Assembly: GCA_029260715.1 (NCBI GenBank)
Contig: JAJDCS010000017.1
Location: 1-64,000 of the forward strand
Source: Phycisphaeraceae bacterium
GTDB taxonomy: Bacteria > Planctomycetota > Phycisphaerae > Phycisphaerales > Phycisphaeraceae
DNA length: 64,000 bases
Reading direction: 5' to 3'
The translations under genes were made by a program, and so were the position numbers. Numbering within the stretch: the first letter of the stretch is position 1; each line of letters opens with the position of its first letter. This document shows, one piece after another, positions 1 to 64,000 of this stretch. The notes below the pieces were generated by a model that saw nothing but the letters and a program-made list of their open reading frames with translations, had not been told where the DNA came from and made no database searches.

Positions 1-152
1 GGATTGGGCACGGTCGACAAAAGCACACGCGGCTCAAGCGGTTCCATGAACCGCTCGGGCGAAGAAGCCTGCCGGCTGCTGTGATTGGTTCCGTTCTTCC
101 ACTCCAGGTAACGCTCCACCAAAGACAGGCGGCGGTTCTTCCTTCTTGACAT
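1..152 (-). CDS. LEPR-xLL surface/secreted protein, N-terminal 50 residues only (partial)
   Basis: Read on the minus strand from an ATG at 152, the frame stays open to the window edge. It begins MSRRKNRRLSLVERYLEW and reaches FMEPLEPRVLLS at about residues 35-46. That last motif is the LEPR-xLL tag found at the N-terminus of very large planctomycete secreted or surface proteins, where it seems to act as an export or sorting signal. The basic start before the tag is typical. A strong Shine-Dalgarno sequence (AAGGAGG) lies about 8 bases before the ATG, and a good sigma-70-type promoter lies about 150 bases further upstream. Everything after the tag is outside the window, so the mature function is unknown. 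It is too short for most ORF callers here, but the RBS, frame and motif agree. Confidence 0.82.
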   Translation of the reverse strand, partial: MSRRKNRRLSLVERYLEWKNGTNHSSRQASSPERFMEPLEPRVLLSTVPN

Positions 153-647
153 TACAACATCCTCCTTGTGGAAAGGTTTATTAGTTTTTAGATGTGGCTT
201 ACCCGTTCCCTCTAAAGCCACCCCGAATGAGGTAGCGTTTACTGTGCGAATACGAACTCTGTTAGAGAAATGATTTTCTCAACTCTTCCCAACAAAACAA
301 ATCATATCACAGAATCATCATAAAGTGCAATACCAGTGTAATGATAAAGCAAAAAAAAAGCAATAGAAAAAAGTACAAATTTAACTTAACGCTAAAATAG
401 GTAGCTTAGGCAATGTGGTATCGCCCCATCGTCGCACAAGAGCCTGATACCACTGCCTGCTTTATATATAGATATGACCCGGCCTAGGCACTAGGTCTGC
501 CAAGACAAGAAAGAATCGATACAAATCCAAGTACACAGCCGCTACACCCGCCTCACCCCCAAGCCGAAAACACAGCGAGGGAATGGGCGCACGAGCCAGC
601 ACCCCATCAATTCAATCTGATATCTAAATGAATGCGCTCGACCGAGC
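153..647. other. Gap between transaldolase and the LEPR-xLL gene; long leader of the latter
   Basis: This 495-base gap holds no convincing gene. Its central part (about 280-410) is AT-rich. It carries a promoter for the LEPR-xLL gene, then a transcribed leader of about 140 bases. Within the leader a 7-bp stem (GTGGCTT at 194-200 with AAGCCAC at 215-221) could form close to the ribosome binding site. I do not recognise a known riboswitch class. The part next to transaldolase (about 420-647) has no obvious terminator. Confidence 0.5.
301..330 (-). promoter_or_regulatory. Sigma-70-like promoter for the LEPR-xLL gene
   Basis: On the minus strand a -35-like TTGCAC (330-325) and a -10 TATGAT (306-301) are separated by 18 bases. 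The site lies in the only strongly AT-rich stretch upstream of the LEPR-xLL start and points toward it. Transcription would begin near 294, giving a leader of about 140 bases. This is sequence-pattern evidence only. Confidence 0.5.
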
Positions 648-1703
648 CTACGCCGCCGCTAACGAACTGCGCTTCTCCGTGATCAGCTTCAATAGAGCCT
701 TTTGCGGGTCGGCGAACTTCTTCAGGCCCTCGCCCATGAGTGTGTCTTCGAGCTTCTGGATATCCACCTCACGCGCGATTTCGTCGAGCACCTCCTTAGG
801 CGGGAGTTGCTCGATCTGGCTGGTGTAAGACTTGCCCCCGGCCTCGATTTTGTCATTCGTCGCCGGCGGGTTGGTCTGGATGTCGCTGCCAGCAAAGGCA
901 GCCACGTACTTGTCCGCGGGGTCTTCGGGCTTCTTCGTGCCTGTGCTGGCGAAAATCATCTCTTGATCGAACGGCAGCTTCTTGCCCGCCCAGAATTCCT
1001 TATTCATCGCCCATATCTGCTTGGCGTTGACGATCCCCACCATGCCCTGCGCCGCTTGGCTAAGCTGGGGCACGTGTTTCTCCGTGTACACGTCCACGCG
1101 CGAAACAAAGATGCTGTACACGCTCTTGAACCCGTCCGTGCTGGCGCGACGCTGGGCGCCACGCCAAGCCGCGTCCCGCGCAGCCTTGTACTGGCGGGGT
1201 GTGAAGATCAGCGTCACGTTGAGCGTCACGCCCGCAGCCACCAACTCTTCGATAGCGTCAAGACCCGCGGGCGTCGCGGGGATCTTGATCATCCGGTTCT
1301 TGTGCCCCTGGTTCCACTTCTTGCCAAGCTCGATATACCGGGCCACACGCTCGTCGTGCGCCGGGCCTAGCTCCAAATCTTCCAGCAGCGGGTCGAGCTC
1401 GAAGCTCACATAGCCGTCATTACCGCCGGTCTTCTCCCACACCGGTAGGAACACCTCCTGAGCCGACCGCACCAGCGAATCCGTCAACGCCCAGGCGATC
1501 GACTCGTCGTCCAGGCCCTGGCGGGCAAACTTCGTAATCTGATCGTCGAATCGCCCGGTCTTGATCAAGTCGGAAACAATGATCGGGTTCGATGTGGCGC
1601 CCGTCGCCCCCAGATTACGGTTCTTCACCACCAACTCGGGGTCGATCGAGTCCAGCCACAGCTTCGTGCCGCTTGAGATGATGGATTTCAGTGCAGAGCC
1701 CAT
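648..1703 (-). CDS. tal: Transaldolase
   Basis: This 351-residue protein is a transaldolase of the pentose phosphate pathway, moving a dihydroxyacetone unit between sugar phosphates in the cytoplasm. Near the N-terminus it has the family stretch GATSNPIIV (about 35-43), and the Schiff-base lysine is K140 in [10 protein letters not shown]. It continues through a TIM-barrel-type sequence with LNVTLIF following. The start is the ATG at 1703, six bases after a clear AAGGAG; the longer reading frame to 1739 has no such site and adds an unlikely 12 residues. zwf and pgl of the oxidative branch lie about 45 kb away in the same window, so the pathway genes are not in one operon. Confidence 0.93.
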
Positions 1704-1876
1704 GTTCGCTCCTTTGTGTGCGGTGTGATCGGCACGCAACGTGCCGAAAATGGCGATTCGTGTCCTTCAAAGCGGGGCAGGGATACGTTACTTATCAGAT
1801 CTTACGCTCACCCTGCCGCCCCGTCCATGGTTTGTCATCGACACTTGTACTGCCTGGACTTAGGCCGGGCTGTGTG

Positions 1877-2437
1877 TCATTGATGAGAATCCGCCACCGG
1901 GATTCGGTCTGTAGAGGCGTGGTCGGCGGCGTTTCGCATCGGGTCCAGCCACGCGATCAAGCCCGTTTTGTCTAGATAACCGCCCTTGCGCGCAATCTCA
2001 CGCAACTGTGCGTCCAGCACCATCAGTGTGGGCAACACCGCCACGCCGTACGCGTCCGCCAGTCGCTGCCCCGGCCCGGGCGCCGTTATATCCACGATAA
2101 CCGGCACAAACCCACCCCGGATGAACCGCCCCACCCCGGCGTCGGAAAGCACATGGCGAGACATCGACTTACACGGGCCGCACCAGTCGGCTGTGAATTT
2201 CACCAAGACCGGCTTGTTCGATTCCGTGGCGACCCGGCCGGCCTCGTCTAAATCCGTCAGCCAACCCACCGCGTCGTGCGCCACCCCCGCCTGTGTCGAC
2301 CGCCACCACACACGACCCACCCACAACACCCCCACCGCCACCACAACAGCCAGCATCGCCATGCGCAAGCCGCCGCCGGCGTTTGAAGCCGGTACGGCAG
2401 CCGCTTGTTGGCCGGGTGTTGTGTCAGACATAAACAT
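1877..2437 (-). CDS. Membrane-anchored thioredoxin-like protein
   Basis: A 186-residue protein with one transmembrane helix (about 25-44, MAMLAVVVAVGVLWVGRVWW) followed by a periplasm-facing thioredoxin fold. The redox motif WCGPC is at 85-89, preceded by PVLVKFTADW, and a cis-proline loop is visible as VLPTLMV near 133-139. The CGPC pair and the PTL loop resemble the C-terminal domain of DsbD and similar thiol:disulfide carriers; the exact partner is unknown. A second in-frame ATG lies at 2431. It is convergent with nothing obvious and is separated from transaldolase by 173 bases, so it is probably its own transcription unit. Confidence 0.78.
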   Translation of the reverse strand: MFMSDTTPGQQAAAVPASNAGGGLRMAMLAVVVAVGVLWVGRVWWRSTQAGVAHDAVGWLTDLDEAGRVATESNKPVLVKFTADWCGPCKSMSRHVLSDAGVGRFIRGGFVPVIVDITAPGPGQRLADAYGVAVLPTLMVLDAQLREIARKGGYLDKTGLIAWLDPMRNAADHASTDRIPVADSHQ

Positions 2438-2743
2438 CTATCCCCGCTACTGCATAACCAACTCAATACCCGCGTTGTTCCCCGAAAAAAAGCCTCACCC
2501 CAACAATTTCAGGCTTGGTTTGGGGTAACCACCCCGCCCCCGCGGTTATCGGCTGACAACCGCCCTCAGCCCATCGAACCAGCCAAACTCCCGCCCCACT
2601 TTCATACCCCCCGCGCTTCGGGTCGTACCGGTTACAACGATTAAAACGGCTGTCACGCCTGGCGCGGCTCGCGGTGGCGACGGTGCGTATAAGTCAAAAA
2701 CGCAATTATCCTCGCAGCCGATTCTGCCGATCATTTCCAAACC
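2438..2743. other. Divergent intergenic region
   Basis: The 306 bases between the divergent thioredoxin-like gene and the PilZ-fusion gene contain no supported gene. A short hairpin is visible (GCGGTT at 2542-2547 with AACCGC at 2558-2563). The sequence just before the plus-strand gene, GATCAT then nine bases then ATG, could be a -10 element of a leaderless transcript. Otherwise nothing recognisable. Confidence 0.35.
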
Positions 2744-3577
2744 ATGGCATGGATCGGTGCGCATTTTGCGATTGGGATGAGCTGCAGCGGCGCGATCGCC
2801 GGCGGCATCTGCCAACTCCGCGGCCGGGGGTGGAAGTCCGTGCCCGTGGCCATGCTCGCCGGCGGGCTCTGGGCTGTCGCGCCCGACCTGCCCCACACCA
2901 TCCGCCAAGACCTGCCCGACACGGTCTTCGCCTCCTGGTTCGGCGCCAAAGCCGCCACCATGTGGCTACACGAGCAGGGCAACTGGTTCTTCTTCCACAA
3001 ATGGCTCGACCAGCGGTACGGCGGCGACTGGACACTACCCCGTCTAGGCCTGTGGGGCATGGCATCGCTGATCGTTGTCTACAACACTATGGTCTACGCG
3101 CTGTTCCGCGCCAATGACATCAAAGCCCACAGCCTGGCGCGCCTCGAGTACCGCCTATACGCCCGGACCAAAGCGCACCGTGAAGTAAGCGGCGCCCTGG
3201 CCGCGGCGCAGCCCAGCGCTACCGACGATCAGCCTCTGCAAATGGAATCCGCACAGGACGCCCGCGCCCGCCGCAAGCACGACCGCCTCGACGCCGGCCA
3301 GCCCATCGCCGGCATGGCTGTTGACCCCGTGAACCACACACTGCGGCCCTTGCAAGACGCCTCATTGATCAACATGTCCGACGGCGGCATGGCGATCTCC
3401 ACCAGCACCACCGTCGAGCCCGGCGCCACGCTGCACGTGCGGCCCGCCGGCGACACACGGGACACCTCGCTGATCAACGCGGTCGTCCTCGAACAGATCC
3501 CACAGGACAGCGGCTACAAGCTACGCTGCCGCTCCCTGGGCTCGCCCACACCCACGCAGGTCTTCAAAGCCGCTTGA
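2744..3577 (+). CDS. Membrane protein with C-terminal PilZ domain
   Basis: 277 residues. The N-terminal half is hydrophobic (segments about 8-22, 33-48 and 103-122) and contains APDLPHTI at about 46-53, which weakly recalls the YdjM/DUF457 membrane hydrolase family. The C-terminal half carries the two PilZ signatures for cyclic-di-GMP binding: RxxxR (R177-R181, in RRKHDR) and NxSxxG (N210, S212, G215, in INMSDGGMAIS), at normal spacing. The likely role is a membrane effector that responds to c-di-GMP; the output is unknown. A Shine-Dalgarno sequence is not obvious. The PilZ call is fairly firm; the N-terminal family is tentative. Confidence 0.72.
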   Translation: MAWIGAHFAIGMSCSGAIAGGICQLRGRGWKSVPVAMLAGGLWAVAPDLPHTIRQDLPDTVFASWFGAKAATMWLHEQGNWFFFHKWLDQRYGGDWTLPRLGLWGMASLIVVYNTMVYALFRANDIKAHSLARLEYRLYARTKAHREVSGALAAAQPSATDDQPLQMESAQDARARRKHDRLDAGQPIAGMAVDPVNHTLRPLQDASLINMSDGGMAISTSTTVEPGATLHVRPAGDTRDTSLINAVVLEQIPQDSGYKLRCRSLGSPTPTQVFKAA

Positions 3578-3589
3578 CCCAACCGCAAT

Positions 3590-4516
3590 CTACTTGCTTA
3601 CGCCGTAATAAACCTCGACCGGCACACCGGGCAGCTTCCGCCTAAAACGATTGGCCAACTCATCCAATTGCCCGTTGCTTAGCGGAGAGACATACGCCTC
3701 GGCTGTCCACCGGGCTGTGGTGTAGAGCTGCACCAGCTTAATCCGGCAGCCGCCCTCGATCAGGTCGTGTATGCGCTGCAAATAAGCGTCATATTCCGCC
3801 TCCGGCACGGGTTGCCCGTGGACTTGCATGAACAGCGACTGGATCACGATCGGCCGAACCCGCCCGCATGCGAGTGTGTTGTCCAGCACCTTCGCAAGCG
3901 GGAACTTCGTGCGGTCAATCAAGCGGTAGTAATCCTCCGTGCCCGCGTCGAGCTTGGCCCAGACCTCGCCACCATTGTCGTCCAGCACGGCTAAGGCCCG
4001 CTGCACCCCCGGGCGGTCGAACATGGTCGCGTTGGTGATAACCACGATCTTCACGTCATCGAGCCCGCGTGCCCGCTTCAGGTCCGCCGCCACCTGACAC
4101 GCCTCGTCAAAACGCGGGTACGCCGTCGGCTCGCCGTCGCCTGAAAATGCGATGTCGTTGATCCGCCTAAACCGCGGCTGCACGTGCGAAAAATCCGACT
4201 CTTCCCAGATACGCCCGCTCGTGGCAAGCTCCAACATCCTGCCCAACTCGTCACGCACCTGCGCCAGGTCCACGTCACGGCGCACCGGCGCCACCGACCG
4301 GTCCACGCAACAATAGATGCAGTCGAAGTTGCAAGCCTTATCGATATTCAGGTTCACCCCGATGGACAGCCCCCCGCTGCGACGGCTCACCACGGGGTAC
4401 ACGTAGTGAAAATCCTGCCACCGCCGCGCGTGGCTGGCGAAAGACTTGGCCATCGCGTCGCCCGGTTCAGGCTGCGGCGTCGCGGAACCCTCGGTTGTGT
4501 CGTGTGCTGCTGGCAT
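3590..4516 (-). CDS. Radical SAM protein of unknown function
   Basis: A 308-residue radical SAM enzyme. The [4Fe-4S]-binding cysteines are C62, C66 and C69 (CNFDCIYC), and FSGDGEPT further on is the glycine-rich SAM-binding strand typical of this group. It resembles the COG0731-type Fe-S oxidoreductases, many of which are uncharacterised; I cannot name the substrate. The frame starts at 4516 just after a TATAAT, so the mRNA may be leaderless; a second ATG at 4453 (MAKSF) is an alternative start without a ribosome binding site. It ends 12 bases from the convergent PilZ-fusion gene. Confidence 0.8.
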   Translation of the reverse strand: MPAAHDTTEGSATPQPEPGDAMAKSFASHARRWQDFHYVYPVVSRRSGGLSIGVNLNIDKACNFDCIYCCVDRSVAPVRRDVDLAQVRDELGRMLELATSGRIWEESDFSHVQPRFRRINDIAFSGDGEPTAYPRFDEACQVAADLKRARGLDDVKIVVITNATMFDRPGVQRALAVLDDNGGEVWAKLDAGTEDYYRLIDRTKFPLAKVLDNTLACGRVRPIVIQSLFMQVHGQPVPEAEYDAYLQRIHDLIEGGCRIKLVQLYTTARWTAEAYVSPLSNGQLDELANRFRRKLPGVPVEVYYGVSK

Positions 4517-4523
4517 CGGGGTG

Positions 4524-4529
4524 ATTATA
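4524..4529 (-). promoter_or_regulatory. TATAAT -10 element, candidate leaderless promoter
   Basis: A perfect TATAAT on the minus strand ends seven bases before the ATG of the radical SAM gene at 4516. Initiation at the usual distance from a -10 element would place the first transcribed base at or next to the start codon. There is no Shine-Dalgarno sequence between them and no clear -35. Confidence 0.45.
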
Positions 4530-4575
4530 GGGACGCCCCGCCGCCCTCGAATAACCGGCGTTCAGCACGCCGCTC

Positions 4576-6111
4576 TCACACGTCCTTCGGCAGGTGCCGA
4601 CGCATGATCTTCCCCGTCGGGTTGCGTGGCAGCGCGTCGAGCTTACGGATCTCCCGTGGCACCTTGTACCCCGCCAACCGCTCACGGCACCACTTGCGAA
4701 CCGCCGTCTCGTCGAACCCCTGCCCCTCTTCAACCTCCACAAACGCGATCGGCAACTCACCGCGCAGCCCGTCAGGCTTGCCGACAACAGCCGAATCTTT
4801 CACCGACGGGTGCGTGTTGAGCACCTCTTCAATCTCACGCGGGAAGACGTTCTCACCGCCGATGATCAGCATCTCCTTCTTACGGCCTGTGATGTACAAG
4901 AAGCCCTCTTCGTCGAGGCGCCCGATATCACCCGTGCGGAAGTACCGTGGGCCGATGGCAGCGCCGTTGCTCGATCGCAGATAAGTGAACACCTCGCCCG
5001 TCTGCCCGGGCAGCTTGTAATACCCCTTCATGATATTTGGGCCGGTGATGAACACCTCGCCGTCTTCGCCCGGCCCCAGCGGGCGGTTGTGTTCATCCAC
5101 AATGGTGATCGTCACGCCCGGCAGGCTCTGCCCCACCGACCGCCGCTTGCGACGCACCGGCGTACACCAATTCGTAATCGGTGCCGTCTCCGTCAAGCCG
5201 TACCCCTCCAACAGATACAGCCCAAGCCGGTCGCGGTACTGCTCAAACGTCGCCTCGGGCAGCGGCTCACCCCCCGACACCGGCAGCCGGATCGACGCCA
5301 CATCCTCAGCCGTCACGTCCTTCACCGACAGCAGCGCCCCGTACATCGACGGCACCGCCATAAAGATCGTCGGCCGGTGCTTGCGGATCAGCTCCACAAT
5401 CTTCTTAGGCGTGAACCGCGCCGAGTAAACCACCTTCGCCCCGATCGTCAACGGCAGCAGCGTCAACGCCGTCAGCCCGAAGCTGTGAAACTGTGGCAAC
5501 ACGCCAAGACAAATATCCCGGTCCGTGATCTGCACATGCTCGATCGCCGCCTCCACGTTGCTGCGAAGGTTGCCGTGCGTGAGCATCACCCCCTTAGGCC
5601 GACCGCTCGTGCCCGACGTGTACAGGATCACCGCCAAGTCGTCCCGCCAGTTCAGCGGGGGCCAACGAAGCGGGGGCATGCCCGTGAAGTCCACCTGATC
5701 AACGTGCAGCAGGTTGATACCGGGCGGGATCGGGCTAGCTGCCTTGCCGCTCTCACCCTGCCCCCCCGCCGCCTGCGCCAGATACTCAAGCATCGGCCCA
5801 GCCGTGATGATCGTGTCGATGTCGCTGTCGTTGATGACGTACGTCAGTTCTTCGGGCGACAGCAAATAGTTCAGCGGCACCGCCACGCGCCGCGCCAGCC
5901 ACGCCGCCATCAGCGCTATCGGAAACGCACCGCCCGTGGGCAGCAGAATCCCCACGTGCCGCGCCTGCGTCGCCGCGTCGATCTGCTCCGCCAGGAACAT
6001 CGCCCCACCAAGCAGTTGGCTGTACGTGTACTTACCCCGGTCGTCCACCACCGCCACCCGCCCCGGTGCCCGGACCGCCCTACTAAGCAAAGGCCAAAGC
6101 ATGCTGCTCAT
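4576..6111 (-). CDS. Long-chain fatty acid--CoA ligase (AMP-forming)
   Basis: A 511-residue ANL-superfamily enzyme that would activate a carboxylic acid, probably a fatty acid, first to acyl-AMP and then to acyl-CoA. The ATP/AMP-binding P-loop-like motif YTSGTSGRPKG is at 164-174, YGLTET follows in the middle, RTGD is in the second half, and the catalytic lysine of the C-terminal lid is K501 in NPTGKIMRR. Length fits the FadD-type family. The start has CATAAT about 10 bases upstream and no Shine-Dalgarno sequence. The substrate chain length cannot be read from sequence. It is 59 bases upstream of the radical SAM gene and might be co-transcribed. Confidence 0.88.
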   Translation of the reverse strand: MSSMLWPLLSRAVRAPGRVAVVDDRGKYTYSQLLGGAMFLAEQIDAATQARHVGILLPTGGAFPIALMAAWLARRVAVPLNYLLSPEELTYVINDSDIDTIITAGPMLEYLAQAAGGQGESGKAASPIPPGINLLHVDQVDFTGMPPLRWPPLNWRDDLAVILYTSGTSGRPKGVMLTHGNLRSNVEAAIEHVQITDRDICLGVLPQFHSFGLTALTLLPLTIGAKVVYSARFTPKKIVELIRKHRPTIFMAVPSMYGALLSVKDVTAEDVASIRLPVSGGEPLPEATFEQYRDRLGLYLLEGYGLTETAPITNWCTPVRRKRRSVGQSLPGVTITIVDEHNRPLGPGEDGEVFITGPNIMKGYYKLPGQTGEVFTYLRSSNGAAIGPRYFRTGDIGRLDEEGFLYITGRKKEMLIIGGENVFPREIEEVLNTHPSVKDSAVVGKPDGLRGELPIAFVEVEEGQGFDETAVRKWCRERLAGYKVPREIRKLDALPRNPTGKIMRRHLPKDV

Positions 6112-6179
6112 AGCCCATACATTATGGTCTCAGTCATACACTGCCAGCAACTACGCGTGACCCTCGCTCTTAACAGAAT

Positions 6180-6240
6180 GGGTGCCACGCAGCACGCCGC
6201 AGGTCATAGATCCGCCTCAGGCGGGCTGCTGTGTGCGAAA
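6180..6240. repeat. Dispersed palindromic repeat (GGGTGCCAC family), copy 1
   Basis: Begins GGGTGCCACGCAGCACGCCG, contains the inner palindrome CCGCCTCAGGCGG, and closes with GCTGCTGTGTGCG. Related elements occur at 6308, 15576, 22638, 25788 and 26736. It lies in the 431-base gap between the acyl-CoA ligase and the SPOR lipoprotein. Confidence 0.6.
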
Positions 6241-6307
6241 TGCAACCAGCCAGCGAAACCCAGCGAATTGACGAACCCCCATTGGTTAGAGGCTGGTTCT
6301 TAGACGT

Positions 6308-6347
6308 GGGTGCCACGGCCAGCGAACGCAGCGAGTCGGCCGTGCCG
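6308..6347. repeat. Dispersed palindromic repeat (GGGTGCCAC family), copy 2
   Basis: GGGTGCCACGGCCAGCGAAC followed by an inverted arm ending GTCGGCCGTGCCG. The arms ACGGCC and GGCCGT pair. The copies at 15576-15607 and 26736-26775 are almost the same sequence. Confidence 0.7.
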
Positions 6348-6487
6348 GATTAACACACATTCACAGCACCGTGTATCACCCGCCAAACGACGCTTCGGTT
6401 ATGATCACCAAAAACACCACCCGCCCCACCTAACCGGGCCCAACCCATGAACACCCCAGATTCAAAAGCTTACACAACCAATCGCCC

Positions 6488-6534
6488 GCCACGAGCCGTC
6501 CGCCTCAGGCGGATCAGGGAGCGGTCCGCGTGGC
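6488..6534. repeat. Palindromic repeat with AGCCGTCCGCC core
   Basis: GCCACG at the left end pairs with CGTGGC at the right end, around an inner palindrome TCCGCCTCAGGCGGA and the segment AGGGAGCGGTC. The core matches the repeat at 31519-31553 almost base for base. It lies inside the open frame that extends the SPOR lipoprotein upstream, which argues that this extension is not translated. Confidence 0.6.
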
Positions 6535-6542
6535 ACCGCCCC

Positions 6543-7328
6543 ATGATCTTGAACCCAATCTGCGGATTAGTAGCTCTTGGCCTCCTCATCGCCGCAGGCT
6601 GCGCCGCAAACGACACCGCCGCACGCATGGACCGCATGCACATGGCCTACAAACACAGCGACTACCGCGAAGCCTACCAGCAAGCCCTAACCGTCATGCG
6701 ATCCGGCAACGCCCAAGAAAAATACGAAGCCGCATACATGGCCGGCATGAGCGCCTACAAGCTCAACGAAACCAACATCGCCCTGCCCCACCTCACGCTC
6801 GCCGCCCAGAGCCAAGACCAAACCATGGCCGGCGACGCCATGACCGTACTAGGCGTCATCTACAGCGACCAGAACCGCTACGACCGTGCCGCCGCCGCGT
6901 TCCTCAAAGCCGCCGAACTATTAACAACTCCCCAAGAGCGAGCCAACGCATACCTCCACGCCGCCGCCGCCCAGCAGCGACTAGGCCTACGCGCCCAAGC
7001 CCAAACAAACTTCAGCCTCGCGCGAAGCCTCTCAACCGACACCCAATTCAGACAACGCGCCACTAACGAATCACAAGCCACCGGCTACACCCTCCAAGCC
7101 GGTGCCTACAACGACCCCGCCAACGCCCACCGCGCCGCCGACACGCTCGCCAACCAAACCCAACATCTAAACCTAGGAAAACCCCGCGTCATCCAAACCA
7201 TCGATGGCTACGGCAAAGACCTCTACCTCATCCAGCTAGGCCGATTCTCCTCACTCGCCACCGCCTCCGCCGCGAAAGAACGGCTCCGCCCGACCACGGC
7301 GATGATCGTGCCGCTGGGGACGCACTGA
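6543..7328 (+). CDS. Lipoprotein with TPR-like repeats and SPOR domain
   Basis: A 261-residue lipoprotein when started at the ATG at 6543: MILNPICGLVALGLLIAAGC has a hydrophobic core and a lipobox (AAGC) with the lipidated cysteine at residue 20. The middle is Ala-rich and helical, with TPR-like units (SDYREAYQQAL, NRYDRAAAAFLKAAEL). The last 80 residues form a SPOR domain (YTLQAGAYNDPANAHRAAD ... LYLIQLGRF), which binds denuded peptidoglycan at division sites. The open frame begins at 6447, but residues before 6543 are encoded by a dispersed repeat, so they were excluded. An envelope or cell-division role is inferred from SPOR. Confidence 0.8.
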   Translation: MILNPICGLVALGLLIAAGCAANDTAARMDRMHMAYKHSDYREAYQQALTVMRSGNAQEKYEAAYMAGMSAYKLNETNIALPHLTLAAQSQDQTMAGDAMTVLGVIYSDQNRYDRAAAAFLKAAELLTTPQERANAYLHAAAAQQRLGLRAQAQTNFSLARSLSTDTQFRQRATNESQATGYTLQAGAYNDPANAHRAADTLANQTQHLNLGKPRVIQTIDGYGKDLYLIQLGRFSSLATASAAKERLRPTTAMIVPLGTH

Positions 7329-7338
7329 TATAGCAGCC

Positions 7339-7414
7339 GTAGGGCAGGTCATTTGACCTGCCTCTAACTGGAACATGCGTACGGGAAAAAGGCAGGTCCA
7401 TGACCTGCCCTACG
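7339..7414. repeat. Paired AGGTC palindromes (type B repeat)
   Basis: Two palindromes, GGCAGGTCatttGACCTGCC and GGCAGGTCcatGACCTGCC, are separated by about 26 bases, and the outer ends GTAGGG and CCCTAC also pair. A related paired element with GTCAGGTC arms is at 48362-48432. It lies exactly in the gap between two convergent genes, so it could also act as a terminator. Confidence 0.65.
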
Positions 7415-7424
7415 CCCCTACAGC

Positions 7425-9017
7425 TCAACCCAGCCGATCCGTTGAAACGTGGTAGTGAGGGTCTTCGGAGATGTTGACTTCCACGAATTCGCGGGCTTTG
7501 TCGAGCAGTTGGCGGCATTCCGCGCTGAGGTGACACAGGTGTAGCCGCTTGCCGGCGTTGTTGTAGCGTACCGCCAGTGTGTTAATGGCTTCGAGACCTG
7601 ACTGGTCCAGGACGCGGGTGTAATAGAAGTCGATCACGACGTCGTCGGGGTCGTTGGCCGGGTCAAAGAGGTCTAGAAATCTCGTGACAGATGCGAAAAA
7701 AAGCGGGCCGTGCATCTGGTACATCTTGCTGCCGAACTCATTGAACTTCACATCGACGGCTAAGTACGTGGCCTGCTGCCATGCGAATACGATCGCCGCG
7801 ATGATGACACCAATAAGAACGGCTAGCGCTAGGTTGTGGGCGAAGACCGTGACGCCGGTGACAACGATTATCACGATCAGGTCACTCCATGGGATCTTGC
7901 GGTACATGCGCAGGCTGGCCCAAGCAAAGGTGCCGACGACGACCATGAACATCACCCCGACCAGCGCCGCCATGGGGATGACCTCAATGATTGGCGACAG
8001 GAACATGATGAACACCAGCAAGAATAGGGCCGCGGCGATCCCCGACACCTGCCGCCGTCCGCCGGACTTCACGTTGATGAGGCTCTGGCCGATCATGGCG
8101 CACCCGCCCATGCCGCCGAACATCCCGGTGACGATGTTGGCCATGCCTTGACCAATGCACTCGCGGTTGCCCCGGCCGCGCGTCTCGGTAATTTCATCGA
8201 TCAAACTCATGGTCATAAGCGACTCGATAAGACCCACAGCGGCGAGAATGAGCGAGTAGGGCAGGATAATGCGGAGCGTCTTAAAGCTCAGAAGCGTCCC
8301 CCAAGTCATCGGCGCGACGGGGAACTCAAACGCCGGGAAGCCACCACGAATTGACCCAGCCAGGTCGTAGACCGTGCGGGTCTCGAGCCCAAACACCGGC
8401 AGGAGGTATACCGAGACCAACGTGACCACCACGATGGCGACAAGCGTCGCCGGTAAAGCCCGGGTGAGCTTCGGCAGTAGCGCGATGATGACCATCGTTA
8501 GGGCGACAAGCGCAAGCATCACCGCGAGCATCTGGCCACCCATCCAGCGTGTTCCCTGCTCGATAAGGTTGCCATCGATATCCAAGACAGTGAAGGGCAG
8601 CTTGAAGCTGTCGAGCTGAGCCAAAAAGATCACAATGGCCAAGCCGTTAACAAAGCCTAGCATGACCGGATGCGGCACAAGACGGATGAGCTTGCCTAGC
8701 CGGGCAAGCCCCACGCCGATCTGAATCAGGCCCATCAGTACCACCGCCGGAAAGACGTACTCAACGCCGTGATCCTTTACAAGTACAACGATGACAACCG
8801 CCAGCGCACCGGTTGCCCCTGAGATCATGCCCGGGCGACCCCCGACCGCCGCTGTGATTAGTCCCACCATGAACGCGGCATAAAGCCCCGTCAGGGGTGA
8901 CAACCCGGCAATAAGAGCGAACGCGATCGCCTCGGGCACAAGTGCCAATGCCACCGTCAAACCCGAGAGTAACTCGTCCTTAAGGCCGACCGTGTTTTTT
9001 TTAAAAAAATCTAACAT
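7425..9017 (-). CDS. SulP-family anion transporter with STAS domain
   Basis: A 530-residue inner-membrane transporter of the SulP (SLC26) family, which carries sulfate, bicarbonate or other anions. The N-terminal signature is visible ([20 protein letters not shown] ... [11 protein letters not shown]), then about a dozen membrane segments, and a cytoplasmic STAS domain from about residue 430 ([16 protein letters not shown] ... [20 protein letters not shown]). The substrate is not readable from the sequence. The start is the ATG at 9017; the open frame continues to a TTG at 9077 inside the sucC terminator, which is an unlikely start. No carbonic anhydrase gene accompanies it. Confidence 0.9.
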
Positions 9018-9068
9018 AGAAATAACGGACCAACTCAGGAATACGATATGACCCCCAAGGTTATAAGC

Positions 9069-9099
9069 AAAAAACAACCTCGACTTAGCACCAAGGTTG
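9069..9099 (-). terminator. Rho-independent terminator of sucC
   Basis: On the minus strand CAACCT (9099-9094) and AGGTTG (9080-9075) form a stem around a 13-base loop, followed directly by six T residues. It lies 28 bases past the sucC stop codon and upstream of the SulP gene, so the two genes are probably separate transcription units. Confidence 0.7.
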
Positions 9100-9126
9100 C
9101 TTTCAGGGAAAAATAGTGAGAATTGG

Positions 9127-10317
<1,191 letters not shown>

Positions 10318-10452
10318 CTGCTTAGGTTCCTTGTATTTCTAGTTGAAAACCCGATGATATCGGCCCTTCCCCGCACTACCAAACCAGCACGCCACACTCA
10401 AATACTCAACCCGCTTGTTGAACCAATCCCCCACATGGCCGATAATTGATCT

Positions 10453-10812
10453 ATGCCTACCCACCGGGCCATCCACCCCCTCCAGCCGGTCGCACTAGCC
10501 GGCCTGGCCGTAGCGCTGTCGCTCGGCGCGGCCGTGGACGGCTCAGCCGGGCCCGTCGTGGTCTGCGCGCGACCCTGCGAAAAGACGCAGACCGTCTCTG
10601 ACCGCGAGTCGATCGCCACTTGGCTGTCGGTTTTAAGCCACGCCGCCCGCCGCGCCCACGGCCACAACCACGCCGCCGCACTGACACAACCCCAACCCCT
10701 CCCTGCCACCCCCACGCCCTCCAAACCAACCAGCCTCAGCAACACCGCACAACACCAACCCTCTCAACTCATCCCACCGCGACTGACCAACCTCCCCCCG
10801 CCCCAGGCTTGA
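10453..10812 (+). CDS. Small hypothetical secreted protein
   Basis: 119 residues with a hydrophobic N-terminal segment (VALAGLAVALSLGAAVDGSA, about 13-32) that could be a signal peptide, then two cysteines (CARPC) and a long Pro/Thr/His-rich, probably disordered tail. I recognise no family. The ATG follows GATAAT by six bases and has no Shine-Dalgarno sequence, matching the leaderless pattern seen elsewhere here. The tail composition mirrors the strongly C-rich plus strand of this region, so a spurious frame remains possible. Confidence 0.4.
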   Translation: MPTHRAIHPLQPVALAGLAVALSLGAAVDGSAGPVVVCARPCEKTQTVSDRESIATWLSVLSHAARRAHGHNHAAALTQPQPLPATPTPSKPTSLSNTAQHQPSQLIPPRLTNLPPPQA

Positions 10813-10969
10813 CCCCCCTTCCGAACCGGCCGCGCTGACACGTAACGTTTTCTAAAAACACCACCCAGCCGCGCCCACGACCGCTCATAATAAAAACGAA
10901 CCAACGCGCCCGCCGCCCAACAACCGGCCGAGGCGCCAAACCACCGCACCGCACACACCAGAGGCAACC

Positions 10970-13900
10970 ATGGTCATCACCTCACTGAGCAAAGGCTTCT
11001 CAAAAATATTCGGCTCGCGCAACGACCGGCTCGTCAAGGCATACGCCCAACGCGTCCGCGACATCAACGCGCTCGAGCCCCAAGCACGCGCCCTAACCGA
11101 CGCACAACTCAAAGCCAAAACCGCCGAGTTCCAAAGCCGCGTCGCCGACGGCGAAAAAATACTCGCCATCATGCCCGAGGTGCTCGCCACCGCGCGCGAA
11201 GCCATGGACCGATCCGTCGGCATCCGCAACATCTTCAACCCCGAATACAACTTCGACCCCACCACACTCCCCGAACCCGCACAAGCCCTATACCACCAAG
11301 TCGAAGAAGAGATCGCCCAAAAAGTGATGGCTGAAGAACTGGGCTGCAACGACATGGTCCCCGGCTGGCAGCAGGTAGACATCCCCAACGAGCTATACGA
11401 CGCGGTGCGCGCCCTCTACCCCAAGAGCAAGCCGCCCTTCCGTGCTCGGCCGTTCGACGTGCAACTTATCGGCGGCATGGTCCTGGGCGAGGGCAGGATC
11501 GCCGAGATGAAAACCGGCGAGGGTAAGACCATCGTCGCGCCCCTGGCGTGCTACGTCGCCTGTGTCGAGGGGCTCCAGTGCAACGTCGTCACCGTCAACG
11601 ACTACCTCGTACAACGCGACCGCGACTGGGTCTTCCCCTTCTACTATCACCTGGGCCTAACCGTCGGCGCCATCCACCCCTACCACATGCAACCCCCCGA
11701 AGCCAAGCAGCAAGCCTACCACTGCAACGTCGTCTACGGCACCAACAGCGAGTTCGGCTTCGACTACCTCCGCGACAACATGAAGCTCTCCCCCGCAGAG
11801 CAGGTCCAGAAGCACCGCGACTTCTGCATTATCGACGAGGTGGACTCCATTCTCATCGACGAAGCGCGCACGCCGCTGATCATCTCCGGCCCCGCGCACG
11901 ACGACGCGCCCCGCTACGGCCTGGGCGACACCATCGCCGCACACCTGATGCAGAAACAAAGGCAGTGGGACGCCGCGGATGCTCAAGTCCAGCAGAGCCT
12001 CATGAGAATCAAAGGCCTGGAGGGCGACATCCGAAACGCACGCGACAAGACCAAAACCCCCGCCATGCGCGAGGAAATGAAACGCCTCCAGGAACAACTG
12101 CCCGCCCTCGAAGCCGAACGCGACAAGCACACCCAGTACTACGAAGTCGAACGCGAACGCAAAGCCGCACACCTCACCCACCAGGGCATTGCCGAAGCCC
12201 AAAAAGAAGCAGGCATCGGCTCGTTCTACGTCGGCAACAACATGGACTTCCCCCACCTGCTCGAAAACGCACTGCGCGCCCACGTCATCTACAAACGCGA
12301 CAAGGAATACGTCGTCCAAGGCGGCGAGGTCGTCATCGTCGACGAGTTCACCGGCCGGCTCATGATCGGCCGCCAGTGGTCCGACGGCCTGCACCAAGCC
12401 GTCGAAGCCAAAGAAAAAGTCAAGATCAAGCAAGAAACGCAGACCCTCGCCACCGTCACCATCCAGAACTTCTTCAAGCTCTACAAGCGGCTCGCCGGCA
12501 TGACCGGCACGGCCATCACCGAAGCCACCGAGTTCAACGAGATCTACAGCCTGGACGTGGTGTGCATCCCCACCAACGTGCCCGTGGTGCGCCGCGACCG
12601 CGACGACCTAATTTTCTTGTCACAAAAAGACAAGTGGGAAGCCATCCTCGAAGAGGTCCGCCGTGTACACGCCGTGGGCCGCCCCGTCCTCGTGGGCACC
12701 ACCAGCGTGGAAAACTCCGAGCTACTCTCACAACTGCTCGCCAAGAAACACGCCATCAAGCACGAAGTCCTAAACGCCAAGCAGCACGAACGCGAAGCCC
12801 ACATCGTCGAACACGCCGGCCAAATCGGCGCCGTCATGATCGCCACCAACATGGCCGGACGCGGCACCGACATCAAGCTCGCTCAGATCGACCGCGCCAC
12901 CATCGTCCGCCACTGGCAGCAGCACAACCTGCTACCCAAAGACGCCACACCCGACATGACAGACGACCAACTCGTCACACTGTCATACCGCCACCAATGG
13001 GCCTCAAGCCAAGGCCTAAAACTCAAGGACGTCGAAGACAAATCTGACGACGACATCAAGCTCGCCCTGCTGCGCCAGTGGGTCATCGATGAAACTTTTT
13101 ACGAGCCGGCCAAAGCACAAAAAATGACCGCCGACCAGTGCATGGCCGCCATGGACCAGGTGCCCGAGTTCATGATCCACCGCCTCACCGTGCACACGCG
13201 TATCGAGGAGATGGGCGGCCTACACATCATCGGCACCGAGCGCCACGAAGCGCGACGCATCGACAACCAGCTCCGAGGCCGCGCCGGACGCCAAGGCGAC
13301 AACGGCTCGTCACGATTCTTCATCTCGCTCGAAGACGACCTGATGAAAATGTTCGCCGGCAAGACCACCATGGCCGCGCTCTCCAAACTGGGCATGAAAG
13401 AGGGCGACGCCATCGAGCACCGATGGATCACCAAGAGCGTCGAACGCGCCCAGCGCAAGGTGGAGGAACGCAACTACGAAATACGAAAAAACCTCCTCGA
13501 ATACGACGAGGTCATGGAGCACCAGCGCAACACCTTCTACGGCATCCGCCAGGAGGTGCTAGAGGGGCGAAACGTCCAGCAGTTGATTTTTGATTACATC
13601 GCCGACGCCGTCGACGACGCCACCGCCACCTACCTCGACCCCGACTACGTGCCCACCCAGATCGCCGAGTGGTGCCGCCAATCTTTGGACATCAGCGTCG
13701 AACCCGGCAAGCTCCGCGACGACGACCTAACCGAACTCCAGCGGCTGATCCGAAAAGAAGCACACGCCGAAATAAGCCAAATCATCGACGTCACACTCGG
13801 CGAGTACATGTCCCACGACCTGCCGCCCGACGAGTGGGACCTGCGTGGCCTAAGCCAGTGGGCCATGAGCCGATTCAGCGTCGACCTCAAGCAAAACCAG

Positions 13901-15013
13901 CTTCGACAGATGAACGTCAACGACGTCAAGCCCCTGCTCACCGAAACCGCACACGAGCAAATCGACCGCAAAGACCTATCCGGCGTGGCCCGCTTCATCG
14001 AGCCCCACTACGCGCAACGCCAACTCGCCGAGTGGGCGCGCAACAAGTTTGAGATCGAGCTAGCCCCCGAGGAACTCGCCGGCCTCGAAAACGAACAGAC
14101 CGCCGACCACATCCTCAAAAAAGCTCGCGAAGCCTACCAGCTACGGGAGCTGACCTACCCCGTCCAGTTCATGCTCGAAATGGTCTTCCAAGCCGCCCAG
14201 CAAGACGGCCAGTGGGCAGCTCAACAACTCGTCGCCTGGGCCAAACAGCGCTACGAGATCGACTGGACCGTCGAACAGGTCGTCCAGATCCCACCCAGCG
14301 AACTGCAACAACAACTGCTCGACGCCGCCAAGCAATGGCTCCAAGGCGGCAAGCTCGAAGCATTGATAAACAAAGCCATCGCCGATCACGCCGACACCGC
14401 CGCCCTGGCCCAGTGGGCGACCGAACGCTTGGCTCAAAAAATCGAAGCCGATGAACTGGAGAACCTAGACGCCGACGCCCGGCGAGCGTTGCTCATCGAA
14501 AAAGGCCGAGCCCTCCTACGCGCCGAGCTGACCCAGCTCGAACGCTTCGTCCTGCTCCAAATCCTCGACGCAAGCTGGAAAGACCACCTCTACGCCATGG
14601 ACCAACTCAAAGACTCCGTCGGCCTGCGCGGCTACGCCGAGCGCGACCCGCGCATCGAGTACAAACGCGAAGGCGCCAACCAGTTCACCCAGATGCGCCG
14701 CACCGTGCGCGACCGCGTGACGGACCTCATCTTCCGCGCCAAGCTCACCGCCAACGTCCAAGCCCGAAGCGTCTACAACGAACAAGAAGCAAGCCACGCC
14801 GACCCCGGCAACACCGTCCAACGTTCCGCCGCCGCCACCGCAACCGCCGGCTCCGAACAGCAACAAGCAGACCTCGACGCCGCCGAACAAGCCGGGGACG
14901 GCCAGTCCGCCCGGTACCAATCCCGCAAGCAGCGCCGTGCCGCAGCCGCAACCGCACCCGCCAAGAAACCCGGCCAACCCCAGCAAAGAAAACGCAAACG
15001 AAAGAGGCGATAA
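10970..15013 (+). CDS. secA: Preprotein translocase ATPase SecA, expanded form
   Basis: SecA drives proteins through SecYEG with ATP. This one has 1347 residues against about 850-900 in most bacteria. Walker A is GEGKT at 183-187 and Walker B DEVD at 289-292; AGRGTDIKL and GGLHIIGTERHE mark the second nucleotide-binding domain. Three expansions are visible: a charged coiled-coil insert in or near the preprotein cross-linking domain (about 325-400), an insert of about 100 residues between AGRGTDI and GGLHIIG, and a helical region (about 890-1190) in which a W-centred module occurs about four times. Near the end, the family stretch SWKDHLYAMDQLKDSVGLRGY is intact. The usual C-terminal zinc-binding cysteines are missing; the tail is basic (RKRKRKRR). 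GAGG precedes the ATG. No other sec gene is adjacent. Confidence 0.97.
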   Translation: MVITSLSKGFSKIFGSRNDRLVKAYAQRVRDINALEPQARALTDAQLKAKTAEFQSRVADGEKILAIMPEVLATAREAMDRSVGIRNIFNPEYNFDPTTLPEPAQALYHQVEEEIAQKVMAEELGCNDMVPGWQQVDIPNELYDAVRALYPKSKPPFRARPFDVQLIGGMVLGEGRIAEMKTGEGKTIVAPLACYVACVEGLQCNVVTVNDYLVQRDRDWVFPFYYHLGLTVGAIHPYHMQPPEAKQQAYHCNVVYGTNSEFGFDYLRDNMKLSPAEQVQKHRDFCIIDEVDSILIDEARTPLIISGPAHDDAPRYGLGDTIAAHLMQKQRQWDAADAQVQQSLMRIKGLEGDIRNARDKTKTPAMREEMKRLQEQLPALEAERDKHTQYYEVERERKAAHLTHQGIAEAQKEAGIGSFYVGNNMDFPHLLENALRAHVIYKRDKEYVVQGGEVVIVDEFTGRLMIGRQWSDGLHQAVEAKEKVKIKQETQTLATVTIQNFFKLYKRLAGMTGTAITEATEFNEIYSLDVVCIPTNVPVVRRDRDDLIFLSQKDKWEAILEEVRRVHAVGRPVLVGTTSVENSELLSQLLAKKHAIKHEVLNAKQHEREAHIVEHAGQIGAVMIATNMAGRGTDIKLAQIDRATIVRHWQQHNLLPKDATPDMTDDQLVTLSYRHQWASSQGLKLKDVEDKSDDDIKLALLRQWVIDETFYEPAKAQKMTADQCMAAMDQVPEFMIHRLTVHTRIEEMGGLHIIGTERHEARRIDNQLRGRAGRQGDNGSSRFFISLEDDLMKMFAGKTTMAALSKLGMKEGDAIEHRWITKSVERAQRKVEERNYEIRKNLLEYDEVMEHQRNTFYGIRQEVLEGRNVQQLIFDYIADAVDDATATYLDPDYVPTQIAEWCRQSLDISVEPGKLRDDDLTELQRLIRKEAHAEISQIIDVTLGEYMSHDLPPDEWDLRGLSQWAMSRFSVDLKQNQLRQMNVNDVKPLLTETAHEQIDRKDLSGVARFIEPHYAQRQLAEWARNKFEIELAPEELAGLENEQTADHILKKAREAYQLRELTYPVQFMLEMVFQAAQQDGQWAAQQLVAWAKQRYEIDWTVEQVVQIPPSELQQQLLDAAKQWLQGGKLEALINKAIADHADTAALAQWATERLAQKIEADELENLDADARRALLIEKGRALLRAELTQLERFVLLQILDASWKDHLYAMDQLKDSVGLRGYAERDPRIEYKREGANQFTQMRRTVRDRVTDLIFRAKLTANVQARSVYNEQEASHADPGNTVQRSAAATATAGSEQQQADLDAAEQAGDGQSARYQSRKQRRAAAATAPAKKPGQPQQRKRKRKRR

Positions 15014-15123
15014 GCACACCCACCGCTCAAAAACCGCGTTGCACCTAGATACCGCCCGCCATTCGGTTATACTCCCCATACATCGAATCAACGTACCGCC
15101 AAGGGCTTAACACAGGTGTCGCC

Positions 15124-15528
15124 ATGAACACAATCACACGCAGAAGCTTGGGCATCCTCGCCGGTCTAACCTTGGGGTGGTACGCGGCAGGCCTAACACC
15201 CGGCCTCAACCCAAGCATGGCCCAACACGACACACACCACGACGCCGCACCCACCCATGACGACCACGCCGGCCACGACCACGACGCACATCAACCCGCC
15301 CCAGCCCACGCCGATACAACACACGACGCCAACCACCACGAACCCATCGAGTCCGCGAGCTTACTCGTGCCAGGCCCAGGCCAAGTCGACTGGTACCGAC
15401 CCGTCTTAGGCATCATCGCGGGCCTGTTCGTCGCGGCCATCGTGCTGGGCATCCCCGCCTTAAAGCTGCGAGGCCCCGAACCGCCCGACCCCGCAACAGC
15501 CCCAGCCCACGACAGCCACGCCCACTAA
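15124..15528 (+). CDS. Histidine-rich membrane-anchored protein
   Basis: 134 residues. The N-terminus has a twin-arginine-like start (TRRSLGILAGLTLGWYAAG), followed by a His/Asp-rich stretch (about 35-77, with repeats such as HDTHHD and HAGHDHDAH), then a transmembrane helix (VLGIIAGLFVAAIVLGIPAL, about 96-115) and a short His-containing tail. The His/Asp clusters are of the kind that bind Zn, Ni or Cu, so periplasmic metal binding is a reasonable guess. I recognise no named family. A TATACT at about 15067 could be the -10 element. It follows secA by 110 bases. Confidence 0.6.
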   Translation: MNTITRRSLGILAGLTLGWYAAGLTPGLNPSMAQHDTHHDAAPTHDDHAGHDHDAHQPAPAHADTTHDANHHEPIESASLLVPGPGQVDWYRPVLGIIAGLFVAAIVLGIPALKLRGPEPPDPATAPAHDSHAH

Positions 15529-15575
15529 ACACAGTCCTGTAATATCAAGGTTCCCTCTATACCTGGGTGATACTT

Positions 15576-15607
15576 GGGTGCCACGGCCAGCGCAGTCGGC
15601 CGTGCCG
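15576..15607. repeat. Dispersed palindromic repeat (GGGTGCCAC family), short copy
   Basis: GGGTGCCACGGCCAGCGCAG followed by TCGGCCGTGCCG; a shortened version of the 6308 and 26736 copies, missing the middle of the loop. It supplies the first codons of the longest open frame of the following cyclase gene, which argues that the real start is downstream. Confidence 0.65.
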
Positions 15608-15742
15608 AATAACAACCGCGCCCCACGACTGTTCATAGATAAAAGAACGTGCCCGCCTTATCGGCGGCTGGTTCAACCAACAATTCCACGCGACCGCCGT
15701 ACCGAACCAAAGCCCACTCCCCATACCCCCGATAACACCCAT

Positions 15743-16723
15743 GTGAACCCGCCCAAACAAGACACCGTCGCTGCGCCTACCCCACAGGCCCAACCACCCG
15801 CGCCAACAGCCCCACCACCCTGGGACGACTCACCACTACCAAACAAAATCACACTGATCGTCCTGCTCGCCGCAGCGGGCGGTGTGCTCATCGGCACGCT
15901 CGACAGCTACTACACCGCAACCTCCCACTGGCCACTCTGGGCCGCGCTCGCCGCGTGGACAGGCGCCCTGGCCTGGCTGGGCCAACAGTGGGTCTGCCAA
16001 CCCTTCCAACGCCTGCTTACACAGCTCAAACGCGTGAAAAACAAGAAGAACCCCTCAGCCATGAAATCCCTCCCGATCGACCGCACCGACGAGGTCGGCC
16101 AACTGGCCCACTGGGTGAACTGGCTGGCCAATCAGTACTACCAAGACACCAGCGAAGCCAAGCGCCTGCGCCGCAAGCTCGACCACAGCGTTGAAAAAGC
16201 CACACGCCAAGCCACACACGAGCTGCGAAAAATGGCCATGCACGACCCGCTCACGGGCCTGGGCAACCGCCGATTCCTCAAGGACAACCTCGAAACACTC
16301 ACACGCTCAGCCTGGACCACCGGCACCGAACTGGCCTGCGTCGCCATCGACATGGACAACTTCAAAGCCGTCAACGACACACTCGGCCACGCCACCGGCG
16401 ATAAGCTATTGATCTTCCTGGCCGATCTGATCCGCGGCAACAAGCGTCACGAGGACTACGGCGTGCGCCTCGGCGGCGACGAGTTCATCGTGATCATGCC
16501 CGGCTGCGACCGCGAACGGGCCGCGGCCTTCGGTGAGCAGGTCGTGTCTCTGTTCCGCCAATACGTGCGCACCACCCTCACACAAGATTGCCAAGCCTCC
16601 GTCTCCATCGGCATCGCCACCCTCCAAGAGGGCCACACCACCGGCAAGCAACTGCTACACGCCGCCGACCAACGCCTCTACACCGCCAAGGAAGCCGGCA
16701 AGGGCGTGGTGGTCTGCTCTTAG
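15743..16723 (+). CDS. Membrane-anchored diguanylate cyclase (GGDEF)
   Basis: About 326 residues from a GTG at 15743. A proline-rich start leads into two membrane segments (about 37-53 and 60-82), a HAMP-like linker, a charged helix, and a GGDEF domain that makes cyclic-di-GMP from two GTP. The active-site motif GGDEF is at 244-248, preceded by an RxxD inhibitory site (RHED) exactly five residues earlier, so product feedback is expected. DPLTGLGNRR marks the domain start. The open frame reaches back to 15578, but that part begins inside a repeat; the GTG at 15743 has GATAAC just upstream. Start choice is uncertain, function is not. Confidence 0.85.
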   Translation: MNPPKQDTVAAPTPQAQPPAPTAPPPWDDSPLPNKITLIVLLAAAGGVLIGTLDSYYTATSHWPLWAALAAWTGALAWLGQQWVCQPFQRLLTQLKRVKNKKNPSAMKSLPIDRTDEVGQLAHWVNWLANQYYQDTSEAKRLRRKLDHSVEKATRQATHELRKMAMHDPLTGLGNRRFLKDNLETLTRSAWTTGTELACVAIDMDNFKAVNDTLGHATGDKLLIFLADLIRGNKRHEDYGVRLGGDEFIVIMPGCDRERAAAFGEQVVSLFRQYVRTTLTQDCQASVSIGIATLQEGHTTGKQLLHAADQRLYTAKEAGKGVVVCS

Positions 16724-17060
16724 AGCGGTTTTGTGATTGATCGAAACCAACGCCGGCGAAGGTCACATCATTGAGCCAACCCGGCTTGCCCCGCATTGAC
16801 TTGACCTACGCTCAAAGCGGATTGGACGACCCACCCGCTCACGTTAAGCCGTTTTTAAAGCCCGGTTGGCCGTCGAGGGGGGGGGCCACCAACCGGACGA
16901 TACAATTGATACATTTGAGCATATAGTTTGTGTATAGTATTACACACGCCCACGCCTTAATGATGGTAAAAAAGGACCAATGATTCTCAAATATAGGAAT
17001 CCGCATTAAAACATCTCTAAGCAGTGTTCCAACATATCGTCGTAACAAAAGGGGTTTGCC
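16724..17060. other. AT-richer gap before the HTH gene
   Basis: 337 bases. The left half is ordinary GC-rich sequence. From about 16900 the composition drops sharply and several TATA-like hexamers appear (for example around 16920-16945, near GTGTATAGTATTACAC, a near-palindrome that could be an operator). No gene is supported. Confidence 0.35.
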
Positions 17061-17567
17061 ATGATTGAGTCGTTCATTAATCAATTGGTAAAAGAAGACC
17101 TCACGACCATCCAAGAGCTGGAAGAAATTACAGGCCGCAGCACATCGACGGTCTACCGGTGGATCAATAACGAAGGCTCCCTGGATTGCGTCGATTTCCA
17201 CAACCTGCTCCGTTACATGAAAAACCCCGCCGCAACGCGGGGGTTGCTGGGCTTGATGACCGCGGAACTCCCAGTGGTGATCAGTTGGCTTGAGACACAA
17301 GAAGAAAAAGCGTTTTCTGACTCGTTGGATAGGAGTAACGCCGCCCGAGAAACTGTGGCGGCGACGGTCTTGGCCCTGGAGTGCGTGTCCATGCTCCTGA
17401 CACAGCAACACACGACGCTAGAGGACGATCAGATCAATAGAGAAGAATATTCGCGCTTCATTGGGCTTATTGATGACGCGGTAGCGCACCTCGTCCAATC
17501 GAAGCAACAGCTAAAGATCTTGCTCACGGAAAGGACAAAAGCCAAACCGCTCGCTTCGCCACCGTAA
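17061..17567 (+). CDS. Small helix-turn-helix protein, probable regulator
   Basis: 168 residues. The N-terminal 45 residues read as a helix-turn-helix (TTIQELEEITGRSTSTVYRW, about 15-34), similar in pattern to Cro/CII-type or MerR-like DNA-binding segments. The remaining 120 residues are helical and acidic and match no family I know. AAAGGGG precedes the ATG at a good distance. The gene is less GC-rich than its neighbours and is followed seven bases after its stop by a long inverted repeat, so it may belong to an acquired islet. A DNA target is not evident beyond the palindrome upstream. Confidence 0.6.
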   Translation: MIESFINQLVKEDLTTIQELEEITGRSTSTVYRWINNEGSLDCVDFHNLLRYMKNPAATRGLLGLMTAELPVVISWLETQEEKAFSDSLDRSNAARETVAATVLALECVSMLLTQQHTTLEDDQINREEYSRFIGLIDDAVAHLVQSKQQLKILLTERTKAKPLASPP

Positions 17568-17573
17568 GTTTTG

Positions 17574-17712
17574 CTCGAAGCCATCCCAAAACCCCTGAGG
17601 AAGTTGAATTGTGTGCCACTGGCTGCTTGCCAGCCGGTGCAAATGACGGAGGTTTACACCTGTCAGACCGTGGCCAGTGATCTACCGTTTAGGGTTTTGG
17701 GATGGCTTCGAG
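17574..17712. repeat. 139-bp element with 21-bp perfect terminal inverted repeats
   Basis: The sequence CTCGAAGCCATCCCAAAACC(C) at 17574-17594 is the exact reverse complement of 17692-17712. Between the arms, CACTGGC (about 17617) pairs with GCCAGTG (about 17672), and smaller hairpins (CTGGCtgcttGCCAG, GGTTTACACC) lie inside. It could be a non-autonomous mobile element, a structured RNA or a strong terminator. No direct repeats flanking it were recognised. Confidence 0.75.
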
Positions 17713-17887
17713 TACGGATTCGGATTAAATTCGAGTTGCTTAGAGAAATTAGGCTCTGTATTAATTGCAATTCATATAATTGAAGAAAAAAAAATATTAC
17801 AAAATCTGTTTCTGGTAATATAATCCCTGCACATTGGCCCTATGCCGTTGTTGGCCGTGGTCGCATGAAAATTTTCGATTAAGGACC

Positions 17888-18505
17888 ATGAAAATGCTAA
17901 GACTAGCGATCGCAGGAACAATTGCACTTCTATGTATCACACAGATTTCATCGGGTGTTACTCTAACCGTAGCCGGACGGACTTGGGAGGAGTTCAACGG
18001 CCACTGGTACTCACTTACTGATGAGCATGGGACTTGGGCTGAAAATGAAACAGCGGCTATCCAGGCCGGTGGTCACCTCGTAACGATCAACGACGACGCG
18101 GAAAACACCTTTGTTCTGAATTTTGCTGACGGCCTTACATCGCGAAACTTCGGAGGCGCAAATCAACGCATTGCATGGATCGGGCTCCGCAATGCAATCG
18201 GCTGGGCGTCCGGAGAACCCGTTACTTATTACCGAGGGATTGGGACTTCACCGGGCGGCGGACCGCATTGGTTTATCAACACCGCGAGCTATGTTTCAGC
18301 CGGCTCTACGCCCCACCCAGGGGACTGGGGAAACCATAATATTCACAACGATCTTTTTGATTACCAACTCCGTGGGGTCATCGAGCGAAACACCATCCCC
18401 ACAGCCATCCCCGAACCCCTCACCGCCACACTAAGCCTGATTGCCGTGGGCGTCGTTGGAATTTGTGCGGTTGGCGCACGCCGCAATACACCCATTGACT
18501 TGTAA
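17888..18505 (+). CDS. Secreted C-type-lectin-like protein with PEP-CTERM tag
   Basis: 205 residues: signal peptide (LRLAIAGTIALLCITQISSG), then a C-type lectin-like fold (FNGHWYSLTDEHGTWAEN, then AGGHLVTINDDAENTFVLNF and AWIGLRN), and a C-terminal PEP-CTERM tag (IPEPLTATLSLIAVGVVG, then ARR). Such tags are cut by an exosortase during export to the envelope or matrix; no exosortase is in the window. Lectin folds of this type often bind sugars, but the calcium residues cannot be confirmed. AAGGA lies close to the ATG at 17888; the ATG at 17894 has the better spacing. The frame upstream to 17834 was dropped because it lacks a signal. Confidence 0.82.
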   Translation: MKMLRLAIAGTIALLCITQISSGVTLTVAGRTWEEFNGHWYSLTDEHGTWAENETAAIQAGGHLVTINDDAENTFVLNFADGLTSRNFGGANQRIAWIGLRNAIGWASGEPVTYYRGIGTSPGGGPHWFINTASYVSAGSTPHPGDWGNHNIHNDLFDYQLRGVIERNTIPTAIPEPLTATLSLIAVGVVGICAVGARRNTPIDL

Positions 18506-18575
18506 GCTGGGGACGTCACGACTCTGACCCCCTCCCTATCCCAAAAAAAAGTGTGGGCCCCTGTCCACCCCCCAA

Positions 18576-19019
18576 TCACGTGCGCCCGTACAGATACTCT
18601 TGGAGGAACTTAATCTCCACTTCCTGGTTGTTCGTGTGGTAAGCGTTCAGGTCGCCGATGGAGATGATCCCGTGCAACTGCCGGTCTTGGCCCACCACCG
18701 GCAGGTGGCGGATACGCCGCGTCTTCATGACCGAACGGGCGTCGTCGACCGAAGTATCGGTCCCGCAGCAGGCGACCTCTTTGGTCATCACACTGCCGAC
18801 CGTGACAGCCGTGGGGTCTTTCTGTTCAGCCACCACGCGACGCATCACATCACGCTCCGTGAATATCCCGTCGACCTTGCCCGCCTGGTCCGTCACGACC
18901 AGCGCCCCGATTTTGTGCTGGTTCATCAGCTTCGCCGCTTCGAGCACCGAGGCGTCGCGGCTAATCGAGAGAACCTCTTCCGACCCTTTATCCGCTAATA
19001 AGTCGCTGACGGTGGGCAT
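18576..19019 (-). CDS. Two-CBS-domain protein
   Basis: 147 residues made almost only of a tandem CBS pair: the first at about 10-65 (ASVLEAAKLMNQHKIGALVV ... GIFTERDVMR), the second at about 75-130 (DTSVDDARSVMKTRRIRHLP ... GIISIGDL). Stand-alone CBS pairs bind adenine nucleotides and act as energy or ligand sensors. No fused effector and no neighbour reveals a partner; the next genes are unrelated in orientation or function. Confidence 0.88.
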   Translation of the reverse strand: MPTVSDLLADKGSEEVLSISRDASVLEAAKLMNQHKIGALVVTDQAGKVDGIFTERDVMRRVVAEQKDPTAVTVGSVMTKEVACCGTDTSVDDARSVMKTRRIRHLPVVGQDRQLHGIISIGDLNAYHTNNQEVEIKFLQEYLYGRT

Positions 19020-19207
19020 AGCGCGGCTGTACCTGGAGACAATGCTCGGTTAGATCGATCCCTGACGGGCGCCCGTCACCATGTATATTATTCATATCCC
19101 CTGACGTAAAGCAAGATAACAGCACAACGACGCACCCCCCTCGCCTCGCGGGCCCCACGCCGCCCCACGCAATCGACACGCCCCCGCCCACGCACGACAA
19201 TACCCCC

Positions 19208-20128
19208 ATGCTCGCGATGGCTGTCATGCGTCTAATCCAACTGCCGCTGATCCTGGCCGTGGTCTTTGTGGTCACGTTCGCGCTGGCGTGGGTCGTGCCG
19301 GGCAACCCCCTGGAGAAGCCCGAGGGCCAACGCCCGCCCGTCGAAGTCCAGCAGGCCATGCTCAGGCAGTACAACCTCCACAGCCCATGGGCATTCGCAG
19401 CCGGATACCTCAAAGGCGCAGCCAAAGGCGACCTGGGCCCCAGCCTGCAATACCGCAACCACCGGGTGAATGACATCATCGCAAGCGGCCTACCCGTGAG
19501 CGTGCTGCTGGGCGCGGCGGCGTTGGGGCTGGCGTTGCTGCTGGGCGTGGGCGCGGGCGTCGTCGGGGCGCTGCGCAAGGGTTCCGTGCTGGACCAGGCC
19601 AGCCTGGGCTTGGCGCTGGTCGGTGTGAGCCTGCCCGCTTTTGTCACCGGGTCGATCCTGCTGGTGCTGTTCAGCGGCCTATTCAAGTGGCTGCCCGCAG
19701 GCGGGTGGGGCAGGCCGTCGCAGATCATCCTCCCCGCGCTGACACTCAGCGCCGCGCCCGCAGCCTACATCGCCCGGCTCATCCGCATGGGCCTCGAAGA
19801 GGTTATGCAAAGCGATTACATCCGCACCGCCCGCGCCAAGGGGCTGTCCGAACGCCGCGTTGTCCTGCGCCACGCGCTCAAAGTCGCCTTCCTGCCCGTA
19901 CTCAGCTTCCTGGGCCCCGCGGCCGCGGCCGTCTTGACAGGCTCGTTCGTCGTTGAGCAGGTCTTCGCCATCCCCGGCATGGGCGAGCACTTCGTCAACG
20001 CTGTGCTCAACAAGGACCAATTCCTGATCCTCGGCGTGGTGCTGGTCTACGCGATGATGCTGATTGTGTTCAACTTGATCGTGGACCTGGCCTACGCGTG
20101 GGTCGACCCTCGCATTGAATTGGGGTAA
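19208..20128 (+). CDS. ABC transporter permease, OppB/DppB type
   Basis: 306 residues with six membrane segments and the permease EAA-type loop (DYIRTARAKGLSERRVVLRHA, about 198-218) followed by GSFVVEQVFAIPGMG, which is diagnostic of the first permease of oligopeptide/dipeptide/nickel importers. The usual neighbours (second permease, two ATPases and a binding protein) are absent on both sides. The start follows CAATA by five bases and has no Shine-Dalgarno sequence. It may work with components encoded elsewhere or be a remnant; the frame itself is intact. Confidence 0.9.
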   Translation: MLAMAVMRLIQLPLILAVVFVVTFALAWVVPGNPLEKPEGQRPPVEVQQAMLRQYNLHSPWAFAAGYLKGAAKGDLGPSLQYRNHRVNDIIASGLPVSVLLGAAALGLALLLGVGAGVVGALRKGSVLDQASLGLALVGVSLPAFVTGSILLVLFSGLFKWLPAGGWGRPSQIILPALTLSAAPAAYIARLIRMGLEEVMQSDYIRTARAKGLSERRVVLRHALKVAFLPVLSFLGPAAAAVLTGSFVVEQVFAIPGMGEHFVNAVLNKDQFLILGVVLVYAMMLIVFNLIVDLAYAWVDPRIELG

Positions 20129-20215
20129 CCGCCGCCACACGCCCGCATCGCCGGTCAACCCAAACACGCCCAATGCCCCTCGCACGCCCGCTGACGGTCC
20201 TGTATCATCCCCCTC

Positions 20216-20536
20216 ATGCGCCCGATTTTACTATTAGCAGCCAAACACCTAGACCTGTCCCAGCGGCTCGAAGAGGCCCTGACGCTCACCGTCGTGGGCA
20301 TGTTGGTGGTCTTCACCGCTTTGTGCCTCACCGCCATCGCCATTGTCCTGTTAAAAAAACTGGTCGGCCAAGACGCCGCCACCAGCGCAAGAACCCCCTC
20401 GCGCACCGCCCCCGCGGAGGGTGACGGGATTGAAGACGCCCACCTGAAGGTGGTGCTCGCCGCCGCGGCCGCCACCGCCTTGGGGCGACAGGTACGGATC
20501 AACAAAATTACCCCGGCACACCCGCCAAGCCCTTAG
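20216..20536 (+). CDS. Sodium-pump decarboxylase gamma (OadG-like) subunit
   Basis: 106 residues with one transmembrane helix (LTVVGMLVVFTALCLTAIAIV, about 24-44), a linker and a short C-terminal part containing LAAAAATALG. This layout is that of OadG/MmdD proteins, which hold the biotin-dependent decarboxylase together at the membrane. It heads a co-directional group with a biotin carrier (80 bases later) and the beta subunit. TATCAT lies seven bases before the ATG and there is no Shine-Dalgarno sequence, so the mRNA may be leaderless. The identification relies on both its own pattern and the neighbours. Confidence 0.75.
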   Translation: MRPILLLAAKHLDLSQRLEEALTLTVVGMLVVFTALCLTAIAIVLLKKLVGQDAATSARTPSRTAPAEGDGIEDAHLKVVLAAAAATALGRQVRINKITPAHPPSP

Positions 20537-20616
20537 GAGACGCTACCCACCAAGACCGCTACCCGGGGGTGTCTCGGTCTTTCACCCGCTATAACACTTT
20601 CACCAAGGGATCGACC

Positions 20617-20955
20617 ATGAAGCTTCGGATCACCGTGCAAGGCGTGTCATACGACGTAGGCGTCGAGGTCTTAGACGACACCGCCGCACCACCAAGCGGC
20701 GCGCCAGCAGCCGCCGCCACACCCGCACCCACCGCCAGCCACGGCGCCCAAGTCACCAGCCCCATCGCCGGCAATGTGTTCGACATCCGCGTCAAGCCCG
20801 GCGACAGCGTCAAAGTCAACGACACACTGGTCGTCATCGAAGCCATGAAGATGGAGTCCAACATCGCCTCGACCCACGACGGTGTTATCAAAGAAATCTG
20901 CGTCAAAATCGGCGACAGCGTGACACACGACCAAGTCCTGGTGAAGTTCCGCTAA
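20617..20955 (+). CDS. Biotin carboxyl carrier protein of a decarboxylase
   Basis: 112 residues: a short beta-rich start (MKLRITVQGVSYDVGVEVL), a flexible Ala/Pro linker (about 23-42), and a biotinyl domain with the attachment motif EAMKME, biotin going on K78. In sodium-pump decarboxylases this carrier shuttles CO2 from the carboxyltransferase to the membrane beta subunit. The start at 20617 follows AAGGGA at good spacing; the open frame continues upstream to 20569 without support. A biotin ligase gene lies 1.8 kb downstream in the same orientation. Confidence 0.9.
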   Translation: MKLRITVQGVSYDVGVEVLDDTAAPPSGAPAAAATPAPTASHGAQVTSPIAGNVFDIRVKPGDSVKVNDTLVVIEAMKMESNIASTHDGVIKEICVKIGDSVTHDQVLVKFR

Positions 20956-21022
20956 CCCCGGCCCCCGGAAGTCCCCGACCCGGAAATATCAGGCTTGAAC
21001 GCACGCCTTCAATGCAACACCC

Positions 21023-22621
21023 ATGATCGAAGTCCTCGTTAACTACATCCTCTCCTCCGGCTTCGGACAGGTTACCGCCGGCAACACGCTGATGATCGTC
21101 ATCGGCTTGCTGTTCATCTTCCTAGCCGTCAAAAAGGGCTTCGAGCCGCTGCTGCTCGTGCCGATCGGCTTCGGCATGATCGTGGGCAATATCCCCTACC
21201 CAGCAGATCAGCTATCCCTCAGCGTGTACGACGGCCCGCCAGACCCCGCTTACACCGATAAAGTACAACTGCCCGACACCGTCTTGCTGCGCACGCGCCA
21301 AGGCCAGTATGTCCGCCTGCCCGCAGAGGCTTTGTGCCCGCCCAGTTCGCTCGATTCATACAACGGCCAACCCGCGCTCCCCACCGCCATCGTCGACACC
21401 AGCCACCTATACGACCAGCCCATGGCCGTGCGCGCGGCAAAATTCGCCAAACCGGCCCCGGTGTACGAACCCCAAGACCCACAGGCGTTCCTGGAAAACC
21501 CACGCGCGCACCTAAAACAACTCAAACCAACCGCCACGCGCCCCGACCAGCTCCAACCCGGAGAAGTCGTGCTGCTACGCCTCAACCAGGGCAAACTCGC
21601 ATTAGCAGACCTGCGCGGGCTAAAACCCACGGACACCCCGCCCGACACCGGCTGGCCCCTGGTAGTCTCCAAGCAACAGCTCAACCCGTGGAACGCTAGC
21701 GTCCTGTGGTTCCTCTACCGCGGCGTCAAGTGGGGCTTCTACCCAGCTTTGATCTTCCTGGGCATCGGCGCCATGACCGACTTCTCCAGCCTGCTTTCCA
21801 ACCCCAAACTGTTCTTGTTAGGCGCCGCGGCGCAAGTGGGCATCTTCGGCGCCCTGATCATGGCGGTGCTGATGGGCTTCGAACTCAACGAGGCTGCCAG
21901 CATCGGCATTATCGGCGGCGCCGACGGGCCAACGGCCATCTTCGTCACCGCGCGACTCGCGCCCGAAATGCTCGGGGCGATCGCACTCGCCGCCTACTCA
22001 TACATGGCCCTGGTGCCCGTCATACAGCCGCCCATTATGAAGCTGCTCACCACCCAAGCCGAGCGGCGCATCCGCATGAAACGCCCGCCCCAAGTCTCTA
22101 AAAACGTTAAGCTCATGTTCCCGCTCGTCGGGTTCCTGCTCACCTCTTTCATCGCGCCCGGCGGGTTGGCCCTGCTAGCCATGCTCTTCTTTGGCAATCT
22201 CCTCAAAGAATCACTCGTCACCGAACGCCTCGCCAAAACAGCGCGCACATCCATGATCGACGTCGTCACCATCCTGCTTGGCCTGACCGTCGGTGCCACC
22301 ACCACCGCCAGCAACTTCCTCACGTGGGAAACCGTCGGCATATTCGTGCTGGGCGCCTTCGCGTTCTCGATCGCGACCGCGGGCGGCGTGCTGTTCGCCA
22401 AGATCATGAACCGCTTCACCGCCGACCCGCTCAACCCGCTCATCGGCGCCGCCGGCGTGTCAGCCGTCCCCATGGCAGCACGCGTCGTGCAAGTAGTCGC
22501 CACCAAGGAAGACCCACACAACCATCTGCTCGAACACGCCATGGGCCCCAACGTCGCCGGCGTCATCGGCTCCGCCGTTGCCGCGGGCGTGCTGCTAAGC
22601 AAACTCGCCACCGTGTCCTAG
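21023..22621 (+). CDS. Sodium-pump decarboxylase beta subunit (OadB-like), with large insert
   Basis: 532 residues against about 375-430 in the family. The beta subunit decarboxylates carboxybiotin in the membrane and exports sodium. The conserved core is present: GFEPLLLVPIGFGMIVGN near the start, GIGAMTDFSSLLSNP, then GGADGPTAIF with the key aspartate D301, and the C-terminal NPLIGAAGVSAVPMAARV. Between about residues 62 and 220 a hydrophilic insert replaces a short loop; it is rich in Pro and Gln and shows two similar strand patterns (VLLRTRQGQYVRLP, VLLRLNQGKLALAD). The carboxyltransferase alpha subunit is not in the window. Confidence 0.92.
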   Translation: MIEVLVNYILSSGFGQVTAGNTLMIVIGLLFIFLAVKKGFEPLLLVPIGFGMIVGNIPYPADQLSLSVYDGPPDPAYTDKVQLPDTVLLRTRQGQYVRLPAEALCPPSSLDSYNGQPALPTAIVDTSHLYDQPMAVRAAKFAKPAPVYEPQDPQAFLENPRAHLKQLKPTATRPDQLQPGEVVLLRLNQGKLALADLRGLKPTDTPPDTGWPLVVSKQQLNPWNASVLWFLYRGVKWGFYPALIFLGIGAMTDFSSLLSNPKLFLLGAAAQVGIFGALIMAVLMGFELNEAASIGIIGGADGPTAIFVTARLAPEMLGAIALAAYSYMALVPVIQPPIMKLLTTQAERRIRMKRPPQVSKNVKLMFPLVGFLLTSFIAPGGLALLAMLFFGNLLKESLVTERLAKTARTSMIDVVTILLGLTVGATTTASNFLTWETVGIFVLGAFAFSIATAGGVLFAKIMNRFTADPLNPLIGAAGVSAVPMAARVVQVVATKEDPHNHLLEHAMGPNVAGVIGSAVAAGVLLSKLATVS

Positions 22622-22637
22622 AACAACTTGCATCATT

Positions 22638-22676
22638 GGGTGCCACTGGTCCGCCTTAGGCGGACCCGCCAGTGCG
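22638..22676. repeat. Dispersed palindromic repeat (GGGTGCCAC family)
   Basis: GGGTGCCACTGG then the perfect palindrome TCCGCCTTAGGCGGA and the right arm CCCGCCAGTGCG. It lies between the beta-subunit gene and biotin ligase and supplies part of a spurious upstream extension of the ligase frame. Confidence 0.6.
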
Positions 22677-22720
22677 AAACAAACACAATCTTCATACAGA
22701 ACTTAAAGCACCCCACCCCC

Positions 22721-23482
22721 ATGCTCCGTTTCGTATACAACCAACTCCCCTCCACCAACGACCAAGCCAAGCTGCTCATCGCCGACCACCCCAGCCAAAC
22801 ACTGCTCGTCACCGCCAACACGCAAACCGCCGGGCGCGGACGCTCCGGCCAAGCATGGCAATCACCCCACGGCGGCGCGTGGTTCAGCATCGCCCACCCC
22901 ACCAAGCTCGAACCTAGCCGATACGCACCCGCCTCCGTGCTCGCCGGGTGGACAGTCCTACAAACAATCCAACAAACCACAGACCGCGGCCTGCCCCTAA
23001 CCCTCAAGTGGCCCAACGATGTGCTCGCCGACAACCAAAAAATCGCGGGCGTGCTCTGCGAAATGGCCCTGCCACCCGCCCCGCCGAGCAGCACCCCGCC
23101 CACGCTGATCATCGGCGTGGGCATCAACGCCAACTTCGCCCCCGACCAGCTCGGCCACGACCTGCGAACACCCGCCACCACCCTCCAGCACCACACCGGC
23201 CGTACCACCGACCTGCCCACACTCATCACGCAATGCGCCGAACAAATCCAACAACACATATCACAACTAGAACAACAAGGCTTCACCGAAGAAATACGCC
23301 TCGCCATCGAGCCCCACCTCGCCTGGCTAAACAAACCCATCGCGCTGCGCCAAGGCCAAACCACCATCACCGGCACCTGCCAAGGCCTAGACGACCACGC
23401 CCGCTTGCTACTAAAAAAAGACAACCGCCTCACCGCCTACGACGCTGGCCAAGTCGAACAAATCACCGAGGCAGCAGTATGA
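22721..23482 (+). CDS. birA: Biotin--[carboxyl carrier protein] ligase
   Basis: About 253 residues. It attaches biotin to the lysine of carrier proteins through biotinyl-AMP. The signature residues are seen: LPSTND at the start, QTAGRGRSGQAWQSP (about 35-49), LKWPNDVLADNQKIAGVL, and GVGINANF. There is no N-terminal DNA-binding domain, so it is a group I, non-repressor ligase. The ATG at 22721 was chosen because the longer frame (from 22628) crosses a repeat. Its place directly after a biotin carrier and OadB suggests that it biotinylates K78 of that carrier. Confidence 0.92.
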   Translation: MLRFVYNQLPSTNDQAKLLIADHPSQTLLVTANTQTAGRGRSGQAWQSPHGGAWFSIAHPTKLEPSRYAPASVLAGWTVLQTIQQTTDRGLPLTLKWPNDVLADNQKIAGVLCEMALPPAPPSSTPPTLIIGVGINANFAPDQLGHDLRTPATTLQHHTGRTTDLPTLITQCAEQIQQHISQLEQQGFTEEIRLAIEPHLAWLNKPIALRQGQTTITGTCQGLDDHARLLLKKDNRLTAYDAGQVEQITEAAV

Positions 23483-23554
23483 GTTGAAACACGAAACGCG
23501 TCATCACGCCCATGAATCCCGGACAGCAGACCGTGTGACGAGTTCTACTTTATT

Positions 23555-24163
23555 TTACTCACCATATTTTTTTTGTTGTTCTTGTATAGGGTGGATATCG
23601 CATGATGCTATCGAAGATTGAGATGTGAAATTGAATGCTAAATAAGCAAATACACAAGACAAAACGACACCAATAACCGCAAAAGAATAAAAAATTCTAG
23701 TAGCCCATGCAAAATATCCCCTAGTCTGAACATTCTTGGGTAGCTGAGCCCAGCGTCTATAATACAAGAAGCCGCACCGCCAATAATTGTCCGAGTTGTC
23801 GTTGTTATTAAGTGTTAATTCATTAGGTTCTGGTTCGTCATTCTGAGTACGAAGGCCTACAAGCCTTTCTAAGGCTTCTCGCCTGCGAATTGTTTCATGA
23901 AAATGCTCATAAATACGCTTTACCATAAAAAAAAACATGATTGATACAAAAGTAATTAAGCAACTAAGAAATATCAGTACTACATAATGTGTGAACCCGG
24001 TTGCCTCAAAAGCACCGGCACCTATTAATCCTATCAGAGCTATTACGATTCCAGAATTAAAATTGATCCGTGACTGAAGCATCGTGCGATAGTGATGCTC
24101 ATCAGCGATGACAAGTTTGTAGATTTCAAGCTGTTCGCTGTGCTCGTTTGACTCTTTTGTCAT
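23555..24163 (-). CDS. Small membrane protein of unknown family, AT-rich
   Basis: 202 residues. Two membrane segments near the N-terminus (about 34-52 and 58-81), a charged stretch with low-complexity Asn/Asp (NELTLNNNDNSDN), and a third hydrophobic segment (about 155-177). The opening (EIYKLVIADEHHYRTMLQSR) followed by paired helices resembles SLATT-type or RipA-type membrane proteins, some linked to nucleotide-dependent defence, but this is weak. GAGG precedes the ATG. Base composition is clearly more AT-rich than the flanking birA and lgt, so horizontal acquisition is plausible. Confidence 0.6.
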   Translation of the reverse strand: MTKESNEHSEQLEIYKLVIADEHHYRTMLQSRINFNSGIVIALIGLIGAGAFEATGFTHYVVLIFLSCLITFVSIMFFFMVKRIYEHFHETIRRREALERLVGLRTQNDEPEPNELTLNNNDNSDNYWRCGFLYYRRWAQLPKNVQTRGYFAWATRIFYSFAVIGVVLSCVFAYLAFNFTSQSSIASCDIHPIQEQQKKYGE

Positions 24164-24260
24164 GCCGACATCCTCAATATCAAATATAATTTTTTGAAAT
24201 AAAGATTTTTTTATTTAAATGATCTGCTAAAAGATAACTGCACATCCGATAGTTCTACTT

Positions 24261-25289
24261 TTATACCGCTTGGCTATCCGCTCCATCGCGCCACCCGCCC
24301 ATGCGCTCACCCCCACGCCGCGAAAACACCACCAGCATCGCCACCCCAGCCGCCACCATCACCACGCTCAGCCACTGCCCACGCGTCAACCCCAACCATT
24401 GGAAACCAAGGTGCGAGTCCGGCTCGCGGTAAAACTCACCCACAATCCGAAGCACCCCGTAACACAAGCACGCCAACCCCGACACCACGCCCGGCTTCCT
24501 GGGCCGAGCCCACGCCACCGCCAAGATTACAAACAGCAGCAACCCCTCCAGCAACCCCTGATAAAGCTGCGACGGGTGGCGAGGCGTCAGCAGCGGCTCC
24601 ACCACGCGGATCACCGCCTCGTTGTTCCGCTGAATCAGATCGATAATCGCCGGCAGCGGGTACGCCCCGTCCTCCGCCATCGCCGCGCGTGCCGACGGGA
24701 TCGCGTCGAGCTTCGCCACAAGCTCGGTTAGCCGCTCGTAGCTCCACGTGTACATCTCCTGCGGGAACCGCACCGCCCACGGCAGGTCCGCCCCCGCCGC
24801 TCGCCCGTACAACTCGCCGTTAATAAAGTTCGCCATCCGCCCCAGGAACAACCCAGGCCCCGCCGTGAACGCCATCAGGTCCACCGTGTGCAAAAACCGC
24901 CCGCCGCTGCCGCTACCACCGCTCCGCCGCGCGAACCAGTAGCAACCCAGCACCGCCCCGATAATCCCCCCGTGGCTAGCCATGCCCCCGTGGTTGATCG
25001 CGAGCAACTCCCAAAAAGGCGCGCTGCCGCTGAACGTCCAGATCGTCTCGGGCCGGTAGAACAACGCGTACCCCAACCGCCCGCCTACGACGATCCCCAC
25101 CGCCACCGCCACCACAAAATCGCCCACCCGCTTAAGCTCAATCCAAGACCCGCCACCACGCACCACACGCCGGATCAGCCAATACGCCACCAAAAACCCC
25201 AGCAGATACGACAGCCCATACCAGCGCAGGCCAATATCACCCACCCGGAACACAAACGGATCAACCCTGTGAAGATAAACCGCCAGCAT
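24261..25289 (-). CDS. lgt: Prolipoprotein diacylglyceryl transferase
   Basis: About 342 residues with seven predicted membrane segments. It moves diacylglycerol from phosphatidylglycerol to the lipobox cysteine of prolipoproteins, the first step of lipoprotein maturation. The family signatures are visible: INHGGMASHGGIIGA and GRMANFINGELYGR. A loop of about 50 residues after the signature (TWSYERLTELVAKLDAIPSA and on) is longer than in E. coli. The start at 25289 (MLAVYLHRVDP) fits; the open frame upstream adds a Gly/Pro-rich stretch. One likely client, the SPOR lipoprotein, is in this window. Confidence 0.93.
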   Translation of the reverse strand: MLAVYLHRVDPFVFRVGDIGLRWYGLSYLLGFLVAYWLIRRVVRGGGSWIELKRVGDFVVAVAVGIVVGGRLGYALFYRPETIWTFSGSAPFWELLAINHGGMASHGGIIGAVLGCYWFARRSGGSGSGGRFLHTVDLMAFTAGPGLFLGRMANFINGELYGRAAGADLPWAVRFPQEMYTWSYERLTELVAKLDAIPSARAAMAEDGAYPLPAIIDLIQRNNEAVIRVVEPLLTPRHPSQLYQGLLEGLLLFVILAVAWARPRKPGVVSGLACLCYGVLRIVGEFYREPDSHLGFQWLGLTRGQWLSVVMVAAGVAMLVVFSRRGGERMGGWRDGADSQAV

Positions 25290-25419
25290 AATGCGTTGCC
25301 CCAACCCCGTAGGTCCGGGCCCGCCCGGACACATCGACTACAGACAAGGGTTAAAGCTTATCAAGAATGCGTAGATTGGGTGCCGCTAGCGAAGAATAGG
25401 AATCTATTACTCGGGACGA

Positions 25420-25704
25420 TCACTTCTCGTAATAGTCGTGTGAAGGCCTGCCCGCGAGGATTTGTTCCTTCCCCCAATTGACAACACCGCGGAACTGATC
25501 CGAAGCGATGAACGCGTCGAACGCAGCACGGTCGTTCCAGTCTGAGATAATCAAATACCGCTGCGGCTCGTGGATGTCTTTAAATAGCCGCGACACGCTG
25601 TGCCCTTCGCTGCGGTCCATCACCTTGAGCACCGACTCGAACACGCCCTCGAACGCCTGTTCCTTCCCCGGCAACACCATGTAATTCATTCCAACAGTGA
25701 TCAC
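25420..25704 (-). CDS. ABM-family (antibiotic biosynthesis monooxygenase-like) small protein
   Basis: 94 residues of dimeric ferredoxin-like pattern: MITVGMNYMVLPGKEQAFEG, then LFKDIHEPQRYLIISDWNDRAAFDAF. Such proteins include heme-degrading IsdG/HmoB-like enzymes and quinol monooxygenases, and the substrate cannot be told. The start is a GTG at 25704 with AGGAG about nine bases upstream. It stands alone between lgt and a repeat cluster. Confidence 0.72.
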   Translation of the reverse strand: MITVGMNYMVLPGKEQAFEGVFESVLKVMDRSEGHSVSRLFKDIHEPQRYLIISDWNDRAAFDAFIASDQFRGVVNWGKEQILAGRPSHDYYEK

Positions 25705-25787
25705 AACGAAGTTCTCCTGTAGGCAGCATTTAAACCAACATCATAAACCAATTCTCGCAGACAGGCTCCCTCTTGAATATCAACAAG

Positions 25788-25873
25788 CCGGGTGTCACAC
25801 AGCAACCCGTCAGGGTGCTGTGTGAGATCTCCCGCAACACACATCAGCCTGCGGCGTGATGTGTGGCACCCGG
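25788..25873. repeat. 86-bp repeat element with GCCGGGTGtCACACA terminal inverted repeats
   Basis: GCCGGGTGTCACACA at the left end pairs with TGTGTGGCACCCGGC at the right end, with one mismatch. Inside are two further palindromic segments (CACAGCaacccgtcaggGTGCTGTG and ACATCAgcctgcggcgTGATGT). The ends match the GGGTGCCAC family seen elsewhere in the window. The inner part ACACATCAGCCTGCGGC recurs in degenerate form near 26810-26840. Confidence 0.7.
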
Positions 25874-25975
25874 CTCGCATCACACCTCAGCCAATGCAGG
25901 CATCCCCAAACCCACCGCCAACCACGCCGAACAGCAGCAGGCTACACCCCACCAAGATCAAACGGGCAACGATTT

Positions 25976-26062
25976 GTAGGGTGGGTTGAGCAAAGCGAAA
26001 CCCACCACGCACGGTCAATATTGGGCTTGTCGAGATGGGTTTCGTCCCTCAACCCGCCCTAC
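25976..26062. repeat. REP-like inverted repeat (GTAGGGTGGGTTGAGC type)
   Basis: Left arm GTAGGGTGGGTTGAGCAAAG with GCGAAACCCACC, right arm GATGGGTTTCGTCCCTCAAC followed by CCGCCCTAC. The outer ends (GTAGGGtGGGTTGAG / CTCAACCCgCCCTAC) and inner ends pair. Sequences of this kind are widespread REP-type elements in bacteria, usually mobilised by a RAYT transposase encoded elsewhere; none is in this window. It covers the last 15 or so codons of the HEPN-like gene. Confidence 0.7.
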
Positions 26063-26716
26063 CTTGTTGATCTGGGATTCGAGGTATTTAAGAAATTCAA
26101 CTGCCTGTTTGGCAAAGTGACCAATAAACTTTGAATCGATTTCAACGGTAACACCTTGCGAGATAGATAGCTCATCACATTGCTCTATGAACTTGAATAG
26201 GGAATTGTTCCCGTCCGGCCTAAGCTTCCCACTATTATGCACTAAACAATTGCGAAGCTTGTTTACGCCAGTGAGGAAGGACCATTGAGAGTTAACAGGT
26301 TCGAATTCAATCCCTACAACTTTGTCAAGAAACAACTTGGCCCTGCAGATCCCATTATTCTTGAGATCTTTCAAACTGAGTGAGAGATTTCGGATGTCTT
26401 TAAGCAGGTCACACAGATTGTTTAGGCCTGACTCCAATAAATTGTAGAGTGCGAGCACCATGCTTATGCGGAGGATATTCGGGTAGTGAAACCCGTTTAG
26501 ATGAAATTCTAAACTCCAAGAATCCAAAATATCGTCTTCTGCGGATGGATTTGAGTTGATTTGTTTCTGAACAATTTGTCCTATTTTGGTGTCTTCTTCG
26601 TGGAAGAAAACCTCGACACGCTGCATGTAATTAAGTGCATCCTCGATCCCTCGCCTGATATCGGATAGACAACAGAAAACTTCAAATTTCTTATTGTTGT
26701 GGTCTTCTTCAGACAT
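26015..26716 (-). CDS. HEPN-like protein, AT-rich islet gene
   Basis: 233 residues from the ATG at 26716 (GGAAGG four bases upstream). The helical centre (YPNILRISMVLALYNLLESG, then NNLCDLLKDIRN) leads to KLRNCLVHNSGKL, an Rx4H motif (R155, H160) characteristic of HEPN ribonuclease domains in toxin, abortive-infection and other defence proteins. The family is inferred from this motif and the all-helical pattern; activity is unproven. The last 15 residues are encoded by a REP element, and another repeat (26736-26775) lies just upstream, so the longer frame to 26866 was rejected. Composition is far more AT-rich than neighbours. No antitoxin gene is adjacent. Confidence 0.6.
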   Translation of the reverse strand: MSEEDHNNKKFEVFCCLSDIRRGIEDALNYMQRVEVFFHEEDTKIGQIVQKQINSNPSAEDDILDSWSLEFHLNGFHYPNILRISMVLALYNLLESGLNNLCDLLKDIRNLSLSLKDLKNNGICRAKLFLDKVVGIEFEPVNSQWSFLTGVNKLRNCLVHNSGKLRPDGNNSLFKFIEQCDELSISQGVTVEIDSKFIGHFAKQAVEFLKYLESQINKVGRVEGRNPSRQAQY

Positions 26717-26735
26717 CTGGCCTTCCAAGTAGCCG

Positions 26736-26775
26736 GGGTGCCACGGCCAGCGAGCGTAGCGAGTCGGCCGTGCCG
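26736..26775. repeat. Dispersed palindromic repeat (GGGTGCCAC family)
   Basis: GGGTGCCACGGCCAGCGAGC then GTAGCGAGTCGGCCGTGCCG, nearly the same as the copy at 6308-6347. It lies 20 bases upstream of the HEPN-like gene. A degenerate relative follows at about 26800-26842 (ACACATCAGTCTGCGGC and CGGCACCC). Confidence 0.7.
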
Positions 26776-26898
26776 TACCACAACCTACCTCCACCTTCAC
26801 CCGGTCGCACACATCAGTCTGCGGCCTGATCTGCGGCACCCAATAATTTACGACGAAAAATACCACCTGGCGAGCGCAACGCCTCGGCTATGCCACCG

Positions 26899-29325
26899 TC
26901 ACCTACCGCCGCGCCGCCCGCGGCCTTTGTTTTTCTGGGGCTGGCCCTTCATCGTGTTCTGATGAGCCTTATTCCCGCCGCGGGGTTGGCTGAACTTCTT
27001 AGACTTGGGATTTGAATTGGGATTGGGGTTCGTCTTGGCCTTGAGATTTGGCTTGGGCTTGGGTTGGTCCTGGGGCGTGTTGTTTTTAATAATCGCAAGC
27101 TCCATCACCCTCGCCGCCGGGTTGATCGCCGCGATGCGCACCGTGAACCGGTTGCTGATCGAGATCGTCTTGCCCGACCGCTGAGCCACCATCGCCCCGG
27201 TGTCGCGGTTGAACCGCCACCGGTCGCCCTGGCGAGAGCTGGGTAGATCGCTTACGGAGATAAAACCCTCCACCAAATACTTGTCCAGGCGAACGTACAC
27301 GCCCGTGCTCGCCACGCCGGTCACCGTCCCCTCAAAGTCTTCGCCCAAGTGGTTGCTCAACAACTCCAGCACCAGGAACGTGCGCAAGTCGCGCTCTGCT
27401 GATTCGGCGTTGCGCTCCGTGGTCGAGCAGTGGCGCCCGGCTTTGATCAGCGTCTGCTCGTCGGGACAACGCGGGTCGTCCTTGAGCTTCTCGCCGATCC
27501 GCTGGCCCGACTTGCCGCCCCCGGAAGTGCTCCCCGGCGCTGCGGTCTTCAGCTCCAAATACGCACCGAGCGCGCGGTGGACGATCAAGTCCGGGTACCG
27601 CCGGATGGGGCTGGTGAAGTGGGTGTAGTGCGTGCTGGCCAACGCGAAGTGCCCGATCGGCGACGGCGCGTACTCTGCTTTGCTAAGGGTCTTGAGCACA
27701 GCCATGTGCACCGCCCACTGCGCCGGCTTGCCGCGCACGGCGTCCAACAAATTCTGCAACTCCGTGCGTGTGGGCTTCTCGGGGATGTTGTACCCCGCCA
27801 CACGCGCGTAGCGACGCAGGTCGCCCAGGTTCCCCGCGTCCGGGTCGGGGTGCACGCGCCGGATCATGGGCACGTTCAGGCTGTCGAACAGCCGGGCCAC
27901 CGCCTCGTTCGCCTCGACCATGAACATCTCGATGATCTTGTGGGTAAACGCCTCGTCTTCGGGCACCGCGTCGATCACGTACCCCGCGTCGTCGTACACC
28001 AGCTCCACGTCCGGCAGAGCCAGCACGATCATGCCGCTGGCCAGCCGCCGCTTGCGCAGCAGCTTGGCTAGTTCGTCCATGAGCTTGACCATGTCGATCA
28101 AACCCGACGGGTACTTCGCGGTCCCCGCGGTGTGCTTGCGCGCCTCGCGCAGGTCGCCGTCGATCAGGGCCTGGGCTTCCAAGTACGTCAGCCGCTTGGC
28201 CGAGCGGATCACCGTGCGCGCGAACCGCTGCGAGATCACATGCCCCTTGGCGTCATAACGAATAAACGCCGACTCACAAAAACGGTTCACCCCCTCTTGC
28301 AGCGAACACACTCCGTTGCTCAACAGTTCCGGCAGCATGGGCACCACCTTGCGCGGCAGGTAGGCGCTGTTGCCGCGTTGGTAGGCTTCCTGGTCAAGCT
28401 CGGTGCCGCTGGTGACAAAGTGCGACACGTCGGCGATGTGCACGCCCAACTCGTAAGCCGCGCCGTCCTTCTCCACGTCAGCGTCTAGCTTGTCGATGTT
28501 GATCGCGTCGTCGTAGTCCTTGGCGTCGGGCGGGTCGATGGTGCAGATGAGTTTGTTTGTCAGGTCTTCGCGTTCCGGCGGGATGGCTTGGGCGTCGAAC
28601 CCGCGCGCGGCGATGCGCGCGTCTTCGAGCACCTGGGCAGGGAACGCGTCGACCAGCCCGTACGTGTGCATGACCGCTTGGGTCTCCACGTCCGGCAGCC
28701 CCGACTCGCCCAGCACCTTGATAATCACGCCCTCGCCGGGTTGGTCGTCTTCGGGGTACTCGATTAGCTCGATCAGCACCTTGTCGCCTTCGCGCGCGTT
28801 TTTGGCGTGCGCGTCGCGGATGATGACGGGGTCGCGGATCACGCCCCCGTCCACTTTCGCGATCCACAACTGCCCCCGCTTAGACAGGTTGCCCACGTAG
28901 TGCTTGTCCGCACGCTGGATGATCTCAACGACCTGCCCGATGTAGGGCGACTTCCCACTCTTGCCTCGCCCCCGTGGGCCGCGACTTTCTTTGATGACGC
29001 GCGCTCGCACGTGGTCGCCGGTCATGGCCCCCTCGGTGCGGCCCGCGGGCACGAACAAATCCCCGTGTTCCGTGGGCGAGTCGGGCACGATGAACCCGAA
29101 CCCCCGCTTGTGCACGTGGATCTTGCCGATCATCTCGTTACCCAACGGCGGTAGCGCCGCTTGCTCGGGCCCGGCGTACAGCACTTGGTGCGGGTCGACC
29201 ATGGCCTCGGCGGCGTCCCACGACTGGTCCAAGTCGCTGTCGGCGACGGCCCGGTCAGGATCAGCCTTATTGGGGGTGGGTCGGTCTGGTGATTTTTCTT
29301 GTCGTTTGGAAGGTCGGCGAGGCAT
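26899..29325 (-). CDS. rnr: Ribonuclease R
   Basis: 808 residues. A 3'-to-5' exoribonuclease that degrades structured RNA. In order: a charged start, a cold-shock domain (IGKIHVHKRGFGFIVPD, about 66-82), a second OB-like part, the RNB catalytic domain with the Mg-binding aspartates in IDPPDAKDYDDAINI (about 263-277), an S1 domain (EDFEGTVTGVASTGVYVRLD, about 690-710), and a Lys/Asn/Pro-rich basic tail ending in RGRRGGR. The tail is longer and more repetitive than in E. coli. No smpB or other partner gene is adjacent. Confidence 0.95.
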   Translation of the reverse strand: MPRRPSKRQEKSPDRPTPNKADPDRAVADSDLDQSWDAAEAMVDPHQVLYAGPEQAALPPLGNEMIGKIHVHKRGFGFIVPDSPTEHGDLFVPAGRTEGAMTGDHVRARVIKESRGPRGRGKSGKSPYIGQVVEIIQRADKHYVGNLSKRGQLWIAKVDGGVIRDPVIIRDAHAKNAREGDKVLIELIEYPEDDQPGEGVIIKVLGESGLPDVETQAVMHTYGLVDAFPAQVLEDARIAARGFDAQAIPPEREDLTNKLICTIDPPDAKDYDDAINIDKLDADVEKDGAAYELGVHIADVSHFVTSGTELDQEAYQRGNSAYLPRKVVPMLPELLSNGVCSLQEGVNRFCESAFIRYDAKGHVISQRFARTVIRSAKRLTYLEAQALIDGDLREARKHTAGTAKYPSGLIDMVKLMDELAKLLRKRRLASGMIVLALPDVELVYDDAGYVIDAVPEDEAFTHKIIEMFMVEANEAVARLFDSLNVPMIRRVHPDPDAGNLGDLRRYARVAGYNIPEKPTRTELQNLLDAVRGKPAQWAVHMAVLKTLSKAEYAPSPIGHFALASTHYTHFTSPIRRYPDLIVHRALGAYLELKTAAPGSTSGGGKSGQRIGEKLKDDPRCPDEQTLIKAGRHCSTTERNAESAERDLRTFLVLELLSNHLGEDFEGTVTGVASTGVYVRLDKYLVEGFISVSDLPSSRQGDRWRFNRDTGAMVAQRSGKTISISNRFTVRIAAINPAARVMELAIIKNNTPQDQPKPKPNLKAKTNPNPNSNPKSKKFSQPRGGNKAHQNTMKGQPQKNKGRGRRGGR

Positions 29326-29476
29326 ATGAAGTTCTGCTATGTTGATACCCTAAAGTACGAGGCCTGCGGGCTAGATGAGCCGCTCGCCTCGTCTTATTTA
29401 CCGACGCGTGCACACGCAGCGCCCGTCGGCTGGGTCGTTTAGGTTGTGATTGTATCCGTTAACCGGAGGACAGGTT

Positions 29477-29866
29477 TTGGCTAGCACTGCAGATATCATA
29501 GACGCCGCCACCAAGTTAGGCCACCTCATCGCCGAACACGCCGCAGCCGTCAAGTACGCAGGCGTTGTTAAGACGCTCAACGAAGACATCGACGCCCAGC
29601 GTGTGCTCACCGATTACCAACGTCACCTCGTCAAGCTCAGCGAGAAAGAATCGCAGGGTCAGCCCATTGAAGTGGACGACAAGCGTCGCCTCGAAGAGCT
29701 GCACGGCAAGATCACCAGCACACCCGTCTTGCGCGACCTGCAGATGAGCCAGATGGACTACCTCGACCTGATGCGCAAGGTGAACAACGCCATCACAGGC
29801 CAAACCGATCAACCCCCCGCCGACCCCGGCGCCTTGGGCGACATGCCGCCCGGGATGGACCCATAA
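29477..29866 (+). CDS. YlbF-family protein
   Basis: 129 residues, helical, matching the YlbF/YmcA (Com_YlbF) pattern: DIIDAATKLGHLIAEHAAAV, then a middle helix ending DKRRLEELHGKI and a final helix LRDLQMSQMDYLDLMRKVNN. In Bacillus, relatives act with YmcA and YaaT on RNA processing and competence; in planctomycetes the role is unknown. The start is a TTG at 29477, seven bases after GGAGG; the frame upstream has no such signal. It sits divergently from rnr, 151 bases away, which is suggestive for an RNA-related role but not proof. Confidence 0.72.
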   Translation: MASTADIIDAATKLGHLIAEHAAAVKYAGVVKTLNEDIDAQRVLTDYQRHLVKLSEKESQGQPIEVDDKRRLEELHGKITSTPVLRDLQMSQMDYLDLMRKVNNAITGQTDQPPADPGALGDMPPGMDP

Positions 29867-30028
29867 AGCCAATCTAGGCTGCTTTTTAACCGCGCTGGCA
29901 TAAAATCCCTCTCTCACGGGTTATCTCTCCACGGACAATTTAATAGCCCGGCCTGTGGCTCGCTCGTGTTGTGCTGTTAAAGCACGATTAAGCGGCCACA
30001 AGCCCATAACTTAAAAGGAGAAACAGAC

Positions 30029-30361
30029 ATGACAGACAAAAACACCCTGGAATTCACCGACGCGAACTTTGACGAAGAAGTGCTCCAGTCCAAGCAGCCG
30101 GTGCTGGTCGATATTTGGGCCACCTGGTGCCAGCCGTGCCGGGCGATCGCCCCGACAATCAGCGAGCTGGCCCAGGACTACGCCGGGCGCGTCAAGGTCG
30201 GCAAGCTCGACGCCGACGCCAACCAGCAGACCACCCAGCAACTGGGCGTCAGCTCGATCCCGACCATCCTGCTCTATAAAGATGGCCAGGTGATCCAGAA
30301 ATTTGTTGGTGTCACGCCCAAGCAGACGCTGGCCGCCGAGCTTGATAAAGCGGCTGCGTGA
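30029..30361 (+). CDS. trxA: Thioredoxin
   Basis: 110 residues, a free cytoplasmic thioredoxin reducing protein disulfides. The redox centre is WCQPC at 33-37 in place of the usual WCGPC, and the cis-proline loop SSIPTILLY is intact. A strong AAAAGGAG precedes the ATG. No thioredoxin reductase is nearby. The Gly-to-Gln change within the active site may shift redox potential. Confidence 0.92.
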   Translation: MTDKNTLEFTDANFDEEVLQSKQPVLVDIWATWCQPCRAIAPTISELAQDYAGRVKVGKLDADANQQTTQQLGVSSIPTILLYKDGQVIQKFVGVTPKQTLAAELDKAAA

Positions 30362-30384
30362 ATCGCTGAACAACGCTCTGTCGT

Positions 30385-30421
30385 ATACCGCCAAGCCGCT
30401 TGTTCACAGCGGCGGCGGTAT
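30385..30421 (+). terminator. Probable terminator of trxA
   Basis: ATACCGCC and GCCGCT pair with AGCGGC and GGCGGTAT around a seven-base loop, giving a 14-bp stem with a small internal bulge, followed by a short T run (CATTTTG). It begins 24 bases after the trxA stop. Confidence 0.6.
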
Positions 30422-30466
30422 CATTTTGCGGATTGTCTACTAAATCCAACACCGAAAGGTGCCACC

Positions 30467-31165
30467 ATGATCACCGTACGCAAAAGCAAAGATCGGGGTC
30501 ACGTCGACCACGGCTGGCTCGACGCGCGTCACACGTTTTCGTTCGGCGCTTACCACGACCCAGCCCACATGCACTTCCGCAGCCTGCGCGTGATGAACGA
30601 AGACCGCGTCCAACCCGGCCAAGGCTTCGGCACACACCCCCACCGCGACATGGAGATCCTCACATACGTGTTGTCGGGCGAGTTATCGCACAAGGACAGC
30701 ATGGGCCACAGCCGGGCGATCAAACCCGGCGAGGTCCAGTGCATGACCGCCGGCACGGGCATCACCCACAGCGAGTTCAACGCTTCGCAAACCGAGCCGG
30801 TGCATCTTTATCAGGTCTGGATCATCCCCGAGCGCAGGGGGCTCACGCCAGCTTACGATCAGAAGTCTGTCTCGATCGCCGACGAACCGAACACGCTCAA
30901 GCTCATCGCGTCGCGGCCGGGTGAGGGCGGGTTGTTGACGATCAACCAAGACGCAAAGGTCTACGCAGCGGCCCTTGAGCCGGGCGCACAGATCAACCAC
31001 GCCCTCGCACCCGAACGCCACGCGTGGCTGCAGGTGGTGCGCGGTGAACTGACACTTAACGGCGTGACGCTACAAGAAGGCGACGGCGCGGCGATCAGCC
31101 AAGAGCTGTCGCTACAGATCGCGTCCGACCAAGGCGGCGAGTTGCTGCTGTTCGATCTGGCGTGA
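30467..31165 (+). CDS. Pirin-family protein
   Basis: 232 residues of bicupin pirin type. The metal-binding cupin motif is seen as GFGTHPHRDMEILTYVLSGE (about 46-65), with the two histidines of HPH and a later HSEF (about 103-106). Bacterial relatives such as YhhW have quercetin 2,3-dioxygenase activity in vitro; the physiological role is usually unknown. AAAGGTG precedes the ATG. The gene stands alone after trxA and its hairpin. Confidence 0.9.
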   Translation: MITVRKSKDRGHVDHGWLDARHTFSFGAYHDPAHMHFRSLRVMNEDRVQPGQGFGTHPHRDMEILTYVLSGELSHKDSMGHSRAIKPGEVQCMTAGTGITHSEFNASQTEPVHLYQVWIIPERRGLTPAYDQKSVSIADEPNTLKLIASRPGEGGLLTINQDAKVYAAALEPGAQINHALAPERHAWLQVVRGELTLNGVTLQEGDGAAISQELSLQIASDQGGELLLFDLA

Positions 31166-31208
31166 ATAAGGCAGTAAACCTCACGTGGGCGCCGCTGGCA
31201 GCTGAACA

Positions 31209-31466
31209 TTAACCAAGCATCGCCACCCCAACCACTCCCGTCGCCAGCGCGATCAGCCCCACCGTGCAGCCGCTGGAGCCCGACGTGGTGAACATGTCGG
31301 GCGACTGTTGGCGGAGCATCTGCTCGTGCTCTTCAACGATGGTCTTGGCTTCTTTGAGGTCGACGCGCGCGTGCTCGCGGATTAGCTTGATCGCGGCGAT
31401 CTTGCGGCCGGCGAAGATCTCGGCTTCGATCTGTTCCCATTGTTCGTCGGTGAGTTGGTCGGGCAT
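31209..31466 (-). CDS. Small protein with L7/L12 C-terminal-like motif and membrane tail
   Basis: 85 residues from the ATG at 31466 (AGGAC upstream). The middle (GRKIAAIKLIREHARVDLKE, then AKTIVEEHEQML) matches the C-terminal fold of ribosomal protein L7/L12, and a hydrophobic helix (CTVGLIALATGVVGVAML) closes the protein as a membrane anchor. It is not the ribosomal protein itself, which is larger and has a different N-terminus. The role is unknown. The longer frame to 31571 crosses a repeat and is rejected. Confidence 0.7.
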   Translation of the reverse strand: MPDQLTDEQWEQIEAEIFAGRKIAAIKLIREHARVDLKEAKTIVEEHEQMLRQQSPDMFTTSGSSGCTVGLIALATGVVGVAMLG

Positions 31467-31518
31467 GGGGTTGTCCTGTGTCTGAGTGACGGCTGACGTG
31501 TGGCGTTTGCCCTCATGA

Positions 31519-31637
31519 CGAGCCGTCCGCCTGAGGCGGATAAGGGAGCGGTCATCTTGTGTGTCATACAAATTTTGTGTCTGTTCAACATCAGCATCCG
31601 ACAGCGAAGAGACCGCTCCCTCACGGTCGCGGCTCGT
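31519..31637. repeat. Inverted repeat with AGCCGTCCGCC / GGTCGCGGCT arms
   Basis: CGAGCCGTCCGCCTGAGGCG and the following GGAGCGGTC (31519-31553) pair imperfectly with GACCGCTCCC and TCACGGTCGCGGCTCG (about 31610-31636), enclosing about 55 bases. The left arm is nearly identical to the repeat at 6488-6534. It lies between the L7/L12-like gene and pntB. Confidence 0.6.
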
Positions 31638-31652
31638 GCGAATAATTATTGT

Positions 31653-33092
31653 TTACCCGCTGTCTTTGAGTTCGTTGGTTAAGCCGTTGACGACTTTTTT
31701 GGCGTCGCCGAAGAGCATGCCGCAGTTGGGTGCGTAGTAGAGCTCGTTGTCGACGCCCGCGAAGCCGGGGTTTAGGCTGCGCTTGACCACGAACACGGTG
31801 CGTGCTTTGTCCACGTCGAGGATGGGCATGCCGTAGATTGGGCTGTCCTTGGCGTGGCGGGCGGCGGGGTTGGTCACGTCGTTGGCGCCGATGACCAGGG
31901 CCACGTCGGTCTGATCAAACTGTGGGTTGATGGCGTCGAGGTCGCAGAGCTGCTCGTAGGGGACGCTAGCCTCGGCTAAGAGGACGTTCATGTGTCCGGG
32001 CATGCGTCCTGCGACGGGGTGGATGGCGTATTTGACGGTAATGCCGCGGGCTTCGAGGACGTCGGCCAATTCCTTAACGCTGTGCTGGGCCTGGGCGACG
32101 GCCATGCCGTAGCCGGGCACGACGACGACCTGTCGCGCCGCTTCGAGGACGATGGCAGCGTCTTCGAGGCTGAACTCCCGCACGATGCCTTTGGCTGGGC
32201 CGCTGGTTGCTTTGCCCGTGGGCGCCGCGCCCACACCTCCGAACAATACATTGGCCAGCGACCGGTTCATGGCTTTGCACATGATCTGCGTCAGGATGAT
32301 TCCCGACGCGCCGACGAGGGCGCCGGTGATGATCAGGGCCATGTTCGATAGCACAAACCCGGCCATGGCCGCGGCTAGGCCGGAGTAGCTATTGAGTAGT
32401 GAGATGACCACGGGCATGTCCGCCCCGCCGATTGGGATGACCAGCAGCACACCCAACACCAAGGCCAACACCACCACAAACCCGAGCAGCGCCTCTTGCT
32501 TGGGGTTGGCCACGAGCATGCCGACCATCACGACGCAGGCTAGCAGCATCAGCGCGTTGACGATTTTCTGCATGGGGAAGAGGATCGGGCTGCCGGTGAC
32601 AATGCCCTGCAGCTTGGAGAACGCCACGAGGCTGCCCGTGAACGTGACGCCCCCGATCAACACCGCCAGCCCGGCCGCGGTGAGGATGTGCGACTCGATC
32701 AGTGTCGGGTCCGTTTGGCGCAGGTAATCGGCGCACGCGATCAGCAGCGACGCGATCCCCCCGAACCCGTTGAGCAAAGCCACCATCTGCGGCATGCCCG
32801 TCATCTGGACACTGAGCCCCAGCCCCAGCCCGGCCGCCGTGCCGATGCCCGCAGCCACAAAGACCCACAACAGGCTGGCGGTGAAGTCCTGGCCGGGTTC
32901 GGCGTGCAGGTTGACCAACAGCAGCGTCGCCCCGGCGGCCAACACCATCCCCAACGCCGAGACAATGTTCCCCTTCGGCGCGGACTTGATCGTGCTTAGC
33001 ATCTTCAAGCCGACGATGAACAGCACCGCGGCGAGCAGGTACGCATACCCCACCAGGCCATAAGCGTCACTATTCAAAACGAACGGGACCAT
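31653..33092 (-). CDS. pntB: NAD(P) transhydrogenase subunit beta
   Basis: 479 residues. It forms the second membrane part and the NADP(H)-binding domain III of the proton-translocating transhydrogenase, which makes NADPH from NADH using the proton gradient. About nine membrane helices (2-285) are followed by the NADP domain with VVVPGYGMAVAQAQH and IGANDVTNPAA. The start is the ATG at 33092, after GGAAGG; the frame extending to 33548 is antisense-like overlap with pntA2 and is rejected. It is the last gene of pntA1-pntA2-pntB. Confidence 0.95.
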   Translation of the reverse strand: MVPFVLNSDAYGLVGYAYLLAAVLFIVGLKMLSTIKSAPKGNIVSALGMVLAAGATLLLVNLHAEPGQDFTASLLWVFVAAGIGTAAGLGLGLSVQMTGMPQMVALLNGFGGIASLLIACADYLRQTDPTLIESHILTAAGLAVLIGGVTFTGSLVAFSKLQGIVTGSPILFPMQKIVNALMLLACVVMVGMLVANPKQEALLGFVVVLALVLGVLLVIPIGGADMPVVISLLNSYSGLAAAMAGFVLSNMALIITGALVGASGIILTQIMCKAMNRSLANVLFGGVGAAPTGKATSGPAKGIVREFSLEDAAIVLEAARQVVVVPGYGMAVAQAQHSVKELADVLEARGITVKYAIHPVAGRMPGHMNVLLAEASVPYEQLCDLDAINPQFDQTDVALVIGANDVTNPAARHAKDSPIYGMPILDVDKARTVFVVKRSLNPGFAGVDNELYYAPNCGMLFGDAKKVVNGLTNELKDSG

Positions 33093-33124
33093 CAAAACCG
33101 TGTACCTTCCGGGCTGCCCGGCGT

Positions 33125-33424
33125 CTAGCGCCTTGGGCCCTTCTCTTTGAACATCCGGAGCATGCGCTGCGTCACCACGTACCCCCCCACTACGTTGATC
33201 ATCGCAAAAATCACCGCCAGCAGGCCCAGCCCCACGCTGACGCTGCCCAGCGACGGGCCGTATGAACAGATCAACGCCCCGATGATCGTGATCCCACTGA
33301 TCGCGTTCGACCCGCTCATCAGCGGCGTGTGCAGCGTCGAGGGCACCTTGTTGATCACCTCGAACCCCACAAAGACCGCCAACACAAACACGGTCAACGG
33401 CACAAGCAGCGGCAGCGATTCCAT
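33125..33424 (-). CDS. pntA2: NAD(P) transhydrogenase subunit alpha part 2
   Basis: 99 residues with three to four membrane helices; the split second half of subunit alpha. The family stretch HTPLMSGSNAISGITIIGA (about 32-50) is intact. It lies 21 bases downstream of pntA1 and 32 bases upstream of pntB, so the three genes form one operon, the split arrangement known from Rhodospirillum and other bacteria. Confidence 0.93.
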   Translation of the reverse strand: MESLPLLVPLTVFVLAVFVGFEVINKVPSTLHTPLMSGSNAISGITIIGALICSYGPSLGSVSVGLGLLAVIFAMINVVGGYVVTQRMLRMFKEKGPRR

Positions 33425-33445
33425 AAGCTAAGCCCAACCTTTCAT

Positions 33446-34594
33446 CTACCCGCTCACAGCCCCCAGCACCAGGGTGTGAACCACGTTGCCCTGGTGCGTG
33501 ATCAGGACGGCTTTTTGAATCTCGTCTTCCAGGTCCAGCTTCAGCCAACCCTCGCCCGGCAGGATCTCTTTAAGAAACGCGAACACGTTGTTCGCTAGCA
33601 ACTGCGAGCTGTGCACGGGCACGCGGGCCGGTAGGTTGGCAGAGCCTTCGATCACCACGCCGGAATCGGTGGTGTAGCGTTCGCCCGGCTTTGTGGCGGC
33701 GCAGTTGCCCCGCCCGGCGGCGGCGTCCGCGGCGATGTCCACGATCACGGAGCCGGGCTTCATCTGGTTCACCACGTCTTGGGGGATCAAAAGCGGCGGC
33801 TCCTTGCCGAACACCGCGGCGGTGGCGATCACCACGTCTGCGGCGGACACGTGCTTGGCCATCAGCTCGACCTGTCGCTTGCGGTCTTCTTCGGACTGCT
33901 GCTTGGCGTAGCCGCCTGTGGTCTGCGCGTCGGGCCGGGTGGTGGGCAACTCGATAAACCGCCCGCCGACGCTGAGCACCTGCTCACGCACGACGGGTCG
34001 CACGTCGTACGCCTCGACCACCGCGCCCAATCGCTTGGCCGTTGCAATCGCTTGCAAGCCCGCCACACCCGCGCCAAGGACGAACACCCGCGCCGGGGCG
34101 ATCGTGCCAGCGGCGGTGATCATCATGGGGAACATCTTCGGGCATGCCTCGGCTCCAAGCACGGCGGACACGTACCCCGACACGTTCGCCTGTGAGCTGA
34201 GCACGTCCATGGGCTGGGCGCGTGTGATGCGCGGCATGAACTCCAACGAAAATGACGTCACCTTCCGCTGGGCTAGCGCCTTAACAATCTGCGGGTTTTT
34301 TAGCGGCGCCAGCATGCCCACCAGCACGCAGCCCTCGGGCATCGCGGCCGCTTGGTCGGGCGTGGGCGGGTGGATGGCCACGACGACCTCGCCCTGGCTC
34401 CACGCCGAATCCGCTTCGCGCAAGATCGACGCGCCGGCCTGCTCGTAGTCGCTGTCGCTGTGATGCGCCCCGACACCGGCGCCCGACTCGACGAGCACCG
34501 TCACGCCCAAGCCGGTGAGCTTCTTAATCACCGCGGGCACAACGGGAACCCGTGTTTCCCCCTGCCGACTTTGTTTAGGGACGGCTATTTTCAT
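33446..34594 (-). CDS. pntA1: NAD(P) transhydrogenase subunit alpha part 1
   Basis: 382 residues, the soluble NAD(H)-binding domain I. The start MKIAVPKQSRQGETRVPVVP is typical of the alanine dehydrogenase/PNT family, and the Rossmann glycine motif is VFVLGAGVAGLQAIATAKRLG (about 171-191). The loop before FGKEPPLLIP is the mobile region near the NAD site. Its partner subunits follow immediately. Confidence 0.94.
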   Translation of the reverse strand: MKIAVPKQSRQGETRVPVVPAVIKKLTGLGVTVLVESGAGVGAHHSDSDYEQAGASILREADSAWSQGEVVVAIHPPTPDQAAAMPEGCVLVGMLAPLKNPQIVKALAQRKVTSFSLEFMPRITRAQPMDVLSSQANVSGYVSAVLGAEACPKMFPMMITAAGTIAPARVFVLGAGVAGLQAIATAKRLGAVVEAYDVRPVVREQVLSVGGRFIELPTTRPDAQTTGGYAKQQSEEDRKRQVELMAKHVSAADVVIATAAVFGKEPPLLIPQDVVNQMKPGSVIVDIAADAAAGRGNCAATKPGERYTTDSGVVIEGSANLPARVPVHSSQLLANNVFAFLKEILPGEGWLKLDLEDEIQKAVLITHQGNVVHTLVLGAVSG

Positions 34595-34702
34595 AACTCA
34601 TGCCCCCCGGTAGAACTACCGAAAAACATTACCCTAAATTACCTTGGGTGTCACCTGCACAACACTGGGGAACCTCCCCCTCACACGCTAAGATGCTTGC
34701 CC

Positions 34703-35116
34703 ATGCCCACCCTAAAGCTCCGCACAACACAACGCAGCGAGATGGTCGACCTGACCGAACAGGTTCAGCGGAAAGTCTCCGAAGCCGGCATCAGCCGGGG
34801 GCAGGCGGTGGTGTATGTGCCGCACACCACCGCGGGCGTCACGATCAATGAGTGCGCCGACCCCGACGTGGTTCACGACTTCCTCAAACAACTCGATGTC
34901 ATGGTCCCTTGGGAGCAGCCCTTCTACCGACACGCGGAGGGCAACAGCGCCGCGCACGTCAAAGCCTCGATGGTCGGCTCGTCGGTCACCGTCTTGATCC
35001 ACAACGGCTTGCTGCAACTGGGCCGGTGGCAGGGCATCTGGTTCTGTGAGTTTGATGGGCCCAGACGGCGCGAGATTTACTTACGCACTTGGTCTGAGAA
35101 TTCCAAGAAACGATAG
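34703..35116 (+). CDS. YjbQ-family protein
   Basis: 137 residues of the YjbQ/UPF0047 family. The conserved segments are PHTTAGVTINECADPDV (about 41-57), the histidine/asparagine pair in HAEGNSAAHVKASMVGSS, and GRWQGIWFCEFDGPR near the end. Family members trim thiamine phosphate in vitro, but the cellular role is unsettled. The start is the ATG at 34703; TAAGAT lies eight bases before it and there is no Shine-Dalgarno sequence. It is divergent from pntA1. Confidence 0.9.
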   Translation: MPTLKLRTTQRSEMVDLTEQVQRKVSEAGISRGQAVVYVPHTTAGVTINECADPDVVHDFLKQLDVMVPWEQPFYRHAEGNSAAHVKASMVGSSVTVLIHNGLLQLGRWQGIWFCEFDGPRRREIYLRTWSENSKKR

Positions 35117-35881
35117 CGCAATCACACCAACAATTAGGCAATATTCCCTAAGCTAACACGGCAAGCCGGGGCTTCTGATCACAGAGACTGAGCAGATGTG
35201 TTCATTCCTAGTTCCTGCTTGGACATGGATTGCGCAATAAAAAACCCCGCTGCCGCCTAAGCGACAACGGGGCGGAGGGGAGAAAGCTTTTTTAACCATC
35301 AGCACAATCGGCAACTGTCCGCTGATGACACTATATTTTTATCCCACTTCAATCAAAAAATCAATGCCGTAAACTTCCTATTTTAACATTTTTTGTGTAC
35401 GCCGGCGTCTAAAAACCCGTTAAAATTCATATAAACATTTTTGTTTAAATGTTTTATAGTCATTCGCGACCTCTCGCGTCAATGGCGTAATTTTCAGGCA
35501 TAAATCCCAGTCTGACACTCATTGAGTGAATATCCGACATACTTCCGCGAAAAACAGATGGAGTCGCCTCATTGTATGACACGTATAAGTGCATTACCAA
35601 AAAGATATAACGCAAAAAATTACCATGCACGCCACCAAACAATGATGCTTACAAAAAGCCACTGGGCCGAGACTCGTCATACTTCGCTAAGTTTCCTAGG
35701 TTATCGGTCAGCGGGTGATCAATCGGCTGCAAACCCACTTTAGATCTATTCTTAGTTTCATTCTAAGAAGCAGAGTATTGGTGGATTTTTACTCTTTTCG
35801 CACGGCTTAAGAAACAAGTTATCCACAATTTTTCGTGAACAACCCGGTGCACGCCCCCCGATCACGCTTAGCGAACGCTTC
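35117..35881. other. 765-base AT-rich gap with palindromes and a DnaA box
   Basis: The longest gene-free stretch in the window. It contains a hairpin with an adjacent A run (separate entry), an AT-rich segment (about 35320-35480), an inverted repeat (AAACATTT ttgttt AAATGTTT, about 35432-35454), and one perfect DnaA box TTATCCACA (35819-35827). The short open frames of 60-73 codons here lack ribosome binding sites and family features and are not called. A small RNA or a replication-related site could be hidden here; neither is shown. Confidence 0.5.
35236..35273 (-). terminator. Hairpin with T run on the minus strand
   Basis: CCCCGCTG and CAACGGGG (35246-35273) pair with one mismatch, with an inner CGC/GCG stem. 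On the minus strand the stem is followed by a run of T (AATAAAAAA on the plus strand). It is about 600 bases past the end of gatA, so either gatA has a long 3' region or there is another minus-strand transcript in this gap. On the plus strand it lies about 130 bases after the YjbQ gene and has a T run only after 14 further bases. Confidence 0.5.
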
Positions 35882-37360
35882 TCATGTCAGGCTGGGCCGG
35901 GCGTGGGTGTATCCGGCCGCGGCTTCATACAGCCGAGCGATCCGCAGCAGCTTTGCCTCCTCGAACAGCGGCCCTAAGAATTGCACGCCCACGGGCAGCC
36001 CGCCCCCGTCGGTATGGCTAAGCCCATCGGGTGAAGCAAACCCGCCAAGCAGGCTGATCCCGGGGATCCCCGCCATGTTCGCGTTGACCGTGTAGACATC
36101 GTTGAGGTACATCGCCAGCGGGCTGTCGGTCTTCTCGCCGAATCTGAACGCGGGCCCCGGCGTGGTCGGGCAGAGAATCGCGTCGCACGACTCAAAAGCG
36201 GCGTCAAAGTCTTGCTTGATCAACCGCCGCACTTTTAACGCGCGCACGTAGTAAGCGTCGTAATACCCGCTGGACAACGCGTAGGTGCCCAGCATGATCC
36301 GCCGCTGTACCTCTTCGCCGAACCCCTCCGCACGCGACCGGCTGTACAGGCTTATCAGGTCCGTGCTCTCGGGGCTGCGGCGCCCGTAGCGCACGCCGTC
36401 GTACCTGGCCAGGTTGCTCGACGCCTCAGCCGGGGCGACGAGGTAGTACGTTGAAATGCCGTACTCCGTGTGGGGCAGATCAACGTCCACGATCCGCGCG
36501 CCCGCGTCGCGGTAAACCGCTACCGCTTGGTCGATCGCCCGCTTCACAGCCGGGTGGTTCGCGTCGGACAAATATTGCTTGGCGATACCGATGCGCAAGC
36601 CCTGGGGCGGTGAGTCGAGTTGTTCGGTGTAATCCGGCACGGGCACGCCGGCGCTGGTGGAGTCTTTGGGGTCTTGGCCGCTGATGACTTGGAGCATGAG
36701 CGCCGCGTCGGCCACGGTGTGCGTCAGCGGCCCGATCTGGTCGAGGCTGCTGGCGAACGCGACCAGCCCGTACCGGCTGACACGCCCGTAAGTCGGCTTC
36801 AACCCGACGACGCCGCACAGCGCTGCCGGCTGACGGATCGACCCGCCCGTGTCCGACCCGATCGACCCGGCGCACAGGTCCGCCGCGATCGCTGCGGCCG
36901 CACCGCCCGACGACCCGCCGGGCACACGCTGTGTATCCCAAGGGTTGCGCGCCGGGCCGAACGCCGAGTTCTCCGTTGACGAGCCCATGGCGAACTCGTC
37001 GAGCACGGTCTTACCCAGCACAATCGCCCCGGCTTGTTCGAGCTTGACCACCGCGGTGGCGGTGTACGGGGCTTGAAAATTCTCGAGCATCTTCGATGAG
37101 CAGGTGGTGTGCCCGTACTCGGTGCAAAGGTTGTCTTTAATCGATATGGGCACACCCGCAAGCGGGCCGGTGATTTTACCCCCGTCCACGTCGGCGGCGC
37201 GTTGCAGCGCGCGGTCGGCGTAGGTCTCGTGGTACGCGTGCAGCGGGCCGTTGTGCCGGTCGATGCGCCCCAAGTACGCCCGGGTCGCTTCGGTGGCGGA
37301 GACTTTCTTAGCGGCGATCGCGTCGCGTAACTCAACAAGCGTGGTCTTTGTCGGGTCCAT
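35882..37360 (-). CDS. gatA: Asp-tRNA(Asn)/Glu-tRNA(Gln) amidotransferase subunit A
   Basis: 492 residues, an amidase-signature protein. It releases ammonia from glutamine to amidate mischarged tRNA. The Ser-cisSer-Lys triad is visible: K75 (SIKDN), S150 (PGGSSGG) and S174 (GGSIRQPA), at the family spacing. It follows gatC by 38 bases. gatB is not in the window, so the complex must be completed from another locus. Confidence 0.95.
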   Translation of the reverse strand: MDPTKTTLVELRDAIAAKKVSATEATRAYLGRIDRHNGPLHAYHETYADRALQRAADVDGGKITGPLAGVPISIKDNLCTEYGHTTCSSKMLENFQAPYTATAVVKLEQAGAIVLGKTVLDEFAMGSSTENSAFGPARNPWDTQRVPGGSSGGAAAAIAADLCAGSIGSDTGGSIRQPAALCGVVGLKPTYGRVSRYGLVAFASSLDQIGPLTHTVADAALMLQVISGQDPKDSTSAGVPVPDYTEQLDSPPQGLRIGIAKQYLSDANHPAVKRAIDQAVAVYRDAGARIVDVDLPHTEYGISTYYLVAPAEASSNLARYDGVRYGRRSPESTDLISLYSRSRAEGFGEEVQRRIMLGTYALSSGYYDAYYVRALKVRRLIKQDFDAAFESCDAILCPTTPGPAFRFGEKTDSPLAMYLNDVYTVNANMAGIPGISLLGGFASPDGLSHTDGGGLPVGVQFLGPLFEEAKLLRIARLYEAAAGYTHARPSLT

Positions 37361-37398
37361 GGTTTGTGTGGTTCAGGTTTGGAAAAAGCGAAACCGCG

Positions 37399-37728
37399 CT
37401 ACGCCCCCGAGCCGTCGTCGAGCACCTTGGGCACCTTGAAAAACGGGTCGGACCTGCCGGGCGCGTTGGCCAGCACCGCCTCCACCGCCAAGCCCGGCTG
37501 GGGCTCGTCGTCGCGCAGCACGTTGGTCATGTCCAGCGCGTGGGCCATCGGCTCGATCGCGCCCACGTCCAGTTTGTTGAGCGTGGCGACGTGTTCGAGC
37601 ACGTCCGTCAGTTGCTTGGCGAACCGCTGGACCTGGTCGTCTGTAACGGTCAGCCTGCTGAGCTTCGCCACGTGACGCACCTGCGCTTCGGTGAGCTGCG
37701 TGCTTTTGGGGCTGGGTGGCTGGGTCAT
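37399..37728 (-). CDS. gatC: Asp-tRNA(Asn)/Glu-tRNA(Gln) amidotransferase subunit C
   Basis: 109 residues, the small belt-like subunit that joins GatA and GatB. The family pattern is clear: LTEAQVRHVAKLSRLTVTDD (about 12-31), then LNKLDVGAIEPMAHALDMTN and VLRDDEPQPGL. AAGGAG precedes the ATG. It is the first gene of a gatC-gatA pair. Confidence 0.93.
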   Translation of the reverse strand: MTQPPSPKSTQLTEAQVRHVAKLSRLTVTDDQVQRFAKQLTDVLEHVATLNKLDVGAIEPMAHALDMTNVLRDDEPQPGLAVEAVLANAPGRSDPFFKVPKVLDDGSGA

Positions 37729-37856
37729 CGGGGCTCCTTCAATAAGACGGGCATCATAGCAACTTCGCCGCCCGCTCCGAAGTGAAACCCCGCCGCGATC
37801 AGGCTACTATCACACAACAGCCGCATAACACCCGACCACCGAATCCCGGAACCGCC

Positions 37857-38222
37857 ATGCCCGATGCGTCACTGCTAGATTGTTTTGAGAACCCCAACCC
37901 CGCGCGGGGCTATGTGATCGAGCACGTGTCTGAGGAGTTCACCAGCGTCTGCCCGAAGACCGGCCACCCCGACTTCGGCGCTGTGACCGTCCGGTTCGTG
38001 CCCGACAAGCTGTGCGTGGAGCTTAAGAGCCTGAAGCTGTACTACCAGGGGTTCCGCAACGAGGGTATTTTTTACGAGGCTGTGACGAACCGTATCGCCG
38101 ACGACCTGCAAGCGGCCATGGCCCCGCGCTGGTTGGAAGTGATCACCGACTGGAAAGGCCGCGGCGGCATCCGCTCGCGTGTGCGTGTGGAGGTGGGACG
38201 CCGACCGGCCGACACGCCGTAG
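37857..38222 (+). CDS. queF: PreQ0 reductase
   Basis: 121 residues, a type I (short) NADPH-dependent 7-cyano-7-deazaguanine reductase of queuosine synthesis. The catalytic cysteine C32 and aspartate D39 are in SVCPKTGHPDFG, and ELKSLKLYYQGFRNEGIFYE is the family signature. The ATG at 37857 gives the expected length; the upstream frame from 37782 has no support. No other queuosine gene is in the window. Confidence 0.94.
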   Translation: MPDASLLDCFENPNPARGYVIEHVSEEFTSVCPKTGHPDFGAVTVRFVPDKLCVELKSLKLYYQGFRNEGIFYEAVTNRIADDLQAAMAPRWLEVITDWKGRGGIRSRVRVEVGRRPADTP

Positions 38223-38276
38223 CAACCGCCGGGCCGGGGCGATTTTTATTTATACGTCCGAGCAACGCGCTACGGG

Positions 38277-38753
38277 TTACGCCGCCAAACCGTCCGCGCA
38301 ATCCGACGGCTGGAGCGTGACCGCCGGATTCCCAAAGCCCACCGGCGCCATCCTGCTGTCACGCGTGAACCAGTTAATGCAGACTTTTGTGATATTGCTG
38401 GAACTGGCCCAAACGAAGACGGCCCCGCCGCAGATCATCACCGCCAAACGCGGCATGTCCGGCTCGGCGCCGATCTGGGATTGAATCGTCGCCGCGATGA
38501 CCAGCCCGATGCCCGTGAAGAACGCGCCGGTGTTGCACAACGCCGCGATCAGCGCCGGCAACCCCCGCGTTAAGCCTTCGACGTGCAGACGCGCGCCGTC
38601 AAGACCGGCCAGCAGGCTCATCACCCCCAACGCCAGCAACAGCAATTCGTACAACTCAAGTGGCGGGGCCGCGTGTTTCGCCACACCCACAGCCAGCAAA
38701 ACACCCCCGACAGCCAGAACCCCGTTGAGAAGAAATAATAGTTTCTGTTTCAA
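38277..38753 (-). CDS. Hypothetical membrane protein
   Basis: 158 residues with about four hydrophobic helices (7-24, 33-50, 66-88 and 104-120) and a polar tail. No family is recognised. The start is a TTG at 38753 with AAAGGGGAG six bases upstream, a good example of a non-ATG start. It is convergent with queF, ending 55 bases from it. Confidence 0.55.
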   Translation of the reverse strand: MKQKLLFLLNGVLAVGGVLLAVGVAKHAAPPLELYELLLLALGVMSLLAGLDGARLHVEGLTRGLPALIAALCNTGAFFTGIGLVIAATIQSQIGAEPDMPRLAVMICGGAVFVWASSSNITKVCINWFTRDSRMAPVGFGNPAVTLQPSDCADGLAA

Positions 38754-38978
38754 AGCGATCTCCCCTTTACGATGGCTTGGGATAGATTTCTCTCCGACCT
38801 ATAACCGTCAAGACAAACCCTTGGACACCGTCAACCGCGGGAGCACCCAATAGCCGCCCGCTGTGTCCCCCGCTAACATCGGACACCGCCGCCCGCATAT
38901 CCAGTGCGACCGTTGAAATCAGAATAATCGTTACAACAACTCGAATCCGCCCCCGATCCGACCGATGATTCTTTTACT

Positions 38979-39299
38979 ATGACGACAAGCATTGGCGTCA
39001 TCAACGACCGCGTACCCACTGCCGCAAAAAGCCGCGGCCCCCAACGCTACAGCCACTTCGCCTTCTCGGTGTGGGAATCCGCCTACGCCTTCAGCCAGAC
39101 CGCCATCTACGTCGGCCTGGGCATGACCGCGATTGGCTCGTACACACTGATGGAAATTTCACGAGGCTACGCGGGCCCACACGAACTGGCCGGGCCGGGC
39201 GGCGTCATCGTCGGGCTGGTGCTGTGCGTCGGCGGGGCCTTAACCTACCGGCTGGCGCGCCGACGTGTGCGCAGAAGCCGATTCTTGAAACGACGATGA
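38979..39299 (+). CDS. Small hypothetical membrane protein
   Basis: 106 residues with two hydrophobic helices (about 39-57 and 73-91) and a very basic C-terminus (RLARRRVRRSRFLKRR). No family is recognised. The ATG directly follows TTTTACT with no Shine-Dalgarno sequence. The gene is plausible but not certain. Confidence 0.42.
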   Translation: MTTSIGVINDRVPTAAKSRGPQRYSHFAFSVWESAYAFSQTAIYVGLGMTAIGSYTLMEISRGYAGPHELAGPGGVIVGLVLCVGGALTYRLARRRVRRSRFLKRR

Positions 39300-39639
39300 T
39301 CCAACCGTTTCTCACCTTCCGCACGCAAGCCCACCACCACCGAATTACCCGCCACAAACGCTTCCCTTGACCGTAAGGCATAACCCGTAGCCGGTGTTAC
39401 ACGGCTGTGGGGCAAAATGACCGCGGCGTTACCATGGGATCGCCTTACAGAGCACAAAATAAAGAATTGAATCGCTGTCGGCGTCATTATTATCGTTACG
39501 ATTAATTGTATGAATATGGGTTGTTATATACATATAAACGAGTGACTGTATACAATCGTTGCGAGTATGAATATCGCATACGTTTTAGGCCGATGCTTGC
39601 TAATGCAGGATTTTTGATTTCTAAGTTAGACGCTAAATC
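39300..39639. other. AT-rich upstream region of the histidine kinase gene
   Basis: 340 bases. The first half is ordinary. From about 39480 it becomes AT-rich with several partly self-complementary stretches (for example CGATTaatTGTAT at 39500 and TGTATACAATCG at about 39546) and TATA-like hexamers (TTATATACATATAAAC). It probably holds the promoter of the kinase-receiver pair. No gene is supported. Confidence 0.35.
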
Positions 39640-42600
39640 ATGCCCCGGGAAGACACCACTAAGCACAGCTCCTGCCCTCTGTTGATCAGCGGCTTGCTGG
39701 GCACAGCGCTGGGTATCGCGGTTCTGATCGGCTGGTACGCGCACATTGAATCGCTGGTGCAAGGCCTCCACGGCCCAGCCGCGAGCATGCAGTACAACAC
39801 CGCTTTGTGCTTCCTCTTAAGCGGGCTGGGGTGCCTGGCCTTGTGCCGCCGGCGCGTGACCTTAACCACCACCCTGGGGCTGGCCATCTGCGCCATCGCC
39901 TTGGCGACGCTCACCCAGTACGCCTTCGGCATCAACCTCTACATCGATCAACTGCTCCTCACGGATTATCTCCAAGCCGGCACCTCCCACCCCGGGCGCA
40001 TGTCCCCGAACGCCGCCTTGGCTTTTCTCATCTTCGCTTGTGTCCTCCTGCTCGAAGCCCACCACGGCGCCAAACCCTACCGTGCGGTGCTTATCGCCAG
40101 CCTCAGCATGATTATTGTCAGCTTGGGGCTGGTTGCCATCCTTGGCTACGCCGCTGGGATTGAAACCACACTCGGCTGGGGACGGTTCACACGCATGTCT
40201 ACCCACACAGCAGCCGGATTTATAATCCTGGGGCTTGGCGGGACCGCCCATGTTTGGGCTCGATCACCCTCTGTCGCTTACGGGCTGCCTTCATGGAGCC
40301 CCGCCACGTTATTCGTGGCGCTGCTCGCGGTCGGCGTGCTCTTGTGGCAGGCGGTGCTACACCACGAAGAAAACACCATCAAACGCGAGACGAAACGCGC
40401 CGCAACCAGCATACAAAAGGGTGTTGCCTCGCGCATAAAGTCCCACTGCCAAGCCCTGTCGCGCATGGCTAAAAGGCAGGCGATCAATGCCACGCTATCA
40501 CACGAAGCATGGGAAAACGACGCCCAGCGGTATCTCGCCGACACACCCGAGTACCGAGCTATCGAGTGGATCGCCCCGACGTACCACGTAAGGTGGATCG
40601 TACCTCTAGAGGGCAACGAAGCCGCCCAAGGCCTGGACTTGAGCTTTGAGACGAATCGCCAAGCCGCGCTCGTAGAAGCCCAAGAGCAAAGACACATCGT
40701 GATCACCCCCCCGATCGACTTGGTCCAAGGCGGGAAAGGGCTGCGGATCATCGCACCGATCTATTCAGGCGATCATTTCGGCGGGTTTTTCGCGGCCGTG
40801 TTCCACTGCGATCAAATGCTCGACGAGATCCTTAACAGCTACGTGGACAACCCCTACTACTCCGTCGTTATCGACGACGCCAACAGCACGGTTTTTAAGA
40901 ATGAATTCCATCTAAAGAGTCGGTACACACACTGGGCACAGCACGCCCAGATCGACCTGCCGAACACCGTATGGCGTGTGCGGGTGTGGCCCAATGAAAG
41001 CATGGTGGCCGAGATACGCACGCTGTTCCCGCATGTGGTGCTGGTCAACGTCCTGCTGGGCTCGGTTTTATTCACACTGACACTTCATTTCATGCTCGTC
41101 TCCTCCGCTAGGGCCGACAAGCTCGAAACCGCCAACCGGCGCATGGCCCTGGAAACCGCGGCGCACACACAAACCGAACAGCGTTTCCAACTCGTGGTCG
41201 AGTCCTCCCCCAGCGGCGTGGTCATGGCCGACTCCGAAGGCAAGATACTACTGGTCAACAAAGAAACGGAAAACCAGTTCGGTTACACACGTGACGAGCT
41301 GGTCGGGCAACCCGTCGATATGCTTGTGCCGACACGTTTCCGGGATGAACACCCCGCCCACCGCAACGCCTACATGGCCAATCCCACCACCCGGGCGATG
41401 GGTATGGGGCGTGAATTATTCGGCCTGCGCAAGGACGGCACCGAGTTCCCCGTCGAGATCGCTCTGAACCCGATCCAAACCCCACAAGGCACGGCTGTGT
41501 TGACCACCGTAGTAGACATCACCGAACGCAAACGCGCCGAAGAACAATTCCAACTCGTGGTCGAGTCCTCTCCCAGCGGCGTGGTCATGGCCGACAACCA
41601 AGGCAAGATCATCCTGGTCAACAAAGAAACGGAAAACCTGTTCGGTTACACACGTGACGAGTTGATCGGGCAGTCCGTTGATATGCTTGTGCCGACACGG
41701 TTCCGGAATGAACACCCCGCCCACCGCCAAGGCTATATGGCCGACCCCACGCCTAGGCCCATGGGCAGCGGCAGAGACCTATACGGCCTGCGCAAAGACG
41801 GGTCCGAGTTCCTCGTTGAGATCGCACTGAACCCCATCCAAACCCCACAAGGCATGGCTGTGTTGACCACCGTAGTAGACATCACCGAACGCAAACGTTC
41901 TGAGAATGAACTGAAGAGTTCAGCCGAACGTCTCCAAGCCAGCAACCGCGAGATGGAGGGCTTTGTCTACACCGTCTCGCACGACCTTAAATCGCCGCTG
42001 GTCACCTTCGCGGGTTACCTGAGCCATCTGAACAAAGACGTCGAAGCCGGGCGTATCGACCGGCTGCCACAATTCGTCGGGTATCTCAACAAGGCCGCCC
42101 AGCATATGCAGTCGATCATCAACGACCTGTTGGAGATCAGCCGGATCGGTCGCGTCTCCAACACCTCTGAGGCGGTTGATGTCAACGCGCTAGTGGCCAC
42201 AATCGTTGATGAGCTTAAGCCTCAGCTCGAGGCGGCCCAGGCGGAGGTCAAGGTTCAGGCGGACATGCCGACGATCCAAACGGACCGCACCCGTTTGAGC
42301 CAAGTCTTCCAGAACCTGCTGACCAACGCCCTGAAATACGGCCGCCCCGCTGACGGCAGGGCGGGCCAGATCACCGTGGGCGGGGTCATCGAAGGCGGCG
42401 AAACGCGATACTTCGTAGCCGATAACGGCCCGGGCATCGATAAAAAGTATCACGAGCGGATCTTCGGCCTGTTCCAGCGGCTACAGTCCAACAAAGACGG
42501 CACCGGCGTGGGGCTGGCGATTGTGTCGCGCATCGCGGAGGTCAACGACGGCCGAGCGTGGGTGGAATCTGAGCCTGGACAAGGCGCAAAATTCTGGATA

Positions 42601-42651
42601 GCATTTCCCTCACAAATGGGGCAGCAACAAACGTCAACCGCTGCAGCTTAA
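39640..42651 (+). CDS. CHASE/PAS membrane sensor histidine kinase
   Basis: 1003 residues. An N-terminal block of about seven membrane helices (15-240), an extracytoplasmic CHASE-type sensor (about 255-445, with LRIIAPIYSGDHFGGFFAAV), one more helix, then two tandem PAS domains (about 515-755), a HisKA domain with the phospho-accepting H781 (TVSHDLKSPL), and an ATPase domain with ADNGPGIDKKYHERIFGLF and GTGVGLAI. The PAS units are nearly identical, repeating with a 121-codon period. The signal is unknown. A single-domain receiver gene begins 21 bases downstream and is its likely phosphate acceptor. Confidence 0.93.
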   Translation: MPREDTTKHSSCPLLISGLLGTALGIAVLIGWYAHIESLVQGLHGPAASMQYNTALCFLLSGLGCLALCRRRVTLTTTLGLAICAIALATLTQYAFGINLYIDQLLLTDYLQAGTSHPGRMSPNAALAFLIFACVLLLEAHHGAKPYRAVLIASLSMIIVSLGLVAILGYAAGIETTLGWGRFTRMSTHTAAGFIILGLGGTAHVWARSPSVAYGLPSWSPATLFVALLAVGVLLWQAVLHHEENTIKRETKRAATSIQKGVASRIKSHCQALSRMAKRQAINATLSHEAWENDAQRYLADTPEYRAIEWIAPTYHVRWIVPLEGNEAAQGLDLSFETNRQAALVEAQEQRHIVITPPIDLVQGGKGLRIIAPIYSGDHFGGFFAAVFHCDQMLDEILNSYVDNPYYSVVIDDANSTVFKNEFHLKSRYTHWAQHAQIDLPNTVWRVRVWPNESMVAEIRTLFPHVVLVNVLLGSVLFTLTLHFMLVSSARADKLETANRRMALETAAHTQTEQRFQLVVESSPSGVVMADSEGKILLVNKETENQFGYTRDELVGQPVDMLVPTRFRDEHPAHRNAYMANPTTRAMGMGRELFGLRKDGTEFPVEIALNPIQTPQGTAVLTTVVDITERKRAEEQFQLVVESSPSGVVMADNQGKIILVNKETENLFGYTRDELIGQSVDMLVPTRFRNEHPAHRQGYMADPTPRPMGSGRDLYGLRKDGSEFLVEIALNPIQTPQGMAVLTTVVDITERKRSENELKSSAERLQASNREMEGFVYTVSHDLKSPLVTFAGYLSHLNKDVEAGRIDRLPQFVGYLNKAAQHMQSIINDLLEISRIGRVSNTSEAVDVNALVATIVDELKPQLEAAQAEVKVQADMPTIQTDRTRLSQVFQNLLTNALKYGRPADGRAGQITVGGVIEGGETRYFVADNGPGIDKKYHERIFGLFQRLQSNKDGTGVGLAIVSRIAEVNDGRAWVESEPGQGAKFWIAFPSQMGQQQTSTAAA

Positions 42652-42672
42652 GCTTCCGGGAGGCCCAACTCG

Positions 42673-43131
42673 ATGTCCAGCATCAACGCCAAGCCAATCC
42701 ACTTCCTGCTTGTCGAAGACGACGAATCCCACGCCAATCTCATCAAACTGGCGCTGGAAGAAAACAACGTGTCCAACACGCTTGACCATGTGTGGGACGG
42801 CGCCGAGGCCATGGACTACTTGCGGCGCCAGGGCAAACACGCCAACGCTCCAAGGCCACATATCATCCTGCTAGACCTGAAACTGCCCAAAGTAGACGGG
42901 CACGAGGTCTTGACTCAGCTCAAGGCCGACGACAGCCTACGGATGATCCCCGTCGTCGTGCTGACCACCTCCGGCAACGAGATCGACCGCGCCAAGGCCT
43001 ACTACAACCACGCCAACAGCTACCTCATCAAGCCCATCGACTTCAGCAAGTTCCAGGTCATGGTCAAAGAGTTGGAGTTGTACTGGTCCGTCTGGAATCA
43101 GCCGCCGATCCCCGATACCGACCCCACCTGA
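42673..43131 (+). CDS. Single-domain response regulator (Rcp1/CheY type)
   Basis: 152 residues with only a receiver domain. The acidic pocket is in LLVEDDE, the phospho-accepting aspartate is D68 (LLDLKLPKVDG), the conserved threonine is in VVLTTSGNE, and the lysine in YLIKPIDF. The sequence resembles the Rcp1 receivers that pair with phytochrome-like or PAS kinases. It is 21 bases after the kinase, surely in the same operon. With no output domain it would pass phosphate on or act by protein contact. Confidence 0.92.
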   Translation: MSSINAKPIHFLLVEDDESHANLIKLALEENNVSNTLDHVWDGAEAMDYLRRQGKHANAPRPHIILLDLKLPKVDGHEVLTQLKADDSLRMIPVVVLTTSGNEIDRAKAYYNHANSYLIKPIDFSKFQVMVKELELYWSVWNQPPIPDTDPT

Positions 43132-43388
43132 CCCACGCACCGTTATCCGGACCTTCCATTAATCATGCTTTAAGCCCCATAACGGCTTTACCGCTTGGGC
43201 AATGCTTTTGGCGCATGCCAGTAGCGACGCGCAGGGCAGCCGGCGTGGTTTCTAAGGCCGCTTACCACAAAAAAATACCTCTTTGCCCTTGACACGTGAA
43301 CAGTTAAATGCACCACCGCCCGAATGTAGGGGGGGCCGTGTGGGTGGTAAATAATACGGACTTTTTATCCGGGCAGAGGGGGCCGTGG

Positions 43389-44951
<1,563 letters not shown>

Positions 44952-45017
44952 TACAACCACCCACACCCGCCGAGCCGAGGCAAGACAAGTACGCCCAACG
45001 AACGCAGGCGCGTGCCA

Positions 45018-45040
45018 CCACACCGCCGCGGACGGTGTGG
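45018..45040. terminator. Hairpin downstream of the REC-GGDEF-HD gene
   Basis: CCACACCG and CGGTGTGG form an eight-base stem around a seven-base loop, 66 bases after the stop. There is no T run on the plus strand, so it may be a processing or Rho-type stop rather than a classic terminator. Confidence 0.35.
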
Positions 45041-45124
45041 CGTGTTCCGAAATAAATTCAAAAAGAGCGCGTGCGCGAACGCAGCCGGATGGCTGTTACC
45101 GCTTACGCATCGACTCAGAATGGT

Positions 45125-45775
45125 TCAAGAGACGTTTTGACCCCGCAGCCGTACACGCCTGCTTAGCCTGATCCCGCAGATCAAACCCAGCAGAGCCACG
45201 CTCGACGGCTCGGGGACCACCACGTTCAGCGTAGCCGGGGCGAAACTCAAGCCCGGGGCGTCGTCTAAGGGCTGCCCTATACCGTTCACCAGCACGCTGC
45301 CATTGGATAGTGGCTTCCACAAACCCAGGTCCAGTTGAGTCTGGCCTACCTCTAGACCCGTCAACTGAAAACGCACCAGCCACATGCGCCCGTTTTGGCC
45401 GTGGTAAACATTCAACTGGACAAAATCAACCAAACCGCTGGCGCGGGCGTACCCCGAATCTTCCAAACCGAACACCGGCGAGCCGCCAATACCGTTGCTG
45501 TTTAATGCGTTGGGCAGTTCAACGCCGTTGTTGCTCGCCAGCACCGCGATCTGAGGATTGAAACCAATCTCAATCGCCGAACTAAACAGCCCCTCGGGCA
45601 GAACCTGGTCGCCGGGGATCAGGTCGTTCGCGTCTAGAACAATCTCCACCCACACCGAGTCGCCCAATAACACGTTGTAGACGTCTTGATCGAAGTGGAT
45701 AATCATGTCGGCTCGCACCGACCCTGCGAGCATAAGCCCACCTAATACAACACCCCAAGCAATATGCTTGATCAT
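45125..45775 (-). CDS. Secreted PEP-CTERM protein
   Basis: 216 residues. Signal peptide (IAWGVVLGGLMLAGSVRA), a beta-rich domain with a cohesin-like flavour (DSVWVEIVLDAND ... EIGFNPQIAVL ... MWLVRFQLTGL), and a C-terminal PEP-CTERM tag (VVPEPSSVALLGLICG followed by RRVRLRG). GGAGG precedes the ATG at good spacing. The function is unknown; the tag implies exosortase-dependent export. Confidence 0.82.
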   Translation of the reverse strand: MIKHIAWGVVLGGLMLAGSVRADMIIHFDQDVYNVLLGDSVWVEIVLDANDLIPGDQVLPEGLFSSAIEIGFNPQIAVLASNNGVELPNALNSNGIGGSPVFGLEDSGYARASGLVDFVQLNVYHGQNGRMWLVRFQLTGLEVGQTQLDLGLWKPLSNGSVLVNGIGQPLDDAPGLSFAPATLNVVVPEPSSVALLGLICGIRLSRRVRLRGQNVS

Positions 45776-45986
45776 TCTGCAACCTCCGTAACCTCAGCCA
45801 AAACAAAGCCTTGGTCGTTATATTCCGTTTAACCCGTACCATAATAATAATTCCACATCCCTTATTTTTCAAGAAAAATCTTAAAATAATACAGAAAAGC
45901 CGCCCCCGCCAAACCCCCGAACTAAAGCTAACCCGTTGGTATTTCCGAATTAAGTGACAGGCCCCAAGACAGGAGTACCCCCGCAT

Positions 45987-47522
45987 ATGCCCCTCAACGA
46001 CCGTGCCGACCCCTGCTTGGCGGTCATTTTCGGCGCCTCGGGCGACCTGACCAAACGCAAGCTCATCCCCGCACTGTACGACCTACACTGCGGCGGGCTG
46101 CTGCCCGACCAATTCGCCGTCATGGGCATCAGCCGCTCAGCGATGAGCGACGATGAGTTCCGCACCAGGCTGCGGGGCTTCGCCGAGCAGTTCGCCGCTG
46201 AGTTTAGCGCCGAGACCTGGGACGCGTTCGCCAAAGGCCTGCACTACCACGCCGCGGACTCGACCAAGCCCGACCACTACGCGGGCATCAAGCAACGGAT
46301 GGCTGAACTGGCCAAAACCCACGGCACGGGCGAAAACGCCCTGCTGTATCTCTCCATGGCCCCGCACCTCTACGAGCCGACCATCGAGCAGATCGGCGCC
46401 CACGGCATGGTCGTCGAGGGCAAAAGCTGGTGCAGCATCGACCGGGACAAGCGTGCCCCGTGGCAGCGGATTGTGATTGAGAAGCCGTTCGGGAACGACC
46501 TTGATTCGGCTACGCACCTGAACCGCGTGCTGGGGCGTGTGTTTGAAGAAGAGGCGATCTACCGCATCGACCACTACATGGGCAAGGAGATCGTGCAGAA
46601 CCTCTTGGTGTTCCGCTTCGCCAACGCCATCTTCGAGCCGATCTGGAACCGCAACTACATCGACCATATCCAGGTGACGGCGGCTGAGACGGTGGGCGTG
46701 GAGGGGCGCGGGGGTTATTACGACTCGCCCAGCGGCGGGGCGATGCGTGACATGGTGGCCAGTCACTTGTTGCAGGTGATGGCAGCGGTGGTGATGGAGC
46801 CGCCGAATACGATGATCCCCGACGACATCCGGCGCGAGAAGATTAAGGTACTCAGCGCGATCCCCCAGCCGCTGCCGATGGAGGTTGAGCAATTCGCGGT
46901 GCGTGGTCAGTACGGGGCTGGGCGCAAGGGTGATAAAGACGTGCCGGGTTACCTTGAGGAAGAAGGCGTGTCGCCCGACAGCCACACGGAGACCTACGCG
47001 GCCATGCAGGTGTCGGTGCAAACCTGGCGTTGGGAGGGCGTGCCTATTTATCTGCGCTCGGGCAAGAGCATGGCTAAGAAGACCACCGAGATCGTGGTCG
47101 GCTTCAAGCCCACGCCCCACTGCCTGTTCCACGAGCAGGCGTGCAAGATTCTTAACCCGAATCAGATCGTGATCAACGTTCAGCCCAACGAGGGCATCCG
47201 CCTGCGGTTCGAGGGCAAGGTCCCCGGCTCGGGCATGAACATCAAAGACGTGGAGATGGACTTCGACTATGTGAAGCAGTTCAACACCAAGCCGCCTGAC
47301 GCCTACGCCACGCTGTTGCTCGACGCCATGCGCGGCGACCAGACGCTCTACAAGCACCGCGACGAGATCGAGCAAGCCTGGCGGATCGTCCAGCCCGTGC
47401 TCGACCACTGGCAAGCGCACAACGAAAAGCCCGTGCCCAAGTACGCCGCCGGCTCGTGGGGCCCGGCGGAGAGCGACGCGCTACTCAAACGCAACCGCGA
47501 CCACTGGCACAACCACTCATAA
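45987..47522 (+). CDS. zwf: Glucose-6-phosphate 1-dehydrogenase
   Basis: 511 residues. First step of the oxidative pentose phosphate pathway, producing NADPH. The NADP-binding motif GASGDLTKRKL (about 16-26) and the active-site stretch RIDHYMGKEIVQN (about 193-205) are intact. The start is the ATG at 45987 with AGGAG upstream; a GTG at 45954 is a weaker option. pgl follows after 60 bases. The middle of the gene (about 46480-47250) is markedly richer in G than both ends, a local composition change within one frame. Confidence 0.96.
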   Translation: MPLNDRADPCLAVIFGASGDLTKRKLIPALYDLHCGGLLPDQFAVMGISRSAMSDDEFRTRLRGFAEQFAAEFSAETWDAFAKGLHYHAADSTKPDHYAGIKQRMAELAKTHGTGENALLYLSMAPHLYEPTIEQIGAHGMVVEGKSWCSIDRDKRAPWQRIVIEKPFGNDLDSATHLNRVLGRVFEEEAIYRIDHYMGKEIVQNLLVFRFANAIFEPIWNRNYIDHIQVTAAETVGVEGRGGYYDSPSGGAMRDMVASHLLQVMAAVVMEPPNTMIPDDIRREKIKVLSAIPQPLPMEVEQFAVRGQYGAGRKGDKDVPGYLEEEGVSPDSHTETYAAMQVSVQTWRWEGVPIYLRSGKSMAKKTTEIVVGFKPTPHCLFHEQACKILNPNQIVINVQPNEGIRLRFEGKVPGSGMNIKDVEMDFDYVKQFNTKPPDAYATLLLDAMRGDQTLYKHRDEIEQAWRIVQPVLDHWQAHNEKPVPKYAAGSWGPAESDALLKRNRDHWHNHS

Positions 47523-47582
47523 AGAACTAACACGCGTACTGGCAACGCCGCGTACGATGGACCGACTAAAAAGAATACGCCG

Positions 47583-48365
47583 ATGACGGAATCCCTTAGA
47601 ACCAACCCACCGCTGCGGCTCTCGGGCTCAGTCGTAGTCGAACCCACCGCCGAGGCGCTGTGCGACAAGCTGGCCGGGGCGATCATCAAGGCCGCAAACA
47701 CCGCAGTCAGCGAGCGAGGCGCGTTTCACCTAGCCCTATCCGGCGGGTCCACCCCCAAGCCGCTATACGAAAAACTCGGGGCCATGCCCAATGATCTGCC
47801 GTGGGCGCAGACGCATTTGTGGATCGTCGACGAGCGGCGTGTCCCCGAAGACGACGACCGCAACAACTACCGCATGATCCGTGAGGCGATGGTCGATCCG
47901 TTGGGGCTGTCGGTGGGGCGTGTTCACCCGGTGCCGGTGTCGGCTGATGATCCGGCGGGGGTTTACGAGCGTGAGTTGCGCGACACGTTCGAGACCGAAG
48001 GGCGGATTCCTCGCATCGACTTTGTGCTGCTGGGCATTGGCGACGACGGGCACACGGCGAGCTTGTTTCCGGGTATGGCGTCGCTTGATATTGACGGGAA
48101 GCTGATCGCCAATGCGGATGTGTCGCCGGGCACGCAGCCGAACGTGGGGCGTGTGACGATGACGTACCCGCTGCTGAACAAGGCGCGGCATTTGGCGGTG
48201 CTGGTCACGGGCGCTAAGAAGGTGAATATCCTGCGGCAGATCGCTAAGCAACTCGAAAGCGGGCCCGATCGGCATCGATTTCCTATCACCGGCATCCAAC
48301 CTGCTTTTGATGACGCTACGCTGACGTGGTACCTCGACGCCGCGGCGGCGGGTGGGAATGCGTAG
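47583..48365 (+). CDS. pgl: 6-phosphogluconolactonase
   Basis: 260 residues of the SOL/DevB type, hydrolysing 6-phosphogluconolactone. The family motifs are LALSGGSTPKPLYEKL (about 48-63), LWIVDERRVPEDDDRNNYRM and LLGIGDDGHTASLFPG. It lies directly after zwf and is presumably co-transcribed. GAATAC lies five bases before the ATG and no Shine-Dalgarno sequence is seen. Confidence 0.94.
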   Translation: MTESLRTNPPLRLSGSVVVEPTAEALCDKLAGAIIKAANTAVSERGAFHLALSGGSTPKPLYEKLGAMPNDLPWAQTHLWIVDERRVPEDDDRNNYRMIREAMVDPLGLSVGRVHPVPVSADDPAGVYERELRDTFETEGRIPRIDFVLLGIGDDGHTASLFPGMASLDIDGKLIANADVSPGTQPNVGRVTMTYPLLNKARHLAVLVTGAKKVNILRQIAKQLESGPDRHRFPITGIQPAFDDATLTWYLDAAAAGGNA

Positions 48366-48432
48366 GTCAGGTCTTCGACCTGACACTCGGCAACACAAAA
48401 GCACTCGGAGTCAGGTCGATGACCTGACCTAC
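48362..48432. repeat. Paired GTCAGGTC palindromes (type B repeat)
   Basis: GTCAGGTCttcGACCTGAC and GTCAGGTCgatGACCTGAC lie about 30 bases apart, and the ends GTAGGTCAG and CTGACCTAC pair overall. It starts on the stop codon of pgl and resembles the element at 7339-7414. A further hairpin, CCCGGCAacgGTGCCGGG, follows at about 48436-48453. Confidence 0.65.
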
Positions 48433-48463
48433 ACGCCCGGCAACGGTGCCGGGCCCGCGAGAC

Positions 48464-49189
48464 TCACCCGCCCTTGGGGCGTGGCCGCGATGCCACCAAT
48501 TCCTGCATCAACTGCGTCTGGATCTTTTGGATCTCAAGCAGCCGCCGCCACTGGTGTGTGATCAACTGGTCCATGCGCGCATTGAGGTGGCGGATCTGTA
48601 GTTCGGCTTTGAGGTTGATTTGATAGTCCTGGTCAGCGCGCAGGCGGTCCCTGGACTCCTGTCGCTTCTGGCTCATCATGATCACGGGCGCTTGGATCGC
48701 CGCCAGGCACGACAGCACGAGGTTCAGCAAGATGAACGGGTACGGGTCGAACTCGTGCCGGATGATGAGCACGGTGTTAATCGCCATCCACACGAGCAGG
48801 AACACGCCGAAGCCGATAATGAATGACCAACTCCCCACCGTCGTGGCCAGCTTGTCGGCGATCCGTTCGCTCAGTATCAGGTCTCGCTCGAATTGTTGAT
48901 TGAGGTTTTCCGCCAACAGCTCGTGCTCTTTGAAGCTGTTGACCACCTCGTCTTCCAAGCTGGAAAGCTCGCCCTTATCTTTCTCCAGCATGTCTTCGAT
49001 ATAGTCGGCCCTGTGCTGGTTCACGCAGTCCAGGCAGATCGGGTCCGTCGTGGACCAGTCCGAATTCTTCGCTACCACCAACTCCGCCACACCGTGTTGG
49101 AGGATATCGCCGTGCATCGCCAATGAGGCGGGCTTGGGCTGCTTACAGACTGGGCATTGAAACGTCTTTTCAGCTTTGTGATTGGCCAT
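48464..49189 (-). CDS. DUF1003 membrane protein with N-terminal zinc-ribbon-like cysteines
   Basis: 241 residues. The C-terminal 150 residues match DUF1003: two helices ([20 protein letters not shown] and [20 protein letters not shown]) followed by [20 protein letters not shown]. The N-terminus adds cysteine pairs (CPVC at about 12-15 and CLDC at about 53-56) that could bind zinc. The function of DUF1003 is unknown. It is divergent from ilvC, 168 bases away. Confidence 0.85.
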
Positions 49190-49357
49190 GACGCGCTCCC
49201 TTTTCGGATTTTCAACCTCTCAACCTCGATCATATGTGTGTCTTGCCCACGTGACGAGGCCCGGTCCGCGGCGCGTGGGCGTGACCCCGCCGCGTTGACG
49301 CTTTTATCCCAGACGCCTATCGTAACCTGCCCAAAAAGACGCAGATGGAGAACCCTA

Positions 49358-50362
49358 ATGGCTATTGAAACGCTGTACGACAAAGACGGATCACTCGACG
49401 CCTTGAAGGGCAAGACCGTGGCGGTCATCGGCTACGGATCGCAGGGTCACGCGCACGCGCAGAATTTGCGCGATTCGGGGGTGACCGTCATTGTCGCGAA
49501 CCGGCCCGATTCAGCCAACGGCAAGCTGGCCAAGGAGCATGGGTTTGACCCGCTTTCCGTGGAAGATGCGGTGAAAAAGGCCGACGTGGTCATCGCGACG
49601 CTGCCTGATGAGGTTCAGCCTGACGTTTATGAGAAGTCGATCAAAGCGAACCTGCGCCCCGGCATGACGCTGGGCTTCACGCACGGGTTTAATATCCACT
49701 TCAAGACGATCGTGCCCCCGGAAGGTGTGGACGTGGTGATGGTCGCCCCCAAAGGGCCTGGGCACACGGTGCGTAGCGAATTCACCGGCGGCGGAGGCGT
49801 GCCGTGCCTGCTGGCGGTGCACCAAGACGCCTCGGGCAAGGCGTTTGACACGGCGATGGCCTGGGCGATCGGCGTGGGGGGTGGGCGGTCGGGCGTGCTC
49901 AAGACCAGCTTCAAGAATGAGTGTGAGACGGACCTGTTCGGCGAGCAGGCCGTGCTGTGCGGCGGGTTGAGCGCCATGATCAAGGCCGGGTTCGAGGTGC
50001 TCACCGAGGCCGGATACCCACCGGAGCTGGCGTATTTCGAGGTCTGCCACGAACTGAAGCTGATCATCGACCTGATCATCCGCGGCGGGCTGAACTACAT
50101 GCGCTACTCGATCAGCAACACCGCTGAATTCGGCGACTACCACACCGGGCCGAAGATCGTCAACGCCCAGACCAAAGAGACCATGAAGCAGGTGCTCGCG
50201 GATATCCAATCGGGCAAGTTCGCCAAGACGTTCCGCGACGACTACGCCAAGGGGTTCCCCGTGTTCAAAGCCAACCGCGAGAAGGACCGTAACCACCCGG
50301 TCGAGAAGGTGGGCAAAGAGCTGCGGGCGATGATGCCGTGGCTTAAGCCGGTGGAGGTGTAG
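49358..50362 (+). CDS. ilvC: Ketol-acid reductoisomerase (NADP+), class I
   Basis: 334 residues. Branched-chain amino acid synthesis: isomerises and reduces acetolactate with NADPH and Mg. The Rossmann motif is [19 protein letters not shown] (about 25-43), and the C-terminal knotted domain has [14 protein letters not shown] and the Mg-binding glutamate region [16 protein letters not shown]. The start at 49358 follows GGAG by seven bases; the longer frame from 49157 overlaps the DUF1003 gene and is rejected. ilvBN are not adjacent. A GTAGGG/CCCTAC hairpin lies at the stop codon. Confidence 0.96.
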
Positions 50363-50686
50363 GGTAAATCAATGCCCTACCGAGGGATGCATCAACATCA
50401 AAAAAACGTTCGAGTTATTGCCAGACGGGCTTTACATACCGAACAGCCTGTGTTATGATGTACCGAGTTGTAGGGATTAAGCACTTCATGTCAATGTGTA
50501 TGTTTTGAAGACGGGAGAGATCATATTATTCGCTGACGCCTTAGTTTAAGCGTCATATACAGAGGGAAGAGGGATTTTCAAATAGCATTGTCAAGAGAAG
50601 GTATCCATCGGTATCACCGGCACGGTGGAGACTGTTTTAAGTGTTTGGGAGACCGGTAGGGAATTAGCTTTGAAAGGAGCAATTGT
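50363..50686 (+). other. Promoter region and long 5' leader of a PEP-CTERM gene
   Basis: 324 bases without a gene. A promoter lies at 50431-50459, so about 220 bases are transcribed ahead of the ATG at 50687. Two small hairpins are visible in this leader (TGACGC/GCGTCA at about 50534-50555 and CACCGgcaCGGTG at about 50617-50629). No known riboswitch class is recognised. Confidence 0.5.
50431..50459 (+). promoter_or_regulatory. Sigma-70-like promoter
   Basis: TTTACA (50431-50436) and TATGAT (50454-50459) with a 17-base spacer. It points to the PEP-CTERM gene at 50687. Pattern evidence only. Confidence 0.55.
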
Positions 50687-51475
50687 ATGAGACGAACTGA
50701 ATCGAATCGTTTTTTTGCCATTTTGGTCGCGTCGGCCATGACGCTGGGGGCTGTACAGGCCACCCAGGCGGTGGTGTCGTTCGACCAAAATATCACGCCG
50801 GATGTGCTCTTTGGTAGCGGCGTCGCCAACGGCGGCTGGACCGTTGACCAGAACAACGGCGTGGAGGTAGGGCTACGGGCGAAGGTGCGGTTCCCCACAC
50901 CTTTAAATGTGTACAACAGCAACGGTGACGGGACCTACAACCACGCGGCTGGCAACAGCGCGGGCCGGCCCCTGTGGTCCTTTGAGTGGTCGGTGAACAC
51001 GGACTACGACGGTTCGACCGGTCTTGTGCTCAATGACCTGACCTACGAGCTGCGTTTGGACACCAACCCAACCACAGCCGAGACGTATTCAACGTTCGAT
51101 CCGATCATCGTTCCTACTGCCGACCACGGCATCGGCACCAACGCCACCGCCAACGGCGCGGGTGACAACGATAATCCCCGCACGGACCTTCAATACGCCG
51201 CGCTGATTGCCGCGAACAACGTCGCTCAGAACTCGTGGCGGATGGATTTCTTCTTCCCGGCGCCGCTGGGTAAGTTCTTTGATCCAAACGTTGACGGCAC
51301 TTACGACTTCGAACTGGCCGCGTACGATGCCCTGGGCGACCTGGTAGCCGAAACCCGGATCTCCGTGATTATCGGCGCGGGCGGGCATGTTGTTCCCGAG
51401 CCTATGACCGCGGGCCTCGGGATGATGGGCTTGGCGGCACTCGGGCTGGCCACACGCCGGCGCAGCCACGCGTAA
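50687..51475 (+). CDS. Secreted PEP-CTERM protein
   Basis: 262 residues: signal peptide (FFAILVASAMTLGAVQATQA), a beta-rich body with many Asn/Asp/Gly turns (such as NSNGDGTYNHAAGNSAGRP and DNDNPRTDLQYAALIAANN), and the tag VPEPMTAGLGMMGLAALG with a basic RRR end. AAAGGAG precedes the ATG. Function is unknown. The tag is almost identical at the DNA level to that of the next gene, although the mature parts differ. Confidence 0.85.
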   Translation: MRRTESNRFFAILVASAMTLGAVQATQAVVSFDQNITPDVLFGSGVANGGWTVDQNNGVEVGLRAKVRFPTPLNVYNSNGDGTYNHAAGNSAGRPLWSFEWSVNTDYDGSTGLVLNDLTYELRLDTNPTTAETYSTFDPIIVPTADHGIGTNATANGAGDNDNPRTDLQYAALIAANNVAQNSWRMDFFFPAPLGKFFDPNVDGTYDFELAAYDALGDLVAETRISVIIGAGGHVVPEPMTAGLGMMGLAALGLATRRRSHA

Positions 51476-51508
51476 TGTATTGCTAGGTAATATTTTGTAA
51501 CTAAAATG

Positions 51509-51546
51509 CGGGAGAGCGGCACGCAACACCGCTCTCCCGTTATTTT
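51509..51546 (+). terminator. Rho-independent terminator
   Basis: CGGGAGAGCGG (51509-51519) and CCGCTCTCCCG (51529-51539) form a perfect 11-bp stem with a nine-base loop, followed by TTATTTTT. It ends the PEP-CTERM gene at 50687, so the next gene has its own promoter. Confidence 0.85.
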
Positions 51547-51604
51547 TAGTATCCGCACACCATTTATCGCTGTCCCAAGCACCGTTTACTTTCAGGAGAT
51601 TTTC

Positions 51605-52564
51605 ATGAACCGTCTGTTTATTGCTTTAGTTAGTGTGTCCGCCTTAGTCACCGCCGCGCCGGCCGGGGCCGTGACCAATGTGACCGGGTTCGGCAGCAAC
51701 AACTGGTACTCGGACGACACACGCGCCGACGGCACCGGAACGTTTACCGCGGGCACGAACCTTGTGGGTATCAGCAACACCAACCTCGCGACGGGCGCGC
51801 CGGGTGAGCCGGTGGCGGGTGTCGCCGGACACGACGCCGATATTGCCGGCCAAATCACCTTCGGCGCGGCGCCGGCGGGAGCGCCCGCGGCCCTCACAAG
51901 CGCAGCGGGCACCATCGCCGAATACTCCTGGTACGGCGACGGCACCCCGACGGTGACCGCCAGCTTGAAGCTCGGCCTAAAGACAAGCGATTTCGGCTTG
52001 GTCGGCGGGCTTTCGAGCCGCACGGGTGAAGATGTTTGGGACAAGGTTCTTATCTATGAGCCTGGGCAAGCCAACGGCGCTACGTCCGACAGCACCTGGC
52101 AGACCGAGACGATCACGGCTACCAGTGGTAATTGGTGGATCTTCGACCGCGTCTCGCTGACCTCCACTCAGGGCACGCCACAAACGTTGGCGGACATTGT
52201 GGCCAACGACGTGTTTGGGCTAGGCACACTGCTGGGGACTGCCCAGATCACCAGCGTGCAGTTTGGTATCGGGTCGTCCAACGCGGGCGGCAGCGTTTAC
52301 GTTGACCAGCTATTCCTGCCTGCGTTTAGCGGCGATGTAATTGATTTCGGTGTTACGGCTGGCACGGGCGACGCGCTGCACTTGACTATCGCAGCGGGTG
52401 TCACCTCGGGCAAGTCACAAGTGAGCAATATCGACTTTGACGGCCATTTCACCGGGGCTGATTTGCTCGGTGGGTCTGCCGTTCCTGAGCCTATGACCGC
52501 AGGCCTCGGCATGATGGGCTTGGCGGCACTCGGGCTGGCCACACGCCGGCGCAGCCTGGCTTGA
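51605..52564 (+). CDS. Secreted PEP-CTERM protein
   Basis: 319 residues: signal peptide (LFIALVSVSALVTAAPAGA), a beta-rich body with repeated Thr/Ser/Gly stretches and VDQLFLPAF, and the tag VPEPMTAGLGMMGLAALG with RRRS. CAGGAG precedes the ATG at 51605; the frame from 51506 runs through the upstream terminator and is rejected. The mature part shows no similarity to the previous gene that I can see, but the final 75 bases of tag-coding DNA differ at only three positions. Confidence 0.85.
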   Translation: MNRLFIALVSVSALVTAAPAGAVTNVTGFGSNNWYSDDTRADGTGTFTAGTNLVGISNTNLATGAPGEPVAGVAGHDADIAGQITFGAAPAGAPAALTSAAGTIAEYSWYGDGTPTVTASLKLGLKTSDFGLVGGLSSRTGEDVWDKVLIYEPGQANGATSDSTWQTETITATSGNWWIFDRVSLTSTQGTPQTLADIVANDVFGLGTLLGTAQITSVQFGIGSSNAGGSVYVDQLFLPAFSGDVIDFGVTAGTGDALHLTIAAGVTSGKSQVSNIDFDGHFTGADLLGGSAVPEPMTAGLGMMGLAALGLATRRRSLA

Positions 52565-52599
52565 TAGCCACGGTCAGCCAGCCAAGATGAATAACCCAC

Positions 52600-52632
52600 A
52601 GACCGAGCGGCGACCGTCGCTCGGTCTTTTTT
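52600..52632 (+). terminator. Rho-independent terminator
   Basis: AGACCGAGCG (52600-52609) and CGCTCGGTCT (52618-52627) form a 10-bp stem, followed by a run of T. It lies 36 bases after the PEP-CTERM gene. Confidence 0.85.
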
Positions 52633-52745
52633 ACACACTCATAAGACGCACTTGACGCACACCGCCCAAAACCGTCAAATCACAGCCGTTCGTTCACAAG
52701 CCCACGGGTTCAATCCGTGAGGCTCTCATCGGTTAAGATGCCCCC

Positions 52746-53474
52746 ATGCCCGACGCCAAGCCCCACTACCACCGAGCCTTGCTGAAGATCAGCGGCGAGG
52801 CGTTCTGCAAGCCAGGCGGGTTCGGCATCAACGGCGACGACCTGGAGCTAATCGCCGGCGAGATCATCAACGCCGCGAAGCTGGGCACGCAGTTGGCCAT
52901 CGTCGTGGGCGGGGGCAATATCATCCGCGGCGCCCGCTTGGCCCAAGAGGGCCACATCCCCCAGGCCACTGCCGACTACATGGGCATGCTCGGCACCGTG
53001 ATCAACGCGTTGGCGCTCAAGGAAATACTGGACAAGAAGAGCCAGCCGGCCAGGGTGCTCAGCGCCATCAACCTGACCGCGGTGGCCGAGTCGTTCATCC
53101 GCGGTCGGGCGGTCCGGCACTTGGAAAAAGGACGCATCGTCATCTTCGCCGCCGGCACCGGCAACCCGTTTTTCACCACCGACACCGCCGCCGCCCTGCG
53201 CGCCACCGAGATCGGCGCCAACGTGCTGCTCAAAGCCACGAAGGTCGACGGCGTCTACGACAAAGACCCCGTGAAGCACCCCGACGCCACGCGGTTTGAA
53301 ACGCTGACGTTCAAAGAGGTCATCCGAAGGCAGCTCAAGGTCATGGACCTGTCGGCTTTCACCATGTGCAAGGAACACGACATCCCGATCGTGGTTTTTA
53401 ATATGAAGACGCCCGGCAGCATCGCCGAAGTGATCCGCGGCGTGGCGCACGGCACCAGGATCGTGGCTGAATAA
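52746..53474 (+). CDS. pyrH: UMP kinase
   Basis: 242 residues. Phosphorylates UMP with ATP. Family motifs: LLKISGEAF (about 9-17), VVGGGNIIRGARLA (about 55-68), AAGTGNPFFTTDTAAALRAT (about 137-156) and KVDGVYDKDP. It precedes frr by 54 bases in the conserved pyrH-frr order. TAAGAT lies six bases before the ATG and no Shine-Dalgarno sequence is visible. Confidence 0.96.
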   Translation: MPDAKPHYHRALLKISGEAFCKPGGFGINGDDLELIAGEIINAAKLGTQLAIVVGGGNIIRGARLAQEGHIPQATADYMGMLGTVINALALKEILDKKSQPARVLSAINLTAVAESFIRGRAVRHLEKGRIVIFAAGTGNPFFTTDTAAALRATEIGANVLLKATKVDGVYDKDPVKHPDATRFETLTFKEVIRRQLKVMDLSAFTMCKEHDIPIVVFNMKTPGSIAEVIRGVAHGTRIVAE

Positions 53475-53528
53475 ACCGCGATGGGTTATGGTATGGGGTC
53501 ACTAACAAACGAGCGGAGCCTAGCACGC

Positions 53529-54095
53529 ATGGACCTGGACGAAATCCAACTCACCGCCGAAGAGGCCATGGAGAAAGCGATCGACTACCTCAAGACCGAG
53601 CTGCGCGGCGTGCGCACGGGGCGTGCGTCGGCGGGGTTGGTCGAGCACGTGAAGGTTGACTACTACGGCGCGATGACGGACCTGCGCCAGTTGGCGGTGA
53701 TCTCGGTGCCCGAGCCCACGCAGATCTTGATCAAGCCGTTCGACGCCTCAAGCGTGGCCCAGATCACGAAGTCTATCCAGAGCGCCGGCTTGGGGCTCAA
53801 CCCCGTGGCCGAGGGCAAGCAGATACGCCTGACCCTGCCGCCGCCGTCGGGCGACCGCCGCCAGCAACTGATCACCTCGGTCAAGCAGATGGGCGAGCAG
53901 AGCAGGATCGCCATGCGCAACGCCCGCCGCGACGCCAACAAGCACACCGACCAGGCGGGCAAGGACAAAACCCTGCACCTCAGCGAAGACGCCATCGAGA
54001 CCGTGAAGCAGGAAATCCAGGAACTCTTGAAGAAATACGAGAAGCAAGTGGACACCTTGATCGACTCTAAGACCAAGGAAATTCAAGAGTTCTGA
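53529..54095 (+). CDS. frr: Ribosome recycling factor
   Basis: 188 residues, the usual length when started at 53529 (MDLDEIQLTAEEAMEKAIDY). It splits the post-termination ribosome together with EF-G. Signature stretches: ELRGVRTGRASAGLVEHVKV (about 24-43), VPEPTQILIKPFD, and IRLTLPPPSGDRRQQL. The frame upstream to 53481 lacks support. It is translationally downstream of pyrH. Confidence 0.96.
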   Translation: MDLDEIQLTAEEAMEKAIDYLKTELRGVRTGRASAGLVEHVKVDYYGAMTDLRQLAVISVPEPTQILIKPFDASSVAQITKSIQSAGLGLNPVAEGKQIRLTLPPPSGDRRQQLITSVKQMGEQSRIAMRNARRDANKHTDQAGKDKTLHLSEDAIETVKQEIQELLKKYEKQVDTLIDSKTKEIQEF

Positions 54096-54134
54096 CCCTC
54101 TAAACACACCCCGCGTATAGACCGATAAAGCCAC

Positions 54135-54167
54135 AAGCCGCGTCCGATCCGTGTGGACGCGCGGCTT
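54135..54167 (+). terminator. Hairpin after frr
   Basis: AAGCCGCGTCC pairs with GGACGC and GCGGCTT around a nine-base loop, 40 bases after the frr stop. There is no T run, so it is a probable but not a classic terminator. Confidence 0.5.
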
Positions 54168-54202
54168 GATACGGCGAGGTTTGATTACCGCGAGGGGTAT
54201 CC

Positions 54203-54433
54203 ATGAACAAGCTGGTGATGGCGCTGGTCTCGTTTGCGGGCGTGTTTGTGTGTGTGTTTGTCCTCAGCGGGTGGTACGTCACGCCGTACATGCCCGCGAT
54301 GCCCGACATCCCTTCAACAATCCGGGAGCCGGCGTTTTGGACGTCCAACTGGCCGGGCGTGATCCTGGGCGTTCTGCTGGGGTTGATTTCCGCGAAGTCG
54401 GTCTTCTTCACCAAGAAAAAAAAGGCCCGCTGA
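54203..54433 (+). CDS. Small hypothetical membrane protein
   Basis: 76 residues with two membrane helices (LVMALVSFAGVFVCVFVLSG and GVILGVLLGLISAKSVFF) and a Lys-rich end (TKKKKAR). GAGGGG precedes the ATG. No family is recognised. It is convergent with the next gene, ending 24 bases from it. Confidence 0.6.
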   Translation: MNKLVMALVSFAGVFVCVFVLSGWYVTPYMPAMPDIPSTIREPAFWTSNWPGVILGVLLGLISAKSVFFTKKKKAR

Positions 54434-54456
54434 GGCTGGCTTGGGTTAGCGCCGAT

Positions 54457-55515
54457 TCACGGGGCGTGATCGGGGACGGCCACGATCAGATCGACAGGGC
54501 CGAAGTTAAACGGCGCTTTCATTAAGACCCGCTTCCACTCCTCCGACCGCAGCCTGATCAGAGGCCAATCCTGGGTGCTGACTTCGCTCTTGATCGACAT
54601 CGGCAGCAGGCCGTCTTCCGGGGGCATCTGCCGGGCGGTCCACCCGAGCATCGCGTCGGCCAGCTTGATCATGTCCTGGTAATAGGTATTGCTCTCCTGG
54701 CTTACCCGGTTCATGTCCAGCAGCGTGGCGGAAAGTGTCATATACCGAAACGCCACCAGCGCCATCTCACGGATCGTCCCGACGGGGATCTCCCTGCCCT
54801 CGGATTTGGCCTGGACCGTTTTAACAAACAGCTTGCGCAAGCCCTCCAGCGCCGCGCCGAGCGGCAGGTTGGGGTTTAGCGCGTGCAGGTCAACACGTGT
54901 GTTAAGCCCGTCCAAGAGCTTCATGGCCGCTTCGGGGATATCCAACCCCACCAGCCCCACCAGCAATCGCTGCAGGACGCGCTCCGACTTTTCCTTGAGC
55001 ATCGCGTCGGTCAACGCCTTTAGCAAAATCTGCTGCTCGCGAACCGAGAGCCTGCTGGTGACACCCACGTCGACCGCCTTGCCCGCCCAGTACCGGATGG
55101 CGGGGCTTGGGTCGGCCAGGCCTTTCTGAATCAGCCGAACCACGCCCGGGTCGTGCAGCGAGCTGACCACGATCATCGCGTTTAAGCGCACGTGTAGCTG
55201 ATCGGAATTGACCGCTTGCGTCAGGCGGTGGCTTGCGGCAGCGGAGTACGCCAGGTGGAAGATATCGGTGCCACCCGCCCAGGCCAGCGGCTCGATCAAC
55301 TCCTGGCGGGCCTGGACGACCTCGTCGGGGTTGCCCTCCGTTAGGGCCTGGGTTTTATCGTCCAAGTAGTCTTCGACGTGCGCCTGCTGAGCCGGGGTCA
55401 ATGCGGTGGTGGCGGTGACAACGCCGTAGGGGATTTTGCGTTGGGCTTCCGCGACGCTTGCAAGGATGCAAACGAGTATCACGACGACGGCTAAGCGGTG
55501 TCGGCCAAACAGCAT
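54457..55515 (-). CDS. Secreted HEAT-like repeat protein
   Basis: About 352 residues. Signal peptide (HRLAVVVILVCILASVAEA), then helical HEAT-like units, for example VNSDQLHVRLNAMIVVSSLH and LADPSPAIRYWAGKAVDVGV. The C-terminal third is also helical. The role is unknown; HEAT arrays usually bind proteins. The start at 55515 places the signal peptide near the N-terminus; a GTG at 55554 is an alternative. Confidence 0.7.
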   Translation of the reverse strand: MLFGRHRLAVVVILVCILASVAEAQRKIPYGVVTATTALTPAQQAHVEDYLDDKTQALTEGNPDEVVQARQELIEPLAWAGGTDIFHLAYSAAASHRLTQAVNSDQLHVRLNAMIVVSSLHDPGVVRLIQKGLADPSPAIRYWAGKAVDVGVTSRLSVREQQILLKALTDAMLKEKSERVLQRLLVGLVGLDIPEAAMKLLDGLNTRVDLHALNPNLPLGAALEGLRKLFVKTVQAKSEGREIPVGTIREMALVAFRYMTLSATLLDMNRVSQESNTYYQDMIKLADAMLGWTARQMPPEDGLLPMSIKSEVSTQDWPLIRLRSEEWKRVLMKAPFNFGPVDLIVAVPDHAP

Positions 55516-55701
55516 AAAGACTCTCTGGTTCAATCGCTCCGTAGCCTCGAACACACTAATATGATAGATGATCCGCTTGCTCCATGCACGGTAGCACCCG
55601 TATTTTCCTGTGTCAATGATTGCATCACAGCCACGAATTCTCCCCGGTGAACGCGGTATGGAACCACCGAAGCGGTGAAATGTGCTGACGGGATCGACCC
55701 G

Positions 55702-56193
55702 CTAAAACAGCCGCCCTTGGCTGGGGGTGTCGTCGCCGTCGGTGTTCAAAACATCGCGCACCTCATCGAGCAAGTCGTCCAGGTCGCGGAATTGCTTGTA
55801 GACGCTGGCGAACCGGACATAAGCCACCTGGTCCAGGCGCTTGAGCCGCTCGGACAGCTCACGCCCGATCTCGACGGCTTTCACCTCACGCTCGTAGCGG
55901 CGGAAGATCTCTTCCTCGACCTCCTCGATCAATTGGAGCATGGCCTGGGCGCTGACGGGGCGCTTGTAGCAGGCTTTCTGGAGCCCGCCAAGCAGCTTTT
56001 GCCGGTCGTAGGGGACGCGCGTGCCGTCTTTCTTGATCACGGACAACCGGTGGTTGGCTTCGATGTGCTCGTAAGTGGTGTACCGCCGCTCACACGCGAG
56101 ACACTGGCGGCGGCGGCGGATCGCGCGCCCCTCCTCGGTGCCGCGGGAGTCGATCACCTTGTCACGGTCTTCCCCACAATACGGGCATCGCAT
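55702..56193 (-). CDS. nrdR: Transcriptional repressor NrdR
   Basis: 163 residues. A zinc-ribbon and ATP-cone repressor of ribonucleotide reductase genes. Zinc cysteines: C3 and C6 (MRCPYCGEDRDK) and C31 and C34 (CLAC). The ATP cone starts at about VIKKDGTRVPYDRQKLLGGL. The start at 56193 gives the canonical N-terminus; an open frame upstream to 56388 has no RBS. No nrd gene is in the window, so its targets lie elsewhere. Confidence 0.95.
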   Translation of the reverse strand: MRCPYCGEDRDKVIDSRGTEEGRAIRRRRQCLACERRYTTYEHIEANHRLSVIKKDGTRVPYDRQKLLGGLQKACYKRPVSAQAMLQLIEEVEEEIFRRYEREVKAVEIGRELSERLKRLDQVAYVRFASVYKQFRDLDDLLDEVRDVLNTDGDDTPSQGRLF

Positions 56194-56447
56194 GCCGAAC
56201 GTCCCTTCGCCTTTTGCCCTTACCGCCCAGCCGCCTACAAAGCCTTTATCGACCGAGCCACATCTTGTGTCAACACAATGCTGACGCCTGGTTGGAACGC
56301 CGCGCGGGGTGGCTGAATCGGGCGCCAAATGCTCGCGTAAGATCATACTATTCAATGAAATCGAAGGCGCCGGACGGCTTTTGATCATTAGAAAAAAGCG
56401 GGGGCCGGTGGTATACCGGGATCAAAGAAGGATAAGCGAACCTAGCG

Positions 56448-57890
56448 ATGCTTGCGGAATCTTCTCATTGGCTGTTGGCGCTTAGCACGATCGCGGCCCT
56501 GGTGCACCTGATGGGTGTAATCAACGCGGTCGAGGCGATCATGGAACCGCGGTCGTCCGAGGGCGCGATCGCCTGGGCCATCGCGCTGCTGCTGATCCCG
56601 TGGGTGGCGCTCCCGTTCTATTGGGTGTTCGGGCGCAGCCGGTTTTACGGCTACGTCAAGGCACGCCGGTCAAAGAACCGCCAACTCAAGCAGATCGTCA
56701 AGGACATGGCGATCTACTCATCAAGCTTTAAAAGCCCCCCGCAGCAGGACCGACCCGCGTTCAAAGCCTGGCAGCAACTCGCGCCGACCCCCTTCACCCA
56801 ACACAACCACACCAAGCTGCTGATCAACGGCGACGAAGCGTTTCCCGCAATGTTCGAGCACATCGATGCCGCGCAGAGCTATATCCTGATCCAGTTTTAC
56901 ATCATCCGCGACGACGCGCTTGGGAGGGAATTTCAAGAGCGTCTGATCCGCAAAGCCAAGCAGGGCGTGCGCGTGTACCTCCTGTACGACGAGATCGGCT
57001 GCCACGGCCTGCCAAGCGCGTACATCGAAGCACTGACCCGCGCCGGCGTCGAGGCGCGCCCGTTTAAAACGACCAAGGGCAGGCGCAACCGCTTCCAGAT
57101 CAACTTCCGCAACCACCGGAAAATCATGGTCGTAGACGGGCGCGTGGCGTTTGTGGGCGGGCTGAACGTGGGCGATGAATATATCGGTAGAAGCCGGCGC
57201 TTCGGGCCGTGGCGAGACACACACGTCAAAGCCAGCGGCCCTTGCGTGCAGAGTGTCCAGTTGTCGTTCATCGAGGACTGGCACTGGGCCACCATGCGGG
57301 TGCCGTCGCTGGACTGGGTGCCCAAGCCAGCGGCGGAGGGTGATATGAGTGTGCTGGTGCTGCCGACCGGCCCGGCGGACGACCTGGATAGCTGCGCACT
57401 GCTGTTCATTCAGGCGATCAATGCGGCCAAGCACCGGCTGTGGATCGCCACCCCCTACTTCGTGCCCGACGCCACGGTGATCAACGCCCTGCAGTTGGCT
57501 GGGCTGCGCGGCGTGGACGTGCGGATCATCCTGCCCCAGAAAGCGGACCACTGGCTGGTCTACCTGTCCATGTTCTCCTACCTGCGTCCAGCCGAAGACG
57601 CGGGCGTGAAGATCTACCGGTACCAGCCGGGGTTCCTGCACCAGAAAGTCATGCTGATCGACCACGACATCGCCGCGGTGGGCACAGCCAACCTGGACAA
57701 CCGCTCGTTCCGCTTGAATTTTGAGATAACGATGATCGTCGCGAACCGACTCTTTGCCAGCCGTGTGGAAGCGATGCTCAAAGCCGACTTGGCCAACAGC
57801 CGCCAGGCCAGGGCCGCCGACCTGGAGTCCCGGTGGTTCGGCTTTAAGCTGGCGGTGCGGCTGGCGCGGCTGCTCGACCCGGTTCAGTAG
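56448..57890 (+). CDS. cls: Cardiolipin synthase
   Basis: 480 residues. Two N-terminal membrane helices (about 7-25 and 40-58), then two phospholipase D (HKD) motifs: H223 in NHRKIMVVDG and H398 in LHQKVMLIDH, the second followed by AVGTANLDNRSF. It condenses two phosphatidylglycerols to cardiolipin. Length and order match ClsA. It is divergent from nrdR. Confidence 0.94.
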   Translation: MLAESSHWLLALSTIAALVHLMGVINAVEAIMEPRSSEGAIAWAIALLLIPWVALPFYWVFGRSRFYGYVKARRSKNRQLKQIVKDMAIYSSSFKSPPQQDRPAFKAWQQLAPTPFTQHNHTKLLINGDEAFPAMFEHIDAAQSYILIQFYIIRDDALGREFQERLIRKAKQGVRVYLLYDEIGCHGLPSAYIEALTRAGVEARPFKTTKGRRNRFQINFRNHRKIMVVDGRVAFVGGLNVGDEYIGRSRRFGPWRDTHVKASGPCVQSVQLSFIEDWHWATMRVPSLDWVPKPAAEGDMSVLVLPTGPADDLDSCALLFIQAINAAKHRLWIATPYFVPDATVINALQLAGLRGVDVRIILPQKADHWLVYLSMFSYLRPAEDAGVKIYRYQPGFLHQKVMLIDHDIAAVGTANLDNRSFRLNFEITMIVANRLFASRVEAMLKADLANSRQARAADLESRWFGFKLAVRLARLLDPVQ

Positions 57891-57932
57891 CGCCTTGGCC
57901 GCACGCGATACCGCTTAACCAACCGAAGGCTG

Positions 57933-58319
57933 TCAGCCTTGCGTGAAGTAATTCGTGTTGTCAGACAACCGCTTCGACGCCGACAGCCTCGGTCTGGAAC
58001 GGCGGTTCAGTGAGCAAGGCTCAGACATGTCCAGGCGGCAGCCCACCAACGACAGCCCGCCTTCCAACGCGGTGGTGTGCACCACGTGGAACAGCATGAA
58101 CCCGCCGCCCCGCTTGCGGTCCACCATCAGGTCCTCGCCCCTGTGCGGCTCGCGTGGGGTGTTCACAAGAAACGACATGCCAGAGTCGGATATCTCATTG
58201 AGCCACCCCTTGCGACGCCGGGCGCCACGCCCATCTTGCCTCCATGCAACCAGTGCGCCGCGTTCGGCATAATAACGAGACTCGCGACGGCGGTTGTGAG
58301 AAGCGCGGGCTTCGTGCAT
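57933..58319 (-). CDS. PilZ-domain protein
   Basis: 128 residues, almost only a PilZ domain. The RxxxR motif is in RRRESRYY (about 11-18), and the second motif reads EISDSGMSF, with Glu where Asp or Asn is usual. A variant binding mode, or loss of c-di-GMP binding, is possible. The start at 58319 follows AGGAGG by eight bases; the frame upstream to 58502 is rejected. Confidence 0.78.
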   Translation of the reverse strand: MHEARASHNRRRESRYYAERGALVAWRQDGRGARRRKGWLNEISDSGMSFLVNTPREPHRGEDLMVDRKRGGGFMLFHVVHTTALEGGLSLVGCRLDMSEPCSLNRRSRPRLSASKRLSDNTNYFTQG

Positions 58320-58826
58320 ATCCAAGACCTCCTGATTCAAATACCGACAGACAACGGGAAAAACGAAGAACCCTCCGCGGCGCGTTCGCCCGGCCGCGTA
58401 CTCGACCAGGCGGCTTCGAAGCGAACTTTTGCCACTTTTACTGTCGGCAGGGCTGAGATATGACTGCCCGTTTGTCAAGCCCGGGCGCTGGATTTTGTGC
58501 AATCACCGTCCTCAAATCCCCTGCCGACAATCGCCCGCCGCACAGCCCGCCCCAGTGTTGTGTCCGCTGTGACCGTTATCACAGCCAGGGCCGGGGAGCC
58601 GGGCAACGCGCCCAGCCACACAAACCGAACAAGCAACCATCCCTTGTACCCAGCGCGATAGTTAAACAAGGTATTTTGTAATCATTATGCCTGGCGTCCG
58701 GCGGAATAAGCCTCCCCAAGTGCTTGAGATAACTCAGAACGGACCCTGACCGCCCGATAAGTAAGAAGACACATTTCTGCTGGCCTTGGAACCCATGTCA
58801 TGCAAACGCTAGAAAATGAGGTAGAT
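58320..58826. other. Divergent intergenic region
   Basis: 507 bases between the PilZ gene and the coiled-coil gene. GC-rich with scattered small palindromes (for example CACAG/CTGTG pairs around 58550-58590). It must contain both promoters; a TATTTTGTAATCAT stretch near 58672-58686 may be part of the rightward one. No gene, RNA or repeat family was recognised. Confidence 0.35.
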
Positions 58827-60791
58827 ATGGCTTTTTCTCACGCGTCGCGGGCCTCGGGCTTGTTTAACGAGATCGATCAATTCTTCAACGAGCTTCGGGA
58901 TATGGAGCCCGGCGGCACACCCCGGCAGCCAGAGCCAGCCGCCGCGGTGGCGACGCTTGAAGCCCCGCCTGAGGCAGATCGCTGTGAAATGGCGGCCGAT
59001 GAGGGCGGCCGGTTTGAAGCCCTAGAGGCCAAGCAGGCGGACTTGAACACCGCTTCGCAACGGGTTCAACAAGAGAAGCGGAAGCTAAAGCAACAAAAAC
59101 GCAACGCCGTGCGACAGCAGGCAGAACTTGACGGCTTGCGCCAAGAGCTGGCCCAAGAGCAACTGACGATCCAGCAGCAGCACGAACGCCTCGAAGCCCA
59201 GCAACAAGAACTCGACCAGCAGCGCCAAGCGCTAGCCCTTAAAGCCGAAGATGGGGCCCAAGACGCGGAATCAGCCAATCGCCGGGGGAAAGAGGTCGCG
59301 GAAAAAATCCGTGAGCTCGAGGCCCTAAGCAACACCCTCCAAGACAAACAGGCTCAGATCGAAAGCTCTCAAAAAGAACTCAACGGTCAACAACGCGCCA
59401 TCGAGCAGCAAAAACAGGAAATCGACAACGCCCGCCAACAGCTCGATCAAGCCCGCCAAGCGATCGCCCAAGAAAAACATGCCCTAGAACACGAGCGTCA
59501 ACAGCTCACCCAGCAACAAGAAAAGCTTCAGAAAAAACGCGGCAAGCTCGCCGGGCAAAACGGTATCTACAAACAGCAGGTAGCCGAACTCAAGCAGGCC
59601 CAATCGCAGTTCCAGCAGCGCTGCCAAGAGCTGGTCCATGAGAGCGACACGCTGATCGAAGAAAAACACCGCCTGTCGCAGCAGACCCAGGCGCTGGATC
59701 AGGAAAAACTAAACCTCCGCCAGCAGCAAGAAGCCCTAGAGCAACAGCGCGCCCACCTCGAACAGCGGAACGAATCGCTGTCCGAGGTGTCACAAGACGC
59801 CAAGGCGCTCGCCCAGCAGAAAGCCCAGCTTGATGAGCGTGCCCAGGCCCTGGAACAGCGGAGCCAAGACCTCGACGCGTGGCGACACGAAGCCGAAACC
59901 GCTTACGAGCAGGCCCAAGAGCAACGCCAGCGACTCGAAGAACAACAACGCGAGCTCGACCGGCAGCGGGAAGAATTCAATCAAGAGCGCCAACAGCTCC
60001 AAACGCAGCGGGTGGAACTGGAAAGCCGTGGCCAAGAATACGAACTCGCCTCGCAGCAGAACGAACAGCTTGACGCACGCCAAGAACAACTCCGCCGCCA
60101 GCAAGACGAACTGGAAAGCCGCGCCGGTGAGCTTGAATCGGCGATTCAGAAAGCCGCACAGCTTGAAACAAGGTGCCGGGAACTCGAACAGCAACTTCTG
60201 AACACGGAAACACGTCAACCCGCCGACGCCCAGCCGCAGACGCCCGCTGACGAGTTGCGCCAACAACTTGAAGACGAGCGTGAGGCGCTCAGCAAGCAGC
60301 GTGAGTCGTTAGAGCAGTTCGAGCACAGCCTATCAGTCAAGCAAGACCAGGCCGCCCAATACCGCCGCGAACTGGCCCAGCAGCGCGACGAACTCGATCG
60401 GCAGCAAAAAGAGCAGCAGTACCAGCAGCGGTCCATCGCCCAGGCCGAGCAATACCTCCAAGACACCGAGCAGCAACTCAACAAGCGTTGGGCCAAGACC
60501 CGCGCGTCGAGGTTCGTCATGCGGATCGTGGTGACGCTGGCGGTCTTGGCTTGGGCCAGCTACGAAGCCGCGATACGGTGGGTGCCGGCGGAACCGTCGG
60601 AAACGCTGGCGGCCCGTCAGCAGGAGTTGTCCAGCACAATCTTCTCGGTTTCGACAGGCACGGCGTTGTTTCTTGGCGTGGTGGTGTGGGTGTGGTCGTC
60701 GTGGCGGGCGACGCCTTCAAAAAAGAACACCCATCAACTCCAAGAGCCGGACCAACCCATAACCGCAGACGCCGCCTACGCCGCGGCTTAA
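58827..60791 (+). CDS. Gln/Glu-rich coiled-coil membrane protein
   Basis: 654 residues from the ATG at 58827 (GAGGT upstream; ATG 58800 is an alternative). After a start domain (MAFSHASRASGLFNEIDQFF) and a Pro/Ala linker, about residues 80-560 form one continuous coiled coil dominated by Gln, Glu, Arg and Leu (such as QQEKLQKKRGKLAGQNG and LEEQQRELDRQREEFNQE). Two C-terminal membrane helices follow (VMRIVVTLAVLAWASYEAAI and IFSVSTGTALFLGVVVWVW). It may be a rod projecting from the membrane, with a role in envelope or cell shape. No family is named; long coiled coils match many proteins by composition. Confidence 0.75.
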   Translation: MAFSHASRASGLFNEIDQFFNELRDMEPGGTPRQPEPAAAVATLEAPPEADRCEMAADEGGRFEALEAKQADLNTASQRVQQEKRKLKQQKRNAVRQQAELDGLRQELAQEQLTIQQQHERLEAQQQELDQQRQALALKAEDGAQDAESANRRGKEVAEKIRELEALSNTLQDKQAQIESSQKELNGQQRAIEQQKQEIDNARQQLDQARQAIAQEKHALEHERQQLTQQQEKLQKKRGKLAGQNGIYKQQVAELKQAQSQFQQRCQELVHESDTLIEEKHRLSQQTQALDQEKLNLRQQQEALEQQRAHLEQRNESLSEVSQDAKALAQQKAQLDERAQALEQRSQDLDAWRHEAETAYEQAQEQRQRLEEQQRELDRQREEFNQERQQLQTQRVELESRGQEYELASQQNEQLDARQEQLRRQQDELESRAGELESAIQKAAQLETRCRELEQQLLNTETRQPADAQPQTPADELRQQLEDEREALSKQRESLEQFEHSLSVKQDQAAQYRRELAQQRDELDRQQKEQQYQQRSIAQAEQYLQDTEQQLNKRWAKTRASRFVMRIVVTLAVLAWASYEAAIRWVPAEPSETLAARQQELSSTIFSVSTGTALFLGVVVWVWSSWRATPSKKNTHQLQEPDQPITADAAYAAA

Positions 60792-60807
60792 TCGCAACGA
60801 CACCGCG

Positions 60808-62784
60808 CTACCCTTGGGCTGCTCGGCGGGCCCATTCCTCTTCCAATGGCGTCAGCTCATTCGTCAGCTTCACACGCTTGTCTTGTAGCTGCTTGACCTT
60901 CTGCCCGTCGCGGTAGATGTCGGGGTCGGCAAGCGCCTGGTCAACCTCCGCGAGTTGCGATTCGAGCTTGACAATCTTCTGCTCAAGCGACTCCTGCTTG
61001 AGTTTGGACAGGCCCGACTGCTTCCGCGGGGGCGTTTGGCCTGCGGCATTGTTTTTTTGTCCAAGCTTCTGGGCCTTGGGCTTGGCTTGTTTGGGTGGCG
61101 AGGGTTTCTGAGCCACCGGCGCGGCGGCCTGGGCACGCTGTGTGGCGATGTATTGGCTGTACGTGCCCAGCACGTGGCGGACGTTGCCGTTGCCGTCCAT
61201 CACAATGAGCTGATCCACCAGGTCTTCGAGCAGCATCCGGTCGTGTGAGATCAGGATCAGCGTCCCCCCCCCGGTGGCTTTTTGGCCGAACCCCTGGGGC
61301 TGTGCGGTGAACTGCTTCATCGCCGCTTCGAGACGCTCGGCGCTGGAGATGTCCAGGTGGTTGGTCGGCTCGTCGAGCACCAGCAGGTTGTGCCCCCCCA
61401 CCACGAGCCCCGCCAGCACCGCACGGCTGCGCTCACCGCCGCTGAGCACGGTTAACGGCTTGTCTTGCTCATCACCTGAAAACAAAAATGCGCCGGCGAG
61501 GTTGCGCGCGTCCTGCTCATTACCGGTGGGCACGAACCGCTGGAGGTATTGGATGACTGTTTTGCTTAAGTCGAGGCCTTCGTGCGTTTGGCGGTAGTGC
61601 CCGACGCTGACCGAGTTGCCGGTGCGGACGGCGCCGCTGTCGGGCGGTTGCTCGCCTAGGAGTGTTCGGACGAGCGTGCTCTTGCCCGCGCCGTTTGGGC
61701 CGATGACGCCCACCCGATCGCCCCGCTTGATCACCAGCGACAAATCCTTGAACAGCGTCTTGCCTTCGTAGGCTTTGCTGATCGCGTCGGCGGTGCAGAT
61801 GAGGTCCCCGCACCTTTCGGCGGGTCGGAAGACCATGTTGACCTCGCCCAGGTCGGTGGGCCGATCGATTAATTCGTTTTGCTTGTAACGATCAAGTCGC
61901 TTTTCGCGTCCCTGAGCCTGTGAGGCGCGTTGCCCGGCGCGGTAGCGGTCGATGAACGCCTGCTCCTGGCGGACCCTGTCCTGCTGCTTTTCGTAGACCC
62001 GCTGCTGCGTCAGCCGGCGAAGGACGCGCTGCTCGCGGAACGCCTGGTAATTGCCGGGGTATTCCACAAGCCGGCAGTCTTCGAGTTCGTAGATACAACC
62101 GACGACGCGGTCGAGCAGCCAGCGATCGTGGCTGACGAGGATCACCGCGCCGCTGTAGGCCAAGAGATATTCTTCAAGCCACTGACGCCCGGCGATGTCC
62201 AGGTGGTTCGTCGGCTCGTCCAATAGCAACACGTCGGGCTGGCGCAAGAGCAACTTCGCCAGGGCCAGGCGCCCCTGCTGACCGCCGGATAGGTCCTGAA
62301 CCGTCACGTTGAAGAACTCGTCGGTGAGGCCCAGCCCGTGGAGCGTGGCGTCGATTTGATGATCGACGGCGTACCCGCCCGCGGCTTGGATCTTGTTCTC
62401 GACCTGTTCGTATTTCTTGAGCAGCTTATCCAGCTCGTCGCCCTGAGCGGTGGTCATCTCGTGCGACAGGGTTTCGAGGTCGCTGTGCAGCTTGTGCAGG
62501 TGGGCGAACGTGGTGGCCGCTTCGTCGCGCAGGGTCCGGCTGGGGTCGAGGTCCGGGTCTTGCGTGAGGTACCCCGCCGTGGCGCCGCGGGCGAGTTGGA
62601 CCTGGCCGCTGTCTGGCTTCAAGCCCGACCAACCGGCGATGAGCTTGAGCAGCGTCGACTTGCCGCAGCCGTTGCGACCCACCAGCCCGACGCGCACGCC
62701 CTTCTCAACGGTCAGGTTCACGCCGTCAAGCAGAACCCGATCACCGATCGACAACACCAGATTAGCCACACTCAATAGCGCCAC
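60808..62784 (-). CDS. ABC-F family ATPase (Uup-like)
   Basis: About 658 residues with two ABC ATPase domains and no membrane part. Walker A motifs: VGRNGCGKST and IGPNGAGKST; signatures LSGGQQGRLALAKLLLRQPD and LSGGERSRAVLAGLVVGGHN; both Walker B ends read LDEPTNHLD. A C-terminal coiled coil (LEQKIVKLESQLAEVDQAL) fits the Uup branch, which acts on ribosomes or recombination intermediates. The start is uncertain: a GTG at 62784 (VALLSVANLVLSIGDR) is most consistent with the family; the frame to 62922 adds atypical sequence. Confidence 0.93.
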   Translation of the reverse strand: MALLSVANLVLSIGDRVLLDGVNLTVEKGVRVGLVGRNGCGKSTLLKLIAGWSGLKPDSGQVQLARGATAGYLTQDPDLDPSRTLRDEAATTFAHLHKLHSDLETLSHEMTTAQGDELDKLLKKYEQVENKIQAAGGYAVDHQIDATLHGLGLTDEFFNVTVQDLSGGQQGRLALAKLLLRQPDVLLLDEPTNHLDIAGRQWLEEYLLAYSGAVILVSHDRWLLDRVVGCIYELEDCRLVEYPGNYQAFREQRVLRRLTQQRVYEKQQDRVRQEQAFIDRYRAGQRASQAQGREKRLDRYKQNELIDRPTDLGEVNMVFRPAERCGDLICTADAISKAYEGKTLFKDLSLVIKRGDRVGVIGPNGAGKSTLVRTLLGEQPPDSGAVRTGNSVSVGHYRQTHEGLDLSKTVIQYLQRFVPTGNEQDARNLAGAFLFSGDEQDKPLTVLSGGERSRAVLAGLVVGGHNLLVLDEPTNHLDISSAERLEAAMKQFTAQPQGFGQKATGGGTLILISHDRMLLEDLVDQLIVMDGNGNVRHVLGTYSQYIATQRAQAAAPVAQKPSPPKQAKPKAQKLGQKNNAAGQTPPRKQSGLSKLKQESLEQKIVKLESQLAEVDQALADPDIYRDGQKVKQLQDKRVKLTNELTPLEEEWARRAAQG

Positions 62785-62937
62785 AGCGGTCCGAGCCTCC
62801 GAATATCTTTCTGAAAGTCGAGTGAGAAGTATAGCCCACACGGAGCCGGGCCACGCGGGGGCGTCGTAATAAACAAACGGGTCTTTAAAAACCATGCGCA
62901 CGCTGACACCGCCGGCGGCCAAGCCCCGTCTTGCCGG

Positions 62938-64000
62938 TCACGGTGTGGCGGGCTCACCAACGGGCAGGCTAAGCACAAACGAAACCCCACCGTCCGGGTT
63001 GCCGGTGACTGAAATCTTGCCCCCGTGCGCTTCGGCGATGGTCCTGCTGATCGACAGGCCCATGCCCATGCCGTGCGGCTTGGTCGTATAGAAAGGCTCG
63101 AAAATGTGGCTCAATACCTCTTCAGCCACACCAGGCCCCGTGTCGCTGACGGTCACCGCGACGCGGCCTTGGCCCCGCGGGGCCACGCGCATGGTCAAGC
63201 CGCGGTGATCCGACGATCTGTCTTCCATCGCCTCGATCGCGTTGGTGGCTAGGTTCAGGATGATTTGCTCGATCTGGACGTTGTCGGCCTCGACGAAAAT
63301 CGGAGCGCCGCTTAGCTCCACGTTGACCTCCACGCGGCTGGACCGGGCTTTGGGCGCGATCAGCGCGACGGTCTCGTGGACGATGTAGTTGATGTCGACA
63401 TGGCTGCGCTGGGTCTGCCCCTTGTGCACGTAGGCGCGTAGCCGACGCACGATCTCCGAAACGCGGTGGCACTGCGAAGACACTTTTTCCATGGTGTCTG
63501 ACAGCTCTTGGGAGTCAAAGTTTTTTTCGGACAACACCGCGGCACAGTGCTGGGTGTAAACGGATATCGCCGCCAACGGCTGGTTGATCTCGTGTGCCAG
63601 GCTCGCGGCCAACTCACCCACCGTGCTTAGCCTCGCCATGTGAGCGACTTCTTCGAGGTGCCTGCGGGCCTGCTCCTCGGCCCGCTTGCGGCGTGTGACA
63701 TCCACCATAAACGCCATCGAGCTTAAGGCGCCGCCCGCGCCGTCCCGCTGGATGACAGCCGACAGCAGGACTTCGATAACCCACCCGTCTTTCCGAACCA
63801 TCTGGTATTCGATGTCGCTCACAGACCCGCTCTTGAAAAACTCGGGCAAGACCTCCTCAACGGCGTACCGCCTCGACGCCTCGGTGAGAAACTCCGTCGA
63901 CCGACGCCCCACGACTTCTTCGCGCTCGTACCCCAGCGTGTGCAGCCAGTGGTCGTTGACGCTTATGATCCGACCGTCGCGGTTGATGGAGTGCATCATG
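62938..64000 (-). CDS. PAS sensor histidine kinase, 5' part outside the window (partial)
   Basis: The visible 353 codons contain a PAS domain cut within its core (RDGRIISVNDHWLHTLGYER, about 7-26), the PAC tail (DVTRRKRAEEQ), a HisKA domain with H136 (SLAHEINQPLAAIS), and the ATPase domain (NLATNAIEAM, SDTGPGVAEE, GMGMGLSISRTIAEAHGG). The pattern is that of FixL-like soluble kinases. No regulator is visible downstream; its partner may lie beyond the window edge. Confidence 0.9.
   Translation of the reverse strand, partial: MMHSINRDGRIISVNDHWLHTLGYEREEVVGRRSTEFLTEASRRYAVEEVLPEFFKSGSVSDIEYQMVRKDGWVIEVLLSAVIQRDGAGGALSSMAFMVDVTRRKRAEEQARRHLEEVAHMARLSTVGELAASLAHEINQPLAAISVYTQHCAAVLSEKNFDSQELSDTMEKVSSQCHRVSEIVRRLRAYVHKGQTQRSHVDINYIVHETVALIAPKARSSRVEVNVELSGAPIFVEADNVQIEQIILNLATNAIEAMEDRSSDHRGLTMRVAPRGQGRVAVTVSDTGPGVAEEVLSHIFEPFYTTKPHGMGMGLSISRTIAEAHGGKISVTGNPDGGVSFVLSLPVGEPATP

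Follow-up and report, generated by a model that had tools for sequence, protein, structure and literature searches.

In decarboxylase pumps the alpha subunit, the carboxyltransferase, is taken to decide the substrate, and in the characterised oxaloacetate decarboxylase it is bound by the C-terminal helix-strand tail of the gamma subunit. Dispersed subunits and separate carriers are already known among such pumps. The initial annotation of the stretch analysed here (64,000 nt, referred to as the window) described a row of gamma, biotin carrier, beta and birA genes with no carboxyltransferase gene beside them. We confirmed this row at 20216-23482; its four genes lie on the same strand (+), all four ORFs are intact and each product has domain matches. 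The row and its neighbours are as follows.

19208..20128, + strand: oppB permease gene, upstream neighbour of gamma (PF00528; synteny)
20216..20536, + strand: gamma subunit (OadG/MmdD-like), 106 aa (PF04277, 37.6 bits, cut-off 27, 3.6e-9)
20617..20955, + strand: separate biotin carrier, 112 aa from the likely ATG at 20617 (ORF 20569-20955; PF00364, 67.9 bits, 7e-19)
21023..22621, + strand: beta subunit, 532 aa (PF03977, 501 bits, 2.2e-150; TIGR01109, 3.1e-141, over the cut-off)
22721..23482, + strand: birA, biotin protein ligase, ORF opening at 22628 with the likely ATG at 22721 (TIGR00121, 142.5 bits, 1.5e-41, cut-off 83.1; also PF03099 and PF02237)
24261..25334, - strand: lgt, which anchors the syntenic block on its downstream side (PF01790; synteny)

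No carboxyltransferase gene adjoins the row, which is bordered 5' by oppB and 3' by a gene for a small membrane protein and then lgt, both on the - strand. A second complete copy of the group, which the initial annotation had named as the case against its own reading, was not found in the window-genome assembly (96.5% complete, 44 contigs), because the OAD_beta of the window is the only one found in the genome; its two profile matches are two pieces of a single ORF. In a scan of the region, terminators were close to background (8 against 6.8) and promoters (5 against 1.8) were all weak, which was uninformative on co-transcription.

The gamma subunit has a single transmembrane helix (hydropathy maximum 2.75) followed by a C-terminal helix-strand tail, and scores below the NCBIfam oadG_fam cut-off (31 bits vs 36.05). 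The carrier has the biotinylation motif EAMKMES; it matches positions 472-582 of the 582 of TIGR01108, as well as the structures 5ks8_C (499-613), 1dcz and 2d5d, and its N-terminal segment aligns to the stretch of OadA just ahead of the biotin domain. Beta is of the membrane decarboxylase and Na+ carrier type (PDB 6iva/6iww, 1.8e-104). Nine of the 10 functional positions checked are conserved, namely E40, D203, Y229, R304, N373, G377, S382, N412 and S419 in Salmonella numbering, the roles of which in that organism are given in PMC7274780. The Na+-site residues D203, S382 and N412 are present in all 14 betas of the window type, and the position of Asn311, a residue named essential for the Salmonella beta in that paper, is T, S or G in all 14. 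After the second membrane helix beta carries a large insert, and the distance from the GNIP to the LIFLGIGAMTDF motif is 132-202 residues in the window beta type vs 33 in the second type. This insert was considered as a novelty and rejected, because it sits at the place of domain E in the Salmonella structure; that domain is described in PMC7274780 as poorly conserved and absent in some organisms. A structural model of beta built on two sequences was not usable (mean pLDDT 34.5).

A carboxyltransferase search of the whole genome revealed an intact ORF of 520 aa outside the window, on contig C38 (119417-120979), so that alpha is encoded elsewhere, as had been offered as one possibility. The other possibility raised, an unusual CO2 donor, is without support and was rejected as unneeded, because this alpha was found. 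This ORF (PF02436, 141.5 bits; PF00682, 53.2 bits) is the one carboxyltransferase of the PYC_OADA type that the search detected, contains the motifs RDGHQS, IKDMA and LHSHCT, and stops after the PYC_OADA domain, with no fused biotin domain. Among solved relatives, 5ks8 scores best by sequence against alpha as well as against the carrier; of this fused protein (5ks8_C) alpha covers the carboxyltransferase part (4-439) and the carrier the biotin part (499-613). The PycB domain model is the only one for which alpha is over the cut-off (PRK09282, 459 vs 402); it falls below that of the 5S model (351 vs 827) and of the oadA model TIGR01108 (443.6 bits vs 756.5), which includes the biotin domain missing in alpha. 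In the segment SYTTSPVH alpha has Ser, as in PycB 5ks8, where OadA 2nx9 and 5S 1rqb have Cys (CYT), and its interdomain stretch (298-357) is about 50 residues longer than in solved relatives. A solitary carboxyltransferase of this type is not unique, since a Parabacteroides plasmid carries a free-standing one of 525 aa without a biotin domain; no pump gene is present in the 13.5 kb shown. An alpha of the MmdA or GcdA type (we take GcdA to be a PF01039-type subunit) was not found in the genome. Its only PF01039 matches, two of half length with 65-75 bits vs 614-643 bits for the MmdA-type matches of relatives, were rejected as such and are acetyl-CoA-carboxylase-like halves, as expected of AccA and AccD.

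In seven members of the family the corresponding operon is headed by mmdA and has a CoA-transferase gene behind its far end, and in G020 mmdA sits between oppB and gamma. Across the 14 genomes with beta, mmdA and methylmalonyl-CoA mutase occur together: both in 8 and neither in 6, the window clade included. The Fisher test of this pairing covered 13 genomes, leaving out G033 (71% complete, with a contig that begins at beta), where mmdA and the mutase were not found and the CoA-transferase is kept. No mmdA was found in the three window-clade genomes, the window genome (G000), G004 and G032, and its expected site is sequenced in all three, with oppB adjoining gamma. The mutase gave no match in the window genome (PF01642) and was not found in the other two, and in the window lineage both mmdA and the flanking CoA-transferase are absent from the operon. 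The gene orders suggest that the operon is in origin of the methylmalonyl-CoA decarboxylase kind. We infer loss rather than gain, that is, that the window lineage lost mmdA, the CoA-transferase and the mutase; the relatives further suggest that an oxaloacetate/pyruvate-type alpha replaced the lost methylmalonyl-CoA subunit.

Orthologues of alpha, 55-81% identical to that of the window genome, occur in 14 of 14 genomes with the window beta type (its own included) vs 6 of 47 without it (Fisher 1.7e-9, which like our other Fisher tests is uncorrected for kinship; G005 and G034, for example, share one genus). In this count the betas G014b and G028b were scored as the other type, and neither the alpha of G060 (29%) nor the full-length pyruvate carboxylases of G016, G017 and G027 were scored as alpha orthologues; the gamma count excludes G033, whose gamma could not be read. 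In G039 the orthologue (66%) immediately precedes gamma-BCCP-beta. Alpha is not tied to beta: of the 20 genomes with an orthologue, six are without the window beta type, three of these six being 99% complete. In G003, which has alpha, the one small carrier found lies near the biotin carboxylase of that genome. In G009 and G013 alpha, carrier and birA persist in the absence of beta and together with a gamma that has no membrane helix; since both are kept without beta, alpha and carrier must serve some other purpose in these two genomes. The alpha and beta trees are poorly resolved and were used for one grouping alone, that of G000, G004, G032 and G026 (95/100 in the beta tree). As to birA, its linkage had been taken to suggest a dedicated biotinylation step. 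This is not supported, as in each of the 13 same-family genomes with the window beta type birA comes immediately after beta, and it also stays with the carrier in G009 and G013; birA has long belonged to the operon, and its role may but need not be a dedicated one.

We consider it likely, judging from the sequences, that a pump of the methylmalonyl-CoA decarboxylase type now relies on the unlinked oxaloacetate/pyruvate-type alpha and acts as an oxaloacetate decarboxylase Na+ pump, or in reverse. We infer the complex, its substrate and its direction from the genes, domains, distribution and synteny described above. The four window genes would supply the membrane-bound and carrier components of a Na+-translocating decarboxylase that depends on biotin, the C38 alpha being presumably the only transferase left to it after the loss of mmdA. 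Alpha would load the biotin of the separate carrier with CO2 taken from oxaloacetate, which is thereby converted to pyruvate, while the gamma tail and the N-terminal segment of the carrier may tether alpha to the membrane; beta would decarboxylate carboxybiotin and expel Na+, and BirA would biotinylate the carrier. Run in reverse, the pump could perform Na+-driven pyruvate carboxylation, and since searches of the window genome detected neither PEP carboxylase nor a pyruvate carboxylase of full length, anaplerotic use is possible.

These two negative results would also suit a different arrangement, in which alpha and the window carrier are mainly a split pyruvate carboxylase: the only biotin carboxylase of the cell, an AccC-like enzyme, would load the carrier for pyruvate carboxylation by alpha, and beta would do no more than drain carboxybiotin or would be secondary. 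The beta-less sets of G009 and G013, with their gamma lacking a membrane helix, and the PycB model as the best curated match of alpha also favour it. However, the only biotin carboxylase found (one PF02785 match, on contig C27) lies about 1 kb from another carrier gene and not beside alpha, the split enzyme of G060 differs in having carboxyltransferase, carrier and biotin carboxylase adjacent, and the conserved beta and membrane gamma of the window clade would be left unexplained. We regard this arrangement as unlikely.

Two further readings appear very improbable. That a carboxyltransferase escaped detection, such as an mmdA in an assembly gap, and feeds an ordinary methylmalonyl-CoA decarboxylase would fit the incomplete assembly in its 44 contigs and the mmd-type operon of seven relatives; against it stand the failure to find mmdA or the mutase in any of the three window-clade genomes and the sequenced junction of oppB and gamma in each. 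Decay of the operon to a remnant, which is no more credible, would account for the missing mmdA and CoA-transferase at its two ends, for the relatives in which beta is wholly absent at the corresponding locus, and for the weaker constraint on gamma and birA (pN/pS 0.46 and 0.52 vs G032). It is opposed by the intact ORFs, the functional residues kept, and the pN/pS of alpha (0.19), beta (0.23) and carrier (0.28), rough values with silent sites near saturation, by which nonsynonymous differences from G032 are less frequent than synonymous ones in these three genes.

Under the preferred reading, an oxaloacetate pump with an unlinked alpha, the new part is the carboxyltransferase exchange and the loss of modules across the family. 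Comparison of the genomes suggests a switch of substrate in which the pump lost one carboxyltransferase and came to lean on another already in the genome; it also suggests that the same carrier can survive without the pump. For annotation, the lack of a linked carboxyltransferase does not by itself make a set of pump genes incomplete, and such a set could be mislabelled as methylmalonyl-CoA decarboxylase if judged by the operon alone. More tentatively, one carrier/beta/gamma set in this planctomycete family might serve both MmdA and a 5S/OadA-like alpha, with lineages shedding modules. If so, the full set could be a membrane-bound transcarboxylase, coupled to Na+, that connects methylmalonyl-CoA with oxaloacetate and Na+, and shedding would have left an oxaloacetate pump in the window clade, G011 and G022, a soluble transcarboxylase in G021, where gamma has no membrane helix, and a soluble alpha-carrier pair in G009 and G013.

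Compared with glutaconyl-CoA decarboxylase, the window genome has no detected PF01039-type GcdA. The two-subunit pyruvate carboxylase PycA/PycB (5ks8) is the top-scoring solved relative of alpha and carrier, whereas the search of the window genome gave no second, dedicated biotin carboxylase. The Propionibacterium transcarboxylase (12S/5S/1.3S, methylmalonyl-CoA:pyruvate) likewise has a free-standing 5S-like carboxyltransferase and a small separate carrier; in the window genome, however, the 12S subunit (mmdA type) was not found, the 5S cut-off is not reached and a membrane pump is present. With the methylmalonyl-CoA decarboxylase of Veillonella and Propionigenium the window system shares the separate carrier and the operon gamma/delta-carrier-beta, headed by mmdA in seven relatives, but the window genome has no detected PF01039-type MmdA, nor a mutase that would provide methylmalonyl-CoA. 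According to PMC11575231, the Xylanibacter genes for this enzyme are also at two loci. Unlike the oxaloacetate decarboxylase Na+ pump of Salmonella, Klebsiella and Vibrio, in which the biotin domain is fused to alpha in the characterised enzyme, the window system has a separate carrier, birA after beta, and its alpha on another contig with about 50 extra interdomain residues; common to both are the Na+-site residues of beta, the membrane helix and tail of gamma, and a carboxyltransferase of the HMGL/PYC_OADA type.

The window comes from contig C9 of an assembly of 3.32 Mb in 44 contigs that is 96.5% complete (genome G000). The genes of its sodium-pump decarboxylase, the oppB gene ahead of them, and the separately encoded alpha (carboxyltransferase) subunit, are as follows.

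19208-20128, + strand, oppB
20216-20536, + strand, gamma subunit (OadG/MmdD-like)
20617 (ATG) to 20955, + strand, biotin carrier (BCCP)
21023-22621, + strand, beta subunit (OAD_beta)
22721 (ATG) to 23482, + strand, birA (biotin ligase)
C38:119417-120979, alpha subunit, 520-aa ORF carrying an HMGL-like and a PYC_OADA domain but lacking a biotin domain

The initial annotation had proposed that the missing alpha subunit might be encoded elsewhere, and a search of the genome for a carboxyltransferase bore this out: PF02436 (PYC_OADA) gave a single match in the whole of G000, the ORF on contig C38, followed by genes that read by eye as, presumably, trigger factor and then clpX. PF01039 gave just two matches in the genome, both half-length and scoring 65 and 75 bits, the pattern that AccA and AccD would give; therefore, no MmdA- or GcdA-type carboxyltransferase was found in G000 by this search, and alpha is the sole candidate carboxyltransferase for the window carrier. 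In alignments to the fused PycB chain of 5ks8, alpha matches residues 4-439 and the carrier residues 499-613, so that the two jointly span most of one fused subunit. Between its two domains, alpha carries roughly 50 extra residues compared with solved relatives (residues 298-357; the alpha ORF is at 5418-6980 of its extracted locus, L010). No second OAD_beta gene was found in the G000 genome, and the beta of a near relative, Planctomycetota bacterium Dive96_bin3.198 (G032, a metagenome assembly), is 75% identical to that of the window.

Other genes of the window were also observed. Between birA and lgt lies a small membrane protein (23555-24163, - strand) with a sub-threshold match to Pfam 8xMP, and at 17834-18505 (+ strand) a secreted protein with, by eye, a PEP-CTERM-like C-terminus. 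SecA, usually much shorter, has 1347 aa here (10970-15010, + strand), and its SecA_DEAD match is split in two stretches, the best covering residues 156-523.

The co-occurrence of alpha and beta was examined in 61 genomes, G000 and 60 relatives. An OAD_beta match was present in 15 of them and the window's beta type, which bears a large insert, in 14; the only beta of G028 is of a second type, without the insert. All 14 genomes with the window's type have an alpha orthologue, compared with 6 of the remaining 47 (G001, G003, G009, G013, G021 and G028; Fisher p 1.7e-9 over the 61 genomes, uncorrected for kinship). Alpha is unlinked in 13 of the 14: it lies on a separate contig, except in G005 and G034, single-contig genomes where the distance exceeds 1 Mb (for G033, no assembled sequence covers the region upstream of beta). 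In G039, which belongs to a different family of the same order, it stands immediately upstream of gamma-BCCP-beta. Full-length pyruvate carboxylase takes the place of the alpha orthologue in G016, G017 and G027; the copy in G060 is divergent (29%) and forms, together with a carrier and a biotin carboxylase, a trio resembling pyruvate carboxylase. The second beta type (about 375-395 aa; L053 of G014, 7181-8365; L058 of G028, 1950-3188) has a tiny ORF after it (46-56 aa), gamma-like in look.

The pairing of alpha with beta is weakened as a strict rule, because alpha and carrier are also kept without the pump. G009 and G013, each 99% complete, retain oppB, carrier and birA at the same site; beta was not found in either genome, and their gamma is a 46-54-aa peptide, the tail only. 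In G021 (70% complete; L133 7395-10001), mmdA, a gamma with a soluble segment replacing the membrane helix and the carrier lie together with no beta at that site, and alpha is elsewhere; with this unlinked alpha, the group looks like a soluble transcarboxylase set. Where gamma could be read, its membrane helix was present in 13 of 13 genomes with beta (hydropathy over 19 residues 2.45-3.04) and in none of the 3 that lack beta (1.52-1.78; p 0.0018, uncorrected for kinship). The gamma tail binds alpha, according to PMC7274780. As these three genomes show, alpha and carrier are of use independently of the pump; the same genomes suggest that both belong to a shared carboxyl-relay kit. Frames containing a biotin/lipoyl match, 1214-1304 aa long, were also seen in G003, G009 and G013 (L134, L135 and G013:C22), that of G009 reading by eye as a 2-oxo-acid dehydrogenase E1 bearing a lipoyl domain.

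Nine of the 10 functional positions checked in beta are conserved in all 14 sequences; at the tenth, Asn311 in Salmonella, every sequence has T, S or G. Asn311 is retained in the second beta type (G014 and G028). Alpha conserves the motifs that we take to be its metal and catalytic sites. Its SYTTSPVH has Ser, as does PycB, where OadA and 5S structures have Cys, and Cys occurs at this position in G003 alone among 20 alpha orthologues. Curated models fail to separate oxaloacetate decarboxylase from PycB or 5S for alpha; since all three enzymes work on the pyruvate/oxaloacetate pair, this pair is the likely substrate. Searches of the G000 genome yielded neither PEP carboxylase nor full-length pyruvate carboxylase. 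In vitro reversal of such pumps is reported (Dimroth and Hilpert 1984, via PMC10090949), reverse running is proposed for the Nitrospina pump (PMC3578206) and Halomonas mutants support it (PMC7545133). Given this precedent and the two enzymes not found, the window pump may make oxaloacetate instead of consuming it. Across the family, the distribution of PEP carboxylase does not follow the pump system: G011 and G022, both without mmdA, have it, and searches of G005 and G034, both with mmdA, did not find it.

The operon order mmdA-gamma-BCCP-beta-birA-CoA-transferase (the last named by eye) occurs in G005, G014, G020, G025, G026, G029 and G034. TIGR01117 (mmdA) is the best NCBIfam match of the two mmdA-type proteins tested, those of G005 (partial; 751 bits) and G021 (764 bits), under its cut-off of 998.8. 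Comparison of the G020 block, oppB-mmdA-gamma-BCCP-beta-birA-CoA-transferase with lgt beyond, with that of the window and G032, oppB-gamma-BCCP-beta-birA with lgt beyond, places the absence of mmdA and CoA-transferase at the two ends of the operon. All 8 beta genomes that carry mmdA have methylmalonyl-CoA mutase, which was found in none of the 6 beta genomes without mmdA (G000, G004, G011, G022, G032 and G033; p 7.8e-4, Fisher, uncorrected for kinship, over 13 beta genomes, the incomplete G033 being excluded). Because G000, G004 and G032 cluster with mmdA-bearing G026 in the beta tree, in trees otherwise weak, the topology points to loss of mmdA in these three and not to primitive absence; losses in G011 and G022 would count as separate events. 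In G039, mmdA sits on a different contig from gamma-BCCP-beta, and given this more than one ancestral gene order may be possible. The ORF preceding gamma (3059) in L055 of G022 reads by eye like biotin synthase (bioB). birA directly follows beta in 13 of 13 family loci of the window's type and was not found in 16 kb around the G039 genes; it is an operon member by inheritance.

In the open-access literature, subscription papers being outside the search, we found no report of an oxaloacetate decarboxylase in Phycisphaerae, the presumed class of the window, nor, in the texts consulted, of a carrier shared as here. Separate carrier and carboxyltransferase proteins are normal in methylmalonyl-CoA and glutaconyl-CoA decarboxylases (PMC7274780), and in Xylanibacter the pump subunits are encoded at two loci (PMC11575231).
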